Shown: one piece after another, positions 1 through 64,000 of the stretch
Position numbering within the stretch: position 1 is the stretch's first letter
Layout of the letters: every line of letters begins with the position of its first letter
Assembly (NCBI RefSeq): GCF_014852005.1
Contig: NZ_JACVAU010000003.1
Location: 62,001 to 126,000 of the forward strand
Direction: 5' to 3'
Length of the DNA: 64,000 nucleotides
DNA from: Pseudoxanthomonas sp. PXM03
Lineage (GTDB): Bacteria; Pseudomonadota; Gammaproteobacteria; Xanthomonadales; Xanthomonadaceae
Program-made: the position numbers and the translations under genes
The notes under the pieces: model-generated
What the model was told of the DNA's origin: nothing
Databases searched by the model: none
Seen by the model: the letters and a program-made list of their open reading frames with translations, nothing else

Positions 1-164
1 TCTTCGACCTGAGCTGGCAGACGCAATGGCGGGACTGGAAGTTCCAGGCCAACATCAAGAACCTCTTCGACAAGGTCTATGCGGCCAGCGGCTTCATCGA
101 ACGCAACGGTCATTTCCCCGGCGAACCGCGACGGCTCTACCTGCAGGCGGCCTATACGTTCTGA
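1..164 (+). CDS. TonB-dependent receptor, C-terminal end (partial)
   Basis: Only the last 54 codons are present; the gene begins left of the window. The frame starting at base 3 reads a beta-strand pattern with the motif NIKNLFDKVY and ends in AYTF followed by a stop. This is the usual end of an outer-membrane TonB-dependent receptor: the NLFDK motif in the next-to-last strands and a terminal Phe recognised by the BAM complex. The PepSY membrane protein starts 4 bases later, an arrangement typical of ferric-siderophore uptake loci. The substrate cannot be told from this fragment. Confidence 0.8.
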   Translation, partial: FDLSWQTQWRDWKFQANIKNLFDKVYAASGFIERNGHFPGEPRRLYLQAAYTF

Positions 165-168
165 CGTC

Positions 169-1326
169 ATGCGCCAGCCACCGTCAGCGATCTCATCTTC
201 TTCCGTGCCGACCCAGCCCCACAGAGCGGGCGGAAGGCGCCGTTGGTTCGATCTGCACAGTTGGATCGGACTCAAGCTGTGCCTGTTCATGGGCTTTATC
301 TGCCTGACCGGCACCCTGGCGGTGTTTGCGCAGGAAATCGATTGGCTGCTGCACGCGGAAATGCGCGTCACTCCCGGCGAGCAGCGCGCCAGCTGGGGTC
401 AGATGGTCGATGCGGTGCAGCGGGCCCATCCTGACTGGTCGCTTCAGGGCTTGGCTGCACCGCATGCATCGCGCTTCGCCGCCAAGGCCCAGGTGCGTAC
501 GAACGATGGAAGGCTGCGGTTTGTCTGGGTCGACCCGTACACCGGCAAGGTGACGGGGGATACCCATTGGTTCAATGCCCACCGTTTCCTGCGCAACACG
601 CATCGCCACCTCATGCTGCCCGTCAAGTACGGCGTACCGCTGGTGGCAGCGCTGTCGATCCCCTTGCTGCTGTCCCTTGTCAGCAGCCTCTTCATCTACA
701 AGCGTTGGTGGCGCGGATTCTTCAGTTGGCCGCGCGGTGACCGGCCACGCCGTCTTTGGGGCGACATCCATCGGTTGCTCGGTGTCTGGAGCCTGTGGTT
801 CGTGGCGCTGATTGCGGTGACCGGCGGGTGGTATCTGGTCGAATCACTGGGCGGCAAGGCCACGCCTCCACCGAAGATCTCGCTGCCCGGGGACGGCAAG
901 GGCGAGAAGGCGGCACCTGCCGATCCTGTGGCCATCGACCGCGCTGTCGCGGAGTTGGCGAAGCGCTGGCCTGAGCTGAGTGTGGCAGGAGTGCAACCCA
1001 CTGCGGCTGGCCAGGGCATCCTCATCGACGGACAAGCGCAGGCATGGCTCGTGCGTGATCGAGCCAATGTCGCTGGCTTCGATCTGCGCGATGGTCGTCT
1101 GCTCGAGCTCCAGGATGGCCGCGAGATGAGCGTCCATCAGCGCATCGCCGAGATGGCCGATCCGCTGCACTTTGGCTCATTCGGTGGATGGCAGGTGCGG
1201 CTGCTGTGGCTCCTGTTCGGCGCTGCGCTCACGGCGCTCAGCTTCACGGGCGTGTACCTGTATGGCCTGCGAGTGGCCGACACACTGCGCTCGGCCCGCA
1301 AGCGGGGGCGTCATGAGTCGACCTGA
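169..1326 (+). CDS. PepSY-associated transmembrane protein (siderophore-uptake type)
   Basis: 385 aa. The start chosen is the ATG 4 bases after the receptor stop; an in-frame ATG at 79 would lie inside the receptor gene. The protein has a basic N-terminus, a first membrane helix (residues about 28-48), a PepSY-like periplasmic segment, further helices around 145-170 and 205-225, and a final helix near 345-370. This is the PiuB/PepSY_TM architecture found next to TonB receptors, where these proteins are thought to act as inner-membrane reductases or helpers in ferric-siderophore use. The neighbour supports that role; the exact function is inferred. Confidence 0.8.
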   Translation: MRQPPSAISSSSVPTQPHRAGGRRRWFDLHSWIGLKLCLFMGFICLTGTLAVFAQEIDWLLHAEMRVTPGEQRASWGQMVDAVQRAHPDWSLQGLAAPHASRFAAKAQVRTNDGRLRFVWVDPYTGKVTGDTHWFNAHRFLRNTHRHLMLPVKYGVPLVAALSIPLLLSLVSSLFIYKRWWRGFFSWPRGDRPRRLWGDIHRLLGVWSLWFVALIAVTGGWYLVESLGGKATPPPKISLPGDGKGEKAAPADPVAIDRAVAELAKRWPELSVAGVQPTAAGQGILIDGQAQAWLVRDRANVAGFDLRDGRLLELQDGREMSVHQRIAEMADPLHFGSFGGWQVRLLWLLFGAALTALSFTGVYLYGLRVADTLRSARKRGRHEST

Positions 1327-1435
1327 CCCCGGTCCTTGGAGACTGGCCTGGCGCAACATGGGACGATGGCGATGGCTATGGCTGGTGCTGCTGATTCTCT
1401 GGCTGGCACTGATTCCGTTGGAAGTGATGAAGTAG
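1313..1435 (+). CDS. small membrane protein (40 aa) downstream of PepSY gene
   Basis: 40 aa, starting at an ATG that overlaps the end of the PepSY gene by 14 bases, so translation is probably coupled. The N-terminus carries Arg and Trp residues (RPDPGPWRLAWRNMGRWRW) and is followed by one strongly hydrophobic helix (LVLLILWLALIPL). Small one-helix proteins in this position are seen beside PepSY genes. It is likely real because of the overlap and composition, but no function can be assigned. Confidence 0.55.
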   Translation: MSRPDPGPWRLAWRNMGRWRWLWLVLLILWLALIPLEVMK

Positions 1436-1449
1436 TGGTTCCTTGCTGA

Positions 1450-1983
1450 TCCATCGTCGCAAGTGCCCGCTTTCGACCTTGGGTTCAACCGATCGACGCA
1501 ACAGCTTGTCGATATCGCTTTGCCGATGTTTCGTAGCCTTGCGTGGCCGTTCATTGAGTCGGCGCGCCACAGCATCGAGCTTGGCCTGTGAGACGTTGGC
1601 CATGCTGATGCCCGTGGGGAAGTACTGGCGTAGCAGATCGTCGGTGTTCTCGTTCGTGCGGCACTGCCAAGGATGATGCGGATCGCCGAGGTAGACACGG
1701 ATATCCGTGACCAGAGTGAAGCGGCGGTGCATCGCCATCTCCGCGCTCAGATCCCAGGTCAGCGAGCGGTAGAGTTCCTTCGGCAGGCGACGAGCATTCT
1801 TGTGCAGTGCGTGAGCACCGTCTCGGTGTCTTTGCCTGCCACCTTCACCAGCATCAGGTAGCGGGTTTGCCGCTCCAACAGCGTGGCGGCCTGACTGTTG
1901 TGATCACCGAACAGCAGGTCGCCCACTCAATGCCCCCGCACAGCCCGATCTTCGGTACTGGCCGGACGCTCGCTGATCGAGAA
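1450..1983 (-). pseudogene. IS30-family transposase remnant
   Basis: Reading the minus strand gives, in order, ISERPASTEDRAV, a stop where the family has the Trp of GHWEGD, then GDLLFGDHNSQAATLLERQ, a frameshift near 1795-1805, then DPHHPW, NENTDDLLRQYFP and LNERPRK. These are the core blocks of the IS30 DDE transposase. The N-terminal helix-turn-helix part is absent and the reading frame is broken at least twice, so the element is dead. The tail after LNERPRK no longer matches the family clearly. It sits between the PepSY locus and the beta-propeller gene and marks an old insertion. Confidence 0.75.
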
Positions 1984-2124
1984 GGCAGGTTTTCTCAAGC
2001 GAATAATCCTTGGCGTGCTCTTTCAACGAATCTATGGCCGCTAGACTGCCGGTGCCGCGTTGGAACTGAAGGCGAGCCAATAGACTGCAGGCCCTTCCCA
2101 ATCAGCCCCAACGACAGGAACGCC

Positions 2125-3969
2125 ATGATCAGACGGCGCCGGATAGGTGAAGTCATCCTGCTAACGCTCGCAGTACTGAGCGTGAGTGGTCTCACCAGCT
2201 ACGCAAACGCAGCGAACTCTGCAAAGCGTCTCGCTGGAGTGGCATTTGCTAGTTTTGCGCCGTTGAATACCGACATATTCATCGCCAATGGAGACGGCAG
2301 CAATGCGATCGCTTTGGCGGAAGATCCCGCACTGGACTCAAATGCATCGTTCTCCCCAGATGGTCGCTGGATTGTTTTCACTTCAACCAGAAGTGGCTCA
2401 TCCGATATCTACAGAATGCGTCCTGATGGCTCTCGACTTGAGCGACTTACGGATGACCTCTCATTTGACGACCAGGCAGCCGTCTCGCCTGACGGGAAAA
2501 CGCTCGCCTTCGTCTCGACTCGCAATGGTCAGGCAGACATTTGGATATTGGACCTAAAGACCAAAGCGACGCGGATTTTGACCCACGATCCCGCGGGTGA
2601 CTTTCGACCGACATGGTCGCCAGATGGAAAATGGATTGCCTTCTCGTCTGATCGTGATTCAAGAAAGCCAAAGATGAGCTTCGTGACCCTGCACTCGACC
2701 GAGCTCTATGTCGTTCGTGTGGACGGCTCCCAGTTGCGACGGGTGACGTCGACAGCGGCATTCGCGGGAAGTCCATCGTGGTCTCCTGACGGCAAATCGC
2801 TGCTGTTCTATGAGGCAGACCTCGACAACGTGCAGAAGATTACGAGTCCACGCCGCTTACGGGGGACGACTCAAATCGTTGGGATAGATCTGGAAAGCGG
2901 GGAGCGCACGGTCTTTAGTAGCGGCGACGGCGAGAAGTGGTCCCCGCGATGGCTGTCGAACGAAAAAATAGGCTTCGCAAGCGGCGGCCCGAACGGCGGC
3001 ATCGAGTTTGTTGACGGCGGCAAGCCAATCAATGGCGCGCGCGGCGAGATGCGAAACGTTGATTGGTCGTCGGACGAGAAGCGAGTGGTGTTCCAGCGCG
3101 AAGTGGAAACGCAGTGGCCACCCACGCAGACGTGGCCGAGCCGCGATGCACGGTTTCCCCTGCTCAGGACTGGAATCTTTCCGTCCTTCTCCCCGAGCGG
3201 AGATCGATTTGTCGTCAACGACAGGACGGCGGGCGCCCTGCACAACCGCATCCTGGTGATGAATGCAGACGGAACCCAGGCCGCGACCCTGTACCAAGAA
3301 GACAAAAGAAGTGCGTTGGCGCCTGTCTGGTCTCCCGGCGGCACCCGTGTCGCATTCGGTCTGGGAGGCTTCTTCCAGGCTACGACGGGGCCGTCAACCG
3401 CGGACATAGCCGTAGTTGGGATGGATGGTACCGGGCTGAGGGTGCTGACTGACGGCACAGGCAACTACGGATTCCCAAGCTGGTCACCGGATGAGAGTCG
3501 CTTGGTCTACAGAGCCGCTGGCAAGGATGCCAATGGTCTGTGGATCGTTGACGTGGAGACGGGTGAGCGATCAGAGCTGATTCGTAGCGGGGGGCATGAG
3601 AACTTTCCCGCATGGTCTCCCAAAGGCGACAGGATCTCCTTCACCAGCGACCAGGATGGCGACTACGAGATCTACAGCATCAAGCCTGATGGGACCGATC
3701 TGCGCCGACTTACGAATGCGCCTGGCAACGACGCACACAATGCATGGTCGCCGGATGGTGAATGGATCGTTTTCACCAGTTCAAGAGCGGGTTTCAAGGA
3801 TGAGGCAGTCCTGCATCCGCACAACCCGCAACCGTATGGGGATCTTTACGTGATGCGGGGTGATGGCACTGAGACCACGCAACTTACCGACAACCAGTTT
3901 GAGGAAGGAACCCCGGCGTGGATGCCGCCCCCCTCCTTACAATCCCCTTCCACTCCTGCTGGTCACTGA
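2125..3969 (+). CDS. secreted TolB/WD40-like beta-propeller protein
   Basis: 614 aa, from the ATG preceded by the purine-rich stretch GACAGGAA. The N-terminus is a Sec signal peptide (basic residues, hydrophobic core, cleavage near ANA about residue 29). The rest repeats the PD40 pattern many times, for example FSPDGRWIVFTSTRSG, WSPDGKWIAFSSD and WSPDGEWIVFTSSRAG, as in TolB-type propellers. Such proteins usually act in the periplasm as binding scaffolds. There is no second catalytic domain such as a prolyl oligopeptidase. It stands alone between the IS remnant and a two-component system; ligand unknown. Confidence 0.8.
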   Translation: MIRRRRIGEVILLTLAVLSVSGLTSYANAANSAKRLAGVAFASFAPLNTDIFIANGDGSNAIALAEDPALDSNASFSPDGRWIVFTSTRSGSSDIYRMRPDGSRLERLTDDLSFDDQAAVSPDGKTLAFVSTRNGQADIWILDLKTKATRILTHDPAGDFRPTWSPDGKWIAFSSDRDSRKPKMSFVTLHSTELYVVRVDGSQLRRVTSTAAFAGSPSWSPDGKSLLFYEADLDNVQKITSPRRLRGTTQIVGIDLESGERTVFSSGDGEKWSPRWLSNEKIGFASGGPNGGIEFVDGGKPINGARGEMRNVDWSSDEKRVVFQREVETQWPPTQTWPSRDARFPLLRTGIFPSFSPSGDRFVVNDRTAGALHNRILVMNADGTQAATLYQEDKRSALAPVWSPGGTRVAFGLGGFFQATTGPSTADIAVVGMDGTGLRVLTDGTGNYGFPSWSPDESRLVYRAAGKDANGLWIVDVETGERSELIRSGGHENFPAWSPKGDRISFTSDQDGDYEIYSIKPDGTDLRRLTNAPGNDAHNAWSPDGEWIVFTSSRAGFKDEAVLHPHNPQPYGDLYVMRGDGTETTQLTDNQFEEGTPAWMPPPSLQSPSTPAGH

Positions 3970-4194
3970 AGATCGGAAGCGGACGTCATCGCTTCGCTAG
4001 CAGAGACGCGCCACCACGGATGGCAGGTCGCTCTGGCTGGTTCTTGCCTTCGCGTTGTGGATTGGCTTTCAGTCGCGTGAGGATGGCGGGCTTCATGGAG
4101 CCGCGGGGCTAGCCATGTTCGTAGCCCGTCGAGTGGCCGGCGGTCGGTTGCACAGCTAGACTTGATTGAGTTCCAACGCTGGGGTTTGATCGAG

Positions 4195-4854
4195 ATGCAA
4201 CCGATCGCAATGTCGGATGTGTTGATTGTGGAAGACGACATCCATGCCGGTCACCGCCTGCAACGCCTGGTGGCAGGTCTGGCCAGCGAGGCGCGGATCG
4301 ACGTGGTCGATACGCTCGACGCGGCGCGATCGCGACTGCAGGCGCATCCCTATACTCTGGCGCTCGTCGACATGTACCTGCCCGATGGCGACGGCAATGG
4401 TTTGATCGCGTGGATGCGATCCCACGCTGCCGAGGCTGCCGCGGTGATCGTCTCGTCGTTCGCGGAAGAGGAAAGCGTGTTGACGGCCTTGCGCAGCGGC
4501 GCTGTCGGCTACCTGTTGAAGGAACGCGACGACGAGGAGCTGGTGGTGTCGCTGAAGAGTCTGCAACGCGGCGGAGCTCCCATCGATCCTTCCATCGCGC
4601 GCCGCATCCTGGCGCTGCTGCCTGTCGGCGCCGATCCGGCGCTGCGGTCCTCGCCCGTACCGCCGCTGTCGCAGCGCGAGCTGGAGATCGTGCAGCTGGT
4701 GGCGCAGGGGTTCACCAATCGCGAGATCGCCGAGTTGGTCTCGCTGTCGCGGCTGACCATCGAAAGCCACGTCAAGAACATCTATCGCAAGCTGGCCGTC
4801 GGGTCACGGACCGAGGCGGTTTACGAGGCGCGGGCACGGGGCCTGCTGAAGTGA
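4195..4854 (+). CDS. LuxR/NarL-type response regulator
   Basis: 219 aa from the ATG at 4195 (ATG 4210 or 4162 are possible). Residues 1-120 form a receiver domain with the acidic pair VEDD near residue 13, the phospho-acceptor in LALVDMYLPDG (about Asp59) and the conserved Lys in GYLLKE. Residues about 150-215 form a LuxR HTH: LSQRELEIVQLVAQGFTNRE then LTIESHVKNIYRKL. The kinase gene overlaps its stop codon, so the two form one operon. Targets are unknown; the adhesin gene directly downstream of the kinase is an obvious candidate. Confidence 0.9.
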   Translation: MQPIAMSDVLIVEDDIHAGHRLQRLVAGLASEARIDVVDTLDAARSRLQAHPYTLALVDMYLPDGDGNGLIAWMRSHAAEAAAVIVSSFAEEESVLTALRSGAVGYLLKERDDEELVVSLKSLQRGGAPIDPSIARRILALLPVGADPALRSSPVPPLSQRELEIVQLVAQGFTNREIAELVSLSRLTIESHVKNIYRKLAVGSRTEAVYEARARGLLK

Positions 4855-6689
4855 GGCGCATCGTCCGGTGCCTGGTCGTCCTGCTGGCGATGCTTGCCGT
4901 GCTGCCCGTGCAGGCGCAGCACGTGACGCGGATCGAGCAGGCGGATGCCGTGCGGTCGGACTGGTCGGCGCAGGCGCCCCCGCGGCAGGGCTGGGTACCG
5001 GTCGGACTGCGCGACCTGTGGGAGAAGCGCTGGCCCGGCCATGATGGCGTGGTGTGGTACCGCGTCCGCTGGCAGCAGGCGGATGCATCGCAGCCGGTCG
5101 GGCTGTTGCTCGACTACACCTGCCTGGCGGCCGCGGTCTCCCTCAATGGCCAGCCGATCGACCGGGACGCCTCACTGGTGGAGCCGCTGTCACGCAAGTG
5201 GCATGTGCCGCGTTACTACACGGTGCCGCCGGCGCTCCTGCGCGAAGGGCAGAACGAATTGCTCGTGCGGGTTTCCGGCCTGGCCGCCTATCAGCCTGCG
5301 TTCGGTACCGTCAGCGTGGGCGATCCCATCGTGTTGCGCGGCCAGTACGAGCGGGAGCGTTTTGCACGTCGTGACATGCAGATATTCGACGCCGCCGTGG
5401 GATTGGTACTGGCGGCGATGATCGGCATCTTCTGGCTGCTACGCCCGCAGGACACGCTGTATGGCTGGTATGCGTTGAGCGCAGTCTTTGGCAGGCTGTA
5501 CGACTGGAACTTCATCGCCGGCAGTCCTTGGCCGTTCCGCACCACGGACGGATGGCAGGCTTTCATCGCGGCGGTCTTCGTGGCCTCCGCCGCCACCCAT
5601 ACGATCTTCCTGCTGCGGTTCTCGGAGCGACGATGGCCGCGCTTCGAGCGGGCGCTGCTGGCGCTGGCCGGTGCGGGCATGGTGCTGGGGTTGTCGTTTC
5701 CGCACTGGATGGGGCCACTGCGCAATCTGTACGTGACCCCCGCCATCCTGTTCCTGTACGTCGTCAGCGCGGTCTTCGTCGTCTTCGCGCTGCGCAGCGA
5801 TCGCCGCGATTACAAGGTGCTTGCGGCCTGCATCAGCGTCCCGTTGCTGGTGTCGCTGCACGACCTCGGTGTGTACATGGGCTGGTACGGCGGCGTGAGC
5901 TACCTGGGGTCGTTCACCTCGCCGGTGATGCTGTTGGGCATGGGGTTCGTGCTGGCCTATCGCTTCGCGCAGACCATGGAGCGGGTGGAGGGCTTCAACG
6001 CCGAACTCCAACGCGAAGTACAGGCCGCCACCGTGACCCTGGCCGACACACTCAACCAGCAGCACGCGCTGGCACTGGCGCACAGCCGTGCAGGGGAGCG
6101 CCTGCAGCTGGTGCGCGACCTGCACGATGGCTTCGGCGGCACGCTGGTGGGGGCGATCACCCGCCTGCAGCATGCGCCGGACGAAACCTTGAAGGAGGAG
6201 GTGGTGGATCTGCTGAAGGACATGCGCGACGACCTGCGGTTGGTGATCGATACCACCGCGCAGGAGCAGGCCGACCTGGCCACGCTGATCGCCCCGCTGC
6301 GCCATCGCGCCAGCCGCCTGTTGGAAGCGGCGGACATCGATGCGCATTGGCGGGTGGAAGGTCTGGAGGGTCTGCAACTGGGGCCCGGCCGCAGCCTGGA
6401 CCTGCTGCGCCTGCTGCAGGAGGCATTGACGAATGTGTTCAAGCACAGTCGCGCGGCGCGGGTCGACGTCCATCTGCGCCGTGCCGGTGATCGCCTTGAG
6501 CTGCGCGTGCGTGACGATGGCGTCGGCCTTGCCGGGGCGGCACCCGCGGCCGGACAGGCCCGGGCCGCAGGTGCCGGCTTGGCGAGCATGCGCCACCGCG
6601 CCCAGCGACTCGGGGCGGAGCTGCGCATCGCGGGCACTTCCGATGGAAAAGGCACTGCGCTGGAACTGGATCTGCCATTGGCTGCGTGA
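4851..6689 (+). CDS. 7TM sensor histidine kinase (HisKA_3 type)
   Basis: 612 aa, GTG start overlapping the regulator stop by 4 bases. A signal peptide (RRIVRCLVVLLAMLAVLPVQAQ) precedes a periplasmic beta-sandwich domain (to about residue 180) like 7TMR-DISMED2, then seven hydrophobic helices (about 185-380), a short coiled segment, and the kinase core. The H-box is LVRDLHDGFGGTL (His425); the ATPase N-box is LLQEALTNVFKHS, with G-boxes VRDDGVGL and GAGLASM. This is the NarX/DesK class that partners NarL-type regulators. The ligand is not predictable, though this sensor fold often binds small carbohydrates or similar compounds. Confidence 0.88.
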   Translation: MRRIVRCLVVLLAMLAVLPVQAQHVTRIEQADAVRSDWSAQAPPRQGWVPVGLRDLWEKRWPGHDGVVWYRVRWQQADASQPVGLLLDYTCLAAAVSLNGQPIDRDASLVEPLSRKWHVPRYYTVPPALLREGQNELLVRVSGLAAYQPAFGTVSVGDPIVLRGQYERERFARRDMQIFDAAVGLVLAAMIGIFWLLRPQDTLYGWYALSAVFGRLYDWNFIAGSPWPFRTTDGWQAFIAAVFVASAATHTIFLLRFSERRWPRFERALLALAGAGMVLGLSFPHWMGPLRNLYVTPAILFLYVVSAVFVVFALRSDRRDYKVLAACISVPLLVSLHDLGVYMGWYGGVSYLGSFTSPVMLLGMGFVLAYRFAQTMERVEGFNAELQREVQAATVTLADTLNQQHALALAHSRAGERLQLVRDLHDGFGGTLVGAITRLQHAPDETLKEEVVDLLKDMRDDLRLVIDTTAQEQADLATLIAPLRHRASRLLEAADIDAHWRVEGLEGLQLGPGRSLDLLRLLQEALTNVFKHSRAARVDVHLRRAGDRLELRVRDDGVGLAGAAPAAGQARAAGAGLASMRHRAQRLGAELRIAGTSDGKGTALELDLPLAA

Positions 6690-6838
6690 GCGCGGCCTCG
6701 AGGGCGGATCGGGAGTGCTTTACCTGATTTCAGGGATACCCGGGGCGGGATGCGGCACCTACCGTGTGCGCCATCGTCGTCGGCGGGTGGCCGCGTCATG
6801 GGCGCGGCGGCCGGCGGCATGCCACAGGGGGCATCGCC

Positions 6839-8422
6839 ATGCGTAGATATCGCCGCAACATCAATACTGTCCGTCATTTCATGCTGACGCTGGCTGCGGG
6901 TGGCGGCCTGCTTTTGTCAACGACGTCGGCCGAAGCGCAGGTGGTGGGTGGTACCGCACCCACGCAGCCGTGCAGCCAGAACCCCACCACCGGCGGCATG
7001 GCGTGCATGCCGGGCAGTACGGTGGGCGCGAATGGCAGCAACGGCCCGGCTCCTCCAGGCTGGACGGCCGGGGCTGGCGGGCCGGGTACCGAAACCGGCA
7101 ACGTTGCAATAGGCCAAGACAGCAGTGCAGGCAATGGCGGTCAGGGTGGGATCGCCACTGCCGGAGGCATCGCCGGCACGGGTGGCGCGGGCGGCGCAGC
7201 GAACCTCGCGCTTGGCGCGAACAGCAGCGCAGGCAATGGCGGTGCGGGAGGAACTGGTAGCGCAGGTGGCACCGGCGGCGCTGGCGGGACAGGTGGCAAC
7301 AACAACATCGCCATCGGCAATGGCAGTAGCGCCGGCTCGGGTGGACGGGGCCAGGATGGGTGTTGTGGTTTCCCGGGCTCTTCGGGTTCCAGCGGCACCA
7401 ACAACAACATCGCGCTTGGTACCGGTGCGTCGGCCAACGGGGGTGGATCGGTCGCGCTGGGCTACAACAGCAGTGATCAGGGTCGCGCGAACGTGGTCTC
7501 GGTCGGTTCTTCAGGCCAACAGCGTCAAGTCACCAATGTCGCGGCGGGTACCGCCACCACTGATGCGGTCAACGTTGGTCAGTTGAATGCGGTGGCGAAC
7601 ACGGCCAATTCGGCACTGGACGCAGCAAGCGATGCACAGGCGACCGCCGACATGGCACTTTCCACGGCGGACACGGCCCAGGCGACGGCCGATGCAGCAT
7701 TGGACGCGGCAGGTAACGCGGTGGTCACGGCGAACGCCTATACGGACACCCGCGAAGCTGCGGTGCGCAGCGACATGGCGGTGGGCGACGCGGCGACACT
7801 TGCGACAGCCAATAGCTACACCGACACCCGCGAAGCTGCGGTGCGCAACGACGTGGCCGCGGGCGACGCGGCCACGCTGGCGACGGCAAACCATTACACC
7901 GACGCCCGGGAGTCCGCGATGCGCAGCGACATGGCGGCGGGCGATGTGGCCATGCTGGCGACCGCGAACGGCTATACCGATACCCGAGAAGCCGCCGTGC
8001 GCAACGACATCGCCGCGGGCGATGCGGTCACACTGGCGACGGCGCAGGACTACGCCGATGCTGGCGACGCCACGACACTCGCTTCGGCCAATGCCTACAC
8101 CGATGCCCGCTTCACCGAACTTACCGGACTGAGCGACGACTTCAACGCCTTCCGCGGCGACGTCGACCGCCGCTTCAGCCATCTGGATCGCCGCATCGAC
8201 ACCATGGCCGCGATGAGCGGTGCCTACGCCGGCATGGCGATGAACACAGCAGGCCTGGCGGGCAAGAACCGCGTGGGCGTGGGCATCGGCGCGCAGGGCG
8301 GTGAGCAGGCGATGGCGGTTGGCTACCAGCGTGTGATCGGCAACCGCGCAAGTGTGTCGTTGGGTGCTGCCTTCGGTGGCGGCGAGAAGAGCGTGTCGGC
8401 GGGCGCCGGCTTCAGCTGGTGA
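6839..8422 (+). CDS. YadA-like trimeric autotransporter adhesin
   Basis: 527 aa with a signal peptide ending near SAEA (residue 33). The head is Gly/Asn/Ser-rich with motifs NVAIGQDSSAGNGG, NNIAIGNGSSA and SVALGYNSS of the YadA left-handed roll. A neck TDAVNVGQLN follows, then an Ala-rich coiled-coil stalk with four 26-residue repeats beginning YTD, and finally a YadA membrane anchor (GAYAGMAMN to the terminal GAGFSW) that would trimerise in the outer membrane. Size is modest for the family. It follows the two-component operon by 149 bases and may be under its control (inference). Confidence 0.9.
   Translation: MRRYRRNINTVRHFMLTLAAGGGLLLSTTSAEAQVVGGTAPTQPCSQNPTTGGMACMPGSTVGANGSNGPAPPGWTAGAGGPGTETGNVAIGQDSSAGNGGQGGIATAGGIAGTGGAGGAANLALGANSSAGNGGAGGTGSAGGTGGAGGTGGNNNIAIGNGSSAGSGGRGQDGCCGFPGSSGSSGTNNNIALGTGASANGGGSVALGYNSSDQGRANVVSVGSSGQQRQVTNVAAGTATTDAVNVGQLNAVANTANSALDAASDAQATADMALSTADTAQATADAALDAAGNAVVTANAYTDTREAAVRSDMAVGDAATLATANSYTDTREAAVRNDVAAGDAATLATANHYTDARESAMRSDMAAGDVAMLATANGYTDTREAAVRNDIAAGDAVTLATAQDYADAGDATTLASANAYTDARFTELTGLSDDFNAFRGDVDRRFSHLDRRIDTMAAMSGAYAGMAMNTAGLAGKNRVGVGIGAQGGEQAMAVGYQRVIGNRASVSLGAAFGGGEKSVSAGAGFSW
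7739..8050 (+). repeat. four tandem 78-bp repeats in the adhesin stalk
   Basis: Units start at 7739, 7817, 7895 and 7973. Each encodes 26 residues of the form YTDxREAAxRxDxAxGDxxTLATAN. A shortened fifth unit (YADAGDATTLASANA) follows. The copies are in frame, so slippage or recombination would lengthen or shorten the stalk without breaking the gene. Confidence 0.85.
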
Positions 8423-8913
8423 AGCGGTATTTGCGCGTCGCTTGCCTTTAGAGGGCATGCGGCACTCGCCCCGCATCTGAAATTCACGTGCTCTAATCTC
8501 TGGCCACACCAACGACGGATGGATCTTGACGCCAGCCCAGGCTCCATTCGCGACGGCTGGAGAAATCGAGTGCGGGACACGGTCGTCATCGCCATACGCT
8601 CAGACCCTGGCGATGTTCGTCTCTTTTGTCTCCCATTGGTGTTGGGTCTAGCAATTCTGGCCGAACGCGCATTTTGGGTCGGCCTGATTGTCAGACGTTC
8701 GATGTCCGCTTCTGGCCGGTAGCGGGCGTCTAGCAGCAATTGTCGGGGCACCTCACGGTTCTTACATCCAACATTCGAAGGGGTAGCCTCATAGCCAGCT
8801 GCCCAGTTTTCTGGCGACGCCGTCCAGTTCTTCCGGCGCCGCTGTCCACATCATTTGGCGGAGATGCCCAACTCGCTGGCTGTGGGCACTTTCATCATTT
8901 CAAGGAGCAAACG
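8423..8913. other. intergenic stretch, no convincing gene
   Basis: This 490-bp stretch between the adhesin and the next gene has only short reading frames without good ribosome-binding sites. A weak hairpin (6-bp arms ATGCGG/CCGCAT at 8457-8476) could end adhesin transcription. A good Shine-Dalgarno (AAGGAG at 8901-8906) belongs to the gene starting at 8914. Confidence 0.5.
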
Positions 8914-9561
8914 ATGTCTTTGTGCCTAGTGGATTGGACAGCGGTCGCGGCATGGGTCCAAGCCGTGGGCTCTATCGCAGCGATCGCAGCAGCCATCTGG
9001 ATTGGCAAGCGGCAGTACACGCAAAGCGTCGCTCTACTGGAAACGCAACATCGTCAGAACCTGGACCTGATCGAGCACGAGCAGCGCAGGCTCGCCGATT
9101 CTGCAGAGCAGGACAGAATCGACGAAGGCCGCGATCTGAAGGAGTTGGTCAGGATCGTGATCGATCCGCTCATGCAACAGTCCGAAGAGCGCTTACAGGT
9201 ACTGGCACGCTACGAGGATCGCAAGGATCCCTTGCCCACCGACGCCATTGAAATCTTGCGTACTATTGCGGCCGAAGCGGAGGCCACCAAACAGCAGCTG
9301 GCTGAGCTGCGCGATGTCTTTGTCGGCCGGCCGCGCCACTTGCTGGTCCACGGGCACCTGATCGGCGCGTTGGGTGCGATTGCCCGGGTCGCGCACCGTG
9401 AGCAGGTCCAAGATGGCGTGAGGAAGTTCCGGGTGGAGCAACTTGCGCAGGCGGCCTTCAACGCACCTCAGACCCCCATCGAGGTACAGCCATTTACCAC
9501 CCAGGCCCTGATCGAGGCGATCAATCAGCTGCATCATGTGTTTGACACGGTAGGTCAGTAA
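8914..9561 (+). CDS. hypothetical protein with one N-terminal membrane helix
   Basis: 215 aa, start fixed by AAGGAG seven bases upstream. Residues about 12-31 (VQAVGSIAAIAAAIWIG) form a single membrane helix without signal cleavage, followed by a charged, helical and probably coiled cytoplasmic region (ALLETQHRQNLDLIEHEQRRLADSAEQ). No catalytic motif is visible. The layout of one helix plus coil resembles many uncharacterised proteins that begin with a WVQAVGSIAAI-type helix in proteobacteria. Function unknown. Confidence 0.65.
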   Translation: MSLCLVDWTAVAAWVQAVGSIAAIAAAIWIGKRQYTQSVALLETQHRQNLDLIEHEQRRLADSAEQDRIDEGRDLKELVRIVIDPLMQQSEERLQVLARYEDRKDPLPTDAIEILRTIAAEAEATKQQLAELRDVFVGRPRHLLVHGHLIGALGAIARVAHREQVQDGVRKFRVEQLAQAAFNAPQTPIEVQPFTTQALIEAINQLHHVFDTVGQ

Positions 9562-9647
9562 CAGCAGGCATCTGGCCGGCCAGCGGTGATGGCGTCGTTT
9601 TAGTTTCGACAGGGGATGTGTCGGACAGAACGACCAAGGGGGCCGGG

Positions 9648-10442
9648 ATGGATGCTCAAGTTCTAGTGGCGCTTGCCAAGGCCTGTGGCGTGGCGGGCCT
9701 GGCCATCGGCGTTATGTGGCTGATCTATCGCGAGATCCTGCGACGGGACATTTTCCCGCGCCTGAAGCAATGGCAAGCGTTCACGATCATCTGCTTGATC
9801 ACCGTGTTGATCTTTGCGGTGGTGATGACGGCCCTGCTGGCCAATCGCGGTGAGCCACCGCTGCCCGGCGAATTACCGGCCAGCGCGCATTTTCAAGTGG
9901 ATACCAAAGACGGCATCTTCTGTGAGCAGAACAACGTTGATGATCACGCCGCACCGCATTTCTTCGACCTGCTTCAGGTCGGCCTTTCCGGGTGTCCGAA
10001 CACGGATCGCAGCGGAAGCCGGGCTTACCTGGTATGGCCAGGCCCCCAGGAACCGCGGGCATGGGTGCCGGTCTCGCGCAAGGGCTATCGCCATTGCGGC
10101 CCATCGGACTTCCATGAAACGGCCCCGAAACTGCTCAATGCCGTGGCAGCGGAGTTTCGTGCCCAGCACGATCAGGTGCCCTGCGAGGTGACGCTGAGCG
10201 TGGAGCGCTACTCCACTATCTCTTACCTGGACATCCGCAATCGGCCGATGCAAGCGGCCTTCATCCAGAGCTACCGTCCGGAGACGGGCTTTGCGATGCG
10301 ACAGATGAACCCTCACCAGTTCCCGGACTCTTCCACCCAGACCAGTTTCCAACGCACCGCGACCTCGCAAATCGGCGATGCACAGATCGCCCGGATCTAC
10401 GCCGACTTCAAGCCGTTTCTGTATCCGCAGGCGCCCAACTAG
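9648..10442 (+). CDS. hypothetical membrane protein
   Basis: 264 aa from the ATG preceded by AAGGGGGCCGGG; a GTG at 9618 would add ten residues. Two hydrophobic segments (about residues 5-25 and 43-63) are followed by a soluble domain of about 200 residues containing several Cys (CEQNN, GCPNT, HCGPSD, PCEVT), which would suit an extracytoplasmic, disulfide-bonded domain. No family was recognised. It lies beside another small membrane protein gene, 86 bases away, on the same strand. Confidence 0.6.
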   Translation: MDAQVLVALAKACGVAGLAIGVMWLIYREILRRDIFPRLKQWQAFTIICLITVLIFAVVMTALLANRGEPPLPGELPASAHFQVDTKDGIFCEQNNVDDHAAPHFFDLLQVGLSGCPNTDRSGSRAYLVWPGPQEPRAWVPVSRKGYRHCGPSDFHETAPKLLNAVAAEFRAQHDQVPCEVTLSVERYSTISYLDIRNRPMQAAFIQSYRPETGFAMRQMNPHQFPDSSTQTSFQRTATSQIGDAQIARIYADFKPFLYPQAPN

Positions 10443-10454
10443 GAGGGCGCCAAG

Positions 10455-10913
10455 CTACGCACCGGCCGGAGTTTCGGCCTGCCTGCAGAACGCAGGGGAG
10501 TGTGCCGATGAGACATGAGGGGGAAACACCACGCGCACCACGAGGCCTTGCCCATCCAAGCCCAGGCCAGTGCGAACAGAGGCCTGATGCGACTGGGCGA
10601 TGTCAGCGACCAGCGACAACCCGATGCCGCTACCGCGCACGGTCGTGTCCACCGCCCGATGGAAACGCTCGAAGATCACCTCGCGCTCGGCTTCAGGCAC
10701 ACCCGGGCCATCGTCGAGCACCTCCAGGAACACCGCCCGTGCCGCGTCAGGCGTGGTGGCCGGCTCATAGCCGCAGCGCACCAGCACGTGGCCTCCCTCG
10801 CTGGTGTAACGCAAGGCGTTATGCAGCAGGTTGCGCAGCAGGATCCCGACCTCATCGATGTCGCAGCGAATCAGGCAGGAGGGCACGTCCAGCGAGAGCG
10901 CCGCCATGGACAT
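10455..10913 (-). pseudogene. histidine kinase fragment (ATPase domain only)
   Basis: About 150 aa encode just the C-terminal HATPase of a PhoQ/QseC-like kinase: LLRNLLHNALRY (N-box), LDDGPGVP (G1), IFERFHR (F-box), GSGIGLSLV (G2). The HisKA dimerisation domain, membrane helices and sensor are missing; reading upstream the frame reaches a stop within about 15 codons. The gene was therefore cut near 10.9 kb. It lies exactly where the defence-type island begins, so it probably marks the left junction of an insertion or deletion. Confidence 0.75.
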
Positions 10914-10966
10914 CTGGGAGGCCTTGCCCCAATGATGTTTGAGGCGGCTAACTCAAAACAAAGCCC

Positions 10967-11839
10967 CTAACCGTCTACGAAAGCGGGGGCGTACCATTGA
11001 GTCGATTCGACATCCCCCAACAGCCAAGACCGGTGGCGTTGTGGGTTTCGCAGCATCAGGAGATAGTCCGGAGGGTTCTGGTGGGCGATATCCACCGCCA
11101 CACGCAGCTCATGCAGCACGTAGGGAGCCAGCGCGGCGCGCTCGGTTCGTACCATCGCGCTGGCTTTGTGGAATCGCTCAAACCTGACCACATCCATCTG
11201 CGCTTTGGGCAATGCACGATGCGGTTCGATCACCAGTTCAACCTGGGTGTGCCATGCCCGGTCACTCTCCACACCGACCGGGCAAGGCGCGGGCGTCGGT
11301 GCCACCGCGGACACGCGGCCCAGTACGAAATCCCGGAACGAGGCGGTTTTGGCACAGTAGGCGCGCATATGCCAACGTCCTTGCGTTTGAACGCAGGCAT
11401 GCGGAAACACCGTACGGGAATGGGGCTCGGGGTTGCGCATGGAGCGGTACTCCACCTCCAATCCCGTCTGGAACCGGATGGCTTGCTGCACGGGGGCAAA
11501 GATGTGCGGTTCCACCTCGGCCGCATCGGCTTGCAGGAGCACCATGCCCGCCGGTGCGGCGCCGGTACGCTGGAGCAATCGCACGTAATCGGCCAGCCGG
11601 CCTGTTTCCGAAGACGCGGCCGGCACTTGGGGCAGGCGAGGCACGAACCGCTTTCTAGAGCGGTCCTCCACCACCGACTCGGGGAAGGCGTCGCGATAGG
11701 CGGCGATCAAGCGGCTGGCGTGCGTAAAGTGCAACTGATACAGCTCGCGCAGTCGCGCGTTGGACACGCTGCCTTCCCAGCGCAGCAGCAACCCGATTGC
11801 CGCTAGCCGTTCTTCCATCAGATTCAATGACTTACCCAT
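10967..11839 (-). CDS. WYL-domain transcriptional regulator (CapW/BrxR-like)
   Basis: 290 aa. The N-terminal 70 residues look like a winged helix (RLAAIGLLLRWEGSVSNARLRELYQLH); the middle (about 125-200) matches a WYL domain (GLEVEYRSMRNP, RTVFPHACVQTQGRWHMRAYC, FRDFVLGRVSAV), followed by a C-terminal extension. This is the layout of regulators that repress phage-defence operons. It is divergent from the Wadjet operon with 67 bases between the starts, containing an AT-rich repeat region. Role as Wadjet repressor is inferred from position and family. Confidence 0.82.
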   Translation of the reverse strand: MGKSLNLMEERLAAIGLLLRWEGSVSNARLRELYQLHFTHASRLIAAYRDAFPESVVEDRSRKRFVPRLPQVPAASSETGRLADYVRLLQRTGAAPAGMVLLQADAAEVEPHIFAPVQQAIRFQTGLEVEYRSMRNPEPHSRTVFPHACVQTQGRWHMRAYCAKTASFRDFVLGRVSAVAPTPAPCPVGVESDRAWHTQVELVIEPHRALPKAQMDVVRFERFHKASAMVRTERAALAPYVLHELRVAVDIAHQNPPDYLLMLRNPQRHRSWLLGDVESTQWYAPAFVDG

Positions 11840-11906
11840 GCGCTTGAATATAGCATAAAAGCTATTATAGATTAAAAGCTAAATACGATATCGACAAGGA
11901 TGTGCG
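11840..11906. promoter_or_regulatory. divergent promoter/operator between WYL regulator and jetA
   Basis: The 67-bp spacer is AT-rich against a GC-rich background. It contains the direct repeat TAAAAGCTA at 11856-11864 and 11873-11881 (17-bp period, about 1.6 helical turns) and a short inverted repeat ATAGC/GCTAT at 11850-11865. Such repeats are expected for an autoregulating WYL dimer. The promoters of both genes must lie here, as no other space exists. Confidence 0.6.
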
Positions 11907-13355
11907 ATGCACCTGTTCGATGCGCCCCGTGAACGCTTTCTGCGGGTACTTCATGGCAAGTACCGCGCCATCGCGGCCTGCACCTTGGTGGAACTGCATG
12001 AGCAGTTCTTTGGACCCACCAGCGATTCGGTTACCTTGACGCTGGACTCGCTGCGCCAATGTCTGGCTGCAGCGTGCGACCACACCGATGTTTACGCCGC
12101 GAGTGAAGACGACACCGCAGCGATTTTCAGCCGCGCGCCGACCGAGATGGAGCGCGAAGAGGCCATTCGCCTGCTATCCCGGTTGCTGGTTGAGGACGGG
12201 TGGCTCGAACGCTACTTCGCCGATCTCAAGCCTGCGCTGCGCTTCACGCGCGCAGGCAAGCTCGTCGCGGCCGCGCTGACGGAGATCACGCGCCCGCGGC
12301 GTCGCACCCGGCTGCGCAACATGCGTAGCGTACGAAACGCGCTGCTGCAGTTTTACGAGCGGGCCGACCCAGATGATCTGGCCGATGCTCTGCATTACGC
12401 CGCGGCCATGAGCGATGAGCTCACCGACGACATCCACATGCTGCAGGAGCAGGCGCGCTCGCTGCTTCGCCAGCAGGACACAGCCTTCGACCATCTGCTG
12501 GAGCTGAACCGCCGGATGGATGGGGACTATGCCCCACGACTGCTGGCCGACAACGTCGATACGTATTCCAGTGACATCATCGACGCGTTGGAGAAGCTGC
12601 GCGCCCTGCCGGACGCTCGCCGCACCGAGATGGACAGGCAGCTCTCGCGAGAGTTGCCTTGGCTGGCAGAGGACGCGGCCGGGCACCACCGGGTGCTGGA
12701 CTACGCGCTCGATCGTGTCCACACGATCATCCTGCACGGCTGTCGCCCTAAACAGTCGGCCATGGTGCGAGAGATCCAGTCCGTCACTCGCTTGATGGCG
12801 CAGGTCGTGGGGCATCAGCACTTCGTCAGGGCCGCCTCGCGTTCGTCGGCGCTGTCGCGCTTGGTGGAGCGCCTGAAGGAAGAAGAGAGCCCGGAGCAGC
12901 GAGAACGCTTGCTGGCCCGCTTCGGTCACGCCATTGCGCCGATGGCGATCCGACTAGTGGATCCCTCCCGCATTGCGGTGCGCGACAAACGCGCCTCACG
13001 CGTGGCTAGCGGAGAGGGCTCCAGTGCGATCATCTCCTGGGACGCGCAGCTGCAGCATGCGATCGAGCAGGCGCTGGATAGCGCAGTGATGATCGATGCG
13101 CCCGCCAACGGTGCACACCTGGCCAATCAGTTACGAGAACGCCATGCGGTGTACTTCTCAGACCTGGCGCTGGACTCGCCCCAGGCGATCCTGCATGCGG
13201 TGTTCGCCATGGCCCATGCCAATGAAGTGATCCAGATCAGTGCGGAAAACCTGCCGCATCGTCCGGTGGTCAACGCGTTCTTCTCTACCCACGATGTGTT
13301 GATGACGCCCTCGGTGCGCCGTCCCCTGAAGGAGCCTTATGCAACCGATCCGTGA
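11907..13355 (+). CDS. jetA: Wadjet protein JetA (kleisin-like)
   Basis: 482 aa, all-alpha and charged, beginning MHLFDAPRERFLRVLHGKYR. Position defines it: first of four coupled genes (two mid-size proteins, a giant SMC-like ATPase, then a TOPRIM protein), the order of the Wadjet jetABCD plasmid-defence operon. JetA proteins are MukF/MksF-like kleisins that bridge the SMC heads. The N-terminus does not look like the DUF3375 JetA of type I, so the subtype is left open. No sign of frame disruption. Confidence 0.8.
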   Translation: MHLFDAPRERFLRVLHGKYRAIAACTLVELHEQFFGPTSDSVTLTLDSLRQCLAAACDHTDVYAASEDDTAAIFSRAPTEMEREEAIRLLSRLLVEDGWLERYFADLKPALRFTRAGKLVAAALTEITRPRRRTRLRNMRSVRNALLQFYERADPDDLADALHYAAAMSDELTDDIHMLQEQARSLLRQQDTAFDHLLELNRRMDGDYAPRLLADNVDTYSSDIIDALEKLRALPDARRTEMDRQLSRELPWLAEDAAGHHRVLDYALDRVHTIILHGCRPKQSAMVREIQSVTRLMAQVVGHQHFVRAASRSSALSRLVERLKEEESPEQRERLLARFGHAIAPMAIRLVDPSRIAVRDKRASRVASGEGSSAIISWDAQLQHAIEQALDSAVMIDAPANGAHLANQLRERHAVYFSDLALDSPQAILHAVFAMAHANEVIQISAENLPHRPVVNAFFSTHDVLMTPSVRRPLKEPYATDP

Positions 13356-13989
13356 TGCCCTGATGGGCACGCTTCCCGCTTGGCTCCAGCCCAGCTTCCA
13401 ACCGGTAGTCTGGCGATTGCTGGCCACCGGGGTGATTGCGCGCGGAGCCTCGGGTAGCGAGACCGAACTCTACGATCGCAGTGTGGACATGGAGCGCGTG
13501 CTCAGCGAGTTGTTTGAGGTGCTCGGCTTTCCTTTCCATCACGATCCCACCGCACAGACCGTCAGGCTCTACGCACCTGGCGCCTCGATCCCGGGTGTTC
13601 CGACCCACGATTGTCCGACCTATCCCCGGCTTACGACGAACGTATCGGCCGATCTGGCTGCTGGCCTGATTGCCTTGTGGCTCCTCTACCGCGAAGCCAT
13701 CGAGCGCAATCTGCTCAATGACCGGGGCGAGCGGGTGGTTGAACTGGCCGATCTGGACAACTGCATGGTGTCCCAGTTGCAGAACCTGTCGCTGCAGCGA
13801 CAGACCGACCGGCGAGCGATGCTGACCAGCTTCCGACAGCTTCGCGTTGTGAGGTTGCCCGATAGCGGTGTGGACATGGAGGCGGGCGAGGCGCTGGCCA
13901 TCCAGCGCGGCATCCTCAGCCTGATCTTCGATACCGCGGCCGAAGCGGCGTTGGAGCAGCGTGGTGACAAGGAGCGTGAGTCCGCATGA
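13339..13989 (+). CDS. jetB: Wadjet protein JetB (MukE/MksE-like)
   Basis: 216 aa, overlapping jetA by 17 bases (a second ATG at 13360 is possible). It has the size and winged-helix-rich composition of JetB/DUF4194, which binds the kleisin. It ends with an ATGA overlap into jetC, so the three proteins should be made in fixed ratio. The identification leans mainly on operon position. Confidence 0.78.
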   Translation: MQPIRDALMGTLPAWLQPSFQPVVWRLLATGVIARGASGSETELYDRSVDMERVLSELFEVLGFPFHHDPTAQTVRLYAPGASIPGVPTHDCPTYPRLTTNVSADLAAGLIALWLLYREAIERNLLNDRGERVVELADLDNCMVSQLQNLSLQRQTDRRAMLTSFRQLRVVRLPDSGVDMEAGEALAIQRGILSLIFDTAAEAALEQRGDKERESA

Positions 13990-16900
13990 AGATCGAACGC
14001 ATCATTGCCATCAATTTTGGCGCCCTGTCCGAGCGTGATATCGAGCTAGGGCAGGCCAACCTGGTCGTGGGCAAGAACGGCGCCGGGAAGTCCACGCTGC
14101 AGGACCTGATCCAGATCGTACTGGCGGGCAACGATCACAATCTGATCCGGCTCAATCCAGCCCAGGATGCGGACCACAAGAAATCCAAGCGCGGCCTGAC
14201 CAAACGAAGTTTGGCCGCCTATGCGGTGAACATGACCGATGACGGCCCCGGCCGACCCGGCGGTGCGCTGTGCATCATCGGACTGGTCTTCCAGCCCGAC
14301 CCGGACGAACAGGCCGAACCGATGACCGCGTTGTGGATGGCAGAGGTCGTGCCGGATCAACCCGGTCTGACCAGCCGTCCGCACTTCCGGGTGAAGCACG
14401 AGTTTGGGACCCTGGTGCGGGCCGGGCTCAGCTCGCTGGACCTGCTGCAGGTGGACGCATCGGGTGGGTGGCGCGTGCCCGCGCTGGCCCAGATAAGCGA
14501 TCAGCTCCTAGCCTCGTATCCGCGCGGCCAGGTGAAAGGGGATCTGGCAAAGAAGGCCTACGTCGTCTCGCTGCAAGACTGGTTGAGTGGGGGCAACATT
14601 GAGACAGGCAAGGAAGCCGAGCGCGCCACGAAGACCTTCATCCAGTCCATCGCGCTGAAGGACATATCCGATGTGGATACTATCGTGCGCGATCGGGTGC
14701 TCGACGACATGGATCTCAGCGCCGATGTCCAAGAGACCGCCAGCACGCTGCGTCAGCTTGAGCTACTCCAGGCCGAGGCTGATCGTCTGGCGTCGATGGA
14801 TGCGATCCTGCAACGCGCCGACCAGACGGGCCAGGAGATCCTGGAGCGCGTCAAGGGTGTCCACGTAAGGCAGCTGGCGGTTGCGATCCGGCGCCACGTT
14901 CAACGGCGCAAGGACCACAATGACGCCATCTCCGCGTTGGCGGACTGTGATGTACGGCTGATCAAGGCCGAACAATCGGCAGCCGCATTGGAGCAGAGCG
15001 TGCACGACTTGGATCTCAGGGTTCAGGACGCATCGCTGCAGGTCGGCTCGCTCCCAGGCATGGGCGAACAGCGGGTGCTACTGAGTGAAGCCAAGGAAGC
15101 ACAGGCGCTGCGCGCGCGTTCCTTGGCCAGTCTCCACGATGACCTCGCTGCAGCGTGGGCCAGCGAGGTTTCCGGCGCGCTTGCCCGCTTGCCCCTGACC
15201 CAGTTCGCGACTATCCATGAGGCATGGAAGGGCATCTCGCCTCACGCCACGGCACTGGGCCATGCATCCGAACAGCTACGCGCCTTGACCGCGCACGCCT
15301 GTCGGCAAGTCGACGATCCCGTACCCGTCGGTGAATTCCACGCCTTGGCGCTGGAGCACGACAGCCACCTCTCCCTCTTGCAAAGCTCTGGACGAAGCAG
15401 TCTGACCAGGCTCAAACAAGCTGCCTTCACTGAAGCAACGAGCCTGAGTGCGGTCATGCAGACGGCCCAGGACGCCGTTGGCGCCGCCCAACAGCAACTG
15501 GACAAGGTATCCAATGGCAATATCGTCCTGCCGCGCCTGATTGAAGAGGCCTGCGCCATGCTCAAACACGCGCTTCCGGCCGATGCCAGGCCGCGGCTGC
15601 TTTGCCATCACGTGACGCCGAGGTTCGGAACCGCTTGGCGGCCCGCGATCGAAGGGCTGCTCGGTGGAAGCCGGTTTACCGTTCTTGTCGAACCTGCCCA
15701 CGAAGGCGATGCCCACCGGCATTTGCGCGACTGGCTGGCATTGCGACCTGCGCATGCCAAAGGCGGCCTCCAACCCACCCTTGCGCAGACGCGTCGGGCC
15801 AGGGACGAGGCGCAACGCAGGCCTCCGGTCCAGGCTTCGGTGCTGGAAGAGCTGGACATCGACGACCCCCTGGCGCGCGACTACCTGATCGCCAAGTACG
15901 GCAGCACGGTCAAGGTAACCGACGCCAAACAGCTCGATACGATCGCCAGCGGCCTGATGGTGGATGGCCGCGTGTCAAAAGGCTTTGGTCGCCGCATCGC
16001 CCTGCTGAAAAAAGAGGAGTGCGTGTTCGGCGCCGATGCCAGGCGCGCCCAGCGTGCCGCCATCGAGGCTCAGCTGTCGCAAGCACGTGGCGAGCTTGAC
16101 CAGGCCAGTCTGCAGTATGAAGCCGTGAAGTTCCTGGCGACGTTTGAGGGCGATCGGCAGGGCCGCCCGATTCAAGCTCTGGTGGCAGACCTGGAACGTG
16201 CCGAGTACAAGCGTATAGATGTGGCGCACAGGACATCGGCGCTGGACGGACAAAGTCCAGAAGCCAAGCTAGCTATCGCGCGTCTTGAGCAGCAGAAGCG
16301 CGAACTGACGGATATGCGAGCTCGTCTAGTGGTCGAGCAGGAAGCCGTGCATAAGGCGTCTTCCAAGAAGGATAAAGCCCAACAGGACCTGGACGCGATG
16401 GGCTCGCAATTGGCAGAAGCGGCGAGCGAGCAGGATCAGTACCGGCAGCGTCTGGTGGCGGCACAGGCCGCTGTGTCGCCGACCTTGGAGGAAGGCGCGT
16501 GGGAGGCCGAAGCCGATCAACTGTCACAGCATCCGTTGGAGGCAGGCGACTCGCTGGGTACCGTCGCCGGCCATATCGCACAACGCTTCCAGACCATGCA
16601 AGCCGATCTGGACAGGTACATGGAACGCGCGCGCGATGGCGAGGGGTTGGAACGCGTGGCGGATGTGGACAGCGGTGCGGTCTGGTCGCGCCTGATCGAT
16701 ATCGTCCAGTGCATTCGCTCCGTGGAGCGCAGGCGCGCATGGCTGACCGAATCCTCGCTGCGCGCCAATGCCGAAGAGATCAGCAAGACCAAGCACAAAT
16801 TCGCCAGCGTCCTGACCGACACGCTGGTTCAGAAGATCCTGAGCCGCACCAAGGAAATCAAGTTTGTCATCGATACCTTGAACCGGCCACTGCGGGACTT

Positions 16901-17666
16901 GGACTTCGGTACCCACAAGCGGTATGAGGTGGTATATGCGCTCAAACCCGAGTTCGCGGACTATCTGGCTTTCTTTGCAGCCGTGAAGGAGAAGTCCCAG
17001 GATCTCAGCCCCGAAGATCAATGGTTCGGCCAGGACGTGTTCACACCGGAAGAGCAGGCGATTCGGGAACGCATCAAGCGAGACCTGCTCAACGCCCACA
17101 GCGAGGCCGGGCGCCGGGCACTGGAGCGCATCAGCAACGCAGCCAACTACTACGAGTACGACCTGGCATTCGAGACGCAGGCCGGCACCCCGGTCCTCTA
17201 CTCGGAGTGGGGCACCGGCTCAGGCGGGGAGAGCGGCACGCCGCCGTACATCCTGTGCGGCATGCTGGTGGCCAACGCATGCGGTTGGTTCAAGGGACGA
17301 GGGCCGCGACTCCGTGTGCTCATGCTCGATGAGGCGTTCAAGGTGCATGACCTGGAGCGATCCAATCGGGTGATCGAGTACCTCCAACGCATGGGCTTCC
17401 AGCTCATCATCGCCGCCCAGATGGACAAGGCCAGCTCCATTCTTCCCAATTTCACCACCACAGTATCGGTGGCGCGGTTGGCGGCTCGCATTGGGAACGT
17501 GCGCACCTGGGTGTCCCAGATCCATGTCATCGGTCTGAATCGCGATCCACTCCGCGCGTTGTGGCAAGAACGACGCCGTCAGGTGGCTGCGGCGGCCGAG
17601 GCGGAATTTCGCAGACTCAATCCGCCGCCGGACCAGGGGCAGATCGCACTCGGAGTAGAAGGGTGA
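13986..17666 (+). CDS. jetC: Wadjet SMC-like ATPase JetC
   Basis: 1226 aa. Walker A GKNGAGKS is at residues 29-36; long heptad-rich coiled coils run from about 270 to 500 and 690 to 860 around a central hinge-like region; the ABC signature GTGSGGESG is near residue 1077 and Walker B LRVLMLDEAF near 1108. This is the MukB/MksB-like motor that extrudes circular plasmid DNA in Wadjet. All ATPase motifs are intact. It starts in the jetB stop codon and overlaps jetD by 4 bases. Confidence 0.92.
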   Translation: MKIERIIAINFGALSERDIELGQANLVVGKNGAGKSTLQDLIQIVLAGNDHNLIRLNPAQDADHKKSKRGLTKRSLAAYAVNMTDDGPGRPGGALCIIGLVFQPDPDEQAEPMTALWMAEVVPDQPGLTSRPHFRVKHEFGTLVRAGLSSLDLLQVDASGGWRVPALAQISDQLLASYPRGQVKGDLAKKAYVVSLQDWLSGGNIETGKEAERATKTFIQSIALKDISDVDTIVRDRVLDDMDLSADVQETASTLRQLELLQAEADRLASMDAILQRADQTGQEILERVKGVHVRQLAVAIRRHVQRRKDHNDAISALADCDVRLIKAEQSAAALEQSVHDLDLRVQDASLQVGSLPGMGEQRVLLSEAKEAQALRARSLASLHDDLAAAWASEVSGALARLPLTQFATIHEAWKGISPHATALGHASEQLRALTAHACRQVDDPVPVGEFHALALEHDSHLSLLQSSGRSSLTRLKQAAFTEATSLSAVMQTAQDAVGAAQQQLDKVSNGNIVLPRLIEEACAMLKHALPADARPRLLCHHVTPRFGTAWRPAIEGLLGGSRFTVLVEPAHEGDAHRHLRDWLALRPAHAKGGLQPTLAQTRRARDEAQRRPPVQASVLEELDIDDPLARDYLIAKYGSTVKVTDAKQLDTIASGLMVDGRVSKGFGRRIALLKKEECVFGADARRAQRAAIEAQLSQARGELDQASLQYEAVKFLATFEGDRQGRPIQALVADLERAEYKRIDVAHRTSALDGQSPEAKLAIARLEQQKRELTDMRARLVVEQEAVHKASSKKDKAQQDLDAMGSQLAEAASEQDQYRQRLVAAQAAVSPTLEEGAWEAEADQLSQHPLEAGDSLGTVAGHIAQRFQTMQADLDRYMERARDGEGLERVADVDSGAVWSRLIDIVQCIRSVERRRAWLTESSLRANAEEISKTKHKFASVLTDTLVQKILSRTKEIKFVIDTLNRPLRDLDFGTHKRYEVVYALKPEFADYLAFFAAVKEKSQDLSPEDQWFGQDVFTPEEQAIRERIKRDLLNAHSEAGRRALERISNAANYYEYDLAFETQAGTPVLYSEWGTGSGGESGTPPYILCGMLVANACGWFKGRGPRLRVLMLDEAFKVHDLERSNRVIEYLQRMGFQLIIAAQMDKASSILPNFTTTVSVARLAARIGNVRTWVSQIHVIGLNRDPLRALWQERRRQVAAAAEAEFRRLNPPPDQGQIALGVEG

Positions 17667-18856
17667 TCCGCCCTGGGTTTCTCGAGGAGCCGCTGGTGGA
17701 TGCGGTCCTGCAGGCGCTGCTCAAACGGGCCGATCTGCGGGCGCCACCGCGGATCAGGCCACCACGCATCCGGCTTGACCAGGAGACTTGTCCGGTCTGG
17801 TTTGGCGCCATTGGCGGTGAGGCCAAGGCATTCAGCTGGAAGCGTTTGTTGGATTTGGAGCAGGCGACGCTGATCGTCGTGCGGGTCAAACATCGGCATG
17901 CGGACGCTCCTTGGCGCGACGAACCGGCCATCAGCCTGACGTCGTTAGGCGAAGAGCGCCTGCGTGAGTGGTTGGGTCACCCCTTTCCCGAGCCCAGCGC
18001 GAACAGGCAGTGGCGGGCTGCGGTAAGTGCTCGCGCTGGCCTGACCGATACCCTGCGGCAGGCGCTGCTGGTCAGGCCGCTGCTGATAGGAAGGCGAGAT
18101 CCTCAAGACATCCTGTCCCGCCTGCTTTCCGCCCATGCCACTTTCGGCCGGGCAGTCCGCAGACGGGTGGTGTCAGCCAAGGCGTTCTGGGGCCTGTCCA
18201 AGGTGTTGGACCAACGCGATGACCTGCTCAGGGCCCTAGAGGGCCAAGACGGGGAGGTGTGGCCCAGACGCACTCTGCTGATGCATGTGCGCGCGACGGT
18301 ACCGACGCCGGATGGGATCTTGTTCGTGGAGAACCTGGATGCCTTCGATGCGGCGTGCTTGGGAGAGGTGCCGCTGCCGGATACCTGGTGGATCCTCTAT
18401 GCCGCCGGCTTCAAGGGCAGTTCGAGCCGCCTGCTGACAAAAGGTGCCGTGCGTTGGTTCGGTGAGGTTGAAACTGACCACCTGACCTCGGCGCAATTGC
18501 ACCAGGGCCTGGAACAGGTCAACCAAGGCGTATGCGAAGCCGCTTTCTGGGGAGATCTGGATTTTGCTGGCATTACCATTCTTCGGGAATTGCGCCGGGT
18601 GATGCCCTCCATCCAAGCCTGGAAGCCGGGCTATACCAGATTGCTGGCGTTGCTTGAGACCGGGCAGGGGCATGAGCCGGAGGAGAGCGCGAAGGCGGGC
18701 CAACTGGATCCGGAGCGCAGCGGCTGCCCCTATAGCGATGAGGTACTGCTGCCTGCCATACGCAGGCATCGGAAATTTGTGGACCAGGAGGCGGTGTGCT
18801 TGGCCGATGACTGGACGCACGTAGCGCCACTGCCGCAGGCTTCTGGTCACGCGTGA
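17663..18856 (+). CDS. jetD: Wadjet nuclease JetD (TOPRIM, topo VI-A-like)
   Basis: 397 aa from a GTG that overlaps the jetC stop. The C-terminal half has a TOPRIM fold with the acidic motif LFVENLDAFDA near residue 222 and WGDLDFAGITIL near 295 (the DxD-type metal ligands). These residues are those expected for the DUF2220/DUF3322 JetD nuclease that cleaves plasmid DNA after loop extrusion. The active-site acids are present, so the system looks intact. An upstream frame beginning at 17561 lies within jetC and is rejected. Confidence 0.88.
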   Translation: MIRPGFLEEPLVDAVLQALLKRADLRAPPRIRPPRIRLDQETCPVWFGAIGGEAKAFSWKRLLDLEQATLIVVRVKHRHADAPWRDEPAISLTSLGEERLREWLGHPFPEPSANRQWRAAVSARAGLTDTLRQALLVRPLLIGRRDPQDILSRLLSAHATFGRAVRRRVVSAKAFWGLSKVLDQRDDLLRALEGQDGEVWPRRTLLMHVRATVPTPDGILFVENLDAFDAACLGEVPLPDTWWILYAAGFKGSSSRLLTKGAVRWFGEVETDHLTSAQLHQGLEQVNQGVCEAAFWGDLDFAGITILRELRRVMPSIQAWKPGYTRLLALLETGQGHEPEESAKAGQLDPERSGCPYSDEVLLPAIRRHRKFVDQEAVCLADDWTHVAPLPQASGHA

Positions 18857-18899
18857 ACCACGCGCACCGAGCTTGCTGGCCACCTGAAGGAGTAGGTAG

Positions 18900-20777
18900 A
18901 TGCACATCACCTTGGTTGAGATAGGCAATTTCCGAAAGCTGCTGGCGGCCCGAATCGAGTTTGCGCCAGAGAAGACCGTGCTGGTGGGCGCGAACAGTAG
19001 CGGCAAGACCTCAGCCATGACCGCGCTGCGACGCTTCCTCGTGGATCCACGGGGGTTTTCCATCAATGACCTGTCGCTGGCTCACTGGCAAGCACTGAAT
19101 GCACAAGGCCTGGTCTGGGAGGAGGCGATCGCCGCCAACCAGGACCTGCCGCCCCCCGATCTGATGGCTTTCCTGCCCCAGCTGGATGTCTGGCTACAGG
19201 CGGGCAAGGGGGAGATGCACTACGTCCAGAAGCTCTTGCCGACCCTGGACTGGACATCCGGCTCCCTGGGCGTGCGCTTGCGCTACGAGCCGGATGACCC
19301 GGTCAAATTCCAGCAGGAATACATCGCCGCGCGAGGCAAAGCCACCGCGATCGCTGCGGCGGTGATGGAGGCAGGAAAAGGGAAGGCGGACCCGCTGGAA
19401 CTGGAACTCTGGCCCCGCAACCTCATCGATTTCCTGGAGCGACGGTTGCGGCAGTTTTTCAAGGTCAAGGCCTATCTGCTGGATCCGGCCAAGCTCGTGG
19501 ATCCAAAGGAAGACCTGGCACAGATGCAGGCGCTGCCGGAGGGGATGGAGCCGGTGGAAGGCAACCCGCTTGATGGGCTGATCCAGATCGACGAGATCAG
19601 CGCACAGCGGGGCTTCGGCGCGCCCGGCGGGCGCTCCCCACGCGAAGAGGCCAGTGCGGATGCCAAGAGTGCAGGGCGCCTGTCAACGCAGCTACGCAGC
19701 TATTACGACAAGCACCTGGACTGGCGCGACACGCCCGAGTTGTCCGACATCAAGGCCATGGAGGCGCTGGAAAAGGCGCGCAAGGCCTTCGACGACCGTC
19801 TTTCCGAAGCTTTCGACAAAGCCTTGCTGGAACTGCAGAAGCTGGGCTATCCCGGGATCTCGGATCCGAAACTGAAGATCGCCAGCAAGCTCAAGCTGCA
19901 GGACGGTCTGAGCCACGACTCGGCGATCCAGTATGAGATTCCAGCCGCAGCTGGCGAGCTCATGCACCGCTTGCCGGAAGACTCCAATGGCTTGGGATAT
20001 CAAAACCTGGTCTCGATGGTCTTCAATCTGATGAGCCACCGGGATGCGTGGATGCGCGTTGGCAAGGCCGGCACCGGCGACGACGTGCCGCCGCCACCGC
20101 CACTTCACCTGATGCTGGTGGAAGAGCCCGAGGCTTACCTGCATGCCCAGGTCCAGCAGGTCTTTATCCGGCACGCCTATGAGGTGCTGCGCAACGATCC
20201 CGCGCTGGGTGCCTCGACCGAGTTCTCTACCCAGCTGGTCGTGAGCACGCACTCCAGCCACGTTGCCCATGCGTGCGACTTTGCGGCGCTGCGCTACTTC
20301 CGCCGACTGCCGCCCACGCCAGCACGCAAGACGCCCATTGCCTGTGTCGTCAACCTTTCCTCCGTGTTTGGCAAGCCCGACCAGACCGCCAAGTTCGTCG
20401 CGCGCTATCTCAAGGCCACCCACTGCGATCTGTTCTTTGCCGACGCCGCGGTATTCATCGAGGGCAGCGCCGAGCGCATTCTGGTGCCCCATTTTGTCGA
20501 GCAACAAGACGCTTTCTTGTATCTGCGCAGCTGCTACATCACCTGGCTCGAGGTGGGCGGCAGCCACGCCCATCGCTTCAAAGGGCTGGTGGAAACATTG
20601 GGTCTGACTACGCTGATCATCACCGACCTCGATGCCAAGGATCCGGCCACCCACAAGAGCGCGCCACCGGTGCTAGGTAAGGGCTTGGAAGCCGGCAATG
20701 AAACCTTGCGCTCCTGGGCGCCAAAACAGACCCAAGTCGATGTTCTGTTGAAGCTCGATGAGAAGGAGAAAGCGTAG
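18900..20777 (+). CDS. OLD-family AAA ATPase with TOPRIM nuclease domain
   Basis: 625 aa, with a strong Shine-Dalgarno (GAAGGAG) upstream. Walker A GANSSGKT is at residues 30-37, Walker B LMLVEEPEAYLH near 404-415, the D-loop/H-motif VVSTHSSHV near 445. A TOPRIM follows: EGSAER (about 521-526) and ITDLDA (about 575-580). This is the OLD/GajA architecture of phage-defence nucleases. The protein stops about 45 residues after DLDA, shorter than usual for the TOPRIM C-terminus, so it may be truncated. It is co-directional with and 43 bases from jetD; a link with Wadjet is only positional. Confidence 0.85.
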   Translation: MHITLVEIGNFRKLLAARIEFAPEKTVLVGANSSGKTSAMTALRRFLVDPRGFSINDLSLAHWQALNAQGLVWEEAIAANQDLPPPDLMAFLPQLDVWLQAGKGEMHYVQKLLPTLDWTSGSLGVRLRYEPDDPVKFQQEYIAARGKATAIAAAVMEAGKGKADPLELELWPRNLIDFLERRLRQFFKVKAYLLDPAKLVDPKEDLAQMQALPEGMEPVEGNPLDGLIQIDEISAQRGFGAPGGRSPREEASADAKSAGRLSTQLRSYYDKHLDWRDTPELSDIKAMEALEKARKAFDDRLSEAFDKALLELQKLGYPGISDPKLKIASKLKLQDGLSHDSAIQYEIPAAAGELMHRLPEDSNGLGYQNLVSMVFNLMSHRDAWMRVGKAGTGDDVPPPPPLHLMLVEEPEAYLHAQVQQVFIRHAYEVLRNDPALGASTEFSTQLVVSTHSSHVAHACDFAALRYFRRLPPTPARKTPIACVVNLSSVFGKPDQTAKFVARYLKATHCDLFFADAAVFIEGSAERILVPHFVEQQDAFLYLRSCYITWLEVGGSHAHRFKGLVETLGLTTLIITDLDAKDPATHKSAPPVLGKGLEAGNETLRSWAPKQTQVDVLLKLDEKEKA

Positions 20778-21120
20778 GAGCTAGCCCGCCGTCTCGCCGG
20801 ACAGTTTGGTAACGCCTCTGTCAGGAACGAAATAGATGGAGCGGACGCCGCGACCGTACTGAACGCGCAGGCTTAGCGCCTGCGCTGTTCTTCCAGACTA
20901 TCTACTTGTTACCTAGCCGAGGCTTATGAGGCATAGGTCACGACGCGCAATCTGCGAGCCTGAGAACTTCAATTACATAGTAGATAGTAAATACGCTTAC
21001 ATGTCCTTACCCGACTCACCGAGCCGTTGAAACAGGCGTAGAGGGGCTAGGGGGCTTCCATGTGGCACCGGAAGCGACGCGACATTCTTGCTGACGAATG
21101 ATCCGATGCGGGAGGGGGGC
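20778..21120. other. intergenic stretch with a terminator-like hairpin and AT-rich patch
   Basis: No gene is seen in this 343-bp gap between the OLD gene and the envelope cassette. It holds a perfect 8-bp hairpin (listed separately) and an AT-rich part (about 20930-21005) that may carry the promoter of the following operon. Nothing here resembles the C-terminal part missing from the OLD protein. Confidence 0.5.
20865..20885 (+). terminator. probable transcription terminator hairpin after the OLD gene
   Basis: GCGCAGGC and its exact complement GCCTGCGC flank a 5-base loop (TTAGC). It is followed by TGTTCTT rather than a clean U-run, so termination efficiency is uncertain. Confidence 0.5.
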
Positions 21121-21417
21121 ATGGCAAGTCATATTCCCAGCTATGAGCAAGTAATCGAGGAAACCCTCCTGGTTCTGCACGAGTGGTGCAGAAAGCCAGT
21201 AGATGATCTGAAAAACGACGATGATCTCGAGAAGCTAAGGCCGGGAAAGAAGCGGTTACTGGGCCTAATGCTGTGGGAGGCTTTCGAGGAGAAGTACGCT
21301 CCGATATTCGATGAGATTGCATTCTCAGAGATCTGGAGCAAAGGAAAAATAAGAACCGTGATCCATGTGTGGTGGGCGGTCCAACTTTCGTTCAAGGAAG
21401 TGGGGACTTCGCCATGA
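21121..21417 (+). CDS. small hypothetical protein, first gene of envelope cassette
   Basis: 98 aa, starting at the ATG after GGGAGGGGGGC (a GTG/ATG further upstream would add 11 residues). The protein is acidic and helical with WCRKPVDDLKNDDDLEKL and MLWEAFEEKYAPIFDEIAF, has no signal peptide, and is probably cytoplasmic. Its layout of short helices faintly resembles acyl-carrier-like folds, but the phosphopantetheine Ser motif is absent. It overlaps the next gene by 4 bases, so it belongs to the operon. Function unknown. Confidence 0.6.
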   Translation: MASHIPSYEQVIEETLLVLHEWCRKPVDDLKNDDDLEKLRPGKKRLLGLMLWEAFEEKYAPIFDEIAFSEIWSKGKIRTVIHVWWAVQLSFKEVGTSP

Positions 21418-22526
21418 CTTCACTGGCACTTACGTCAATAGTCATGCTTGCGGCACAAGCAACGGCTGGGCCCTTTGATTGCAAAAAGGTTGATGAACAA
21501 CCTGAGGTATCCCTTGCCGATCTCGGGCGGTGTGCTGCAGAAGATTTGGGCGTAATCCGCGAGTTCGGCGGGAAGACGAAAGTCCAGCGAGAGCGCGCCG
21601 AACTAAAACTCGCAATCGAACTCGTTGATGCCGCTGAGAAGCAGGATTCGCGCCTGGTTACCGAGTCCGGCGCGATCCGGGGGGGCGACTATCACGTGAT
21701 CCTTCGAGCCCATCCGAGCGCTGTCCTGGAGATTGTCGAGAAGGACGAACCTGGGCCAAGCGGACTCTCTGTAGGACGAAAGCTCGTCGACAACGCAGAT
21801 CCTTCCACAGCAAAGTTGAACGAAAAAGTTCCCTTCCTGGTGTCCTACAGGAATGATCGGGAAGGCGAGGATAGCGGGCTAACGGTTCTCGGCAAGATCG
21901 AGTACAAATGGGGCAGTGGTCTACCCGTACAACAGACCGTGTTCACCGACATTGATAGCAGTACGAAAGATGATCGGATCAAGAGCAGCATCACATTCGG
22001 ATACTCGTACAGCCTCCTGACAAAAGACGTTCCCGGAGAACTGTTCGACGACGCGGAAAGTATCTTTGGATTCGAATGGAACACAGATCGCGGATTCAGG
22101 CGAAAGGCCTATGCTGCTCATTACACGTTCATACCTAGCTCAGAGATGCTGGGTGCCGGCTATCGTAGTGGCCGCACATGGGATATCGCCTGGCAGCCCA
22201 GCGTCTCGTTGCAGGTTGGCAATGTTATTGATGCGGCGGGTAATGAGGCGCTGGAGAAGCGAGAAAGCGATGGCGGATTCGCGCGCGTGGCGCCTTCATT
22301 CTCGCTGGCCACCACGCCGCAACGCTTTCCCAAGCTGAGCTTCGGTATCAGCTATCTCCATACCTGGGATTTGACGCACCGCTGGGACAGGGGACTGCTT
22401 GAGGCTAGTGCTACCTACAGCTTGTCCAAAGGAACTTTCGTGACGCTGGTTCACCGATACGGCGCCAAAAAGATCAGTTTCGATGACATTGACGAGACAT
22501 TGTTCGGCATCGGTGTGACGTACTAA
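21414..22526 (+). CDS. exported beta-barrel-like protein
   Basis: 370 aa from an ATG in the stop codon of the previous gene. A short signal peptide (cleavage near ATAG, about residue 19) precedes a helical charged N-terminal part (about 20-110) and a long region with alternating hydrophobic strands (SITFGYSYSLL, AYAAHYTFIPSS, LSFGISYLHTW, LLEASATYSLSKGTFVTLVHRYG) ending LFGIGVTY. A terminal aromatic residue and amphipathic strands suggest an outer-membrane barrel. No family was recognised. Confidence 0.6.
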   Translation: MTSLALTSIVMLAAQATAGPFDCKKVDEQPEVSLADLGRCAAEDLGVIREFGGKTKVQRERAELKLAIELVDAAEKQDSRLVTESGAIRGGDYHVILRAHPSAVLEIVEKDEPGPSGLSVGRKLVDNADPSTAKLNEKVPFLVSYRNDREGEDSGLTVLGKIEYKWGSGLPVQQTVFTDIDSSTKDDRIKSSITFGYSYSLLTKDVPGELFDDAESIFGFEWNTDRGFRRKAYAAHYTFIPSSEMLGAGYRSGRTWDIAWQPSVSLQVGNVIDAAGNEALEKRESDGGFARVAPSFSLATTPQRFPKLSFGISYLHTWDLTHRWDRGLLEASATYSLSKGTFVTLVHRYGAKKISFDDIDETLFGIGVTY

Positions 22527-22585
22527 TTGTGCCGCAACTGGACTAGTCCGGACATCTGCGATCCCTGTTCGAAAGGAGGCATACT

Positions 22586-23842
22586 GTGGCCACGCGCGGT
22601 CTACTCCATTTTACGGTCTTAACGGCCGCAATCACACTCGCCAGCTGCGCGAGCGTGCGCCCACCGGCAGGTGATGTCGCCGAGGAACAGGCCCAATCCC
22701 AGGTTAAGAAGGAGGGCGCCGGCGTCGAGCGTGCGACAGCTACTGGCGAATCGTTCCTTGACGATACTGCTGCTCCTGACCTGGCGCTGATACTCAGGGA
22801 GAAGGGCCTGTCCCAACTTGAAAGTCAGCGGACGTTGGTTAGAAAGAGTGAGCGATCTCGTCTGCAGTTTCGCGGCGCAAGACGGCCGCTTGCAGACATC
22901 GTCCTTCCTCCTCCCAAAGGCGAGAACGATCTGCGTATCCACTTCCTTCCGGTAGGCGCGGGCGTATGCCAGCTCGTGGAATGCCCGGGCCGCGACGGAG
23001 TTCCCATGCTGGTGGACTGCGGGAGTACCAGGGTCGTTGCAGGCATTGACTGGACGCAGGACGCCGTTTCGTCCTACATCCAGGGCATCTTGAAAGGACG
23101 ACAGGTGAATGTCGTTGTGTCGCACCCCGACGCCGATCACTACAAGTTCATCCCTGGAGCGATCCCCGCAACCCAAGTACATTCACTGTGGATGGGAGGC
23201 CACCATGGCGACTACCCAGCCTCGTTCCTGGATTGGGCGAATCAAGTGAGGGATCTTGGCACCGCGAGCAGTCCTCGCGTCATGGAGCCGTTTCCGGTCA
23301 ACTGGCACAACGACGGCTACGCGGTCGCGGGTCTCTCTTGTGGAGTTGCCAACACGTACGTTGTCGGCGTCAACAATGGCACCACCAAGAATGACCACAG
23401 CCTGATGCTCTCGATCGACTATGGGGACTTCCGCGCACTTTTCCCCGGTGATGCGACAGGGGTAAGTCAGGACGCGGCAGTCGCCAACTTTCCCGGAGAC
23501 TACCTCTACTCGACGGTGCTAGTTGCCTCGCATCATGGAGCCGACAGCCACGGGAGCAATAATGAGCGCTGGGCGAACGCCACGCTCCCGCAGTACGTGG
23601 TCTACCCCTCGGGTGCATCCTATGGTCACCCGCGATGCAATGTGGTCGAGACATACAGAGCGATTGATCAACTAGTGCCTGCTGATAGTCACGGCCTGGC
23701 GTGCGGCATGACTGGGGGTACTTACGACACAGAAGCCTCAGAACTTGGCGAGTACAACACTCACCAGAGTGGGGCAATCATCATCACTTCGGACCCAGCT
23801 GCCCAGCCCGTCGAGGTGCTGTGTCTGCCCAATGGATGCTAG
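22586..23842 (+). CDS. MBL-fold (ComEC/Rec2-like) metallohydrolase lipoprotein
   Basis: 418 aa, GTG start with GAAAGGAGG upstream. The N-terminus is a lipoprotein signal (AITLASC, Cys near 22). After a linker, the metallo-beta-lactamase core shows SHPDADHYKF (the HxHxDH-type metal motif with Asp in the second position), LFPGDATG and ASHHGADSHGSNN, as in ComEC-type MBL domains. It is likely a membrane-anchored periplasmic hydrolase of phosphodiesters or similar bonds, possibly DNA; substrate unproven. Third gene of a four-gene run. Confidence 0.75.
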   Translation: MATRGLLHFTVLTAAITLASCASVRPPAGDVAEEQAQSQVKKEGAGVERATATGESFLDDTAAPDLALILREKGLSQLESQRTLVRKSERSRLQFRGARRPLADIVLPPPKGENDLRIHFLPVGAGVCQLVECPGRDGVPMLVDCGSTRVVAGIDWTQDAVSSYIQGILKGRQVNVVVSHPDADHYKFIPGAIPATQVHSLWMGGHHGDYPASFLDWANQVRDLGTASSPRVMEPFPVNWHNDGYAVAGLSCGVANTYVVGVNNGTTKNDHSLMLSIDYGDFRALFPGDATGVSQDAAVANFPGDYLYSTVLVASHHGADSHGSNNERWANATLPQYVVYPSGASYGHPRCNVVETYRAIDQLVPADSHGLACGMTGGTYDTEASELGEYNTHQSGAIIITSDPAAQPVEVLCLPNGC

Positions 23843-23899
23843 TTACCTCATAGACCTTGCAGCTCATTTGTTCCCTTGAATCGATACTGGAGGGTAACC

Positions 23900-25696
23900 A
23901 TGCGCACATGGCTCGTAGTTGTCCTGATGATCCTCGTTGGTACTGGCTGCAATGGAGCACATAGCCAGATTGAAGAAGTCAGGCAGGCGGCGAACAACAC
24001 CGAACGGTCCGGCTGGGTGCTTCCCTATGACAAAGCGGCTCGCAAGCCCGCAGCGATCGTCTTCGTGCATGGCATTTTCGGCACCACGCGTGGCACGTGG
24101 ACAGCGGCTGACGGAAAAACATTCTTCAATCTGATTCGACAGTATCCCGAGGTCGGCGACAAGGTGGACATCTATGCCTTCGGGTACACCTCAGAGGTGT
24201 TCAAAGGTGGCTCTTTCACTATTCAGGAGGCGGCCAAAAAGTTCTCGCTCTTCATGGAAGAAGAGGGGGTGTGGGAGTATGACACCGTCGTTCTAGTTGG
24301 CCACAGCATGGGCGGCCTGGTCATCATGACGGCCTTGTCCGTGCAGCCCGAGTGGACAGAGCGGGTGCCATTGGTAGTGATGTATGGGACACCGCAGGAA
24401 GGGTCACAGCTCGCCTCGATCGGCAAACAGATCCTGAAGAATCCGGCGCTGAAGCAGATGGTCCCAAGAAACGCCAATGAGTTCATCAATAGCCTTGACT
24501 ATGCGTGGACAAATCTTCCGAAGAACAAGCGGCCAGAGCTTGTCTGTGCTTACGAGAAGACCACGGTCTATGGCTTTGAAGTGGTTTCCCAGTCCAGTGG
24601 GACACGTTACTGCACCGGTGTCAGTCACGGGATGGAGCAGAGAAATCACATCACTATCACTAAGCCGACCCATGTAGACGACTATCCCGTCCGCCTGCTT
24701 GGCAACAAGCTGAAAGAAGTACTGGGCACCGATCGAAAGGCGCGCATTGAGACCTTGGACTTCACGCCAGAAGGCGACAGGCTTGTCTTCAAAATGCGAG
24801 ACCCCATCAAATTGCGCAACACCGCAAGATTGTTCAACCCAGGGGCGCTGCGGGCACGTGTGGTAGTAGGAAAGCCTTCATCAGACAAGCTCCTCATCAC
24901 CCCGGTCGACGACCCCATGTTCGTGGACGGAGGCGACACGGAGGAGTTGGTCTTGGAGCTTTTGGTAAGGGGGGAATGGGTCGACAAAGTCGAGTTCGAA
25001 CTCGATACCCCTGGCCGACCAGATCGCATCGTTCAAGTGCAAATTCCTAGCCCTCCCGCATTGGAACAGAGGGCTGCCTTCATACAGACCGAGATCTTGT
25101 CTGACTTGGATAAGGCGCTAGCGCTACCTGACATCAAGGCCAGGGTGTTGGCCATACCTGAGGAGTATCAACCTCTGTTCGTGGTCGAACTCGCAGAGCG
25201 GACCTTGAAGCGTCTTGACGTGGGAGCCACACAAGCTTCGCGATGGGTCTATGTTGCTGAGGCGATGACCAATCAGTCCTGGTCGACATACGCGGACAGG
25301 GCACTACTAAAAGCGAAGCAAGAGAGTCCTGATTTGGTCCGCTCTTCCGCGGTGCGGTCGCTGAGCGAAGCGGTAGCGGCCAAGGCAGGAACCGAGTCTG
25401 TCTTCGTGCTTACCGATGGCCCCGGGCCAAGGCCTTCTCCTATTAAGTACGACCTCCAAGACAGCTGGCCGACCCGCGATGTACGCGTGGCGGACACCGC
25501 GAATCTCACTCGCAACATGCAGTCGATTCCGGGGCTCAAGCGTGCCGGCCTTACCTTGGAAGGGAACGTTTTATTGAATGCGGGTCAGCAAGAGAACGCT
25601 GAGCGTATCTATCGCAGCGTTCTGGATCTGAGGGTTACGCCGGAAGCGGAAGTGAAATGGCGAGTGGCGCGCGGACAACTGGAGAAAGAAGGCTAG
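23900..25696 (+). CDS. alpha/beta-hydrolase lipoprotein
   Basis: 598 aa; ATG chosen because it follows GGAGGG and gives a clean lipobox (MILVGTGC). Residues about 45-260 form an alpha/beta hydrolase: oxyanion region FVHGIFGTTRGTW, nucleophile elbow VLVGHSMGGLV (Ser), and a later Asp/His pair. The C-terminal half (about 270-598) is a novel-looking extension, partly beta then helical, without recognised motifs. It is probably a lipase/esterase-like enzyme on the periplasmic or outer surface. It closes the four-gene cassette. Confidence 0.75.
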   Translation: MRTWLVVVLMILVGTGCNGAHSQIEEVRQAANNTERSGWVLPYDKAARKPAAIVFVHGIFGTTRGTWTAADGKTFFNLIRQYPEVGDKVDIYAFGYTSEVFKGGSFTIQEAAKKFSLFMEEEGVWEYDTVVLVGHSMGGLVIMTALSVQPEWTERVPLVVMYGTPQEGSQLASIGKQILKNPALKQMVPRNANEFINSLDYAWTNLPKNKRPELVCAYEKTTVYGFEVVSQSSGTRYCTGVSHGMEQRNHITITKPTHVDDYPVRLLGNKLKEVLGTDRKARIETLDFTPEGDRLVFKMRDPIKLRNTARLFNPGALRARVVVGKPSSDKLLITPVDDPMFVDGGDTEELVLELLVRGEWVDKVEFELDTPGRPDRIVQVQIPSPPALEQRAAFIQTEILSDLDKALALPDIKARVLAIPEEYQPLFVVELAERTLKRLDVGATQASRWVYVAEAMTNQSWSTYADRALLKAKQESPDLVRSSAVRSLSEAVAAKAGTESVFVLTDGPGPRPSPIKYDLQDSWPTRDVRVADTANLTRNMQSIPGLKRAGLTLEGNVLLNAGQQENAERIYRSVLDLRVTPEAEVKWRVARGQLEKEG

Positions 25697-25746
25697 GCGA
25701 GGCACGCAACTGTTGGAGGTCCAGAACCAGCGCACCGCGCGACGCG

Positions 25747-26826
25747 CTATGACCCATCCAACAAGCGCGCAGCCGGATGCTCCGGTGCGGCACCTGCCTG
25801 GAAGTAGCTGATCACACTGGCTACCGCCCGATGGTCGGTCATCGCCATCAACGCGGGAAGGGAGATACCCTGACGGGCGCCTTCGGTCACAAAGCCCGAG
25901 CGCAGGCTGTGCCCACCGAAGTCACCCTCCAAACCCGCCAACTGCGCCCGACGTTGGACGATCGCGGCCACCGCCGCGGGCGAAAGACCCTCGCCTAAAC
26001 GTGTCGCGCCCCAAACCCGCCGAAAGATCGGCCCAGTGACATGCCCGGCCGCCTGCAGCCAGGTCTCCAGGGCCAGGGCGGCCACGCCCAGGATCGGCTT
26101 GTCCGGCGTGGCGCCGGCGGCCGGTCCTTCTTGCTGGGTCTTGCTGTGGAGCAGTCGGTAGATAAAGCCGCTTTCCGGTAATCGCTGCAGGTCGGCCAAA
26201 TCGGCCGCGGCGATCTCGCTACGGCGGCGGCCGCCACTGGCAAAGCCGAAGCTCAACAGGGCGCGATCGCGCCGACCGATCAACGAGTCATCGCAGGTGG
26301 CCAACAGCGCCTCGAGCGCAGGGCGGGGCAGGGCGGTCTTCTGCCGTGGCCGCTCACCGCGCTTGGCCGCGGCCCGCCGCGCGGCCGTTGCCAGTGCTTT
26401 GACGGCCGGGGTGGCGCACGGATTGGGCTGCTCGCGCAGCTGGTGGATCTTGGACAGCACCGCCAGCCGGTGCACGACGGTATTGCGGCTCAGCGGCCCC
26501 AGGCGCTGCTTGAGGCCGGCCGCGACCAAGGCGGCATCCAGTCCCGGTGGCAGGTCGCAGACCTGGCCGCGGGCGGTCCGCCGGGTCAGGTGATCGACCA
26601 GGAACTGGATCACCACCGGTTCGGGCACCGGCCAGGGCAGAGCACGCCCGTAGCGGCCCTGGCCCCAGCCGCTCCAGTAGCGCAGCGCGGCGGCGTAGCT
26701 ACGGGTGGTATTGGCCGCGGCCGCCTCGGCCAGCAGCTCCCGAGCGGCGGTGGCGGCTTCCCGCGCCAGCACATGCGGATCCAGCGTCGGAAGGTCGACC
26801 AGCGGCCGCAAATCGTTCTTTTTCAT
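25747..26826 (-). CDS. tyrosine recombinase/integrase
   Basis: 359 aa. The N-terminal SAM-like core-binding domain (NTTRSYAAALRYWSGW) is followed by the catalytic domain with the Arg of GGRRRSEI, then HSLRSGF (His306, Arg309), DHRAVASVISYF (His332, nucleophile Tyr341). All catalytic residues are present. It is divergent from a KfrA-like gene with 106 bases between starts, a pairing found on mobile elements. It lies inside the accessory region rather than beside the tRNA, so its own attachment site is not evident. Confidence 0.9.
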   Translation of the reverse strand: MKKNDLRPLVDLPTLDPHVLAREAATAARELLAEAAAANTTRSYAAALRYWSGWGQGRYGRALPWPVPEPVVIQFLVDHLTRRTARGQVCDLPPGLDAALVAAGLKQRLGPLSRNTVVHRLAVLSKIHQLREQPNPCATPAVKALATAARRAAAKRGERPRQKTALPRPALEALLATCDDSLIGRRDRALLSFGFASGGRRRSEIAAADLADLQRLPESGFIYRLLHSKTQQEGPAAGATPDKPILGVAALALETWLQAAGHVTGPIFRRVWGATRLGEGLSPAAVAAIVQRRAQLAGLEGDFGGHSLRSGFVTEGARQGISLPALMAMTDHRAVASVISYFQAGAAPEHPAARLLDGS

Positions 26827-26932
26827 ATGTACTATTTAGTGATATGAACGTTTCTGGATCGATACCAACGATAACTTTCAATTATCGAAGGTAGCAGCCG
26901 AGAATGCCCCCCGCCAGATGCAGGAGACCCCA
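26827..26932. promoter_or_regulatory. divergent promoter region of integrase and KfrA-like gene
   Basis: This AT-rich 106-bp spacer carries an inverted repeat with 6-bp arms CGATAA/TTATCG (26869-26887, 7-base spacer) and CATAT...ATATG (26824-26846). KfrA proteins are autoregulators that bind inverted repeats in their own promoter, so the first repeat is a candidate operator. Confidence 0.5.
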
Positions 26933-27820
26933 ATGCCCAAGGGCATTTCCGAAACCGACGTCCACCAGGCCGCTGATGCACTGGTGGCGCAAGGCGAGCG
27001 CCCAACCATCGAACGCATCCGCGCTCATCTCGGCACCGGCTCGCCGAACACGGTTACGCGCTGGCTCGAAACGTGGTGGCAGCGCTTGGACGAACGCCTG
27101 CGGGCGGGGGCGCCGGGACTGGCTGCCGGGAATCCACCGGCCGATGTCGCCGCCCTAGCGCAGCAGTGGTGGGAGGTGGCGGTCACCCACGCGCACACCG
27201 TTGCCTCGCAAGCCTTGGCCGATGCCCACGCCGCCCTGCAGGCACGCACCGATGCCCTGAGCGCGAGCGAGACGCAGATTGCCAGTGAGCGTCTAGCCTG
27301 GGCCGCGGAGCGCGCCGCCTTGATCCACGCGCGCGATCTCGCGCAGCGGGGAGTAAGCGACTTGGAGGCCCACTTGCAGGCGCTGGGCCGACATCTGGAT
27401 GAGCTTCAGCGCCAACATGCGCAGGTGGACGCCGAGCGGGAAGGCCTGTTGGGGCAGCTCCTGGCAGCACAGGCGGCCGCCCAGGAAGCGGCCGCGGCCG
27501 CTAACTTGGCACGCACCGAGCGCGAGCAAGCTCATCGCGCCGCCGAAGATCGTTGGCTGCAAGAGGTGGATCGCGCCCGCCAAGAAGCGGCGCGCCAGGC
27601 CGCAATCGTTGTCCAGCGAGACAAGGCGATTGAGCGGATGACCAGCGCCCAGGCCGACCTGCAGGAGCGGCTCCGCGTGGCCAGTGTCGCGACCGCGGCC
27701 GCCGAGGCGCGGGCGAACACGTTACAGGCGGTACGCGCATCGCAACCGGCGGCCAGAGCAGGGCGGACGCCAAAGCCTGCCGTCGCGACTGCGGCAGCAC
27801 GGAAGACAAAGCGAAAGTAG
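26933..27820 (+). CDS. KfrA-like DNA-binding coiled-coil protein
   Basis: 295 aa from the ATG seven bases after AGGAGA. Residues 1-60 form the KfrA N-terminal DNA-binding domain (ISETDVHQAADALVAQGERP, IRAHLGTGSPNTVTRWLETWW). Residues about 95-255 are a long Ala/Gln/Arg-rich coiled coil, and the tail is basic. KfrA proteins regulate plasmid or element genes and can assist segregation. Here the gene faces the integrase, suggesting joint control of an integrative element. Confidence 0.85.
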   Translation: MPKGISETDVHQAADALVAQGERPTIERIRAHLGTGSPNTVTRWLETWWQRLDERLRAGAPGLAAGNPPADVAALAQQWWEVAVTHAHTVASQALADAHAALQARTDALSASETQIASERLAWAAERAALIHARDLAQRGVSDLEAHLQALGRHLDELQRQHAQVDAEREGLLGQLLAAQAAAQEAAAAANLARTEREQAHRAAEDRWLQEVDRARQEAARQAAIVVQRDKAIERMTSAQADLQERLRVASVATAAAEARANTLQAVRASQPAARAGRTPKPAVATAAARKTKRK

Positions 27821-27935
27821 CGCGCGCAAGTACATGCATTTACTAGCGCGTCGTTCGTCAGCACGCCCTCTTGAGGACTTGAACTCAGCCCTTGCACCGG
27901 CGCAGCATACGATCAGGGCACACGGGGGTGGGGCC

Positions 27936-28238
27936 ATGGAAAGCATCGAGCTGGAGCTCGACGCCGAGTTCTTTTCAGCGGACGTCATTGCACGCACGGT
28001 CTACCGGTATACCGGCGACTACTACGTGCAGGTTGAGCGCGCGACGACTGCGCATCGCATCACTCTGATGCCGCGCACGCCTGACATCGACACAAACCAG
28101 CTGGCAGAGCGCTTCCAGACGGACGCCTGCGACGATCGGTTGCGCCAGCAGATCGCGCTTCAGACCGGCGACCTGCAGCACCTGCTCATGCGCGCGGCGA
28201 TTGAGCGTGCAGTGTCCGTGGGTGATGCCTCCACGTGA
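27936..28238 (+). CDS. hxsD: His-Xaa-Ser system protein HxsD
   Basis: 100 aa from an ATG preceded by GGGGGTGGGG. The N-terminus MESIELELDAEFFSADVIAR and the YTGDYYVQV strand match the small HxsD protein that accompanies the two Hxs radical-SAM enzymes. No catalytic motif is visible; a partner or peptide-recognition role is assumed. It overlaps hxsB by 4 bases and starts the hxsDBCA operon. Confidence 0.82.
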   Translation: MESIELELDAEFFSADVIARTVYRYTGDYYVQVERATTAHRITLMPRTPDIDTNQLAERFQTDACDDRLRQQIALQTGDLQHLLMRAAIERAVSVGDAST

Positions 28239-29731
28239 AGTTTCAGCCTGCCTCCGCCTTTGTTGGTAGCGCGTCTGCGTATCGGTTGCTGCCCCTTCGA
28301 TTCCGGCGCCTGCCCTGGGATCCAGCCCGGGTGTTCGTCAGTTCTGCTGCCGGTGACTGGTTGACTTGCCGGCACGAAGAGCTCGTACAACTGCTCAACG
28401 GAGATCTACCCGTCGACTCGGCGCTGATGCAAGACCTCCAGGCCCGGCATATCGTCGCCGGGCCGCTTGACACGTTGACCCTCTCGCCACTGCTCTCACA
28501 GCTGCGGACGCGCAAGGGCTATCTGGAAGGAGGGCCGGCACTGCATATCATTGTGGTGTCCCTGCGTTGCCATCACTCCTGCAGCTATTGTCAGGTTTCC
28601 CGGCAGGACACGCTGAAGCGCCAGTTCGATTTGCAGGAGACCCTCAACGCTCAACTGGTCGAGCGCCTGTTCCAGTGGCCATCGCCCACCCTGACCATCG
28701 AGTTCCAGGGCGGCGAGCCATTGCTGAATTTCAAGCAGGTCAAAGCGCTGACGGAGTTGATCCAAGCGCGAAACCGTAGTGAGGGCAGGGCGCTGCGTTT
28801 TGTCATCGCATCCACGTTGCACGGTATCACCGACACCGAACTGGAGTTCTTCGGAACTCATGGCTTTGAGCTATCCACCTCGCTCGATGGTCCCGCTTGG
28901 CTGCATAACGCCAATCGTCCCACGCCCACGCGCGATAGTTATGAGCGCACGATCGCGGGCATCCACAAAGCACGAGCGGCGTTGGGACACGACTGTGTGT
29001 CGGCCCTGACGACGTTGACAGCCAAAAGCCTGACTGCCCCCGAAGCCATCATCGACGAGTACCGGCAACAAGGGTTTCACAGCATTTCGCTGCGGCCGCT
29101 TAGCCCGTACGGTTTCGCGCGCAAGACTGCCGGCCGTATCGGCTACACCATGCGCGACTTCCTGGCGTTCTACAGGCGCGCCCTCGACACGATCATCCAG
29201 GTCAACCAGGACGGCTTTGCCCTGGAGGAGACGCACGCCAGCCTGCTGCTGACTCAGCTACTGACCCCCTTCAGTCATGGCTATGTGGATCTGCGCTCGC
29301 CTATGGGAGCCGGCGTGGGAGCAGTGGTGTATGACTACGATGGTCGCGTCTACCCCTCGGATGAAGCGCGCATGCTCGCGGCTCAGGGCGAGGACAGGTT
29401 TTGCCTCGGAACGCTGGACCAGCCCGTGCACGAGTGGCTTGCTTCGCCGGCGATGCAGGAACTACAAGCCGGGGGCGTGGCCGAGGCACTGCCGGGTTGC
29501 TCGGACTGTGCCTACGTCCCGCTGTGCGGCGCCGATCCGGTCGATCACTTCGCGCGTCAGGGCGAGGTCGTCGGCCACCGACCCACCTCGGACTTCTGCA
29601 CAAAGCAAATGGGCATGTTCGATCTGCTGCTGGAGCGCATTGAAAACGCTCCGCCGGCGGAGCGGCGCATCCTGGAGGGCTGGGCCATTGGCGCAAGGCA
29701 GATCGCGCCTGTGATGGAGCCGGTCCACTGA
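28235..29731 (+). CDS. hxsB: His-Xaa-Ser system radical SAM maturase HxsB
   Basis: 498 aa, GTG start overlapping hxsD. The radical-SAM cluster motif is RCHHSCSYC (Cys112, Cys116, Cys119), with the Gly-rich SAM-binding strand FQGGEPLL. A C-terminal SPASM-like set of Cys is seen in CSDCAYVPLCG and FCTKQ, which would hold auxiliary Fe-S clusters. It is the six-cysteine peptide-maturase type and should act on HxsA. The chemistry installed is not predictable from sequence. Confidence 0.88.
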   Translation: MKFQPASAFVGSASAYRLLPLRFRRLPWDPARVFVSSAAGDWLTCRHEELVQLLNGDLPVDSALMQDLQARHIVAGPLDTLTLSPLLSQLRTRKGYLEGGPALHIIVVSLRCHHSCSYCQVSRQDTLKRQFDLQETLNAQLVERLFQWPSPTLTIEFQGGEPLLNFKQVKALTELIQARNRSEGRALRFVIASTLHGITDTELEFFGTHGFELSTSLDGPAWLHNANRPTPTRDSYERTIAGIHKARAALGHDCVSALTTLTAKSLTAPEAIIDEYRQQGFHSISLRPLSPYGFARKTAGRIGYTMRDFLAFYRRALDTIIQVNQDGFALEETHASLLLTQLLTPFSHGYVDLRSPMGAGVGAVVYDYDGRVYPSDEARMLAAQGEDRFCLGTLDQPVHEWLASPAMQELQAGGVAEALPGCSDCAYVPLCGADPVDHFARQGEVVGHRPTSDFCTKQMGMFDLLLERIENAPPAERRILEGWAIGARQIAPVMEPVH

Positions 29732-30906
29732 TGCACCCTCAACAAGCCAAAGCAACCTTCTCTGGGCTTGAGCATGGCTACTACAAGGTTGCCGGGCTGC
29801 AGGAATTTGCCGCCGGACTGTACCCCCTGGAGCGGATGCTGCTGGATCTTCGCCACGCTCCCACTGCTGACATTGACTCACTGATCGCGTTGCCTTGGGC
29901 AGGCTTCATGGTAGACGAGGCTGACCGTGTGCCGCCTGATCGGCCGTGGATGCGGTGCGAGACGGACCAGGACTGGACCTCGCCCGGGGATGTATTGGAA
30001 CTGCAGCCCTCTGCAAGCCGTGCTGCATTGCGTTATCGCCGCGGCGACAACGGCAACGTGCTGTTCGCGACGGAGCAGTGCAACAGCTACTGCCTCATGT
30101 GTTCCCAGCCGCCACGGGTGATTGACGATTACTGGCGGCTTGAGCAACTCCATGCCTTGATCGACCTGATCGACAAGGATGAACGTTCTCTCGCCGTTAG
30201 CGGCGGGGAACCGATGCTACTGGGAGACGGACTGGTCGAGGTCATCGCCCACTGCCAGGCCGCGCTGCCTCAGACCCACGTCCATGTTCTCTCGAATGGA
30301 CGTTTGGCGGGGGAGGGTGGTTATGCCCGTCGCTTCACGGGCTTGCATGAGTCGCTCACTTGGGGCATCCCGCTCTACGGCGACACTCCGTTGCTGCACG
30401 ACTACATCGTCCAACGCCAAGGTGCTTTCGCACAGACTTTGCGAGGCCTGTACGCAATGGAGCAAGCCAAGCAGCGGATCGAAATTCGCATCGTGCTTGT
30501 CAAGGACGCCGTGCAGCGCCTGGAAAGCATTGCCCGTTTCATCTACAGAAACCTGCCGTTCGCCGAGCATGTCGCGCTGATGGGCGTGGAGCCCATTGGT
30601 TTTGCCAAGGCACACCATCAGTCACTTTGGATGGACCCCATCGATATGGGCCCAGCGCTCTCGGATTCCGTGCAGTTCCTTAGTTCGCGCAACATCGCCG
30701 TCTCAATCTACAACCTCCCACTGTGCACGCTTTCTCGCGAGCTTTGGTCCTTCTCACGCCAAAGCATCTCCCATTGGAAGCAGAACTACCGCCCGGAATG
30801 CCAACCCTGCCAGGTGCGCCAGCGCTGTGGGGGATTCTTTTCTTGGGTGACGCCAGACTGGCTTAGCCGTGGCGTTGCACCGATCAATCAACTGGAGCCA
30901 GCCTGA
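29731..30906 (+). CDS. hxsC: His-Xaa-Ser system radical SAM maturase HxsC
   Basis: 391 aa, starting in the hxsB stop (1-base overlap). The motif EQCNSYCLMC carries Cys117, Cys121 and Cys124 for the 4Fe-4S cluster; AVSGGEPMLLG is the SAM strand. A C-terminal CQPCQVRQRC probably binds a second cluster. Two radical-SAM enzymes side by side are the hallmark of Hxs loci. It overlaps hxsA by one base. Confidence 0.88.
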   Translation: MHPQQAKATFSGLEHGYYKVAGLQEFAAGLYPLERMLLDLRHAPTADIDSLIALPWAGFMVDEADRVPPDRPWMRCETDQDWTSPGDVLELQPSASRAALRYRRGDNGNVLFATEQCNSYCLMCSQPPRVIDDYWRLEQLHALIDLIDKDERSLAVSGGEPMLLGDGLVEVIAHCQAALPQTHVHVLSNGRLAGEGGYARRFTGLHESLTWGIPLYGDTPLLHDYIVQRQGAFAQTLRGLYAMEQAKQRIEIRIVLVKDAVQRLESIARFIYRNLPFAEHVALMGVEPIGFAKAHHQSLWMDPIDMGPALSDSVQFLSSRNIAVSIYNLPLCTLSRELWSFSRQSISHWKQNYRPECQPCQVRQRCGGFFSWVTPDWLSRGVAPINQLEPA

Positions 30907-31544
30907 TGAGCAAGACTCTCGCGTTCGCTACGGCCATCATCAATGGCGGCAGTCCAGTGGGCGGGCTGGCGGATCAAGGGTGGCAGGCTAGTGGGCTCAC
31001 CGAACTTGCTCTCAATGAGAGCAAGTTCACCACCACGCTCACGGCACCTTTGAACCACGAGCAGTTCAACATGTACGCGCGGCATCGTTCACATAGCTCG
31101 CACCGATCGCACAGTTCTCATCGGTCACATAGCTCGCACTACTCCGGAAGTGGAGGCACCTATCGTGCGCCGACCTATACGCCACCGCCTCCGCCACCCC
31201 CTACAACCTATCAGTCGACACCCCGATCGTCCTTCAACGGAAGCAGCAGCTCTGGTAGTTCGAGCTCTTCGAACAGCAGTTCGCAACCCTTGACGCTCGA
31301 ACCGGCGCAGAGGACGAAACAAAGCCTGACGCCTCGCCCCAGCTCCGACCAACTGCAAATGATGATCATGCGGGTGCAGGCAGCCCTCTATGCGCGCGGG
31401 TACGACCCTGGCGCCATTGACGGCGTCATGGGCATGCAAACGAAAGCAGCTCTAGCCTCGTTTCAATCGGCTCACGGACTTCCGGCGACTGGAACGATGA
31501 CAACGCCAACACTCAATGCGCTGGGCGTGGCAATCGCGCCATAA
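30906..31544 (+). CDS. hxsA: His-Xaa-Ser repeat protein HxsA (modified substrate)
   Basis: 212 aa. Residues 60-80 are seven uninterrupted His-Xaa-Ser triplets (HRS, HSS, HRS, HSS, HRS, HSS, HYS), the target of the HxsB/HxsC maturases. A Pro- and Ser-rich linker (about 85-125) follows, and residues about 145-210 form a PG_binding_1 peptidoglycan-binding domain (VQAALYARGYDPGAIDGVMG, FQSAHGLPATGTM). No classical signal peptide is seen. The modified repeats would be tethered to the cell wall. Product and role are unknown. Confidence 0.9.
   Translation: MSKTLAFATAIINGGSPVGGLADQGWQASGLTELALNESKFTTTLTAPLNHEQFNMYARHRSHSSHRSHSSHRSHSSHYSGSGGTYRAPTYTPPPPPPPTTYQSTPRSSFNGSSSSGSSSSSNSSSQPLTLEPAQRTKQSLTPRPSSDQLQMMIMRVQAALYARGYDPGAIDGVMGMQTKAALASFQSAHGLPATGTMTTPTLNALGVAIAP
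31083..31145 (+). repeat. seven His-Xaa-Ser codon triplets in hxsA
   Basis: The 63-bp stretch encodes HxS seven times; the middle residue alternates Arg and Ser except for the last (Tyr). The 18-bp HRSHSS units differ in synonymous codons, so the repeat is kept at protein rather than DNA level. Confidence 0.85.
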
Positions 31545-31622
31545 GCACTGGTTCGTATCAAGAGTTGTGAGAGCCCGACATGATGTGGGCTTCCCTGATA
31601 CACAGGCATTCAAGGAGACGGG

Positions 31623-32477
31623 ATGGAGCCCAGCAGAAAAATGTGTTCGAGCGTCATCGGCATGGCATTGAAGGTAAACGGCTATTGGAGACAAGCCGCC
31701 CCTTTAAGCCAGGTCTATCTAGCAGGACTAGCATTCGTATTCATGTGCGTACCGCTAATTCTCTTCGGATTGCACTTCATAGCGCAGGCGGTCGGAGTTG
31801 CTGGCGCAATTTTTCTTAGTGCAGCACTCGTCGTGGAGGCATACCTGCTAGCAGTACGCTGTTGGGAGAAGCCCTGGGGCAAGCTGACCGGCGTAATTGT
31901 ATCCGCCGCAGTTGTTCCGATGGCGCTTGGCATGTCAGCTAATGCCGTCAATGCGGCCACAGGCCAGGCGCCAGACAGCTACCCGTATACGGTGGGCATG
32001 CTTGCTCCGCTAGCAAGCATCTATGTGATTGCGTTTCTTGCAGCGCTAATCTCCCTTCTTGGATTTCCATTGATGCTTGTTCTTGCGGTTGTTCGCATCG
32101 TGACTTCTGAGAAAGATCAATCTGATGCACTTACCCGCGACTTGTTCACACGCATCTTCGCCTTCGCGGCAGCATCATTTCTTTTCTCTTTCGCATGGAA
32201 GGAAAGTGAGCCGGCATATGCGAAGCTTCTGGAGTGGTCCGCAAAGCACGCCGCGATGATCTTGGACAGTTACCCGAACGACAGTTGTGCGACGGGGGAG
32301 GGCGAGAGGGTCAAGAGGATCTCTGATGAATGGGTGATCGTGGCCAGTTCCGCCAACAAGGAGCCAAAGTTCTCCAAGCTCAGATGCCCCCATGACGGAA
32401 ACGCTCCAGAACTTGTGGACTCAACTCACTCAAATCCTCGATTCGACGAGCCACCAAGGCCAAGCGCCAATCGATGA
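31623..32477 (+). CDS. hypothetical multi-pass membrane protein after hxsA
   Basis: 284 aa from an ATG preceded by AAGGAGACGG. Five or six hydrophobic segments lie between residues 28 and 200, with a soluble C-terminus that has two Cys (SCATGEG, KLRCPHDG). GC content is lower than the flanking backbone. It is 78 bases after hxsA on the same strand, so it could be an accessory of the Hxs locus or of the following TIR gene 51 bases downstream; neither link is proved. Confidence 0.6.
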   Translation: MEPSRKMCSSVIGMALKVNGYWRQAAPLSQVYLAGLAFVFMCVPLILFGLHFIAQAVGVAGAIFLSAALVVEAYLLAVRCWEKPWGKLTGVIVSAAVVPMALGMSANAVNAATGQAPDSYPYTVGMLAPLASIYVIAFLAALISLLGFPLMLVLAVVRIVTSEKDQSDALTRDLFTRIFAFAAASFLFSFAWKESEPAYAKLLEWSAKHAAMILDSYPNDSCATGEGERVKRISDEWVIVASSANKEPKFSKLRCPHDGNAPELVDSTHSNPRFDEPPRPSANR

Positions 32478-32528
32478 CGCAACCGCGCATCGACGTCGAT
32501 TGAGCCTCAACTACCAGTCGAGAAGACC

Positions 32529-33092
32529 ATGTCATACAGAAACGGAAATTACGCAGCTTTCTATGTCGCTGAACCCTTCAGCACTTCGGGATTGAAAGCC
32601 CATGCCACGCCCGACTTCCTTCACTACAACCAACTAAGGATGTGGAAAGGAGCGGACGCAAGCTTTCCATTTAACGACTCGCACGACAAGACGTACAGCG
32701 TGCGCGACGGGAGTGATTGGGAAGCTACCCTGAAACCTAGGCTCCGCGAGCGCCTAAGAGCTTCGAAGAACATCGTTCTCTTCCTAAGTAACCACACCAA
32801 ATCTTCAAGAGCGCTTACCGAGGAGATTGACTACGGGATCAATACTGAGAGCTTGCCTGTGATTGTTGTCTATCCGGATTTCAACTCTCTCGCGGACTTG
32901 CGCAGCGGGACAACCTTCTCTCCATCGATCAAGGCTCTATGGGACCGTGTGCCGATCTTCAAAACCTCGATGCATAAAGTGCCGACAATGCATGTCCCAC
33001 TGCTCAAGCAAAACATTTCAAATGCGCTCAAGGATCCAGACTTCATGCTCGCCACCAAAGGAAAGTCAATAGCCTATTACTACAACCCTTGA
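32529..33092 (+). CDS. TIR-like protein, probable ThsB of Thoeris
   Basis: 187 aa of the TIR-like (DUF1863/MTH538) family: FYVAEPFSTSG, then WKGADASFPFNDSHDKTYSVRDGS, LKPRLRERLRASKNIVLFLSNHTKSSRALTEEIDYGI and LPVIVVYPD. Glu98 or Glu99 in SRALTEE is the likely NADase residue. In Thoeris, the TIR protein senses phage and makes a nucleotide-derived signal. The next gene encodes a TM-macro protein, so the pair matches type II Thoeris. Base composition is lower in GC than the backbone, as expected for an acquired locus. Confidence 0.8.
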   Translation: MSYRNGNYAAFYVAEPFSTSGLKAHATPDFLHYNQLRMWKGADASFPFNDSHDKTYSVRDGSDWEATLKPRLRERLRASKNIVLFLSNHTKSSRALTEEIDYGINTESLPVIVVYPDFNSLADLRSGTTFSPSIKALWDRVPIFKTSMHKVPTMHVPLLKQNISNALKDPDFMLATKGKSIAYYYNP

Positions 33093-33134
33093 GCCATAAG
33101 GCTAGCTTGTACGAAGCGACCTGGAGGAGATGAG

Positions 33135-33968
33135 GTGAAAGTACAGTTTCTCGACAAGAACGCCGTTAAGAGATCAGTGAAAATTATCGCCGGACTCTCA
33201 ACTTCACTTTCGATTGCATTGCTGTTCGTAGACATTCCGCCAGAGCGCAAGATCTATGCGGGCGCATTGTTCTTGCTGGCTCTCCTATCCATACACCTAG
33301 TCATCTGGATTCAAGCGAACCGACTTAGAGAAATAAGTATTGATGTCGAAGGGAGTACAGTCAGCATCAAGACTGGCGACATTTTTAAGCAGCGAGGCTT
33401 GAAAGCGATCGCATTCAATGAGTACTTCGACACTCAGGTGGACAACGTCCTCATCAGTGAAGAATCGCTCAACGGAAAACTGATTACTTCAAAACTTAAG
33501 GAGCCTCCGGAAACGCTAGATGCGCACATCGAAAACTACAAATTTGATGATGGTGATGTACTTGAAACAAATGTGACTAGGACATCCGGAAAGACTACTC
33601 GATACCGGCTCGGCACCATCTGTGTATACAACGACTTCCTTCTCGCTGCCTTCGCCCGATTTGACGATAACAATCAAGCAAGCCTAACGATGCCTGAGTA
33701 TCTCGAATTTCTGATCAATTTCTGGGATAGGGTGAATAGGGTGTATGCCCAAAAGAATGTATCAACCACCATCTTTGGCTCTGGCATCACTCGGATTAAG
33801 GGCCATAAGCTGATAAATGAAGAGGACCTTCTTAAGATCATGCTATGGACATTCCGAATCAGCGAGATGAGGTTCAAGTATCCAGCGAAACTCACAATCG
33901 TCATTCATGAAGACAAGATTGGGCAGATCAACCTACTGGATATCGCTTCTGCCAAGAATGGAGTATAG
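33135..33968 (+). CDS. two-TM plus macro-domain effector, probable type II ThsA
   Basis: 277 aa, GTG start with GGAGGAGATGAG directly upstream. Two membrane helices (about residues 15-32 and 36-57) form a hairpin. The rest (about 65-270) resembles a macro-like domain: VSIKTGDIFKQRGLKAIAFNEYFDTQVDNVLISEESLNG is its nucleotide-binding start, and GSGITRIKG a second loop. Type II Thoeris effectors combine two helices with a macro domain that binds the ADP-ribose-type signal made by the TIR partner and are thought to damage the membrane. Confidence 0.78.
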   Translation: MKVQFLDKNAVKRSVKIIAGLSTSLSIALLFVDIPPERKIYAGALFLLALLSIHLVIWIQANRLREISIDVEGSTVSIKTGDIFKQRGLKAIAFNEYFDTQVDNVLISEESLNGKLITSKLKEPPETLDAHIENYKFDDGDVLETNVTRTSGKTTRYRLGTICVYNDFLLAAFARFDDNNQASLTMPEYLEFLINFWDRVNRVYAQKNVSTTIFGSGITRIKGHKLINEEDLLKIMLWTFRISEMRFKYPAKLTIVIHEDKIGQINLLDIASAKNGV

Positions 33969-34042
33969 GCTCATGCCGCCGCAGCGTGCAGGCACGGGTG
34001 GCCGCCCTGGCAGGAGCAGTACTTGAGGCATCGCACTGCGTA

Positions 34043-35446
34043 TCACTGCAGCCGTCGTTCTTCCCAAGACTTAGTCACGGCAGGATCGGTTTCGATCACC
34101 AGACTAGGATCCAAGTAGAGACCAGGTTCGCTTAGCCTGATACTGCCGTCCTCGAGCAATTCATTGACTATCCCCAGGATACGCAAGTTTCCTTCATGTG
34201 GGTCTCCACAAGAGCAGTCCTCAGCATGTATTTTCCGATGCCAGACACCGTTCACATCCACGCTATAGAAGAGCCCAGGGAACCGAGCAGCCCTCTCAAG
34301 ACGCAGTCCGGGATGATCGACACCAAACTCAAAGACCTCCAGCAAATCGTCGCTCGTCTTGATAACGGCGATACCTTTTCCGTATGTCGTCCCCATCCCG
34401 TGGTAAACAAGGGCATCTGTCTCAATGATGACCTCATCTGATTCTTCCAGAAGTCGCATAATCTGACGGAGCAAGTTCGGAACTGGAGCGCTCCCGTGAT
34501 ACGCGGCGCTACCGCACCTAATGTGCACTTGCCGGCGTGGCTGCCCCTGCTGGCCGGGTGGAGGCGAAAGATCAGAAATCCAGAAAGGTCGATGAAAGGC
34601 GCTTTCCGGCGGCATGATCTTTCGCAAGTGAGGCTGATACTCCGGGATGGGGAGCGAACGCGCAAAAGCATCGATTCCACCACCCATGGTGCCGATCTTT
34701 TCCCAAGGCATCGCCAAGAGCTCCGAGAAGATTGGATCGTCTTCGGGCTCAGGGAAAAGCCACGCGGTATTCATACTGCCCGCGTGAGCTCGCAGCACAT
34801 CCGCAGGTGCAGAGATGTGGGCTACAACCAAGCTTGGATCAAGATATCCGTCATATAGACTTCCAATCATGTAAGCGTCTTGACGCACGTACCTGGGCGC
34901 GCCGTCCCTAGTCGCAATCTCCGAAAGGTGTATAGCCTCTAATCCTGCTGCTCGAAGTTTTCTTCTGCTAATGACGTAGATGTGCCCTGAGTCGGAGGAC
35001 TCTTTGTAGCTTGCCTGATCGCATCGCAGATAAACAGGATTCTCAAAACAGTCCTCCACCATTTCTGCACTTCTGTGCGAAACAAATTCTTGGCTTGCGA
35101 ACCAGGCCGCAACACGCGAGTCCCCGGTAGCATCGACGAAGAAGGATCTCCAGCCATAGTGCTGCAGGATGGCCTGATCTGTGGCCGGATCTCCAGCATC
35201 TGACCAGCCATCGACATGTCTCTCAAGCGCCTTCTTTGCGTAGTGCGTCCACTTCAACATGAGCGGCGGAATACAGCCATGCCGCTGGAAGGAAGTAGGC
35301 AAAGATAGGGAGCCGTCAGCACGCTGGTAGTGAGCCACTTGACCTCTAAACAGAGCGTCAGACCCGAACGAGGCTATCGCTAGCTTCAGCTGCTCCGCGG
35401 TGTCGCAGTGAATGATCTTCATACTACTAACTGAGCTCATTTCCAT
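34043..35446 (-). CDS. FRG-domain protein
   Basis: 467 aa (starts at 35440 or 35419 are also possible). Residues about 25-130 carry the FRG domain: ALFRGQVAHY, LPTSFQRHG, then AILQHYGWRSFFVDATGDSRVAAWFASQEF. FRG domains are frequent in defence islands but their activity is poorly understood. The C-terminal 200 residues have no recognised motif apart from a Cys/His group (HAEDCSCGDPHEG) that might bind metal. It faces the Thoeris genes tail to tail and stands alone. Confidence 0.75.
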   Translation of the reverse strand: MEMSSVSSMKIIHCDTAEQLKLAIASFGSDALFRGQVAHYQRADGSLSLPTSFQRHGCIPPLMLKWTHYAKKALERHVDGWSDAGDPATDQAILQHYGWRSFFVDATGDSRVAAWFASQEFVSHRSAEMVEDCFENPVYLRCDQASYKESSDSGHIYVISRRKLRAAGLEAIHLSEIATRDGAPRYVRQDAYMIGSLYDGYLDPSLVVAHISAPADVLRAHAGSMNTAWLFPEPEDDPIFSELLAMPWEKIGTMGGGIDAFARSLPIPEYQPHLRKIMPPESAFHRPFWISDLSPPPGQQGQPRRQVHIRCGSAAYHGSAPVPNLLRQIMRLLEESDEVIIETDALVYHGMGTTYGKGIAVIKTSDDLLEVFEFGVDHPGLRLERAARFPGLFYSVDVNGVWHRKIHAEDCSCGDPHEGNLRILGIVNELLEDGSIRLSEPGLYLDPSLVIETDPAVTKSWEERRLQ

Positions 35447-35638
35447 CGTAGTAGTTCAGGAATCTGCGGCAATGTTCTGATGTGTTCATCAGGAATAGTA
35501 CGTGCTCGTCTCAAAGGCGAGTCAGGCGCCGAGGGAGGGAATGGCGAGGCAGATGATCTCGCACTATGTGGCGAGCTTCTCGATCTCCGCAGTGAGCCCG
35601 TTAGAATCCGGCGCCGACAGGTGAACGGACAATGCACG

Positions 35639-35666
35639 GTCCGACATAACGGATGCTTGAGGAGTG
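35639..35666 (-). other. degenerate dif-like XerC/XerD site (left)
   Basis: On the minus strand the right arm reads TTATGTCGGAC with central hexamer CATCCG, the same as the site at 41818, but the XerC-side arm (CACTCCTCAAG) has decayed. The 15 bp CCGACATAACGGATG at 35641-35655 recur at 41820-41834 in the same orientation. It sits in a 298-bp gene-free gap left of the PIN gene. Confidence 0.5.
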
Positions 35667-35744
35667 ATGGGAACAGTGGTCATAGGCGCCGCTTGAAGCT
35701 CCACGTCACGACGCCCCAGATATCAGGCATTGTGAGCGCGCAGC

Positions 35745-36869
35745 TCAGAAAACAGAGTATTCCCTGTGGCCCAAATGGTACTCATGGGAGGCAATATCTA
35801 CTTCCACCTCCCATTGCTCCGGACCAACGTCTAGACGAACGTCATTCAAGCGGACGTAGACCGTGACCTCGATATTGTGAGGGAAATGGGTCGCTTCGCT
35901 CGCAAGAACAATTTCTTCTCTATCGATAGAATCCCATTTGGTCACAAGGACGGAGGCATCAATCGCGACATCAACGAACGCAACGAGCTCAACCACCCAG
36001 GCCTGATCGCTCTCGCGCCAGATCTCGATGTTGTCTCCAAACTTCATTGAAGTCATGCTTGCATCAAAAACTTCCATCTCTAGACGATCACCAAGATCAG
36101 GAACATAGCCAGAGGCATCCCATTCAGCCCCGGAGACATGAGTCGCCATCGCCTTGGAAACAGCTCGGCTGATCGGTGAATCAGGGTTTGCAAGGTGCTC
36201 CTTGATTTTCGACTCAACTTCTGTGGCCGATTTGCCAGTGGCCACGAAAAGCGCGGTGAGATCATCCAGGCTCTTGAAGTAGTAGAGCCTGTCCGACTGG
36301 GCTGCATACCTCTCCCATCCGCCGTCACCTGAGATGACAATGCCGTAGGTTTCGTTGCTCTCCGCGTAGTTTTCGAGAATCTGCAAGCTTGCGGCATCGG
36401 GGAACTCTGATTTCTTGCTTTCCTCAAAAGGAGGGTTCTGCGCGAAGTAGGCTTCGAACAGTTCCTCGCCATTGACGCTGGACCAAGGAAGGATGCTGCC
36501 GCCACATCTGGCAGCGTAGTCGTGAAGCTCCTTTTTGAACTTGGTTTCGGCGGTAGGAACGATACTCAGCGCATCCACTGCATTCGTTAACCCGCTCAGA
36601 TCTACACCTGTTTGGCGGTGCACCGACTTGGAGGCACTCGCCAATTCCCTCGTGGCTGCAATCACCAGGTCGAGGCGGTGCTTCTTCACTTCCTCGTGAA
36701 CTACTTGGGTAAACACCAAGTGCACATCGTCGGGAAGCTGGTTGGGCAGCTGGTTGAGTGCACCTTTGTCGAACTGAAAACCCTTTGACTGCAATATGTC
36801 CGTGTCGATGGAAACGAAGGTGATCAGCTTGTTCCAGATGTCATCAACAGAGGGCTTTTCGGTAGGCAT
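35745..36869 (-). CDS. PIN-domain (DUF4935-like) ribonuclease
   Basis: 374 aa from ATG 36869 (36884 also possible). The N-terminal half is a PIN fold with acidic residues in FVSIDTDIL, VVHEEVKKH, FPDAASLQIL and VISGDGGWE, spaced as in the large single-protein PIN family (DUF4935). The C-terminal part (about 240-374) is beta-rich and unrecognised. Classical PIN toxins are about 130 aa with an antitoxin; this is longer and has none. It is divergent from the HEPN-like gene, sharing an 80-bp promoter region. Confidence 0.72.
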   Translation of the reverse strand: MPTEKPSVDDIWNKLITFVSIDTDILQSKGFQFDKGALNQLPNQLPDDVHLVFTQVVHEEVKKHRLDLVIAATRELASASKSVHRQTGVDLSGLTNAVDALSIVPTAETKFKKELHDYAARCGGSILPWSSVNGEELFEAYFAQNPPFEESKKSEFPDAASLQILENYAESNETYGIVISGDGGWERYAAQSDRLYYFKSLDDLTALFVATGKSATEVESKIKEHLANPDSPISRAVSKAMATHVSGAEWDASGYVPDLGDRLEMEVFDASMTSMKFGDNIEIWRESDQAWVVELVAFVDVAIDASVLVTKWDSIDREEIVLASEATHFPHNIEVTVYVRLNDVRLDVGPEQWEVEVDIASHEYHLGHREYSVF

Positions 36870-36949
36870 GACGCAATGATACACGCAGGCTATTCAGGAG
36901 GCAGCCATCATGGAATATGCTAGGGCTGATCTCCCATGGGGGTGGGGCC

Positions 36950-37459
36950 ATGAAGTTCCTCGAAACCGCGTTTGGCCAGCTGGCGTTCGCTTGGAAGCTC
37001 TACAACTACGGCCTTGACGGAAAGATCAACCGAGAGGACTTGGACATCCCTCTGACGTTCAAGGAAGACGGGATGATGTTGGTGCTTCCTGACCGCGTGC
37101 TGGATTCAGACGACGACCTCCGCATCGCACTTGCGAACAACTTGGGCATAGCCTTCGGCGCGGCCGCCATCACGCTCAATCGTAGTCGCGAAGAAGCAGG
37201 CTTGACCCTCCCTAACCCCATCGCGACCGACACCGATCAGTTCGTTGCGCTGACCTATCAGATCCGCAATGCGTTCGCACATGACATCTCCGAGCCAAGA
37301 TGGAACATCACGCAAGCCCGATACCGCAGGGCGTATGCGTTCGATGGCGTGAACGTAGACCTGACCGACAAGCACGAGCGTTTTTTCGATTATGAGGACA
37401 TCGGTGGTCCCGAGACACTGTTTCAACTTCACCAGTTTGGCAAAAGGCTCTGGGCCTGA
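36950..37459 (+). CDS. HEPN-like hypothetical protein
   Basis: 169 aa from the ATG after GGGGGTGGGG. The protein is helical and contains QIRNAFAHDI, where Arg106 and His111 make the Rx4-6H motif (with the polar residue after Arg) of HEPN ribonucleases. Overall fold similarity cannot be verified by eye. It is paired head to head with a PIN gene and followed after 9 bases by a 36-aa reading frame that may be its partner. Confidence 0.55.
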   Translation: MKFLETAFGQLAFAWKLYNYGLDGKINREDLDIPLTFKEDGMMLVLPDRVLDSDDDLRIALANNLGIAFGAAAITLNRSREEAGLTLPNPIATDTDQFVALTYQIRNAFAHDISEPRWNITQARYRRAYAFDGVNVDLTDKHERFFDYEDIGGPETLFQLHQFGKRLWA

Positions 37460-37468
37460 GGATTAGCC

Positions 37469-37579
37469 ATGTGCTTTTCGACGGAAGCGTGGTCGTTGTA
37501 CGAGAACTTTGTCCGTCAATGCGGGATCGACATGGACTACAAGCGCCATCCTTACTACGAGCATCGATTGGCGGCATAA
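37469..37579 (+). CDS. possible 36-aa protein after the HEPN-like gene
   Basis: A 37-codon frame from ATG to TAA, 9 bases after the HEPN-like stop and 24 bases before the next gene. It encodes MCFSTEAW then LYENFVRQCG and ends HPYYEHRLAA. It fills the gap exactly, favouring a real gene, but a good ribosome-binding site is not evident and no family was recognised. Confidence 0.35.
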   Translation: MCFSTEAWSLYENFVRQCGIDMDYKRHPYYEHRLAA

Positions 37580-37603
37580 GGACAACTGACCAAGGGGAAG
37601 GTC

Positions 37604-39832
37604 ATGATCAAGTCGATCAGCATTCAAGGCTACAAGAGCTTTCATCCCACGCAAGCGGTGACCATTCCCATCGCGGTGGACAAACAGCAGCCCGTTTTCA
37701 TCTACGGCCTCAATGGCGCCGGCAAGACGGCCATCGGCGAGGTCATTGATGGTCGGGCCAGTGGCGATGCGAGATTTCAGCACTGCAAGGTGGAAGCGAC
37801 GCAAGGTGGACCCTTCCGATACATGGTCTACAACCACCATTTCGTGCAGAGGGTCATTGGTGAAGCGGAGGGCATGCCAGGGATCTTCACGCTGGGCGAG
37901 CTCGATACCGCAGTTCTGCGAGAAATCGAGGACAAGGAGCGCCAACTTGGCGAGATTGGCGCGGAGCGCGAGGCCATCACGCAGGACAATTTGCGGTTGC
38001 AGCCACTGATCGACACCGCCAGCAAGGCCGCCCTTGAGGAGGTGTGGACGGTCTACCAAGACCACGACGGTGGCACGTTTGATGAGTTCATCACGGGCTA
38101 CGGGCGTGGCAAACAAAAGTTCTTCGATGACCTGTGGCGGTATAGGACGGACGACACGGAGGTGCTCGATACACTGGAAGTGCTGGCCCAGCGACTCAGC
38201 GATGTGTCTGGGACAGAGGAGCGGAAGAGCACCTTTCAGTTCAGCATGGGGGACTTGGAGCCGATCGGGTCTGATCCCGTATGGAAGGTGCCCATTGAAA
38301 TCTCTGGTGACAGCCGCTTGGCACCGCTGATTGAAAGGCTTGGAAACGCCGATTGGGTCGGCACGGGACGACCATACATGAGGGACGACCAGTGTCCGTT
38401 CTGTCAGGAAGGTCTGCCCGCCGATTTCACAGGTGAGTTGGCCAAGCTCCTCGACGGGGATCGTCAGACCAAGATCGACGGCTTGCAAGCCAAGGTGGAT
38501 AGATATGTCGCAGCTGCCGAAGTTCTGGAAGCGCAGGTGAAAGCAGCGATGGACGAACCGCTCTCAACACAAACCAGTTTGAAGGGCGCATGGCACGTTG
38601 TGCACGTGGGGCTCATCTCCAACATTGTCAGCATGAGAGCGAAGCTGGCACGTCCCAGTGATGCGGTTGTGATTGACGCTCTCCACTTGATGCCGCTGCG
38701 TGATGCGCTGACTGCCTTGAATGCGCGGATTGAGACGTTCAACGAACGCATCCTAAACAGAGAGGCCGAGCGTCAGGCCATCAAGGAGATGTTCTGGAAG
38801 GTTATGTGTCGTGATCGGGCAGGCGCCTACAAGACCTATCACACCATGTTGGAGCCGCTGACCAAGCGAAAGAGTGACAATTGGACCAAGGAAATGGCTG
38901 CCGACATCAAGCAAAAGGAACTCGGCGCGCGGCTCACGAAGCTGCGGCAGAACCAAGAGGGTGTCGGTGCGTCAGTAGAGGCCATCAACGCCCGACTGAA
39001 ATCCTTGGGAATTCAGTCATTTTCTATCGCGCTCAAAGACAACGAAAGCAATTTGTATCGCTTGCAACGGCCCAACAATGAAGGAAGTGATCCGCACACC
39101 CTCAGCGAGGGAGAGAAGACGCTAATCTCATTCCTCTACTTCATTGAGCTGCTGAAAGGTGCCTCAGAGCGGGGGCAACGCGTGGTGCAAGGGCAAACCA
39201 TCGTGGTCATTGACGACCCGATATCCAGCCTGTCCCACAATTACGTCTATGATATCGCCACCATCATCTGTGCTGAGCTGATCAAGCCGCCAGGCGGCCG
39301 CAAGGTGCGGCAGATCATTGTCCTCACACACAGCCTATTCTTCTTGCATGAGCTGGTTGGGCAGGTGGCGGTGCGTGACCTTGCCAAGGCGGCCAACCAC
39401 TGCCAGTTGTTCCGAGTTGTCAAGGGTGAACACAGCAAGGTCGTCCCGCTGCTCGCCCGTGATTTCGCCAATGACTATGACGCCCTGTGGCAGGTGATCC
39501 GCGACGCCAAGGACGGAAACGTCCCGCAACAGGTTGTCCCCAACACCATGCGTTGCATTCTGGAAACTTTCTTCGCGTTCACGGGGAAGACCAAGCAGAT
39601 CGAAGACATCCTCTTGGAGATGTCCAACGCCGACCGAACCTTTGTCCCATTGGCCCGCTATCTCAATCGGGGCTCCCACAAAGACGCCGTCAACCAGGTG
39701 GGTGTGGATTGGAGCATGTTCAATCTGGACTACTACTTGGACAAGCTCGAAAAGGTCTTCGTGGCGGCAGGGCACGACGAGCATTTCGGGATGAAGATGG
39801 GGCAGGGTGACAATCAGGCGACCGCTGCGTGA
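37604..39832 (+). CDS. AAA_13 ATPase with putative anticodon-nuclease residues (RloC/PrrC-like)
   Basis: 742 aa, with AAGGGGAAGG upstream. Walker A GLNGAGKT is at residues 35-42; a coiled-coil region carries a CPFC zinc-hook-type motif near 265; LSEGEKT is the ABC signature near 500 and IVVIDDPISSLSHN the extended Walker B near 535. C-terminally Arg650-x3-Glu654 and His692 reproduce the Arg-Glu-His arrangement of PrrC/RloC tRNA anticodon nucleases. The zinc hook favours RloC. RNase activity is inferred from these residues only. Confidence 0.72.
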   Translation: MIKSISIQGYKSFHPTQAVTIPIAVDKQQPVFIYGLNGAGKTAIGEVIDGRASGDARFQHCKVEATQGGPFRYMVYNHHFVQRVIGEAEGMPGIFTLGELDTAVLREIEDKERQLGEIGAEREAITQDNLRLQPLIDTASKAALEEVWTVYQDHDGGTFDEFITGYGRGKQKFFDDLWRYRTDDTEVLDTLEVLAQRLSDVSGTEERKSTFQFSMGDLEPIGSDPVWKVPIEISGDSRLAPLIERLGNADWVGTGRPYMRDDQCPFCQEGLPADFTGELAKLLDGDRQTKIDGLQAKVDRYVAAAEVLEAQVKAAMDEPLSTQTSLKGAWHVVHVGLISNIVSMRAKLARPSDAVVIDALHLMPLRDALTALNARIETFNERILNREAERQAIKEMFWKVMCRDRAGAYKTYHTMLEPLTKRKSDNWTKEMAADIKQKELGARLTKLRQNQEGVGASVEAINARLKSLGIQSFSIALKDNESNLYRLQRPNNEGSDPHTLSEGEKTLISFLYFIELLKGASERGQRVVQGQTIVVIDDPISSLSHNYVYDIATIICAELIKPPGGRKVRQIIVLTHSLFFLHELVGQVAVRDLAKAANHCQLFRVVKGEHSKVVPLLARDFANDYDALWQVIRDAKDGNVPQQVVPNTMRCILETFFAFTGKTKQIEDILLEMSNADRTFVPLARYLNRGSHKDAVNQVGVDWSMFNLDYYLDKLEKVFVAAGHDEHFGMKMGQGDNQATAA

Positions 39833-40656
39833 AGCAGACCCGACCACTGCCCTCGATTGAAGAGATCTTGCGCAAGGATCGGGAGTTTAAGGATCAACTT
39901 GAACGAGCGATGGAAGCCGACGCCAAAGCCCGCTGGGCCAAGGTCATGCGTTCTCAGTTTCCTGCAGGGGAACGTGTGTCCAGATCAGCCTGGATGTCAG
40001 GTCCGAGCAGGGACGAGCTCCACGTCTGGTTGCATGTCACGGATGACGGTGAGCCGTTCTTTGTCGGCCGTGGACGTGGCGCCACTGCATGGGAGCGCAA
40101 CGGTGGGCTTGCTTGGGAGTGGTTCGTGCGGGAAGAACTGGGTGGCTCATATCACGTGGTGATCCCCGCGAGTGACCTGAACGAGAGGGGCAGCCAGATC
40201 TTGGTGGATGCCGTGATGTGCTCGCATTGGGACAAGCTGCTCAATCAAAGCAACATCCATCGTCCCGCAGGCGGGCCAGACTCGGACCGCCGATGGGAAG
40301 CCCTCGGCAATCTCAAACCTTGCTATGAGGCAGTCAAGCAGGCGGGCAATGATGAGCTGCGCGCACGGTTGGCGCTGGAAGCCCAAGAGCTTCAATACCT
40401 CGCGGCCAACTTTCGCATGGAGCAGGGACGGTTCGGCGAGGTGCTGCACAAGATGAAGGCAGACCGCGCCACCAACATGTTCTTCATCAAGCCGCTCATT
40501 GAGAGCTTGATGCGGCTGGGACGTGTGGAAGACGCCCGCCATCAGATGGCTCGGTTCAAAGAACTGGCACCTGTGGAATACCGCAGCCCGACGGCGGCCA
40601 AGCTCCAAGTCATCGTGGATCGCGGGACATATCGGAAGCGTTCCAAGAAGCTCTGA
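39829..40656 (+). CDS. partner of RloC-like ATPase with diverged GIY-YIG-like region
   Basis: 275 aa, GTG start overlapping the ATPase gene by 4 bases, so the two are translationally coupled. Residues about 66-142 (VWLHVTDDGEPFFVGRGRG, then ILVDAVM and LLNQSN) look like the LEM3-type GIY-YIG fold, in which a YVGKGxG loop is followed by an acidic residue and an LxN end. The usual Tyr and Glu appear replaced, so activity is doubtful. Residues about 160-255 are helical, TPR-like. No described two-gene system with this pairing was recognised. Confidence 0.5.
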   Translation: MKQTRPLPSIEEILRKDREFKDQLERAMEADAKARWAKVMRSQFPAGERVSRSAWMSGPSRDELHVWLHVTDDGEPFFVGRGRGATAWERNGGLAWEWFVREELGGSYHVVIPASDLNERGSQILVDAVMCSHWDKLLNQSNIHRPAGGPDSDRRWEALGNLKPCYEAVKQAGNDELRARLALEAQELQYLAANFRMEQGRFGEVLHKMKADRATNMFFIKPLIESLMRLGRVEDARHQMARFKELAPVEYRSPTAAKLQVIVDRGTYRKRSKKL

Positions 40657-40727
40657 CGCGGCCGAACTCACTCAGAATGCAGAAACACTAAATACGTGTG
40701 GCACCAATAAAAAACAAGGAGGTCGCC

Positions 40728-40880
40728 ATGCGTATCAACATTTCCCTCATTTCGTGCAACAACTGCTTCAACGGCAATACCGTCAAGGTTGTCGGACGAT
40801 GGACCCGCTGGTCCATCACGCTTGCCCTATCCCTGGCGCTGACCCTCTGCGGGGCGACCGCTTGGTTCTTCCTCTCCTAA
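40728..40880 (+). CDS. 50-aa single-helix membrane protein
   Basis: 50 aa with an excellent Shine-Dalgarno (AAGGAGG, six bases before ATG). Two Cys in SCNNCFNG precede a basic WTRW segment and one hydrophobic helix (SITLALSLALTLCGATAWFFL) to the end. Size and form fit small membrane toxins or effectors as well as accessory proteins. It lies 71 bases after the GIY-YIG-like gene on the same strand. No family was recognised. Confidence 0.5.
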   Translation: MRINISLISCNNCFNGNTVKVVGRWTRWSITLALSLALTLCGATAWFFLS

Positions 40881-41050
40881 AGGGGGGCGACCCACCAATA
40901 CGCCCTGACGTTCTCGCCCTGATTAAGGGCGCGGACGGCCGCCAGCGCAGCTTCAAGCAGGTTTGTTTCGGATAGTATTTGGCCAGCGCCTGCACATTGG
41001 TCCCGCAGCTCATGGCCACTGTCCGCAGGCAATGAGGGCTTGGGGCGCAG

Positions 41051-41692
41051 ATGGAAGAAGAGCAACCAGATATTTGGGAAGAGTTCGTGTTGCAGTCCCA
41101 CGAGCTGGTGGTGGAGCTCATTGACTGCGTGGCATTCGACGTCAATACCGACGAGCCTCGCATCGCGTTGAGTGAAGTACTTCTATCGTTGGCGTTTGAG
41201 CACTCCCACTCTGCGCGGATGCTGCTGCATACGGGGTTCCTGCCATCCGCTCTGGTCGTTCATCGATCCCAGTTTGAGGCCGTCGTGCGGTCGCTGTGGG
41301 TGCTCTATGGCGCCAGTGATCAGGTGGTGGGAAAACTCAGCGCAGAATTGAACTTGGTGACCGAACTGGCTGCCAAGAACATTCCGACCGCGTCCAAGAT
41401 GATGGAAGACTTGGCGGTGAAAGCCCCACCGAATGCCTTCAAGCCGCTCAACCACTTCAAGACCCACATGTGGGGTGCACTCAACTCCTACGTGCACGCC
41501 GGCATTCACCCCATCCGCAGGCATGCCGATGGCTATCCGGCTTGGTTACTTACCAATGTCATGAAAAACGTCAATGGCCTGTCGGTGGTGACCGCTATGC
41601 AGGCTGCGATGCTGCTCATAGGGACGGAGCTGCAACAAGAAGTGCTAACCATCGCGGATCGGTATGCCCATGTGCTGGGGCCGCCCAATTAG
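41051..41692 (+). CDS. hypothetical helical protein (DUF6988/DUF5677-like)
   Basis: 213 aa, helical and soluble. The region SALVVHRSQFEAVVRSLWVLYGAS and the later YVHAGIHPIRRH are the most distinctive; this pattern recalls DUF6988/DUF5677 proteins, often found in accessory regions and sometimes related to HEPN folds. No catalytic group is evident. It is the last gene before the right dif-like site. Confidence 0.5.
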   Translation: MEEEQPDIWEEFVLQSHELVVELIDCVAFDVNTDEPRIALSEVLLSLAFEHSHSARMLLHTGFLPSALVVHRSQFEAVVRSLWVLYGASDQVVGKLSAELNLVTELAAKNIPTASKMMEDLAVKAPPNAFKPLNHFKTHMWGALNSYVHAGIHPIRRHADGYPAWLLTNVMKNVNGLSVVTAMQAAMLLIGTELQQEVLTIADRYAHVLGPPN

Positions 41693-41817
41693 CGCCGATC
41701 TCAGCGATAGCCACTGCGGCGGCGCGAAGCAGATAGGAGGGAGGGTAGGGTGAGACGCACTACTGATCTTTGAGCGTCGACTTCTGTATTCCAAGCTTTC
41801 GGCTGGCCCCATGACTG

Positions 41818-41845
41818 GGCCGACATAACGGATGTTATGCGAAGT
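41818..41845 (-). other. dif-like XerC/XerD recombination site (right)
   Basis: Read on the minus strand the 28 bp consist of an 11-bp XerC-type arm ACTTCGCATAA, hexamer CATCCG and XerD-type arm TTATGTCGGCC. The inner parts (CGCATAA and TTATGTC) agree with the gammaproteobacterial dif consensus. It lies between converging genes in an AT-rich patch and matches the degenerate site at 35639 in orientation, hexamer and XerD arm. Confidence 0.6.
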
Positions 41846-41891
41846 AAGTAATTGATTTACAAGTATATTTTCTGATTCCGTTCAAGTCAAC

Positions 41892-42482
41892 TCAATCCCT
41901 TCGCGACGCTCTCATCCAATAGGACTTTGGGGGGGGCCTTAAACCCATCCTATGGAAGCTCAAAGCCCAAGGCGGCGGCGCAACTCTGCCGGTAACGACC
42001 AGCCAAGCTACCCGAAGCGCCTCCGCGTCAACAAGTGCGTGGTGACGCCGAGCAGCGGCCGTGGGATGGCCTGCAAAGTAGTCTTCAATCAACATTCCCG
42101 TGGCACCTTCCTTGAGCATTCTGGTCATCACAGGCTGTGGGACAGGGCCACATACCGCAGCCTGATCATCTGAAAGGTCGAACCCTGCGATCACATACTT
42201 CAGAAGCGCTAGGTCATTGGGATAGTCAGCCACCACAATCGGCTCAGTGACAGCGCACAAGAAGGCACGCAGGCCGGTCGTCATGGCTTGGTCTGTCATA
42301 CGGTACCTGCCACGTTCCAGCAGGGGATAGACAACCGATCGCACGAAGTCGGTGGCCACGTCGGGCAAGGGATCGCGCTCAGCATAAAACCGATGAGCTC
42401 CATCTTCAGAGATGAGTGCGAAGCTCACTAGCTCGGAGCCCGTCGGGTCCGCCCATTCGGTATCGAGGAATAGATAGGTCAC
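41892..42482 (-). CDS. DEDDh 3'-5' exonuclease-like protein
   Basis: 196 aa. The exonuclease motifs are LFLDTEW (Asp7, Glu9), VADYPNDLALLK (Asp) and RHHALVDAEALR (His and Asp), giving the DEDDh set in the order of the RNase T/Rv2179c-like family. It is likely an RNase or DNase of the DnaQ fold acting on RNA ends or on short oligonucleotides. It lies alone between the dif-like site and a small gene near the tRNA. Confidence 0.7.
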   Translation of the reverse strand: MTYLFLDTEWADPTGSELVSFALISEDGAHRFYAERDPLPDVATDFVRSVVYPLLERGRYRMTDQAMTTGLRAFLCAVTEPIVVADYPNDLALLKYVIAGFDLSDDQAAVCGPVPQPVMTRMLKEGATGMLIEDYFAGHPTAAARRHHALVDAEALRVAWLVVTGRVAPPPWALSFHRMGLRPPPKSYWMRASRRD

Positions 42483-42529
42483 GGCTTCAGCTTGACGTGT
42501 ACTTCTTAGGCCAAATCAATTTTGCCCCC

Positions 42530-42730
42530 TTAACCATCTCCGGTTGAATGAAATGCGTATAGGTGGGCGGCTTTCGCCCCCTCGACTACGTCTAAGCGAT
42601 CAAGCTCCTTAGTCCTGGCAATCATCTCTTGGACAAGAAGCCACCGGCCTTCTTCAGTCAGGCACCAGCCACCACGCACTTCGTCATAGACGATGTGCGA
42701 GATGTAGTTGTCGGGATCTAAGACGGGCAT
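42530..42730 (-). CDS. small hypothetical protein next to the tRNA gene
   Basis: 66 aa from ATG 42730; an in-frame extension to 42781 would read through the 3' end of the tRNA and is rejected. The protein contains DPDNYISHIVYDEVRGGWCLTEEGRW and a charged helix. It lies 21 bases after the tRNA 3' end on the same strand. No family was recognised. Confidence 0.45.
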   Translation of the reverse strand: MPVLDPDNYISHIVYDEVRGGWCLTEEGRWLLVQEMIARTKELDRLDVVEGAKAAHLYAFHSTGDG

Positions 42731-42751
42731 AAGCAACCCCGGTGAGAGGTA

Positions 42752-42845
42752 TGGTGCCCCTGGCCGGACTCGAACCGGCACAAGCCGCTTATCTGGCGCT
42801 GACGGGTTATAAAACCGCTGCTCTAACCAATTGAGCTACAGGGGC
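42752..42845 (-). tRNA. tRNA with anticodon UAU (Ile) and long variable arm
   Basis: The minus strand folds into a cloverleaf: 7-bp acceptor GCCCCTG/CAGGGGC, D-stem GCTC/GAGC, T-arm GCCGG-TTCGAGT-CCGGC, and an encoded 3' ACCA. The anticodon loop TTTATAA gives UAU at 42809-42811, reading AUA (Ile). Between anticodon and T arms lie about 22 bases instead of the usual 5, and the anticodon stem has one T-C mismatch. Long variable arms belong to Leu, Ser and Tyr tRNAs, so this is an atypical isoacceptor or a decaying mobile-element tRNA. Confidence 0.7.
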
Positions 42846-42866
42846 TGATCAGTCGACTGATCAGCC
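42843..42866. repeat. 24-bp perfect palindrome at the tRNA 5' end
   Basis: Bases 42843-42866 form a perfect palindrome centred on GTCGAC, with arms beginning GGCTGATCA. It overlaps the first three bases of the tRNA and extends into its upstream region, where it could be an operator, a processing hairpin or a recombination relic. Confidence 0.7.
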
Positions 42867-42952
42867 AGGTATTCGGAGCGCGCGGCAAAAGATGTTCACA
42901 GGATCGAATCTAGCAAGTCCTGACGACAAAGCAATAGATCAGGCAAAAGTCG

Positions 42953-43026
42953 CTCCCAAATTTGGGGACATTACGAGTAACAGCACATGATGTTGGCTCA
43001 CCGCGACATGCCCCCAAATTTGGGAG
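42953..43026. repeat. inverted repeat of CTCCCAAATTTGGGG
   Basis: The 15-bp arm at 42953-42967 recurs as its exact complement at 43012-43026, 44 bases apart. Each arm itself contains the 12-bp palindrome CCCAAATTTGGG. The pair lies in the gene-free 240 bp between the tRNA and the antitoxin gene. Confidence 0.7.
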
Positions 43027-43104
43027 AGCTTGAAGCAGATGGACCAGCGGATGCATGATCAAAGGATCCGAGTTCCCGAACCTTAGACTGCGACCGACGA
43101 AACT

Positions 43105-43407
43105 ATGACCTCCGACAAGACCGATCCTGATCTGGACCAGGCAGCAGTTGAGTACGACGCTTGGTTCAGGGCCAAGGTCATCCGGGCCTTGGCGGACCCA
43201 CGACCGTCGATTCCACACGAAGAGGCCATGGCACGTAGCAGGGCGACGATCCGTGCTGTGGCGCGGAACGCCGACGGAGAGATGTTTAGTCGTTCGTCAC
43301 GGCAATCTGAAGAAAAGGTAGCCGGGGCAGATCTTCAGGGGCAATCAGAGGCCATGGCTTGTGCCAGGGCAACAATCCAGGCAGTTGCCGTTCGCCGAAA
43401 GCGTTGA
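43105..43407 (+). CDS. orphan antitoxin-like (RelB/stability-determinant) protein
   Basis: 100 aa. The first 50 residues (AAVEYDAWFRAKVIRALADPRP, IPHEEAMARSRATI) match the short antitoxins that pair with RelE/ParE toxins. The C-terminal part repeats the motif as EAMACARATIQAV, so a partial internal duplication has lengthened it. No toxin follows: the next gene is glucokinase on the other strand. It lies 195 bases from a dif-like site, a common setting for toxin-antitoxin modules. Confidence 0.55.
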   Translation: MTSDKTDPDLDQAAVEYDAWFRAKVIRALADPRPSIPHEEAMARSRATIRAVARNADGEMFSRSSRQSEEKVAGADLQGQSEAMACARATIQAVAVRRKR

Positions 43408-43449
43408 ATCTGGGGATGGCAGGCCGCCGCAGGTTGGAATTTGGGGATA

Positions 43450-43467
43450 TCAAAGCGCGTGCTTTGA
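43450..43467 (+). terminator. hairpin downstream of the antitoxin gene
   Basis: Perfect 7-bp stem TCAAAGC/GCTTTGA with a 4-base loop GCGT, 43 bases after the antitoxin stop. No U-run follows, so the terminator role is tentative. Confidence 0.4.
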
Positions 43468-43504
43468 TGACCGTGACATCAGACTGCGGCTACTGGGGAA
43501 GGTT

Positions 43505-43576
43505 GATGCGGCTGCTGGGTAGAGATTGCCGCGCTCAACAGCAGGGCCTTTCAGGAACCAGCCCAGCAGCCGCATC
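43505..43576. repeat. 15-bp inverted repeat between antitoxin and glucokinase
   Basis: GATGCGGCTGCTGGG at 43505-43519 has its exact complement at 43562-43576 with 42 bases between. It is close to the dif-like site at 43602 and to the 3' end of the glucokinase gene, so it may be a transcription terminator or the remnant of an inserted element. Confidence 0.6.
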
Positions 43577-43601
43577 CACCAGCCAGCCTCGGCTGCAATC
43601 C

Positions 43602-43629
43602 ATTTCGCATAATGCCTATTATGTCAAAG
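43602..43629 (+). other. dif-like XerC/XerD site near glucokinase
   Basis: The plus strand reads XerC-type arm ATTTCGCATAA, hexamer TGCCTA and XerD-type arm TTATGTCAAAG. Both arms agree closely with the dif consensus of gammaproteobacteria (CGCATAA and TTATGT plus As); the central hexamer differs from the usual TGTATA. It lies 17 bases after the glucokinase stop codon. It could be the chromosomal dif itself or a dif-like site of a mobile module. Confidence 0.6.
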
Positions 43630-43646
43630 GCGACGCATGGCGCCGG

Positions 43647-44663
43647 TCAGATCTTCAAACGGTTCTGCCTATACCAAGCCACAGCCCCCAGCAGCCCCAG
43701 TTGCCCATGCTCCACCCGCCATACCGGCACCCGTTCCAGCTGCTCGGTCATCACGCCCTTGTTGAGGTACCGCTGCAGGAAGCGCCCGTCGTGCAGGAAC
43801 TGCGGAATGTGTGCGGTCACGCCGCCGGCCAGATACACGACCCGGGCGCCGAAGATGATCGCCAGATCGCCGACCACGCTGCCCAGCCACCCACAGAACG
43901 TCTCCAGCGTTTCCCTTGCCAACGCATCCGATTCCGCGGCCGCGACCAGCGCGCCGGCATCCGCATGCACCGGCGTCGCGTCACGGAGTTCGCACAGGCA
44001 CCGGTAAAGATTCATCAGGCCAGGCCCAGACAGCACGTGCTCGTTGTGCAGGTACGGACGGTCCCTCAACAGCCTGCGCACGATGTCCAGCTCCAGCGCG
44101 TTGCCGGCCGCCAGCGACGCCTGGCCGACTTCCGTCGGCAACACCCGTGGCGGCTGGCCTTCGATCCAGACCGCAGCCCCCAGCCCGGTGCCCGGGCCGA
44201 TCACCAGCGCCGGCGACGACGTTCCAGACGCCATCAACGGTGTCAGCGGCGACAGCGTGTCCGGCGCCAGCGTCGGCACCGCATTGGCCACGGCTTCGAA
44301 ATCGTTGATCAGCTGCACCCAGGCCAAGCCGGCACCCACGCGCGTCTGTTCCACCGACACCGCCCACGGTAGGTTCGAATTGATCAGACGGTCGCCTTCC
44401 AGCACACCGGCGATGGCCACGACCGCACCATGGCAAGGCGTGCCGGCCGCATAGTCGTGCAGGATGGAGGCGAGATCGGGATGCTCAGCGCAGGCGTAGC
44501 GACGGTAATCGTGGATGTCGTTGCTGCCGTCGGCGACGATCCAGCCGAGGCGGGCATACGTGCCGCCCACGTCGGCGACGATGATGCGTGCACGCGAAAC
44601 ATCCTGCGGGTGTGCTGCGGGAACGCCTGTCAGCACCTTGTCCATCGTTACCGTGCCTGCCAT
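43647..44663 (-). CDS. glk: glucokinase
   Basis: 338 aa from ATG 44663 (starts at 44702 or 44645 are possible). The ATP-binding phosphate loop IIVADVGGTYARLGW near the N-terminus, the sugar-binding LINDFEAVANAVP, the GPGTGLGAAVW segment and the C-terminal YLAGGVTAHIPQFL all belong to the bacterial Glk family (not the ROK type). It phosphorylates glucose to glucose-6-phosphate in the cytoplasm. Length is normal. It is divergent from copL and probably marks return to the conserved chromosome. Confidence 0.93.
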   Translation of the reverse strand: MAGTVTMDKVLTGVPAAHPQDVSRARIIVADVGGTYARLGWIVADGSNDIHDYRRYACAEHPDLASILHDYAAGTPCHGAVVAIAGVLEGDRLINSNLPWAVSVEQTRVGAGLAWVQLINDFEAVANAVPTLAPDTLSPLTPLMASGTSSPALVIGPGTGLGAAVWIEGQPPRVLPTEVGQASLAAGNALELDIVRRLLRDRPYLHNEHVLSGPGLMNLYRCLCELRDATPVHADAGALVAAAESDALARETLETFCGWLGSVVGDLAIIFGARVVYLAGGVTAHIPQFLHDGRFLQRYLNKGVMTEQLERVPVWRVEHGQLGLLGAVAWYRQNRLKI

Positions 44664-44805
44664 GCGGATGCCACGCTGCCCAATGCCTGAATTGCGCGAC
44701 AAGGATAACGTGTCGTTGCCCGATCGTGGCGCGGGCCGACCGCGGACGGCCCGCAGCTCACCCTACGGAAAGGTACGTCCACGGGTCATGGCGTATCATG
44801 CGGGC

Positions 44806-45207
44806 ATGTCCCGGTTCGCCCCCCTGCTCCGTGCCCTGCTCTGCCTGGCGTTGCTGCTCAACGGCACGGCGTACGCGCATGCCGCCACGCGCATGGCGAT
44901 GGGCGACGTGGCGGCCGCCGTCCAGGCTGCCGAGGACACACCACCGTGCCACGAGGGCATGGACATGGCGATGCCGGTGGACGGCGACGCTCCTTCCGGT
45001 CACCACGACGCCGACGCCGGCCTGCCCGATTGCTGCAAGGCAGGGAGCTGCGACGGCTTCTGTGCCCAGCACGCGCCTGCACTGACCTGGCTGACCCCGC
45101 TCGGGGCACTGCCGTATCCGCAGGCAGAAGCTCCCGCCTACCGTGCCGATGCCCACGCATCCGTACGCTTGTCGCACCGTCACCGACCTCCCATCCTGGC
45201 GGCCTGA
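44806..45207 (+). CDS. copL: CopL-family copper-responsive regulatory protein
   Basis: 133 aa (ATG 44788 would add six residues). A signal peptide (LLRALLCLALLLNGTAYAHA) precedes a His/Met/Cys-rich body: CHEGMDMAMP, GHHDADAGLPDCCKAGSCDGFC. In Xanthomonas, CopL is required for copper-induced expression of the downstream copAB genes; it is thought to bind copper in the periplasm. Its place just before copA is the classical copLAB order. Confidence 0.88.
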   Translation: MSRFAPLLRALLCLALLLNGTAYAHAATRMAMGDVAAAVQAAEDTPPCHEGMDMAMPVDGDAPSGHHDADAGLPDCCKAGSCDGFCAQHAPALTWLTPLGALPYPQAEAPAYRADAHASVRLSHRHRPPILAA

Positions 45208-45327
45208 CGCCGCATTCCCGCGGCTTTCCGCAGGGCCGGTGGCGCGTGTCGCGCGCCGGATCCACGACCACGACGGACGCCACCGCCACAGCGGTCGGTC
45301 GCGCCGACGATGCACAGGATGCTTGCA

Positions 45328-47130
45328 ATGAACCACGATGAATCCACACCGGGACGCCTGGGCGCGTTCCGTCCCACACGCCGCCAGTTCGTCACCGGCC
45401 TGGCGACCGGCAGCGTCGCGCTGGGCCTTGGCCTGGCGCGCATGCCCGCCTCGGCCGGCACGCCCCCACGTCGCGGCGGTGCGGCGCTCGTCACCGGTAC
45501 CGACTTCGCGCTGAGCATCGGCGCGATGCCGATCGACATCACCGGCCGCATGCGGCCCGCGATCACCGTCAACAACAGCCTGCCCGCCCCCACGCTGCGC
45601 TGGCGCGAGGGCGACACGGTCACCGTGCGCGTCAGCAACCGCCTGCGCGACATGACCTCGATCCACTGGCACGGCATTCTGCTGCCGTCGAACATGGACG
45701 GCGTGCCGGGCCTGAGCTTCAACGGCATCGCGCCGGGCGAAACGTTCGAGTACCGCTTCCAGCTGAAGCAGTTCGGCACCTACTGGTACCACAGCCACTC
45801 GCTGTTCCAGGAACAGGCCGGCCTGTACGGCGCACTGATCATCGACCCGCGCGATCCGCCGCCCTACCACCACGACCGCGAGCATGTCTTGCTGCTGTCG
45901 GACTGGACCGATCTCGACCCGGCCGCGTTATACCGGCGCATGAAGAAGATGCCGGAGCACGACAACTACTACCAGCGCACGCTGGTGGATTTCGTGCGCG
46001 ACGCTAAGCGCGACGGACTGGCGGAGACGGTCGAGGATCGCGGCATGTGGGGGCGCATGCGGATGACGCCCACCGACATCTCCGACATCAACGCGCACAC
46101 CTACACCTACCTGGTGAACGGCGCCTCGCCGGACGCCAACTGGACGGGACTGTTCAAGCCGGGCGAGAAGGTGTTGCTGCGTTTCATCAACGGCAGTGCG
46201 ATGACGTACTTCGACGTGCGCATCCCAGGACTGAAGATGACCGTGGTGGCCGCCGACGGCCAGTACATCCATCCGGTCAGCGTGGACGAGTTCCGCATCG
46301 CGGTGGCGGAAACGTTCGACGTGATCGTCGAACCGAAGGGCCAGGACGCCTTCACCATCTTCGCGCAGGACATGGGCCGCACCGGCCATGCACGCGGCAC
46401 GCTGGCCCTCCGCGACGGGCTGGAGGCGCCGATTCCGCCGCGCGATCCACGTCCGCTGCTGACGATGGCCGACATGGGCCACGACATGGGCGGCCATGGC
46501 ACGCAGAAAGGCATGGAAGGTGGCTGCGGCGCGATGATGGGTGAAGGCGGCTGCGGCGCGAACATGGGCGCGATGGACCACGGTTCGCACGGCGCAACGT
46601 CGAACGCGCCGAATCATCCCGCCAGCGAAGCGGGCAACCCGCTGGTCGACATGCGGTCCTCCGCAAGCGAACCGAAACTCGACGATCCCGGCCTCGGCCT
46701 GCGCGACAACGGACGCCAGGTGCTGACCTACGGCGCGATGCGCAGCCTGTTCGACGACCCGGACGGACGCGAACCGGGCCGCACCGTGGAGCTGCATCTC
46801 ACCGGCCACATGGAGAAGTTCGCCTGGTCGTTCGACGGCATCCCGTTCGCCAGCGCCGACCCGTTGCGACTCAAGTACGGCGAGCGCATGCGCATCGTGC
46901 TGGTCAACGACACGATGATGCAGCACCCCATCCACCTGCACGGCGTCTGGAGCGATCTGGAGGATGCGGACGGCGCATTCCAGCTGCGCAAGCACACCAT
47001 TGACATGCCGCCCGGCACGCGGCGCAGCTATCGCGTCCGCGCCGATGCGCTGGGACGGTGGGCTTTCCACTGCCACCTGCTGTACCACATGGAAGCCGGA
47101 ATGATGCGCGAAGTGAGGATCGAGGCATGA
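45328..47130 (+). CDS. copA: copper-resistance multicopper oxidase CopA
   Basis: 600 aa (an ATG at 45310 would add six). A twin-arginine signal (TRRQFVTGLATG) sends the folded enzyme to the periplasm. Three cupredoxin domains hold the copper ligands SIHWHGILLP, YWYHSHSLFQEQ, HPIHLHGVW and FHCHLLYHMEAGM. A Met/Gly-rich loop (about residues 385-425: DMGHDMGGHG, MMGEGGCGANMG) can bind extra copper. It oxidises Cu(I) to Cu(II) and sequesters it. The stop overlaps copB. Confidence 0.95.
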   Translation: MNHDESTPGRLGAFRPTRRQFVTGLATGSVALGLGLARMPASAGTPPRRGGAALVTGTDFALSIGAMPIDITGRMRPAITVNNSLPAPTLRWREGDTVTVRVSNRLRDMTSIHWHGILLPSNMDGVPGLSFNGIAPGETFEYRFQLKQFGTYWYHSHSLFQEQAGLYGALIIDPRDPPPYHHDREHVLLLSDWTDLDPAALYRRMKKMPEHDNYYQRTLVDFVRDAKRDGLAETVEDRGMWGRMRMTPTDISDINAHTYTYLVNGASPDANWTGLFKPGEKVLLRFINGSAMTYFDVRIPGLKMTVVAADGQYIHPVSVDEFRIAVAETFDVIVEPKGQDAFTIFAQDMGRTGHARGTLALRDGLEAPIPPRDPRPLLTMADMGHDMGGHGTQKGMEGGCGAMMGEGGCGANMGAMDHGSHGATSNAPNHPASEAGNPLVDMRSSASEPKLDDPGLGLRDNGRQVLTYGAMRSLFDDPDGREPGRTVELHLTGHMEKFAWSFDGIPFASADPLRLKYGERMRIVLVNDTMMQHPIHLHGVWSDLEDADGAFQLRKHTIDMPPGTRRSYRVRADALGRWAFHCHLLYHMEAGMMREVRIEA

Positions 47131-48038
47131 AGACCTTCCTCATCCCTGCCCCGCTCCGCCTGGCCTCCGTCGTTGCCGTCATGCTGGGCGTGGCCGCGCC
47201 TGCCATGGCGCAGCATCACGACCATTCACAGCCTGCGACGCAGGAGACATCCAAACAGGATGACCACGCGCATCACGATCACGGCGCCATGTCCCAGGCA
47301 GCACCCGCGACGACATCTGCAGCGCCGCGCGAGCCGATCCCCGCCATCACCGCGGACGACGTGGCCGCTGCATTTCCCGCCATCGACCACCACGCCATGC
47401 AGCATGCACCGGCGTTCAACCACAAGGTGACCTTCAACCGGCTGGAAGCCTGGGATGCGGACGAAGGCATCGGCCAGGCCTGGGAAGGCAGCGCGTGGTT
47501 CGGCACCGATACCGACCGCCTGTGGCTGCGCAGCGAGGGCGAGCGCATGGGAGGCCACACCGACAGTGCCGATCTGGAAGTGCTGTACGGCCGCAGCGTC
47601 TCGCCGTGGTGGGACGTGGTGGCCGGCGTGAGGCACGATTTCAAGCCCGGCGATGCGCGCAGCTGGGCAGCATTCGGCCTGCAGGGCATGGCACCGTACC
47701 GTTTCGAGGTGTCGGCCACGGCCTATGTCGGTGAGGGCGGCCAGGTCGCCGCCAACGTCGAGGCCGAATACACGCTGCGCATCACCAACCGCCTGATCTT
47801 GCAGCCGCTGGTGGAAGTGGACATCGCAGCGAAGGATGATCCCGATGACGGCGTCGGACGCGGCATCTCCGGCATCGAAGCGGGCCTGCGCCTGCGCTAC
47901 GAAGTGACGCGCCGTTTCGCGCCCTACATCGGCGTGGTGCACGAACGCGCCGTGGGCGACACCGCCGATCTGCGCCGCGCCGAGGGCGAAGCCACGCGCG
48001 ATACCCGCGTCGTCGCGGGTGTCCGGGTCTGGTTCTGA
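47127..48038 (+). CDS. copB: copper-resistance outer-membrane protein CopB
   Basis: 303 aa, with ATG overlapping the copA stop. A signal peptide ends near AMAQ; then a His-rich stretch (HHDHSQP, DDHAHHDHG) and a CopB domain of alternating strands (GSAWFGTDTDRLWLRSEGER, VLYGRSVSPWWDVVAGVRHDF) ending GVRVWF, with the terminal Phe of outer-membrane barrels. It is shorter in the Met-rich N-terminal part than in Pseudomonas homologues. It works with CopA in periplasmic copper tolerance. Confidence 0.92.
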   Translation: MKTFLIPAPLRLASVVAVMLGVAAPAMAQHHDHSQPATQETSKQDDHAHHDHGAMSQAAPATTSAAPREPIPAITADDVAAAFPAIDHHAMQHAPAFNHKVTFNRLEAWDADEGIGQAWEGSAWFGTDTDRLWLRSEGERMGGHTDSADLEVLYGRSVSPWWDVVAGVRHDFKPGDARSWAAFGLQGMAPYRFEVSATAYVGEGGQVAANVEAEYTLRITNRLILQPLVEVDIAAKDDPDDGVGRGISGIEAGLRLRYEVTRRFAPYIGVVHERAVGDTADLRRAEGEATRDTRVVAGVRVWF

Positions 48039-48049
48039 TGGAGGACGTC

Positions 48050-48583
48050 ATGAAATACCGCACGCCCCTGCCCCGCCTCGCCTCCGTCCTGCTGCTCGCC
48101 ACCACCCTCGCCGCCTGCACGCAGGCGGTGCCGGCGCCGGTGGACAGCGCCCTCGCGGCGACTGCTGCACCAGCAACGCAGCAGAAGACCGCGGTGGCCG
48201 CGACGCCGAAGATCATCGTCCATCGCGATGCCTACTGCGGCTGCTGCCATCTGTGGGTCGAACACCTGCGCAAGGAACGCTTCGACGTGGACGACCGTGT
48301 GGAGGACGCCATGAGTCCGGTGAAGGAACGGCTGGGCATCGTGCCCGCGAATGCGTCCTGCCACACCGCCGAAATCGAGGGCTATGTGGTCGAAGGCCAT
48401 GTGCCGGCATCGGACATCCGGCGCCTGCTGCGCGAGAAGCCGGCCATCCGTGGCCTCGTGCTGCCCGGCATGCCGATGGGTTCGCCGGGGATGGAGGTGG
48501 AAGGCGTCGACGCACCGGCCTACACCGTGCTCGCGCTGCACGGCGACGGCAGCACGACGCCGTACGCCACGCATTCGCCATGA
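48050..48583 (+). CDS. copG: DUF411 metal-binding lipoprotein (CopG-like)
   Basis: 177 aa from the ATG after GGAGG; an upstream ATG at 48038 lacks spacing. A lipobox (TLAAC) follows the signal. The DUF411 core has IIVHRDAYCGCCHLWVEHL with the CxCC cluster, SCHTAEIEGYVVEGHVP and GLVLPGMPMGSPGME. DUF411/CopG proteins bind copper in the periplasm and are found in extended copper clusters of Xanthomonas. It is the fourth gene of the operon. Confidence 0.85.
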   Translation: MKYRTPLPRLASVLLLATTLAACTQAVPAPVDSALAATAAPATQQKTAVAATPKIIVHRDAYCGCCHLWVEHLRKERFDVDDRVEDAMSPVKERLGIVPANASCHTAEIEGYVVEGHVPASDIRRLLREKPAIRGLVLPGMPMGSPGMEVEGVDAPAYTVLALHGDGSTTPYATHSP

Positions 48584-48618
48584 ACCGAGGGGGGACGGCA
48601 CGGGCGCCGTCCCACCCC

Positions 48619-48650
48619 TTGACTCTGGAGCGTACTCCAGGGTGCAGACT
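48619..48650 (+). promoter_or_regulatory. MerR-type promoter/operator for the copper regulator and ATPase
   Basis: A -35 box TTGACT (48619-48624) is followed by the palindrome CTGGAG-CGTA-CTCCAG (48625-48640) and a -10-like GCAGACT (48644-48650). The 19-20-bp spacer with an operator inside is the hallmark of MerR-family activated promoters, where the regulator untwists the DNA when metal binds. It lies 25 bases before the regulator gene. Confidence 0.8.
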
Positions 48651-48674
48651 GCAGGCACTTCGAGGAGTTCCCGC

Positions 48675-49070
48675 ATGAACATCGGACAATTGTCCCGCCG
48701 CACCGGCGTCCCCATCGACACCGTGCGCTACTACGAAAAGCAGTGCTTGCTGCCCCCTCCCACGCGCAGTGCCAGCGGCTACCGGCATTACGAAGCGGAC
48801 GATGTGCTGCGGCTGAATTTCATCCGCCGCGCAAAGGCGCTCGGCTTCACGCTTGAGGAGATCCGCGAACTGCTGGCGCTCAGCAGCGACCACGACGGCG
48901 ACATGGCGGCCATCCGTTCCGCCGCCACCGTCAAGCTGGTCGACGTGGAACAACGCCTGGCGGAGCTGACGCGCGTGCGTGACGGGTTGCGCCAGTTGGT
49001 CGATGCATGTCCGGGGCATGGCGCGCTGGACCAGTGCCCGATCCTCACGGCGCTGGGAGGCGAGGCATGA
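48675..49070 (+). CDS. MerR-family copper-responsive regulator (CueR-like)
   Basis: 131 aa. The N-terminal winged helix ([29 protein letters not shown]) and the dimer helix (about 80-110) are typical MerR. Metal-binding Cys112 and Cys121 sit in [12 protein letters not shown], the place of the CueR metal loop (CueR spacing is one residue shorter). Lacking the third Cys of MerR, it probably senses Cu(I) or another soft metal; the ATPase gene overlapping its end argues for copper. Confidence 0.85.
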
Positions 49071-51448
49071 GCCCCGCACCGCACACGCACGGCCACCCTC
49101 CGGCGCAACACGCGGCGAAACCCGCGTGCTGCAGCGGCCATACCACGGCCCGCGCCGACGACGACACGCACGCCACCGATCCGGTCTGCGGCATGAAGGT
49201 CGATCCGCTCACCACCTCGCACCATGCGGAGCATGCAGGCCAGGCCTACCATTTCTGTTCCGCGGGTTGCCGCACGAAGTTCGTCGCCGATCCCGAACGC
49301 TATCTGCATCCGACCGCTGATGCCACGCCGGCACCTGCGGGCACGCAGTACACCTGCCCCATGCACCCGGAGATCGTGCAGGACGGCCCGGGCACATGCC
49401 CGCTCTGCGGCATGGCGCTGGAACCCATGCTGCCCTCGCTGGACGAGGAAGAGAATCCGGAGTTGACCGATTTCCGGCGACGCTTCTGGTGGACGCTGCC
49501 CTTCAGCGTGGCCACGCTCCTGCTGGCCATGGGCGGCATGTACCTGGACGTCATCCCGCCCACCGTGCGCACCTGGCTGGAATTCGCGCTCAGCACGCCG
49601 GTCGTGCTGTGGGCCGCCTGGCCATTCTTCCAGCGCTGGGCGCAATCGATCCGCCATCGCAGCCCCAACATGTGGACGCTGATCGGTACCGGTGTGGCCG
49701 CAGCCTACGGTTACAGCGTGGTCGCCGTGCTGGCACCGCAGCTGTTCCCGCCCTCGTTCCGCGACCATGGCCATGTCGGTGTCTACTTCGAAGCGGCGGC
49801 GGTGATCGTGTCGCTCACCCTGCTCGGCCAGTTGCTGGAACTGAAGGCTCGCTCGCAGACCTCCGCCGCGATACGCGCCCTGCTGGGGCTCGCGCCGAAG
49901 ACCGCACGCCGCCTGCGCGACGATGGCGATGAGGAAGACATCGATCTCTCGCACGTGCACGTCGGCGACCGGCTGCGCGTGCGGCCGGGCGAGAAGGTAC
50001 CGGTGGATGGCGTGGTGCTGGAGGGCCGCACGCACATCGACGAATCCATGCTGACCGGCGAACCGATGCCGGTGGAGCGTGCGCCGGGCGACAGCGTGAT
50101 CGGCGCCACCCTCAACGGTGCGGGCAGCCTGGTGATACGTGCCGAAAAGGTCGGCAGCGACAGCGTGCTCGCCCAGATCGTGCAGCTGGTCGCGCAGGCG
50201 CAGCGTACGCGCGCACCGATGCAGCGGCTGGCGGACCGGGTGTCGTTCTGGTTCGTGCTCGCCGTGCTCGCTGCCGCACTGGCGACCTTGCTGGGCTGGG
50301 GCCTGTTCGGTCCGGATCCCTCATGGACCTACGGCGTCCTCAACGCCGTGTCGGTGCTGATCATCGCCTGTCCCTGTGCCTTGGGGCTGGCCACGCCGAT
50401 GTCGGTGATGGTGGCCAGCGGGCGGGCCGCACAGGCCGGCGTGCTGTTCCGCGACGCGGAGGCCATCGAAACCCTGCGCAAGGTCGACACCCTGATCGTG
50501 GACAAGACCGGCACCCTGACGGAAGGCCGTCCCGCCTTCCAGGCAGTGCATGCGCTGGCCCCGTTCGACGAGAACGAGGCGCTGCGGCTGGCCGCCAGCC
50601 TGGATGCCGGCAGCGAGCATCCGTTGGCGCAGGCCGTGGTGCAGGAAGCGCGCCGGCGTGGTCTGGCACTCGCGTCGGCGCAGGATTTCGAATCCAGCAG
50701 CGGCATCGGTGTCCGCGGCGTGGTCGACGGCCATCGCGTCGCTTTCGGCAATACCGTGCTGATGCAGGAAGAAGGCGTATCTCTCGATGCCCTGCGGGAA
50801 CATGCCGATCGCATCCGCGAGGAAGGCGGCAGCGTGATGTTCCTCGCGGTCGATGGCGCGCCCGCCGGCAGCATCGCGGTGGCCGATCCCATCAAGGCCA
50901 GTACGCCGGACGCCCTGCGTGCCTTGCGCGACGGCGGGCTCCGCATCGTCATGGCCACCGGCGATGGCGAGCGCACCGCGCGGGCGGTCGCCGGGCGCCT
51001 CGGTATCGACGAAGTCCACGGTGACGTGCGTCCTGCCGACAAGGCCGCACTGGTGGCGCGCCTGAAGCAGGAGGGCCGCCACGTGGCGATGGCCGGGGAC
51101 GGCATCAACGATGCGCCTGCCCTCGCGGCGGCGGATGTCGGCATCGCGATGGGCACGGGCACGGACGTGGCGATGTCCAGTGCGCAGGTGACGCTGGTGA
51201 AGGGCGACCTGCGCGGCATCGCACGCGCCAAGGCGCTGTCGGAAGCAACGGTACGCAACATGCGGCAGAACCTGGCCTTCGCCTTCGCCTATAACGCATT
51301 GGGCGTACCGGTCGCCGCCGGCCTGCTGGGCCTGTTCGGCGGCCCGCTGCTCTCGCCGATGCTGGCGGCACTGGCGATGAGCCTGAGCTCGGCGTCGGTG
51401 GTCGGCAATGCACTGCGGCTGCGCCGTGTCCGGCTTCCCGTCGACTGA
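49067..51448 (+). CDS. copF: Cu(+)-exporting P1B-type ATPase
   Basis: 793 aa, ATG overlapping the regulator stop. The N-terminus has a His-rich start, a YHS-type domain ([20 protein letters not shown]) and a heavy-metal-binding [11 protein letters not shown]...[10 protein letters not shown] domain instead of a CxxC ferredoxin-like domain. Core motifs: transport site [12 protein letters not shown], phosphorylation [17 protein letters not shown], hinge [10 protein letters not shown]; the last helices carry YNALG and MSLSSAS as in Cu(I) pumps. It exports Cu(I) from the cytoplasm. CopF is the usual Xanthomonas name. Confidence 0.93.
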
Positions 51449-51454
51449 AACGCA

Positions 51455-51478
51455 CACGGCCACCCGCGGGTGGCCGTG
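51455..51478. terminator. strong hairpin terminator after the copper ATPase
   Basis: An 11-bp perfect stem (CACGGCCACCC and its complement) with a 2-base loop sits seven bases after the ATPase stop and 21 bases from the end of the converging gene. It can serve both strands, though no U-run follows. Confidence 0.7.
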
Positions 51479-51498
51479 CCGTCACCGGTACCGCGCGT

Positions 51499-51936
51499 TT
51501 ACTTGACGGTGACGTAGGTGCCCTTCAAGGCAACGCCGCTCATGATGTTGCCCGCGTAGCACTCGTAGTTGGTAGCGCTGCGGAACTCGTTCTTCTTGAA
51601 ATAGCTGGTGATGTTGATCACGGCATTCGCCCCGCGATCCTTGGCGCCTTCCTGCAGCGCCTTGAGTGCGGACAGCGCCACCCAGTTGCAGGACTCCACG
51701 TCCGATTTGCCCACGCCGTTGGTCTTCTTGTTGGTGACGTCCTCGCCCATGCGCATCACCACTGCCGGTGTCTTCTCGCCGGCCAGGAAGAAGCGCACGC
51801 TGCCGTCGATGCCCGCCGCCTTCGCTTGTGGCGAGTCGATCAGGTCGCGCAACGGAAGCTCGAGGCGCGTGTCGGCAGCGAATGCCTGCGGCACGGCCAG
51901 CAAGGTCAGCAGGGATGCAGTCAGAAGTCGTTTCAT
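51499..51936 (-). CDS. small periplasmic protein (Xanthomonadaceae, YbjQ-like)
   Basis: 145 aa with a clear signal peptide (MKRLLTASLLTLLAVPQAFA) and GGAGCC upstream. The mature part has SCNWVALSALKALQEGAKDRGANAVINI, a stretch like the YbjQ/DUF74 helix-strand pattern, and two Cys (SCNW, YECYAG) that may form a disulfide. Relatives are often mislabelled as excinuclease subunits; nothing here supports that. Function unknown. Confidence 0.7.
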   Translation of the reverse strand: MKRLLTASLLTLLAVPQAFAADTRLELPLRDLIDSPQAKAAGIDGSVRFFLAGEKTPAVVMRMGEDVTNKKTNGVGKSDVESCNWVALSALKALQEGAKDRGANAVINITSYFKKNEFRSATNYECYAGNIMSGVALKGTYVTVK

Positions 51937-52057
51937 GGTCAGGCTCCTTCGGGGGAAAGGGTGGCGGGGCCACCGTGATGGTCAAGCATGCCGAGGCGGG
52001 CGTGGGGAGGCCGTGCAGGCCTGCCGAAAGCAGCGCCGCCGGTCTTGGCGCATCTCG

Positions 52058-52597
52058 TCACTGGATCGGTGGCACGTCTTCCTCGGGCCCGATCTCGATC
52101 GCGGCCTGCTCGTCCGCGAACAGGATCCGGAAATCGCCGCGGCGCAGCCATGCCGCCGTGTCGGCCGCCAGCGCATCGCTGATCTTGCTCAACGACGAGC
52201 AGCCACCCCGGAACAGCGTCATCGTCTGCCGGTAAGGCTGGTACTGACCTATCAGCTTGCCGTCCTGGAACAGTTCCGCTCGGATCATCGCCCACTTGGG
52301 ACCGGAGAATCCGCCACCGTCGGCACTGCGCATGTTCATGATGCGGATGCGCAGGGTGCGGCCCGATAGCGCCTCGATATCCTGCTCTGTCAGTTCCACC
52401 AGGCCATGCGAGTAGTCGACCAGATGCGCGGGAAGCTCGGCCGTCCAGTCGCATTGCTTCATGAACTCCGGATACCCGGCATAGCCATCGCGCAGTGCGA
52501 TCCTGGGGCTGGTGCGGATCACGTCGTCGGCCATCGCGGACAGTGCGGGCATGGCCAGGCACAGTGCGAAGAGCAGGCGCCATTTACTGCGGATCAC
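52058..52597 (-). CDS. hypothetical periplasmic protein
   Basis: 179 aa from a GTG overlapping the stop of the upstream gene; longer frames to 52720 lie within that gene. A signal peptide (SKWRLLFALCLAMPALSAMA) is followed by a soluble domain with CDWTAELPAHLVDYSHGL, RIRIMNMRSADGGGFSG and FRGGCSS. Two Cys may form a disulfide. No family was recognised. It forms a pair with the gene at 52594. Confidence 0.6.
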   Translation of the reverse strand: MIRSKWRLLFALCLAMPALSAMADDVIRTSPRIALRDGYAGYPEFMKQCDWTAELPAHLVDYSHGLVELTEQDIEALSGRTLRIRIMNMRSADGGGFSGPKWAMIRAELFQDGKLIGQYQPYRQTMTLFRGGCSSLSKISDALAADTAAWLRRGDFRILFADEQAAIEIGPEEDVPPIQ

Positions 52598-53061
52598 GGC
52601 GTAGCCACCGGCGCGGCGTCCGCGGCAGCGTCCACCCCGTCCTGCTGGTGGAATACCGGGGAGTTCTGGATGTCGAGCGCAAGGTTGCGGATCCAGCGGT
52701 TGTAGTTCCCATGGATCCACGGCGCATCGCGCTTGACCTCGTAGTTCATCTCCCTGCTGGAGACATACTCGATCTTGAAGCCGTTGGCGTCGTAACGCAC
52801 CGCCACCACGACCTCATGCGTGCGTGGCGCGTAGCGCAACGTCACCCGGCCGGGTTCGCTGTCCGTGACGGCCCAGCCACGTGTCTTGCCCGCGTGGATG
52901 ATGGCCGCCTTGATGCGTGCTGCACTCGGCGGAATGCCGTTGGTGGACTCCACACGCTCGTACGCCGGCACGACCATCGGATCCTGCTTGCCGGCCATCA
53001 CCGGCAGGCTGACGGCTGACAGCACGAGCGCCAACAGCAACGAAACGGAACGCTTCTTCAT
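52594..53061 (-). CDS. hypothetical exported protein
   Basis: 155 aa with a signal peptide (KKRSVSLLLALVLSAVSLPVMA). The mature part starts GKQDPMVVPAYERVES and includes IIHAGKTRGWAVTDSEPGRVTLRY and VAVRYDANGFKIEYVSSREMNY; it has the repeated beta pattern of small periplasmic lipoprotein-like domains. The gene overlaps the next by 4 bases. Its start lies 24 bases from the end of the pigment cluster but it is on the same strand and could be part of that transcript. Confidence 0.65.
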   Translation of the reverse strand: MKKRSVSLLLALVLSAVSLPVMAGKQDPMVVPAYERVESTNGIPPSAARIKAAIIHAGKTRGWAVTDSEPGRVTLRYAPRTHEVVVAVRYDANGFKIEYVSSREMNYEVKRDAPWIHGNYNRWIRNLALDIQNSPVFHQQDGVDAAADAAPVATP

Positions 53062-53085
53062 CTATCCCCCTGTGGATGTCTGACG

Positions 53086-54327
53086 TCAGTCTTTCCAACG
53101 CTTGAAGATCAGCGACGTGTTGATGCCGCCGAAAGCGAAGTTGTTGTTCATCACGTAGTCGGTCTGCAGCTCGCGGCCTTCGCCGGTGATGTAGTCCAGG
53201 TCCGCGCAGCGGGGATCGCGCTCCTCCAGGTTGAGCGTGGGGGCGAACCAGCCCTCGCGCATCATCTCCAGCGTGATCCAGGCTTCATAGGCGCCGCATG
53301 CCCCGAGCGTGTGGCCGACGTAGCTCTTCAGCGAACTGATCGGCATGCGGCTGCCGAACACTGCCGCCGTGGCCGTGGTCTCGGCGATGTCGCCATGGTC
53401 GGTGGCCGTACCGTGCGCGTTGACGTAACCGATCGCGTCCGGCTCCAGCCCTGCATCTTCCAGCGCTAGGCGCATGGCCTGCGCCATCGTGTCCGCGCTG
53501 GGCTGGGTGACATGCTGGCCGTCGCTGTTGGTGCCATAGCCGACGACTTCGGCCAGGATGGTCGCGCCGCGCGCCTGCGCGTGCTCCAGGTCCTCCAGCA
53601 CCAGCGTGCAGGCGCCCTCGCCCAGCACCAGGCCATCGCGGTTGGCATCGAACGGACGTGGCGTCCGCTCGGGCTCATGGTTGCGCACGCTGGTGGCGAA
53701 CAACGTATCGAACACCGCCGCGGCCGTGGCATCCAGCTGCTCCGCGCCACCGCCGATCATCGCGACCTGTTTGCCGCTGCGCACGGCTTCGTATGCACAG
53801 CCCACGCCCTGGCTACCGGACGTGCAGGCGCTGGACGTGGTGTAGACGCGGCCGGTCAATCCGAAGAACACCCCGATGTTTACCGGCGCGGTGTGGCTCA
53901 TCATCTTCAGGTAGGTCGTCGCGTTGATGCCTTCGGTGGTGTACGCATTGAGCATGCGGCCGAAGTCGCCGATGGCTTCGTGGCTTCCCGCGGAGGAGCC
54001 GTACGAGACGCCCACCTGCCCGCTTTTCAGGACAGGGTGACCGAGCAGACCCGCCTGCTCCAGCGCCATCTCGGTGGCGCGCACGGCCATCACGGCCACC
54101 CGGCCCATGCTGCGCGTGGTCTTGCGGTTGTAGTGCGCCGGCAACTCGAACGGTTCGGCGGGCGCGGCCAGTCGCGTGTTGAGGCCTTCGTACTTGTCCC
54201 AGTCCTGCATGTGGCGCACGGCGTTGCGGCATTCGCGCAGGCGCAGGTGCACGCTGGCCCAATCGTGGCCGAGCGGGCTGATCGTGCCCGCGCCGGTGAC
54301 CACCACGCGTCGATCGCTGCGACTCAT
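53086..54327 (-). CDS. aryl-polyene beta-ketoacyl-ACP synthase (ApeR position)
   Basis: 413 aa. FabF-type ketosynthase with active-site Cys in YTTSSACTSGSQG, and the two His in NAHGTATDHGD and VGHTLGACG; the C-terminus has NNNFAFGGINTSLIF. In aryl-polyene clusters the last gene is such a second ketosynthase acting with the reductase and dehydratase to lengthen the polyene. The start overlaps the reductase stop by 4 bases. Confidence 0.88.
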   Translation of the reverse strand: MSRSDRRVVVTGAGTISPLGHDWASVHLRLRECRNAVRHMQDWDKYEGLNTRLAAPAEPFELPAHYNRKTTRSMGRVAVMAVRATEMALEQAGLLGHPVLKSGQVGVSYGSSAGSHEAIGDFGRMLNAYTTEGINATTYLKMMSHTAPVNIGVFFGLTGRVYTTSSACTSGSQGVGCAYEAVRSGKQVAMIGGGAEQLDATAAAVFDTLFATSVRNHEPERTPRPFDANRDGLVLGEGACTLVLEDLEHAQARGATILAEVVGYGTNSDGQHVTQPSADTMAQAMRLALEDAGLEPDAIGYVNAHGTATDHGDIAETTATAAVFGSRMPISSLKSYVGHTLGACGAYEAWITLEMMREGWFAPTLNLEERDPRCADLDYITGEGRELQTDYVMNNNFAFGGINTSLIFKRWKD

Positions 54328-55088
54328 CCGACCAGCCCTCCATTGACCGAGATCACCTGCCGGGTGACGTACGACGCCTGAGGCGACATCAGGAACGCCA
54401 CCACGGCGGCGACTTCCTCCGGCCGCCCGACGCGCTTCATGGGGATCATCTTCAACGCTTCGTCCACCACCTCGCCACTCACCATCTCGGTGTCGATCAG
54501 GCCCGGCGCCACGCAGTTGACGGTGATCTCGCGGCTGGCCAGCTCCAGTGCCAGCGCCTTGGTGGCGCCGATGATGCCGGCCTTGGCCGCGCTGTAGTTG
54601 ACCTGGCCACGATTGCCGACCAGTCCGGACACCGACGACAGCGTCACGATGCGGCCCGGCTTGCGCCGGCGCACCATCGGCATGACCAGCGGGTTGAGCA
54701 CGTTGTAGAAGCCATCGAGGTTGGTGCGCAACACGGCATCCCAGTCGTCGCCACTCATCGCCGGGAACGCGGTGTCGCGCGCGATGCCGGCGTTGCAGAC
54801 GACGCCATGGTAGGCGCCGTGCTCTCCGATGTCCGCTTCCAGTGCCTCTGCGGCGGCGCTGCGGTCGGCCACGTCGAACGCCAGCACGCGGGCTCCGCGG
54901 CCCAGGTCGCGGATCTGGCCAGCGACAGCCTCGGCTTCTTCCACCCGGCTGCGGCAATGCACGACGATGTCGAAACCATCCTGCGCAAGACGCAACGCGA
55001 TGGCCCGGCCGATGCCCCGGCTCCCGCCGGTGACCAAAACGGTGCGCTCCCCGGGCATGCTGTCGCCGGTGGTGGTGTCTCCCCTCAT
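54324..55088 (-). CDS. 3-oxoacyl-ACP reductase, FabG-like (ApeQ position)
   Basis: 254 aa, short-chain dehydrogenase. The NADPH motif TGGSRGIGRAIA is near residue 20, CNAGIARD near 93, catalytic Ser in VTLSSVSG and the YSAAK pair near 166-170. It reduces beta-keto groups on the growing polyene while bound to ACP. Overlaps both neighbours by 4 bases. The N-terminus has a short extra segment before the Rossmann fold; a start at the internal Met (residue 11) is also possible. Confidence 0.88.
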   Translation of the reverse strand: MRGDTTTGDSMPGERTVLVTGGSRGIGRAIALRLAQDGFDIVVHCRSRVEEAEAVAGQIRDLGRGARVLAFDVADRSAAAEALEADIGEHGAYHGVVCNAGIARDTAFPAMSGDDWDAVLRTNLDGFYNVLNPLVMPMVRRRKPGRIVTLSSVSGLVGNRGQVNYSAAKAGIIGATKALALELASREITVNCVAPGLIDTEMVSGEVVDEALKMIPMKRVGRPEEVAAVVAFLMSPQASYVTRQVISVNGGLVG

Positions 55089-55540
55089 TGCTGCGTCGTC
55101 TCCAGATAGGCCATCGCGTCCGGCGGTTCGAACACAGACACGTTGGCAGTTGCCAGTTCTTCGCCGTCCCCCAGGATGCGGCAGCTGAACATTCCAAGCC
55201 CATTGTCACCCAGCAGCTCGCGCGTTGCCTCTACCCGAAGCAATGCGCCCGTGCGGAACCACGAGACCCGGCTTTCGTAGCGGCGCGTTCCCAGCAGGAA
55301 GCCGATCGACGGCTCGCGGCCGGAGGCGCGGGCGTGGCAGCCCGCCCACGCGGCGATGGCCTGCGCCATGTATTCGACCCCCACCCAGGCGGGAACGCCT
55401 TCCGCATGGCAGAACGGTCCTTCATCGGGCACGCGCACTTCCACTGCCACGCTGTCTTCGCCCCAGGCAACAAGGCGATCGACCAGCCGCATCGTTCCCC
55501 GGTGCGGCACCACACGTTCGATGTCGTACAAATCACCCAT
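55085..55540 (-). CDS. hotdog-fold 3-hydroxyacyl-ACP dehydratase (ApeP-like)
   Basis: 151 aa. A FabZ/FabA-like hotdog protein: VVPHRGTMRLVDRL with the active His at the N-terminus and FCHAEGVPAWVGVEYMAQAIAAWAG with the central helix. In aryl-polyene systems two such proteins form the dehydratase; only this one is seen in the window, so its partner may lie past the right edge. It begins on the base after the ketosynthase stop. Confidence 0.85.
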   Translation of the reverse strand: MGDLYDIERVVPHRGTMRLVDRLVAWGEDSVAVEVRVPDEGPFCHAEGVPAWVGVEYMAQAIAAWAGCHARASGREPSIGFLLGTRRYESRVSWFRTGALLRVEATRELLGDNGLGMFSCRILGDGEELATANVSVFEPPDAMAYLETTQQ

Positions 55541-56731
55541 TCACTCAGCTCCGAATACCAGCACCGCATTGCTGCCACCGAATGCGAACGACTGGCTCAG
55601 CACATGGCGCAGCGGGCCGTTGGCGGTGCTTCCGGGCGACGCAAAGGACAAGCGCGGCAAGGCCGGATCCGGCACGCCATCCCACCAGTGCGGTGGCAAC
55701 AGGCGCTGTGGGTTGTCGACCATCGCCAGCCAGCACAGGCCGGCTTCGACGGCACCCGCGGCGCCGAGCGTGTGGCCCGTCAGTGGCTTGGTGGAGCTCA
55801 CCGGCACCTCGGACCCCAGTGCTGACGCCACCGCGCGGCTTTCCATCGCATCGTTCTGCGGCGTGGCCGTGCCGTGCAGGTTCACGTAGTCGATCTGCCC
55901 CGGCGACAGCTTGGCCCGCGCGAGCGCCTGGTCAATGGCGTCGATGGCGCCGATGCCCTGCGGCTCGGGCGCGGAGATGTGGTGAGCGTCGGAGGTTTCA
56001 CCCCACCCCGCCAACCGCACCGGCCCCGGCAAGCGCGTCATCAGGAAAAGTGCGGCGCCCTCGCCGATGTTGATGCCGTGGCGGTGCGCCGAGAACGGAT
56101 TGCATCGCTCGGGCGACACCGACTCCAGCGCCATGAAGCCGCGCACCGTGAACTGGCACAGTGAATCCGCGCCACCCGTGATGACGGCGTCCACCAGCCC
56201 GGTACGCAGCAGCCGTGCCGCGGACGCCATTGCCTTGGCGCTGGACGAACACGCGGTGGAGATCGTCCAGGCAGGTCCGCGCGCACCCGATTCGGCTGCG
56301 AGAAAACGCGAAGGCGCACCGATCTCCTGTTGCACGTAGTGGAACCCCTCGGGCCACTGTCGATGACGATGCCAATGCACCATCGCCTGTTCCGCCTCGC
56401 CTATGCCCGAGGTGCTGGTGCCGACCACGATGGCCACGCGTGCAGGCCCATGGCGTTCGATCGCCTGCTGCACCTGGTCGTGGATCTGCAGGTAGGCGGC
56501 GCGCAGCAGTGCGTTGTTCCGCCCGCGGAGCTGCACCGGATGGTGGCCGAGCGCGGGCAGCGCGGTGGTCACCGTACCCATCGCGAGGCGATGGCCAGGC
56601 ACCAGGGTGTCGTTCTGTGCCACGCCCGAGGGAGCATCGTCGCGAAACAAGGCATCGCGCACCGACGCCTTGTCTGCGCCGAGTGCGCATACCAGCCCGA
56701 GATCGTTCAGGAAGATCGCGTCGCCGCTCAC
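55541..56731 (-). CDS. aryl-polyene beta-ketoacyl-ACP synthase (ApeO position)
   Basis: 396 aa. Ketosynthase with the Cys in ISTACSSSAKA, the His in NLHGTATPQND and LTGHTLGAAG, and GTSTSGIGEAE near residue 104. All three catalytic residues are present. In E. coli-type aryl-polyene clusters the upstream ketosynthase is the main elongating enzyme. It is shorter and less FabF-like than the one at 53086, so the two probably differ in role. Confidence 0.88.
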   Translation of the reverse strand: MSGDAIFLNDLGLVCALGADKASVRDALFRDDAPSGVAQNDTLVPGHRLAMGTVTTALPALGHHPVQLRGRNNALLRAAYLQIHDQVQQAIERHGPARVAIVVGTSTSGIGEAEQAMVHWHRHRQWPEGFHYVQQEIGAPSRFLAAESGARGPAWTISTACSSSAKAMASAARLLRTGLVDAVITGGADSLCQFTVRGFMALESVSPERCNPFSAHRHGINIGEGAALFLMTRLPGPVRLAGWGETSDAHHISAPEPQGIGAIDAIDQALARAKLSPGQIDYVNLHGTATPQNDAMESRAVASALGSEVPVSSTKPLTGHTLGAAGAVEAGLCWLAMVDNPQRLLPPHWWDGVPDPALPRLSFASPGSTANGPLRHVLSQSFAFGGSNAVLVFGAE

Positions 56732-57276
56732 GGGATCGGGGCTCCGCCAGCCATCGATTCAATCGTCAGATGATAGCCGTCCGCCTTGTTATGGACCCGC
56801 AACGTGGTCGCATCCACGCGCTCCCGCACCAGCCATGCGTGGCCATCCATGCGCAGTTCGCGTTTGTCGCCGGACTCGACCAGTTCCCAGCCCACGGGCA
56901 AGGCGGCGCGCACGGCGTCCGCGGGCCACAGGCTGAACTGCACGTCGTCGAGCACGCGTTCACCCCGCACCGCCGCAGGCAGCCACGCCGCACGTTCTTC
57001 GGACAAGGTCGTGCCGTCCCATTGCAGGCGGACGCCGGTACGGCCCATGGCCTGCACGGCCAACCGCACGGCGTCGGCGTCGACTTCCAGCAGCGCGTCG
57101 AGCTCCCGCACGTGTTCGCCGAACCGGAACACGAGGCGTTGTTGCAGCGCGACCTGCTGGCCAAGCGCTGCCGGTGCCAGGCGCAGCGAAGGCAGCACGA
57201 CCGCAGGCGATGCCGGACGCGTGGCGCACGCAGCCAGCAACAGTCCCGTCAGCAAGCAAGCGATCAGCCGGTGCAC
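56728..57276 (-). CDS. DUF3261 lipoprotein of the aryl-polyene cluster
   Basis: 182 aa, GTG start overlapping the oxidoreductase by 13 bases. A lipobox (LLLAAC) ends the signal at about residue 20. The rest is a beta-rich domain (VFRFGEHVRELDALLEVDADAVRLAVQAMG) typical of DUF3261, always found between the exporter and ketosynthase genes of these clusters. It may help move the pigment-lipid to the outer membrane together with the LolA-like protein. Confidence 0.8.
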   Translation of the reverse strand: MHRLIACLLTGLLLAACATRPASPAVVLPSLRLAPAALGQQVALQQRLVFRFGEHVRELDALLEVDADAVRLAVQAMGRTGVRLQWDGTTLSEERAAWLPAAVRGERVLDDVQFSLWPADAVRAALPVGWELVESGDKRELRMDGHAWLVRERVDATTLRVHNKADGYHLTIESMAGGAPIP

Positions 57277-58496
57277 AGCTGCTCCAGGACATGCAGGCGA
57301 CGCTGCGTGTCGGCCACATAGGGGTTCTTCCCGTCCCACGCGTAGCCCGCGAGGATCGAACAGATCATCCGGCGGATGTCAGGCTGTGCATCGGGGTGGA
57401 AGATGATGCGTTGGAAACCACCGGCGTACCAGGACTCCACGAAACGCCGGAAGGTCTGCACGCCGCCCCGCAGCGGCACGGAAAAATCCGCTTCCCAGTC
57501 CACGGTTTCGCCCGCGTAATGGCGGGCCAGGCACTCGCTGGCCAGCTGCGCCGACTTGAACGCGATGGTGACGCCCGACGAGAACACCGGATCGAGGAAC
57601 TCGCCCGCATTGCCCAACAGCGCATAGCCCGGTCCCCACAGCGACGATACGTTCGCCGAGTAACCGGTGATCTGGCGCACTGGCAGCACCGCCCACTCGG
57701 CGTTCTTCAGCAGGCGGGTCAGGTTCGGATCCTCGCCGACGATGGCCTGCAGGCGTTCGAGCTCGGTGCCCTGGTAGCGGTTGAGGAAGTCCATCTCCGC
57801 CACCACGCCCAGCGAGCAGCAACCATTGGAGAACGGGATCGTCCAGTACCAGACGTCCACGTGTTCGGGATGCGTGGTGATCAGGATCTTGTTGCGGTCG
57901 AACCCGGCGTCATGCGCGATGTGGTCGCGCACATGGGTGAAGATCGCCCCGCGCACCGGGAAGTTGGAAGGCGACTCCAGCTTCAGCAGGCGCGGCAACA
58001 GGCGCCCGAAGCCACTGGCATCCAGCATGAAGTCGGCTTCGATGACGTACTCCTCGCCCTCAGGCGAACGCACGGTCACGCGCGGCGTCCGGCCGGGTTC
58101 GGCGGACAGCACTTCATGCCGGTAACGCACTTCCGCCCCCATGCGCTCGGCGCCCTTGGCCAGCACGTGATCGAAATCGGCGCGTTGCACCTGGTAGGTG
58201 GTGCCCCATCCCGGCGAGAACTTGTCGCGGAAATCGAACTCCGTGGTGCGCTCGCCACGCACAAACGCCGCACCATTCTTGTACTGGAAGCCGGCTTCCA
58301 CCACGTCCTGCAGCAGACCGGCCGCCTCGATGTACTCCATGCTCTGCGGCAGCAGGCTTTCGCCGATGGAGAAGCGCGGGAACTGCTCGCGCTCGACGAT
58401 CAGCACCTTGCGTCCCTGCTGGCGCAGCATCGCCGCGGCGACCGAGCCCGCGGGGCCTGCGCCGATGATGAGGATTTCCGTGCGTTCCGTCTTCAT
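57264..58496 (-). CDS. flavin-dependent halogenase-like oxidoreductase
   Basis: 410 aa. FAD motif IGAGPAGSVAA at residues 11-21; FPRFSIGESLLP (39-50) fits the FxPxSxG-type block of phenol/pyrrole halogenases; Lys73 in QYKNGAAFVRG is in the place of the catalytic Lys; and VWYWTIP (216-221) matches the WxWxIP halogenase motif. Xanthomonadins are brominated aryl polyenes, so this enzyme may halogenate the pigment head. Related non-halogenating oxygenases share most of these blocks, so activity is inferred. Confidence 0.75.
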   Translation of the reverse strand: MKTERTEILIIGAGPAGSVAAAMLRQQGRKVLIVEREQFPRFSIGESLLPQSMEYIEAAGLLQDVVEAGFQYKNGAAFVRGERTTEFDFRDKFSPGWGTTYQVQRADFDHVLAKGAERMGAEVRYRHEVLSAEPGRTPRVTVRSPEGEEYVIEADFMLDASGFGRLLPRLLKLESPSNFPVRGAIFTHVRDHIAHDAGFDRNKILITTHPEHVDVWYWTIPFSNGCCSLGVVAEMDFLNRYQGTELERLQAIVGEDPNLTRLLKNAEWAVLPVRQITGYSANVSSLWGPGYALLGNAGEFLDPVFSSGVTIAFKSAQLASECLARHYAGETVDWEADFSVPLRGGVQTFRRFVESWYAGGFQRIIFHPDAQPDIRRMICSILAGYAWDGKNPYVADTQRRLHVLEQLCTG

Positions 58497-60853
58497 GCAG
58501 AGGTGTTTCCGTTCGAGGGGAGAGATTCCGGCGGGGGCCGGAACAGGGGCGACAGCAGCCATACCAGGCCGATGCCGAACAACAGCGTGAGACCGAACGC
58601 GCGCAGCGCAGGGGTTGCCGACAGACCCAGCAGGCCGAACGAGAGCCACGTACTGGCCGCGCCCACGCAGACCGCAAGCCATGCACTCGCGTCGCCGCGG
58701 TGCTCGACCAGGAAGATGCCGTAGTCGATCCCCATGCCCAGCAGCAACATCAGCGCCAGCACGTTGAACAGTTGCAGCGGCTGGCCCAGCCAGCCCAGCA
58801 ACGCGACCGTCAGCAGGCCGGCGAGCAATGTCGGCGTGATCACGCGCCACGCCTGCCCGCGGTAGCGGATCGCCAGCACGGCGAACACCACGCCCACGCC
58901 CGCCAGCAGCAGGCCGGTCATCATCCGCCGGTAGTGCGCGAGCAGGCGCGAGATGTCGGCGGTGCGATTGACCCAACGTACGCCGTCCAGCCCCGCCACC
59001 TGCGCGGCAAAGGTGTCCAGCGCGTCCGGGCGGGACAGGTCGTTCACCATCACCACCGACGCAACGCCCTGCCCCACCTGTCCGAGCCACAGATGCCGCA
59101 CCGGCAGGGAAGCGGGCGACGCGAGGAAAGCGTCCATGTCGATGGAGGCGGCAGCGAACTCCCCACGCGCCACGGTCTCGCCGGTCACGTCCGACAGCCG
59201 CGCCAGCACGTCGCGCTCCACGCGTGCCGTCAACGCGGCATCCTCGTCCTGCCGACGCTGCGACGGCAGCCAATCGCTCAATGCACGGTGGCCACCGACC
59301 AGGCCTTGCTGCTCCACCTGGCGCAGCCGGGCGGTGAGGTGTTCTTCGCGCTGCAGCACCTGCTCGGCATCGCGCCCCTGGACCAGGAAGAACTGCGCCG
59401 GACTGGGCATTCCCAGCAATCGCCCCACTTCGCGCTGCTGCGCGATCAGTGCCGGCGGCGATGACTGCAGGCCGCGCAGGTCATCGTTGGCTTGCAGCTT
59501 GATCAGCCCCGGTACCGCGACCAGCAGCACTGCAGCCGCCAGCACGCCAAAGGCACGACGGCTGGCCAGTCGAGGCCATCGCGCGAGCGTGCCGCCCAGC
59601 CAGCGCGAGAACGCGGTGGTGCCCATGCGCCCCCCATCCAGCCAGGGAAACCCGAGGATCACCGTCAGGAATGCGGCCGTCAGCCCGACCACCGAGAACA
59701 GCGCCATCTGCCGCAGCCCGGGGAACGGCGCGAGCCCCAGCGCCAGATAGGCCATGGCACTGGTCAGCAAGGCCAGCCACAGGCCCGGCAGCAGGTGCCG
59801 CAGCAATGACCAGCGACGCTCGGCGGCCACACCCTGGCGCGAGGCGAACCAGTGGATGCCGTAGTCCTCCGCGACGCCCACCAGACTGGCGCCGAAGATC
59901 AACGTCAGCAGATGGATCTTCCCGAACACCAGTACGGTGACGGTCAGCGCCACCGCGCAACCGACCAGCAACGACAGCGCCACCAGCAGCAGCGGGCGCA
60001 GCGAACGGAACGCCAGCCAGACCAGCAGCAATACCGCCGCCAGTGACCCCCAGCCGATGGTGTTGACCTCGCGGCTGGCCTGCACGGCCGCGGATTCCGC
60101 GTGCAGTGGCACGCCCGCCTTCAGCACCTGTATCCCGGGCGCGGCGGTGGTCGCCGCGGACGCCGCGCCATCCAGCAGATCCTGCAACCGGCGTTCACCG
60201 TCGAGCTTGAACGCGGATTCTCGCAGGGTGAACTGCAGCACGGCCCAGTGACGTCCTTCCGCCCGCAGCAGGCCATCGCCATCCAGTGCCAGGCCCGTGG
60301 AAACGGCCTGCGCCTGCCACCACTGCGGCCACAAGCCCAGTGGATCACTGCGCCACTCGGTCAGGCGGGGCGCCCCCATCGGCCCGTACAGGGCGGCGAG
60401 CGCGGACTCGGCCAGGGCATCGGCGGGTGTCTGCGCGAGCGCCTGCCGTTGCGCCGGTGTCAGCAGACGGTCGCGATGCGGCGCGAAGAAAGTCCGCGCC
60501 TGCCCGAACCAGTCTTCCGGCGAGGCGTCCTTGACCAGTAACCCAGATGCCGTTGTGCCGGGAGACGACTGCACGGATGCACGGAAAGCTGCGCGCGCCC
60601 TCAGCGTCGCCTCCGGCGTATCCGCACCCAGCATCACCACCACGTCGCGCGAACTGTTCCCGGCGATGCGCCGCGTGGCATCGGCGATCGCCGGGTCTCC
60701 GGCGTCCTGGGGCAACAACGCCAGCACGTCGCTGTCGATCGCCGGTGCCTGCCAGAACCGCCACTGGTGCCAGGCCACGGCCGCCAGCACCAGCAACCAT
60801 GCAAGCGCCAGCCAACGCCAGCCCCGCAGCGGATGAAGGGACGGCTCACTCAA
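58493..60853 (-). CDS. MMPL/RND-type exporter of the aryl-polyene cluster
   Basis: 786 aa, with a TTG start overlapping the LolA-like gene by 8 bases. Two halves each have one N-terminal helix, a large periplasmic loop (about 40-240 and 430-600) and a block of five helices (about 250-400 and 610-770), the RND/MMPL fold of about 12 helices. It should move the aryl-polyene lipid across the inner membrane. The C-terminal tail overlaps the oxidoreductase gene by 4 bases. Confidence 0.85.
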   Translation of the reverse strand: MSEPSLHPLRGWRWLALAWLLVLAAVAWHQWRFWQAPAIDSDVLALLPQDAGDPAIADATRRIAGNSSRDVVVMLGADTPEATLRARAAFRASVQSSPGTTASGLLVKDASPEDWFGQARTFFAPHRDRLLTPAQRQALAQTPADALAESALAALYGPMGAPRLTEWRSDPLGLWPQWWQAQAVSTGLALDGDGLLRAEGRHWAVLQFTLRESAFKLDGERRLQDLLDGAASAATTAAPGIQVLKAGVPLHAESAAVQASREVNTIGWGSLAAVLLLVWLAFRSLRPLLLVALSLLVGCAVALTVTVLVFGKIHLLTLIFGASLVGVAEDYGIHWFASRQGVAAERRWSLLRHLLPGLWLALLTSAMAYLALGLAPFPGLRQMALFSVVGLTAAFLTVILGFPWLDGGRMGTTAFSRWLGGTLARWPRLASRRAFGVLAAAVLLVAVPGLIKLQANDDLRGLQSSPPALIAQQREVGRLLGMPSPAQFFLVQGRDAEQVLQREEHLTARLRQVEQQGLVGGHRALSDWLPSQRRQDEDAALTARVERDVLARLSDVTGETVARGEFAAASIDMDAFLASPASLPVRHLWLGQVGQGVASVVMVNDLSRPDALDTFAAQVAGLDGVRWVNRTADISRLLAHYRRMMTGLLLAGVGVVFAVLAIRYRGQAWRVITPTLLAGLLTVALLGWLGQPLQLFNVLALMLLLGMGIDYGIFLVEHRGDASAWLAVCVGAASTWLSFGLLGLSATPALRAFGLTLLFGIGLVWLLSPLFRPPPESLPSNGNTSA

Positions 60854-61478
60854 ACCGGGCCGCCTCGTCGCGCGACAGGGTCGCTGGTGTTTCGCTCATC
60901 GCGCTGAAGCGCAGGTGGGTGACGTCGCCATTGGCTTCACGCAATTCGACCTCGCGCACGTAACGGTCGCCGGACAGGCGCACGGACGTGAACGCCTGCG
61001 CCAGCTGCCGTGAACGCGGCGCCAGCGTCATCCGCCACCCCTTGCCGGCTGCAGGCTCGGCTTTCACGTCGAAGGTCGACGTCAATGCCTTCATGTCGCC
61101 ACTCATCAGTGCGAACATCATCGCATTGACGCTGCGAAGCCCCGGCTGCTGGCGTGCGTCCACTTCCACCCGCCGGCCGCCGTCGCGCTGCCGGCTGAGG
61201 ATGCGGTCCTGCGTGATCACGATTTCGGAGGGAAACGGCGCGACCGTGGTCCAGACCACACCCTTGCCACGCGCAAGCAGGAAGCGACCGCTGGAACGCA
61301 ACGGATTCCTGAAGCCAGCGACCTGCTTCTCCTGCGTGAACTCGCCGCGCAGCAGCGGCGCCTGCGCGACCTGCCCTTGCACCTGCGCCAGCGGATCGGC
61401 CGCTGCCGCCGGCAGGATGCTCCCACCCGCCGCGACGGCCAGCAGGAACGCGGACAGGAATCCGCGGATCGTCTTCAT
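60846..61478 (-). CDS. LolA-like outer-membrane carrier protein
   Basis: 210 aa with a signal peptide (TIRGFLSAFLLAVAAGGSILPAAAA). The mature protein has LLRGEFTQEKQVAGFRNPLRSSGRFLLARGKGVVWTTVAPFPSEIVIT, the conserved start of LolA-type lipid carriers. In aryl-polyene clusters the LolA-like protein ferries the pigment-lipid across the periplasm. The ATG overlaps the thioesterase stop by 4 bases. Confidence 0.85.
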   Translation of the reverse strand: MKTIRGFLSAFLLAVAAGGSILPAAAADPLAQVQGQVAQAPLLRGEFTQEKQVAGFRNPLRSSGRFLLARGKGVVWTTVAPFPSEIVITQDRILSRQRDGGRRVEVDARQQPGLRSVNAMMFALMSGDMKALTSTFDVKAEPAAGKGWRMTLAPRSRQLAQAFTSVRLSGDRYVREVELREANGDVTHLRFSAMSETPATLSRDEAARFE

Positions 61479-61906
61479 GGCGCCTCCACTCCCAACCGCT
61501 GCCACAGGACAGGCGGGCACAGATACAGCATCTCGCCTGAAGCCGCGTCGACCGCGACCTGGATGGTGTGCGCGCGCGTCATCACCTCGCCGCTGGCGGC
61601 ATCGCGGATCTCGTAGTCCAGCTTCAACCGGTTCTCCCACTCGCTGATGCGCGCGGCCACCACCAGCGGCTGCGCGTACCGCAGTGGCCGGATGTACTTC
61701 ACGCGCGTGTCGACGATGGGCCAGAGATAGCCCGACACCTGCATCTGCGGGTAGTCGTAGTCCAGGCGCTGCAGCAACGCGCACCGGGCGATCTCCAGAT
61801 ACTTGAAGTAGTGTCCGTGCCAGACCACCTGCATGGCATCGCAGTCATGGAAGGCCGGGCTCAGCGCGACTTCGATGGCCAGATGATCGCGCTGCTCAAC
61901 CGGCAT
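61475..61906 (-). CDS. acyl-CoA/ACP thioesterase (4HBT hotdog)
   Basis: 143 aa from the ATG inside the lyase 3' end (11-base overlap). The motif FHDCDAMQVVWHGHYFKYLEIAR is the 4-hydroxybenzoyl-CoA thioesterase active-site helix, with the key Asp in CDAM. It probably releases or edits ACP-bound acyl chains of the polyene. Size is normal for the family. Confidence 0.85.
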   Translation of the reverse strand: MPVEQRDHLAIEVALSPAFHDCDAMQVVWHGHYFKYLEIARCALLQRLDYDYPQMQVSGYLWPIVDTRVKYIRPLRYAQPLVVAARISEWENRLKLDYEIRDAASGEVMTRAHTIQVAVDAASGEMLYLCPPVLWQRLGVEAP

Positions 61907-63449
61907 AGACGTTCCACCGCTCTTCGCGGATGTCGGCCAGCAACTGGCGAAGCTCGCCATCCAGTGCCCGGTCCTCTTCCACCAGCGGAATGCGCGCGCG
62001 CAGGTCGGCGTACATCGCGGCAGGACCATCGCGCAGCGTCGACTGCAGGCCCACGCGTTCGCGCAGTTCGAGCGCCTGGCGTGCCGACACCAGCATCCCC
62101 GCCATCACCTGCTCGGTCAGCTCGATCACGCGCAGGCAGTCCCGCGCGGCGATCGTTCCCATGCTGACCTTGTCCTGGTTGTGGCATTCGGTCGAGCGCG
62201 AGAAGACCGAGGCCGGCATGGTCAGCTTCAGCGCTTCGGCCGTCCACGCCGAAACGCTGATCTGCAACGCCTTCAGGCCATGATTGATGGCAGCGCGCGG
62301 CCCCGTCGCACCGGACAGATTGGCGGGCAGCCCATGGTTGTAGCGGGCGTCGACGATCAGGGCCAGTTGGCGATCCAGCAGGTCGGCCACGTTGGCCACG
62401 GTGTTCTTCAACGAATCCATCGCGAAGGCGATGTGGCCGCCATAGAAGTGGCCGCCGTGCAGGATCTGCTCGCGGTCCGGATCGATCAGCGGATTGTCGT
62501 TCGCACTGTTGAGTTCGGTCTCGATCAGCTGGCGGAAGAACGGGAGCGCGTCCTCCAGCACGCCGATCACGTGCGGCGCGCAGCGCAGCGAATACCGGTC
62601 CTGCAGCCGCTGTTCGTTGCGCGGAGGACGGTCGCTGTGCAGGTCCTCGCGCAGGCGCTGGGCCACCCGCGACTGGCCCGGGTGCGGCTTGGCGGCGAAC
62701 AGCACCGCATCGAAATGGTGCGCGTTGCCGTTGCTTGCCAGCACGTTGAACGCAGTCAGCCGGGTGGCGAGCCGCGACAGGTACTCGGCGCGATGGAACG
62801 CAAGACATGCCAGCGCCGTCATCACCGCGGTGCCGTTCATGATCGCCAGGCCCTCCTTCGGGCGCAGCGTGAGCGGCCTGAGGCCGATCTCGGCCAATAC
62901 CTCGGCGGCCGGCCTGCGCCGGCCGGCATGCATCACCTCGCGCTCGCCGCAAAGCACCGCCGCCACGTACGACAGGGGCGTCAGGTCTCCACTCGCGCCC
63001 ACCGATCCTTCAGCGGGAATCAGCGGCAGTACGTCGTGGCGCAACAACGCTTCCAGACCTTGCAGCAACGGCAGGCTGACCCCGGACATCCCGCGCACCA
63101 GCGATGCCAGGCGCGCCGCGAGTACTGCGCGCGTTTCGGTTTCGTCGAGGAAACGGCCCAGACCGCACCCGTGGTAGGTGTACAGATGGTGCGGCAGTTC
63201 CGCGACCAGCGCCGGCGGAATGTTCACCGTGCAGGAATCGCCATACCCGGTGGTGACGCCGTAGATGACGCCGTCCTCGTCCAGCAGTCGATCCAGGAAA
63301 TCCGCGCCGCGCGTGATCCGCGCGCGGAATTCCGCGTCGTCCGACAGCACGGCCGGTACCTGCCGCCGTGCGAGCGCCACGACATCCTCGATGCGTAGAA
63401 GGGCATCGCCGAAGACCGGGGGCACGGATTCATTCATTGCGGGCGTCAT
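61896..63449 (-). CDS. MIO-type aromatic amino-acid ammonia lyase (HAL/TAL-like)
   Basis: 517 aa. The self-cyclising Ala-Ser-Gly of the MIO cofactor is in GSVGASGDLTPLSYVAA. IYGVTTGYGDS near residue 65 carries the catalytic Tyr, LNSANDNPLID and QDKVSMGTIAARD are other family blocks. It is closer in context to a tyrosine/phenylalanine lyase feeding aromatic acid into the pigment than to histidine degradation, since no hut genes are near. Substrate choice cannot be read by eye. The start overlaps the acyltransferase gene by 20 bases. Confidence 0.85.
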   Translation of the reverse strand: MTPAMNESVPPVFGDALLRIEDVVALARRQVPAVLSDDAEFRARITRGADFLDRLLDEDGVIYGVTTGYGDSCTVNIPPALVAELPHHLYTYHGCGLGRFLDETETRAVLAARLASLVRGMSGVSLPLLQGLEALLRHDVLPLIPAEGSVGASGDLTPLSYVAAVLCGEREVMHAGRRRPAAEVLAEIGLRPLTLRPKEGLAIMNGTAVMTALACLAFHRAEYLSRLATRLTAFNVLASNGNAHHFDAVLFAAKPHPGQSRVAQRLREDLHSDRPPRNEQRLQDRYSLRCAPHVIGVLEDALPFFRQLIETELNSANDNPLIDPDREQILHGGHFYGGHIAFAMDSLKNTVANVADLLDRQLALIVDARYNHGLPANLSGATGPRAAINHGLKALQISVSAWTAEALKLTMPASVFSRSTECHNQDKVSMGTIAARDCLRVIELTEQVMAGMLVSARQALELRERVGLQSTLRDGPAAMYADLRARIPLVEEDRALDGELRQLLADIREERWNVYAG

Positions 63450-64000
63450 GCGTTACCTGATCCCAGAAGGGGTAGAAGTTGAACCAGTCATAGGGAGAAA
63501 GGCGGACCTGCCGTTCCATCCACGCCGCGAACTGCGCAGCGTAGCCGGCCAGGGCGGCATCGCGCGAGCCACGGGGCAGTTCGATGCGTTCAGCAAAGGC
63601 TTCCAGACGCACGCGGTAGCCATCGCCATCATGCGTGCAGGCCATCGTGAACACGGGACACTTCAGCGCAGCGCCCAGCACATAGGCCCCGATGGGAAAC
63701 GGTGCTGCGTGCCCCAGGAACGGCGCCGTCACGCTGCGGCCACCGCGCAGCGGCACCCGGTCGCCCGCGATGGCAACGAACTCGCCGCGCGCCACGCGCT
63801 CGGCCAGCTTCACCGCATCGGCTGGTCCCAGGTCGGTGACCTGCAGCAGTTCGACCCGACTGCCGGCATCCAGGCGACGGATCAGCCGGTTGAAGCGCTC
63901 GGCATGCGCGGTGTGCACCAGCGCGGTCAGGCGGAACCCGGGCACCTGGTCGGCCATGATCTGGCACAGCTCCAGGCAGCCCAGATGCGCGGTGACGATC
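63430..64000 (-). CDS. LpxL-type acyltransferase (partial, runs off the right edge)
   Basis: At least 189 codons are present with the N-terminus beyond the window. The right-edge sequence reads IVTAHLGCLELCQ, where His and Glu form the HX4(D/E) motif of lysophospholipid/lipid A acyltransferases. FVAIAGDRVPLRGGRSVTAPFLGHAAPFPIGAYVLGA is the second family block, and the end has SPYDWFNFYPFWD, as in LpxL-like proteins. In aryl-polyene clusters it is often joined to a glycosyltransferase domain and makes the lipid anchor. The stop overlaps the lyase gene. Confidence 0.85.
   Translation of the reverse strand, partial: IVTAHLGCLELCQIMADQVPGFRLTALVHTAHAERFNRLIRRLDAGSRVELLQVTDLGPADAVKLAERVARGEFVAIAGDRVPLRGGRSVTAPFLGHAAPFPIGAYVLGAALKCPVFTMACTHDGDGYRVRLEAFAERIELPRGSRDAALAGYAAQFAAWMERQVRLSPYDWFNFYPFWDQVTHDARNE

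Follow-up and report, generated by a model that had tools for sequence, protein, structure and literature searches.

The window analysed here is a stretch of 64,000 nucleotides from the 4.03 Mb genome of Pseudoxanthomonas sp. PXM03. Two adjacent genes on its forward strand, at positions 37604 to 40656, encode an ATPase with the sequence features of RloC and a smaller GIY-YIG protein that is very probably not a nuclease. Both open reading frames were confirmed at the coordinates first given for them. The features of the two genes and the defence genes around them are as follows, numbered along the window.

37604-39832, + strand: RloC-type (PDC-S06) ABC-ATPase of 742 amino acids with a CX2C hook and a C-terminal HEPN/anticodon-nuclease triad, assigned from the list of open reading frames, Pfam, PADLOC, alignment and model, and from the RloC definition in PMC2610378
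38393-38404, + strand: CPFC hook motif, residues 264-267, both of its cysteines (C264, C267) invariant across an alignment of 21 ATPases
39551-39679, + strand: region of the R650-X3-E654-X37-H692 triad, with S691 before H692, compared with the RloC motif R-X3-E-X36-52-H of PMC2610378
39829-40656, + strand: GIY-YIG plus TPR-like protein of 275 amino acids, very probably nuclease-dead, with a GTG start overlapping the ATPase stop (list of open reading frames, profiles, model)
40018-40224, + strand: GIY-YIG domain core, model residues 64-132, catalytic residues lost (model, alignment)
40276-40650, + strand: TPR-like helical tail, model residues 150-274 (model, and similarity of the tail to repeat proteins at loci L003 and L004)
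11907-18856, strand n/a: JetABCD (Wadjet), from Pfam/PADLOC
18900-20777, strand n/a: GajA, whose match stops at profile position 616 of 752
25747-26826, - strand: phage-type integrase, from Pfam/PADLOC
32529-33968, strand n/a: Thoeris ThsB/ThsA, from Pfam/PADLOC
41051-41692, strand n/a: PDC-S52, from Pfam/PADLOC

The ATPase gene and the second gene thus sit inside a composite defence island, and with defence genes packed so densely, unrelated genes may plausibly have come to lie side by side by chance. The G+C content of the ATPase gene is 0.568, that of the ATPase gene, its upstream neighbor and PDC-S52 lies between 0.565 and 0.568, and that of the second gene is 0.595, compared with 0.626 for the whole window. 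Scans for promoters and terminators returned fewer sites than were found in shuffled sequences. We also considered whether the island is shared with two genomes of the same genus that hold a DUF6988 gene, and rejected this because blastn matched the window in that gene alone.

The protein sequence of the ATPase was compared with profile collections. Pfam AAA_13 matched residues 32-717 (E value 2.9e-101, profile positions 20-710 of 713), and the PADLOC model for the phage defence candidate PDC-S06 (PDLC04886) matched almost end to end, over residues 1-734 (E value 5.5e-209, profile positions 1-724 of 727). The 'S' in PDC-S06 presumably marks a single-gene candidate. The Walker A motif is found at residue 35. 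In an alignment of 21 ATPases, the window's included, the ATPase-motif residues were invariant, as were C264, C267, E654 and S691, while R650 and H692 were conserved in at least 90%; one departing row was that of locus L051, which lacks both R650 and H692. In a second set of 22 ATPases, again including that of the window, R650, E654 and H692 were all invariant. A motif script applied to the 40 best-scoring ATPase loci found the triad pattern at the expected place in 36, and of the remaining four, two (L065 and L067) have the triad by alignment, one (L073) is a fragment, and L059 is left over. The first-pass annotation, made from the letters of the sequence, had claimed a full AAA_13 core, a CPFC hook and an Arg650/Glu654/His692 set for this protein, and all three were confirmed, the triad at exactly those residues.

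An AlphaFold2 model of the ATPase (mean pLDDT 80.0, pTM 0.49) gave Rad50 heads as its best structural matches (Z 17.6, rmsd 7.0, 298 aligned residues), and Foldseek likewise returned Rad50 (E value 3.7e-8). Helices flank the CPFC hook on both sides in the model. The C-terminal part, the predicted HEPN domain, is also helical, and the structure search scarcely covered the residues after 632, where the triad lies. The alignments used for structure prediction consisted of 12 rows and, for the ATPase set, 22 rows (including 21 of 62 usable viral rows). Sequence searches of the PDB, within the limits used, returned no chain named RloC or PrrC, where one of the results comprised the best 60 of 70 matches.

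In the definition of Davidov and Kaufmann (2008; PMC2610378), RloC has ABC motifs, an insert with CX2C, the sequence R-X3-E-X36-52-H, often with a serine before the histidine, and a length of 658-897 amino acids. The window ATPase fits those RloC features that can be read from a sequence: as in the Geobacillus kaustophilus type, an ABC ATPase is split by a helical insert carrying a CX2C hook (here CPFC, with putative zinc binding), E654 and H692 are separated by 37 residues with a serine at 691, and the length of 742 amino acids falls within the stated range. The earlier description of the protein as RloC-like therefore holds, on the motif, hook and size together with the PDC-S06 match. PrrC proper also has the ABC motifs and the triad, but PrrC proteins are 341-416 amino acids long (PMC2610378) and lack the hook insert, and the PADLOC PrrC model matched the window ATPase weakly (E value 5.2e-13) and over residues 485-698 only; on size and hook, PrrC was rejected as its identity. 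A Pfam scan of 10 neighboring proteins and a PADLOC scan of 10 revealed no restriction gene, and of 72 RloC genes just 8 were reported from restriction loci of type I or III (PMC2610378). Excision of the tRNA wobble nucleotide is a trait of RloC; for the window ATPase, described here from its sequence and its model, it is a predicted one. HEPN domains differ in their targets (PMC3710099) and the link to anticodon nucleases is through motifs, so the HEPN domain of this ATPase might cut RNAs other than tRNA anticodon loops; we regard this as rather unlikely, since the spacing of the triad and the serine before the histidine agree with the RloC motif.

By analogy with RloC, a Rad50-like ATPase head with its zinc hook would keep the C-terminal HEPN anticodon nuclease silent, a disturbance of DNA such as phage infection would lead the head to free the nuclease, and the freed nuclease would cut tRNA and stop translation, which would amount to abortive infection. 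The silencing by the ATPase, the control through the hook, the trigger and the cleavage of tRNA are all inferred from what is described of RloC in PMC2610378 and PMC3710099.

The second protein was far less easily placed. Pfam, NCBIfam and PADLOC gave no match to it at E values up to 1, so that, unlike the ATPase, it fits no PADLOC model, and a PDB search with the single sequence gave nothing at E values up to 10. The GIY-YIG columns became clear once the protein was aligned with its plasmid and genome relatives and with viral-contig sequences related to it in the GIY-YIG domain. A profile of 13 such rows, from which the window protein and the relative nearest to it had been omitted, scored the window protein at 47.2 bits, compared with at most 7.5 bits for 2000 shuffles. 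The score is favored by the rows having come from searches seeded with the window protein, and three of the 13 rows are Acinetobacter copies that hardly differ from one another. A profile of nine rows cut to the GIY-YIG domain, or extending barely beyond it, gave 41.7 bits, and a profile of 15 rows with the window protein included matched PDB entry 9u7u, which is named as a GIY-YIG protein (E value 3.5e-5).

The structural model of the second protein (mean pLDDT 82.3, pTM 0.60) has a long N-terminal helix, a GIY-YIG core at residues 64-132 and helices at residues 150-274. TPR proteins were among the top VIA-align rows, with Z values of 9-11.2 that helical models may reach by chance. A weak structural match to the GIY-YIG domain of UvrC (1yd6_C) stood at rank 49 (E value 0.91, TM 0.56 by target), and Foldseek returned no match at an E value of 0.001 or better. 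The claim that the gene encodes a degenerate GIY-YIG fold followed by TPR-like helices is upheld by the profile score, the altered columns and the modeled helices, and no fold unrelated to GIY-YIG emerged.

The catalytic residues of GIY-YIG nucleases are a tyrosine, an arginine and a glutamate. Columns Y78, R86 and E126 of our alignment, which we take to be these positions, are occupied in the window protein by phenylalanine (Y78F), threonine (R86T) and valine (E126V), while the usual residue is conserved in 14, 13 and 13 of the 14 other rows, respectively. Two further columns have changed, Y65 to histidine (tyrosine in all 14 other rows) and Y67 to tryptophan (conserved in 13 of 14). The scaffold residues H69, G74, F77, G80, G82, W96, L137 and N139 are retained. 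The protein thus resembles GIY-YIG endonucleases (the viral-contig relatives, 9u7u and, weakly, UvrC) in sequence profile and scaffold, and differs from them in its replaced catalytic residues, its TPR-like tail and its extra N-terminal helix. Since it has retained the scaffold without the catalytic columns, the second protein is very probably not a nuclease, and most likely it binds DNA and/or protein.

The change of five conserved columns could also mean that the gene is a former GIY-YIG nuclease decaying towards a pseudogene. We consider this unlikely, because the frame of 275 amino acids is intact, because the scaffold residues have survived, and because the closest relative, a protein 34% identical from a Xanthomonas translucens plasmid, likewise departs at the Y67, R86 and E126 columns (Y65 and Y78 are kept), although its frame is open over 264 amino acids. 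The ATPase gene is not beside this relative, which adjoins a RelE/ParE toxin gene and replication genes.

Relatives of the second protein are few. Five records were found in the plasmid collection, and in a scan of genome contigs three of 70 candidate stretches were relatives, one of them of the GIY-YIG domain alone. Among the sampled genomes, matches were found in 4 of 198 from the family (its own included, and two of the four matching in the tail only), 1 of 369 from the class and 1 of 299 from the phylum, the last two being its own. The two tail matches (L003 and L004) fall in repeat-containing proteins, which we read from their sequences as TPR-sulfotransferase-like; a fusion of ATPase and partner at these loci was rejected, since the open reading frames are not those of a window-type ATPase. 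The collection of phages gave no match at an E value of 1e-3, a scan of viral contigs with the single sequence found none, and a scan with the alignment found 18 loci where similarity is confined to the region around the GIY-YIG domain, and on these grounds a phage-borne second protein was rejected. The relative in Acinetobacter rathckeae has Mu-type transposase and TniQ genes one open reading frame away. Tni-type genes beside the GIY-YIG gene at L007 were read by similarity to L013, and at L006, one of three Acinetobacter-type loci, no such genes stand beside it.

In order to see whether the two genes form a conserved pair, the neighborhoods of 104 ATPase loci were surveyed: 80 from one scan of viral contigs (among the matches listed), 8 from plasmids (out of 90 ATPase-bearing plasmid records) and 16, that of the window among them, from whole genomes. 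Three others (L009, L042 and L043) were left out as being the same places as L056, L055 and L054, which have longer flanks. The 104 loci are not independent of one another, and the genomes searched are a sample with one per species. With two profiles, one of the GIY-YIG domain and one of six long rows, at E values up to 1, a GIY-YIG neighbor was found at one of the 104 loci, that of the window itself. At least 600 bases downstream were present at 91 of the 104, the window included (90 of the 103 others). At 17 of these 91, again including the window, an open reading frame of at least 100 amino acids follows on the same strand within 60 bases; these neighbors are of several kinds, two of which recur among viral contigs.

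The reciprocal searches agreed with the survey. The ATPase was absent, at an E value of 1e-10, from the five other sources of relatives of the second gene that were searched (two genomes, a 4.09-Mb record and two plasmid records), and the second gene was absent, at an E value of 1e-4, from the seven other sources of ATPase relatives searched (six genomes and one plasmid record). Among the nearest relatives of the ATPase, no GIY-YIG neighbor accompanies those of G916 (57% identical over residues 3-290 and broken by a stop), G220 of the same genus (44%), a Xanthomonas campestris plasmid (43.8%) or G936 (40%), and the X. campestris ATPase gene stands 1.6 kb after transposase/TniB/TniQ genes. Given the separate Tni-type and plasmid settings of their relatives, both genes look like mobile cargo that travels separately. 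The dedicated GIY-YIG-like partner, which the first-pass annotation had put forward as a new two-gene arrangement, was rejected on the survey of the 103 other loci and the reciprocal absences, and a dedicated pair is not supported. A literature search found nothing joining GIY-YIG, Rad50-like and anti-phage.

The overlap of the two genes by four bases (GTGA), already noted from the sequence and seen again here, suggests translational coupling in this genome, and it speaks for both readings in which the two proteins work together. If the two genes formed a true system, the nuclease-dead GIY-YIG-TPR protein would bind branched or phage DNA and switch the RloC-type ATPase on or off through its TPR-like helices. 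A scaffold kept while its catalytic residues are lost is what is expected of a binding module, and a TPR-like tail suits protein contact; with the pair confined to one of 104 ATPase loci, with relatives of each gene occurring without the other, and with some ATPase genes elsewhere overlapping other genes, for example that of a DUF3223 protein in L018 and of a 74-amino acid protein in L016, we think such a system very unlikely. That the second protein is instead an immunity factor, an antitoxin silencing the RloC-type nuclease, has the overlapping downstream position in its favor and nothing else. The 103 other ATPase loci do without it, and what is described as keeping RloC inactive is the ATPase domain of the protein itself (PMC3710099), so this is extremely improbable.

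Our preferred reading, which we hold to be quite probable, is that the ATPase is a stand-alone defence protein of the RloC type and the second gene a separate mobile cargo rather than a conserved partner, in which an unrelated GIY-YIG-TPR gene overlaps the stop codon of the ATPase gene, unlike in RloC. The second gene, whose GIY-YIG domain keeps its scaffold, has lost catalysis and is joined to TPR-like helices, would have become the overlapping neighbor of the ATPase gene within the island. The overlap and the similar G+C content of the two genes (0.568 and 0.595) count against independent cargo. No relative of the ATPase that was found exceeds 57% identity, and the one at that level is broken, which leaves room for a pairing in a narrow clade. 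The prospect that a narrow-clade RloC variant recruited a co-translated, nuclease-dead GIY-YIG-TPR protein as a sensor of DNA structure or a regulator of its tRNA nuclease is nevertheless a slim one.

A further observation was made downstream, where a gene for tRNA-Ile(UAU) lies at 42752-42845 on the - strand, at a distance of about 1.06 kb from the PDC-S52 gene and 2.1 kb from the second gene. Of 38 genomes of the genus, 7 carry it, the window's included; two genomes have two copies each, and of the nine copies two have diverged (75-79%). An exoribonuclease-like open reading frame (41892-42482, - strand) has a Pfam match of its own that is below the cut-off (E value 0.035) and plasmid relatives annotated as 3'-5' exoribonuclease, and a stretch related to it adjoins the tRNA in eight of the nine genus copies. 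Among 27 plasmid records with the exoribonuclease, the tRNA was found in all 23 from Xanthomonas, on the same strand and 34-116 bases from the protein match (by eye), 5' of the exoribonuclease gene in 4 and 3' of it in 19, many of these plasmids being near-identical; in the 4 records from outside Xanthomonas the tRNA was not matched. A fixed link is opposed by 7 of 30 and 21 of 40 records of two sets, in which the tRNA, whole or in part, occurs without an exoribonuclease match. ARAGORN calls GAU for six copies (L160 and L166-L170), apparently taking the loop of the variable arm as the anticodon, and from the alignment we read these six as UAU; TTATA and a 14-nt motif of the variable region (GCGCCAGATAAGCG) are identical in 13 aligned copies. 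The tRNA pattern was also present in 44 viral stretches, one of which has the exoribonuclease within the stretch examined, and ARAGORN called tRNA-Ile(tat) in all 10 of the 44 that were scanned, mostly inside arrays of other tRNAs. Duplication of the 3' end of the tRNA as an att site was rejected, since a 23-base pattern, allowing one mismatch, occurs once in the genome, as the tRNA itself, and no exact direct repeat of at least 12 bases from 42701-42860 occurs elsewhere in the window. A literature search on this observation found nothing. The mobile tRNA beside the exoribonuclease gene may be more interesting than the neighborhood of the ATPase and GIY-YIG genes.

These results correct an over-reading of the pairing: the RloC-type proteins examined in this group stand alone or beside varied neighbors, and the ATPase is a phage-defence protein of a known type that, judging from its motifs, probably cuts transfer RNAs. 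The GIY-YIG-TPR proteins come out as rare and as encoded by genes that move separately; two of them, those of the window and of the Xanthomonas plasmid, have lost catalytic residues. With the two genes not found together in the related genomes examined, their meeting in the window looks like chance within a defence island and not like a new two-part system; if the pair did work together, it would be a rare case in which a nuclease domain retired from cutting was reused to govern an anticodon nuclease.

Around the RloC-type ATPase gene and its overlapping neighbour, which encodes a very probably nuclease-dead GIY-YIG-TPR protein, the window carries the following genes:

11907-20777, forward strand: homologues of the Wadjet proteins JetA, JetB, JetC and JetD, in that order, then a GajA homologue
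28235-31544, forward strand: a His-Xaa-Ser system within the defence island, with the HxsB and HxsC maturases and then a repeat protein
32529-33968, forward strand: the Thoeris pair ThsB and ThsA
36917-37459, forward strand: a 180-aa protein immediately 5' of the ATPase gene
41051-41692, forward strand: a DUF6988/PDC-S52 gene

The best match of the GajA homologue stops at profile position 616 of 752, and the protein encoded 3' of the HxsB and HxsC maturases carries HSSHRSHSS-type repeats. Searches of Pfam, NCBIfam and PADLOC at E values up to 1 gave no match for the 180-aa protein. It contains the sequence RNAFAH, which is possibly an Rx4H motif of the HEPN type, and a Catenovulum relative that is 26% identical has RNAFSH at the motif. 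The DUF6988/PDC-S52 gene was matched in 11 of 38 genus genomes, its own genome counted, and in the two of these genus genomes checked by blastn the remainder of the defence island was not found with it.

RloC-type ATPases and GIY-YIG-TPR genes were also seen in other settings. At one ATPase locus (L018, 4001-7008) a DUF3223 ("DCL family") gene lies downstream of the ATPase gene, and the two overlap by one base, end to start. Tni-type transposition genes lie within about 1.7 kb of the RloC-type ATPase at L016 (1-7223) and of the GIY-YIG-TPR gene at L013 (507-7032), the host organisms of these two loci being different; the L013 gene retains the catalytic columns.

On the reverse strand at 41892-42845, a tRNA-Ile(UAU) and an adjoining 3'-5' exoribonuclease-like gene share one strand. 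Besides the window, the observation covers loci L154-L162, L164, L166-L171 and L174. The variable region is long, with a 14-nt motif identical across 13 aligned copies, and ARAGORN assigns the anticodon GAU to six copies. This tRNA is patchily distributed and mobile-looking. The tRNA occurred without the exoribonuclease-like gene in 7 of 30 records in one search and 21 of 40 in another, and the gene was missing from 43 of 44 viral stretches carrying the tRNA. Since the tRNA adjoins the gene, on either side (5' in 4, 3' in 19), in each of the 23 Xanthomonas plasmid records in which the protein turned up, many of the plasmids being near-identical, these records suggest a functional link between the two.
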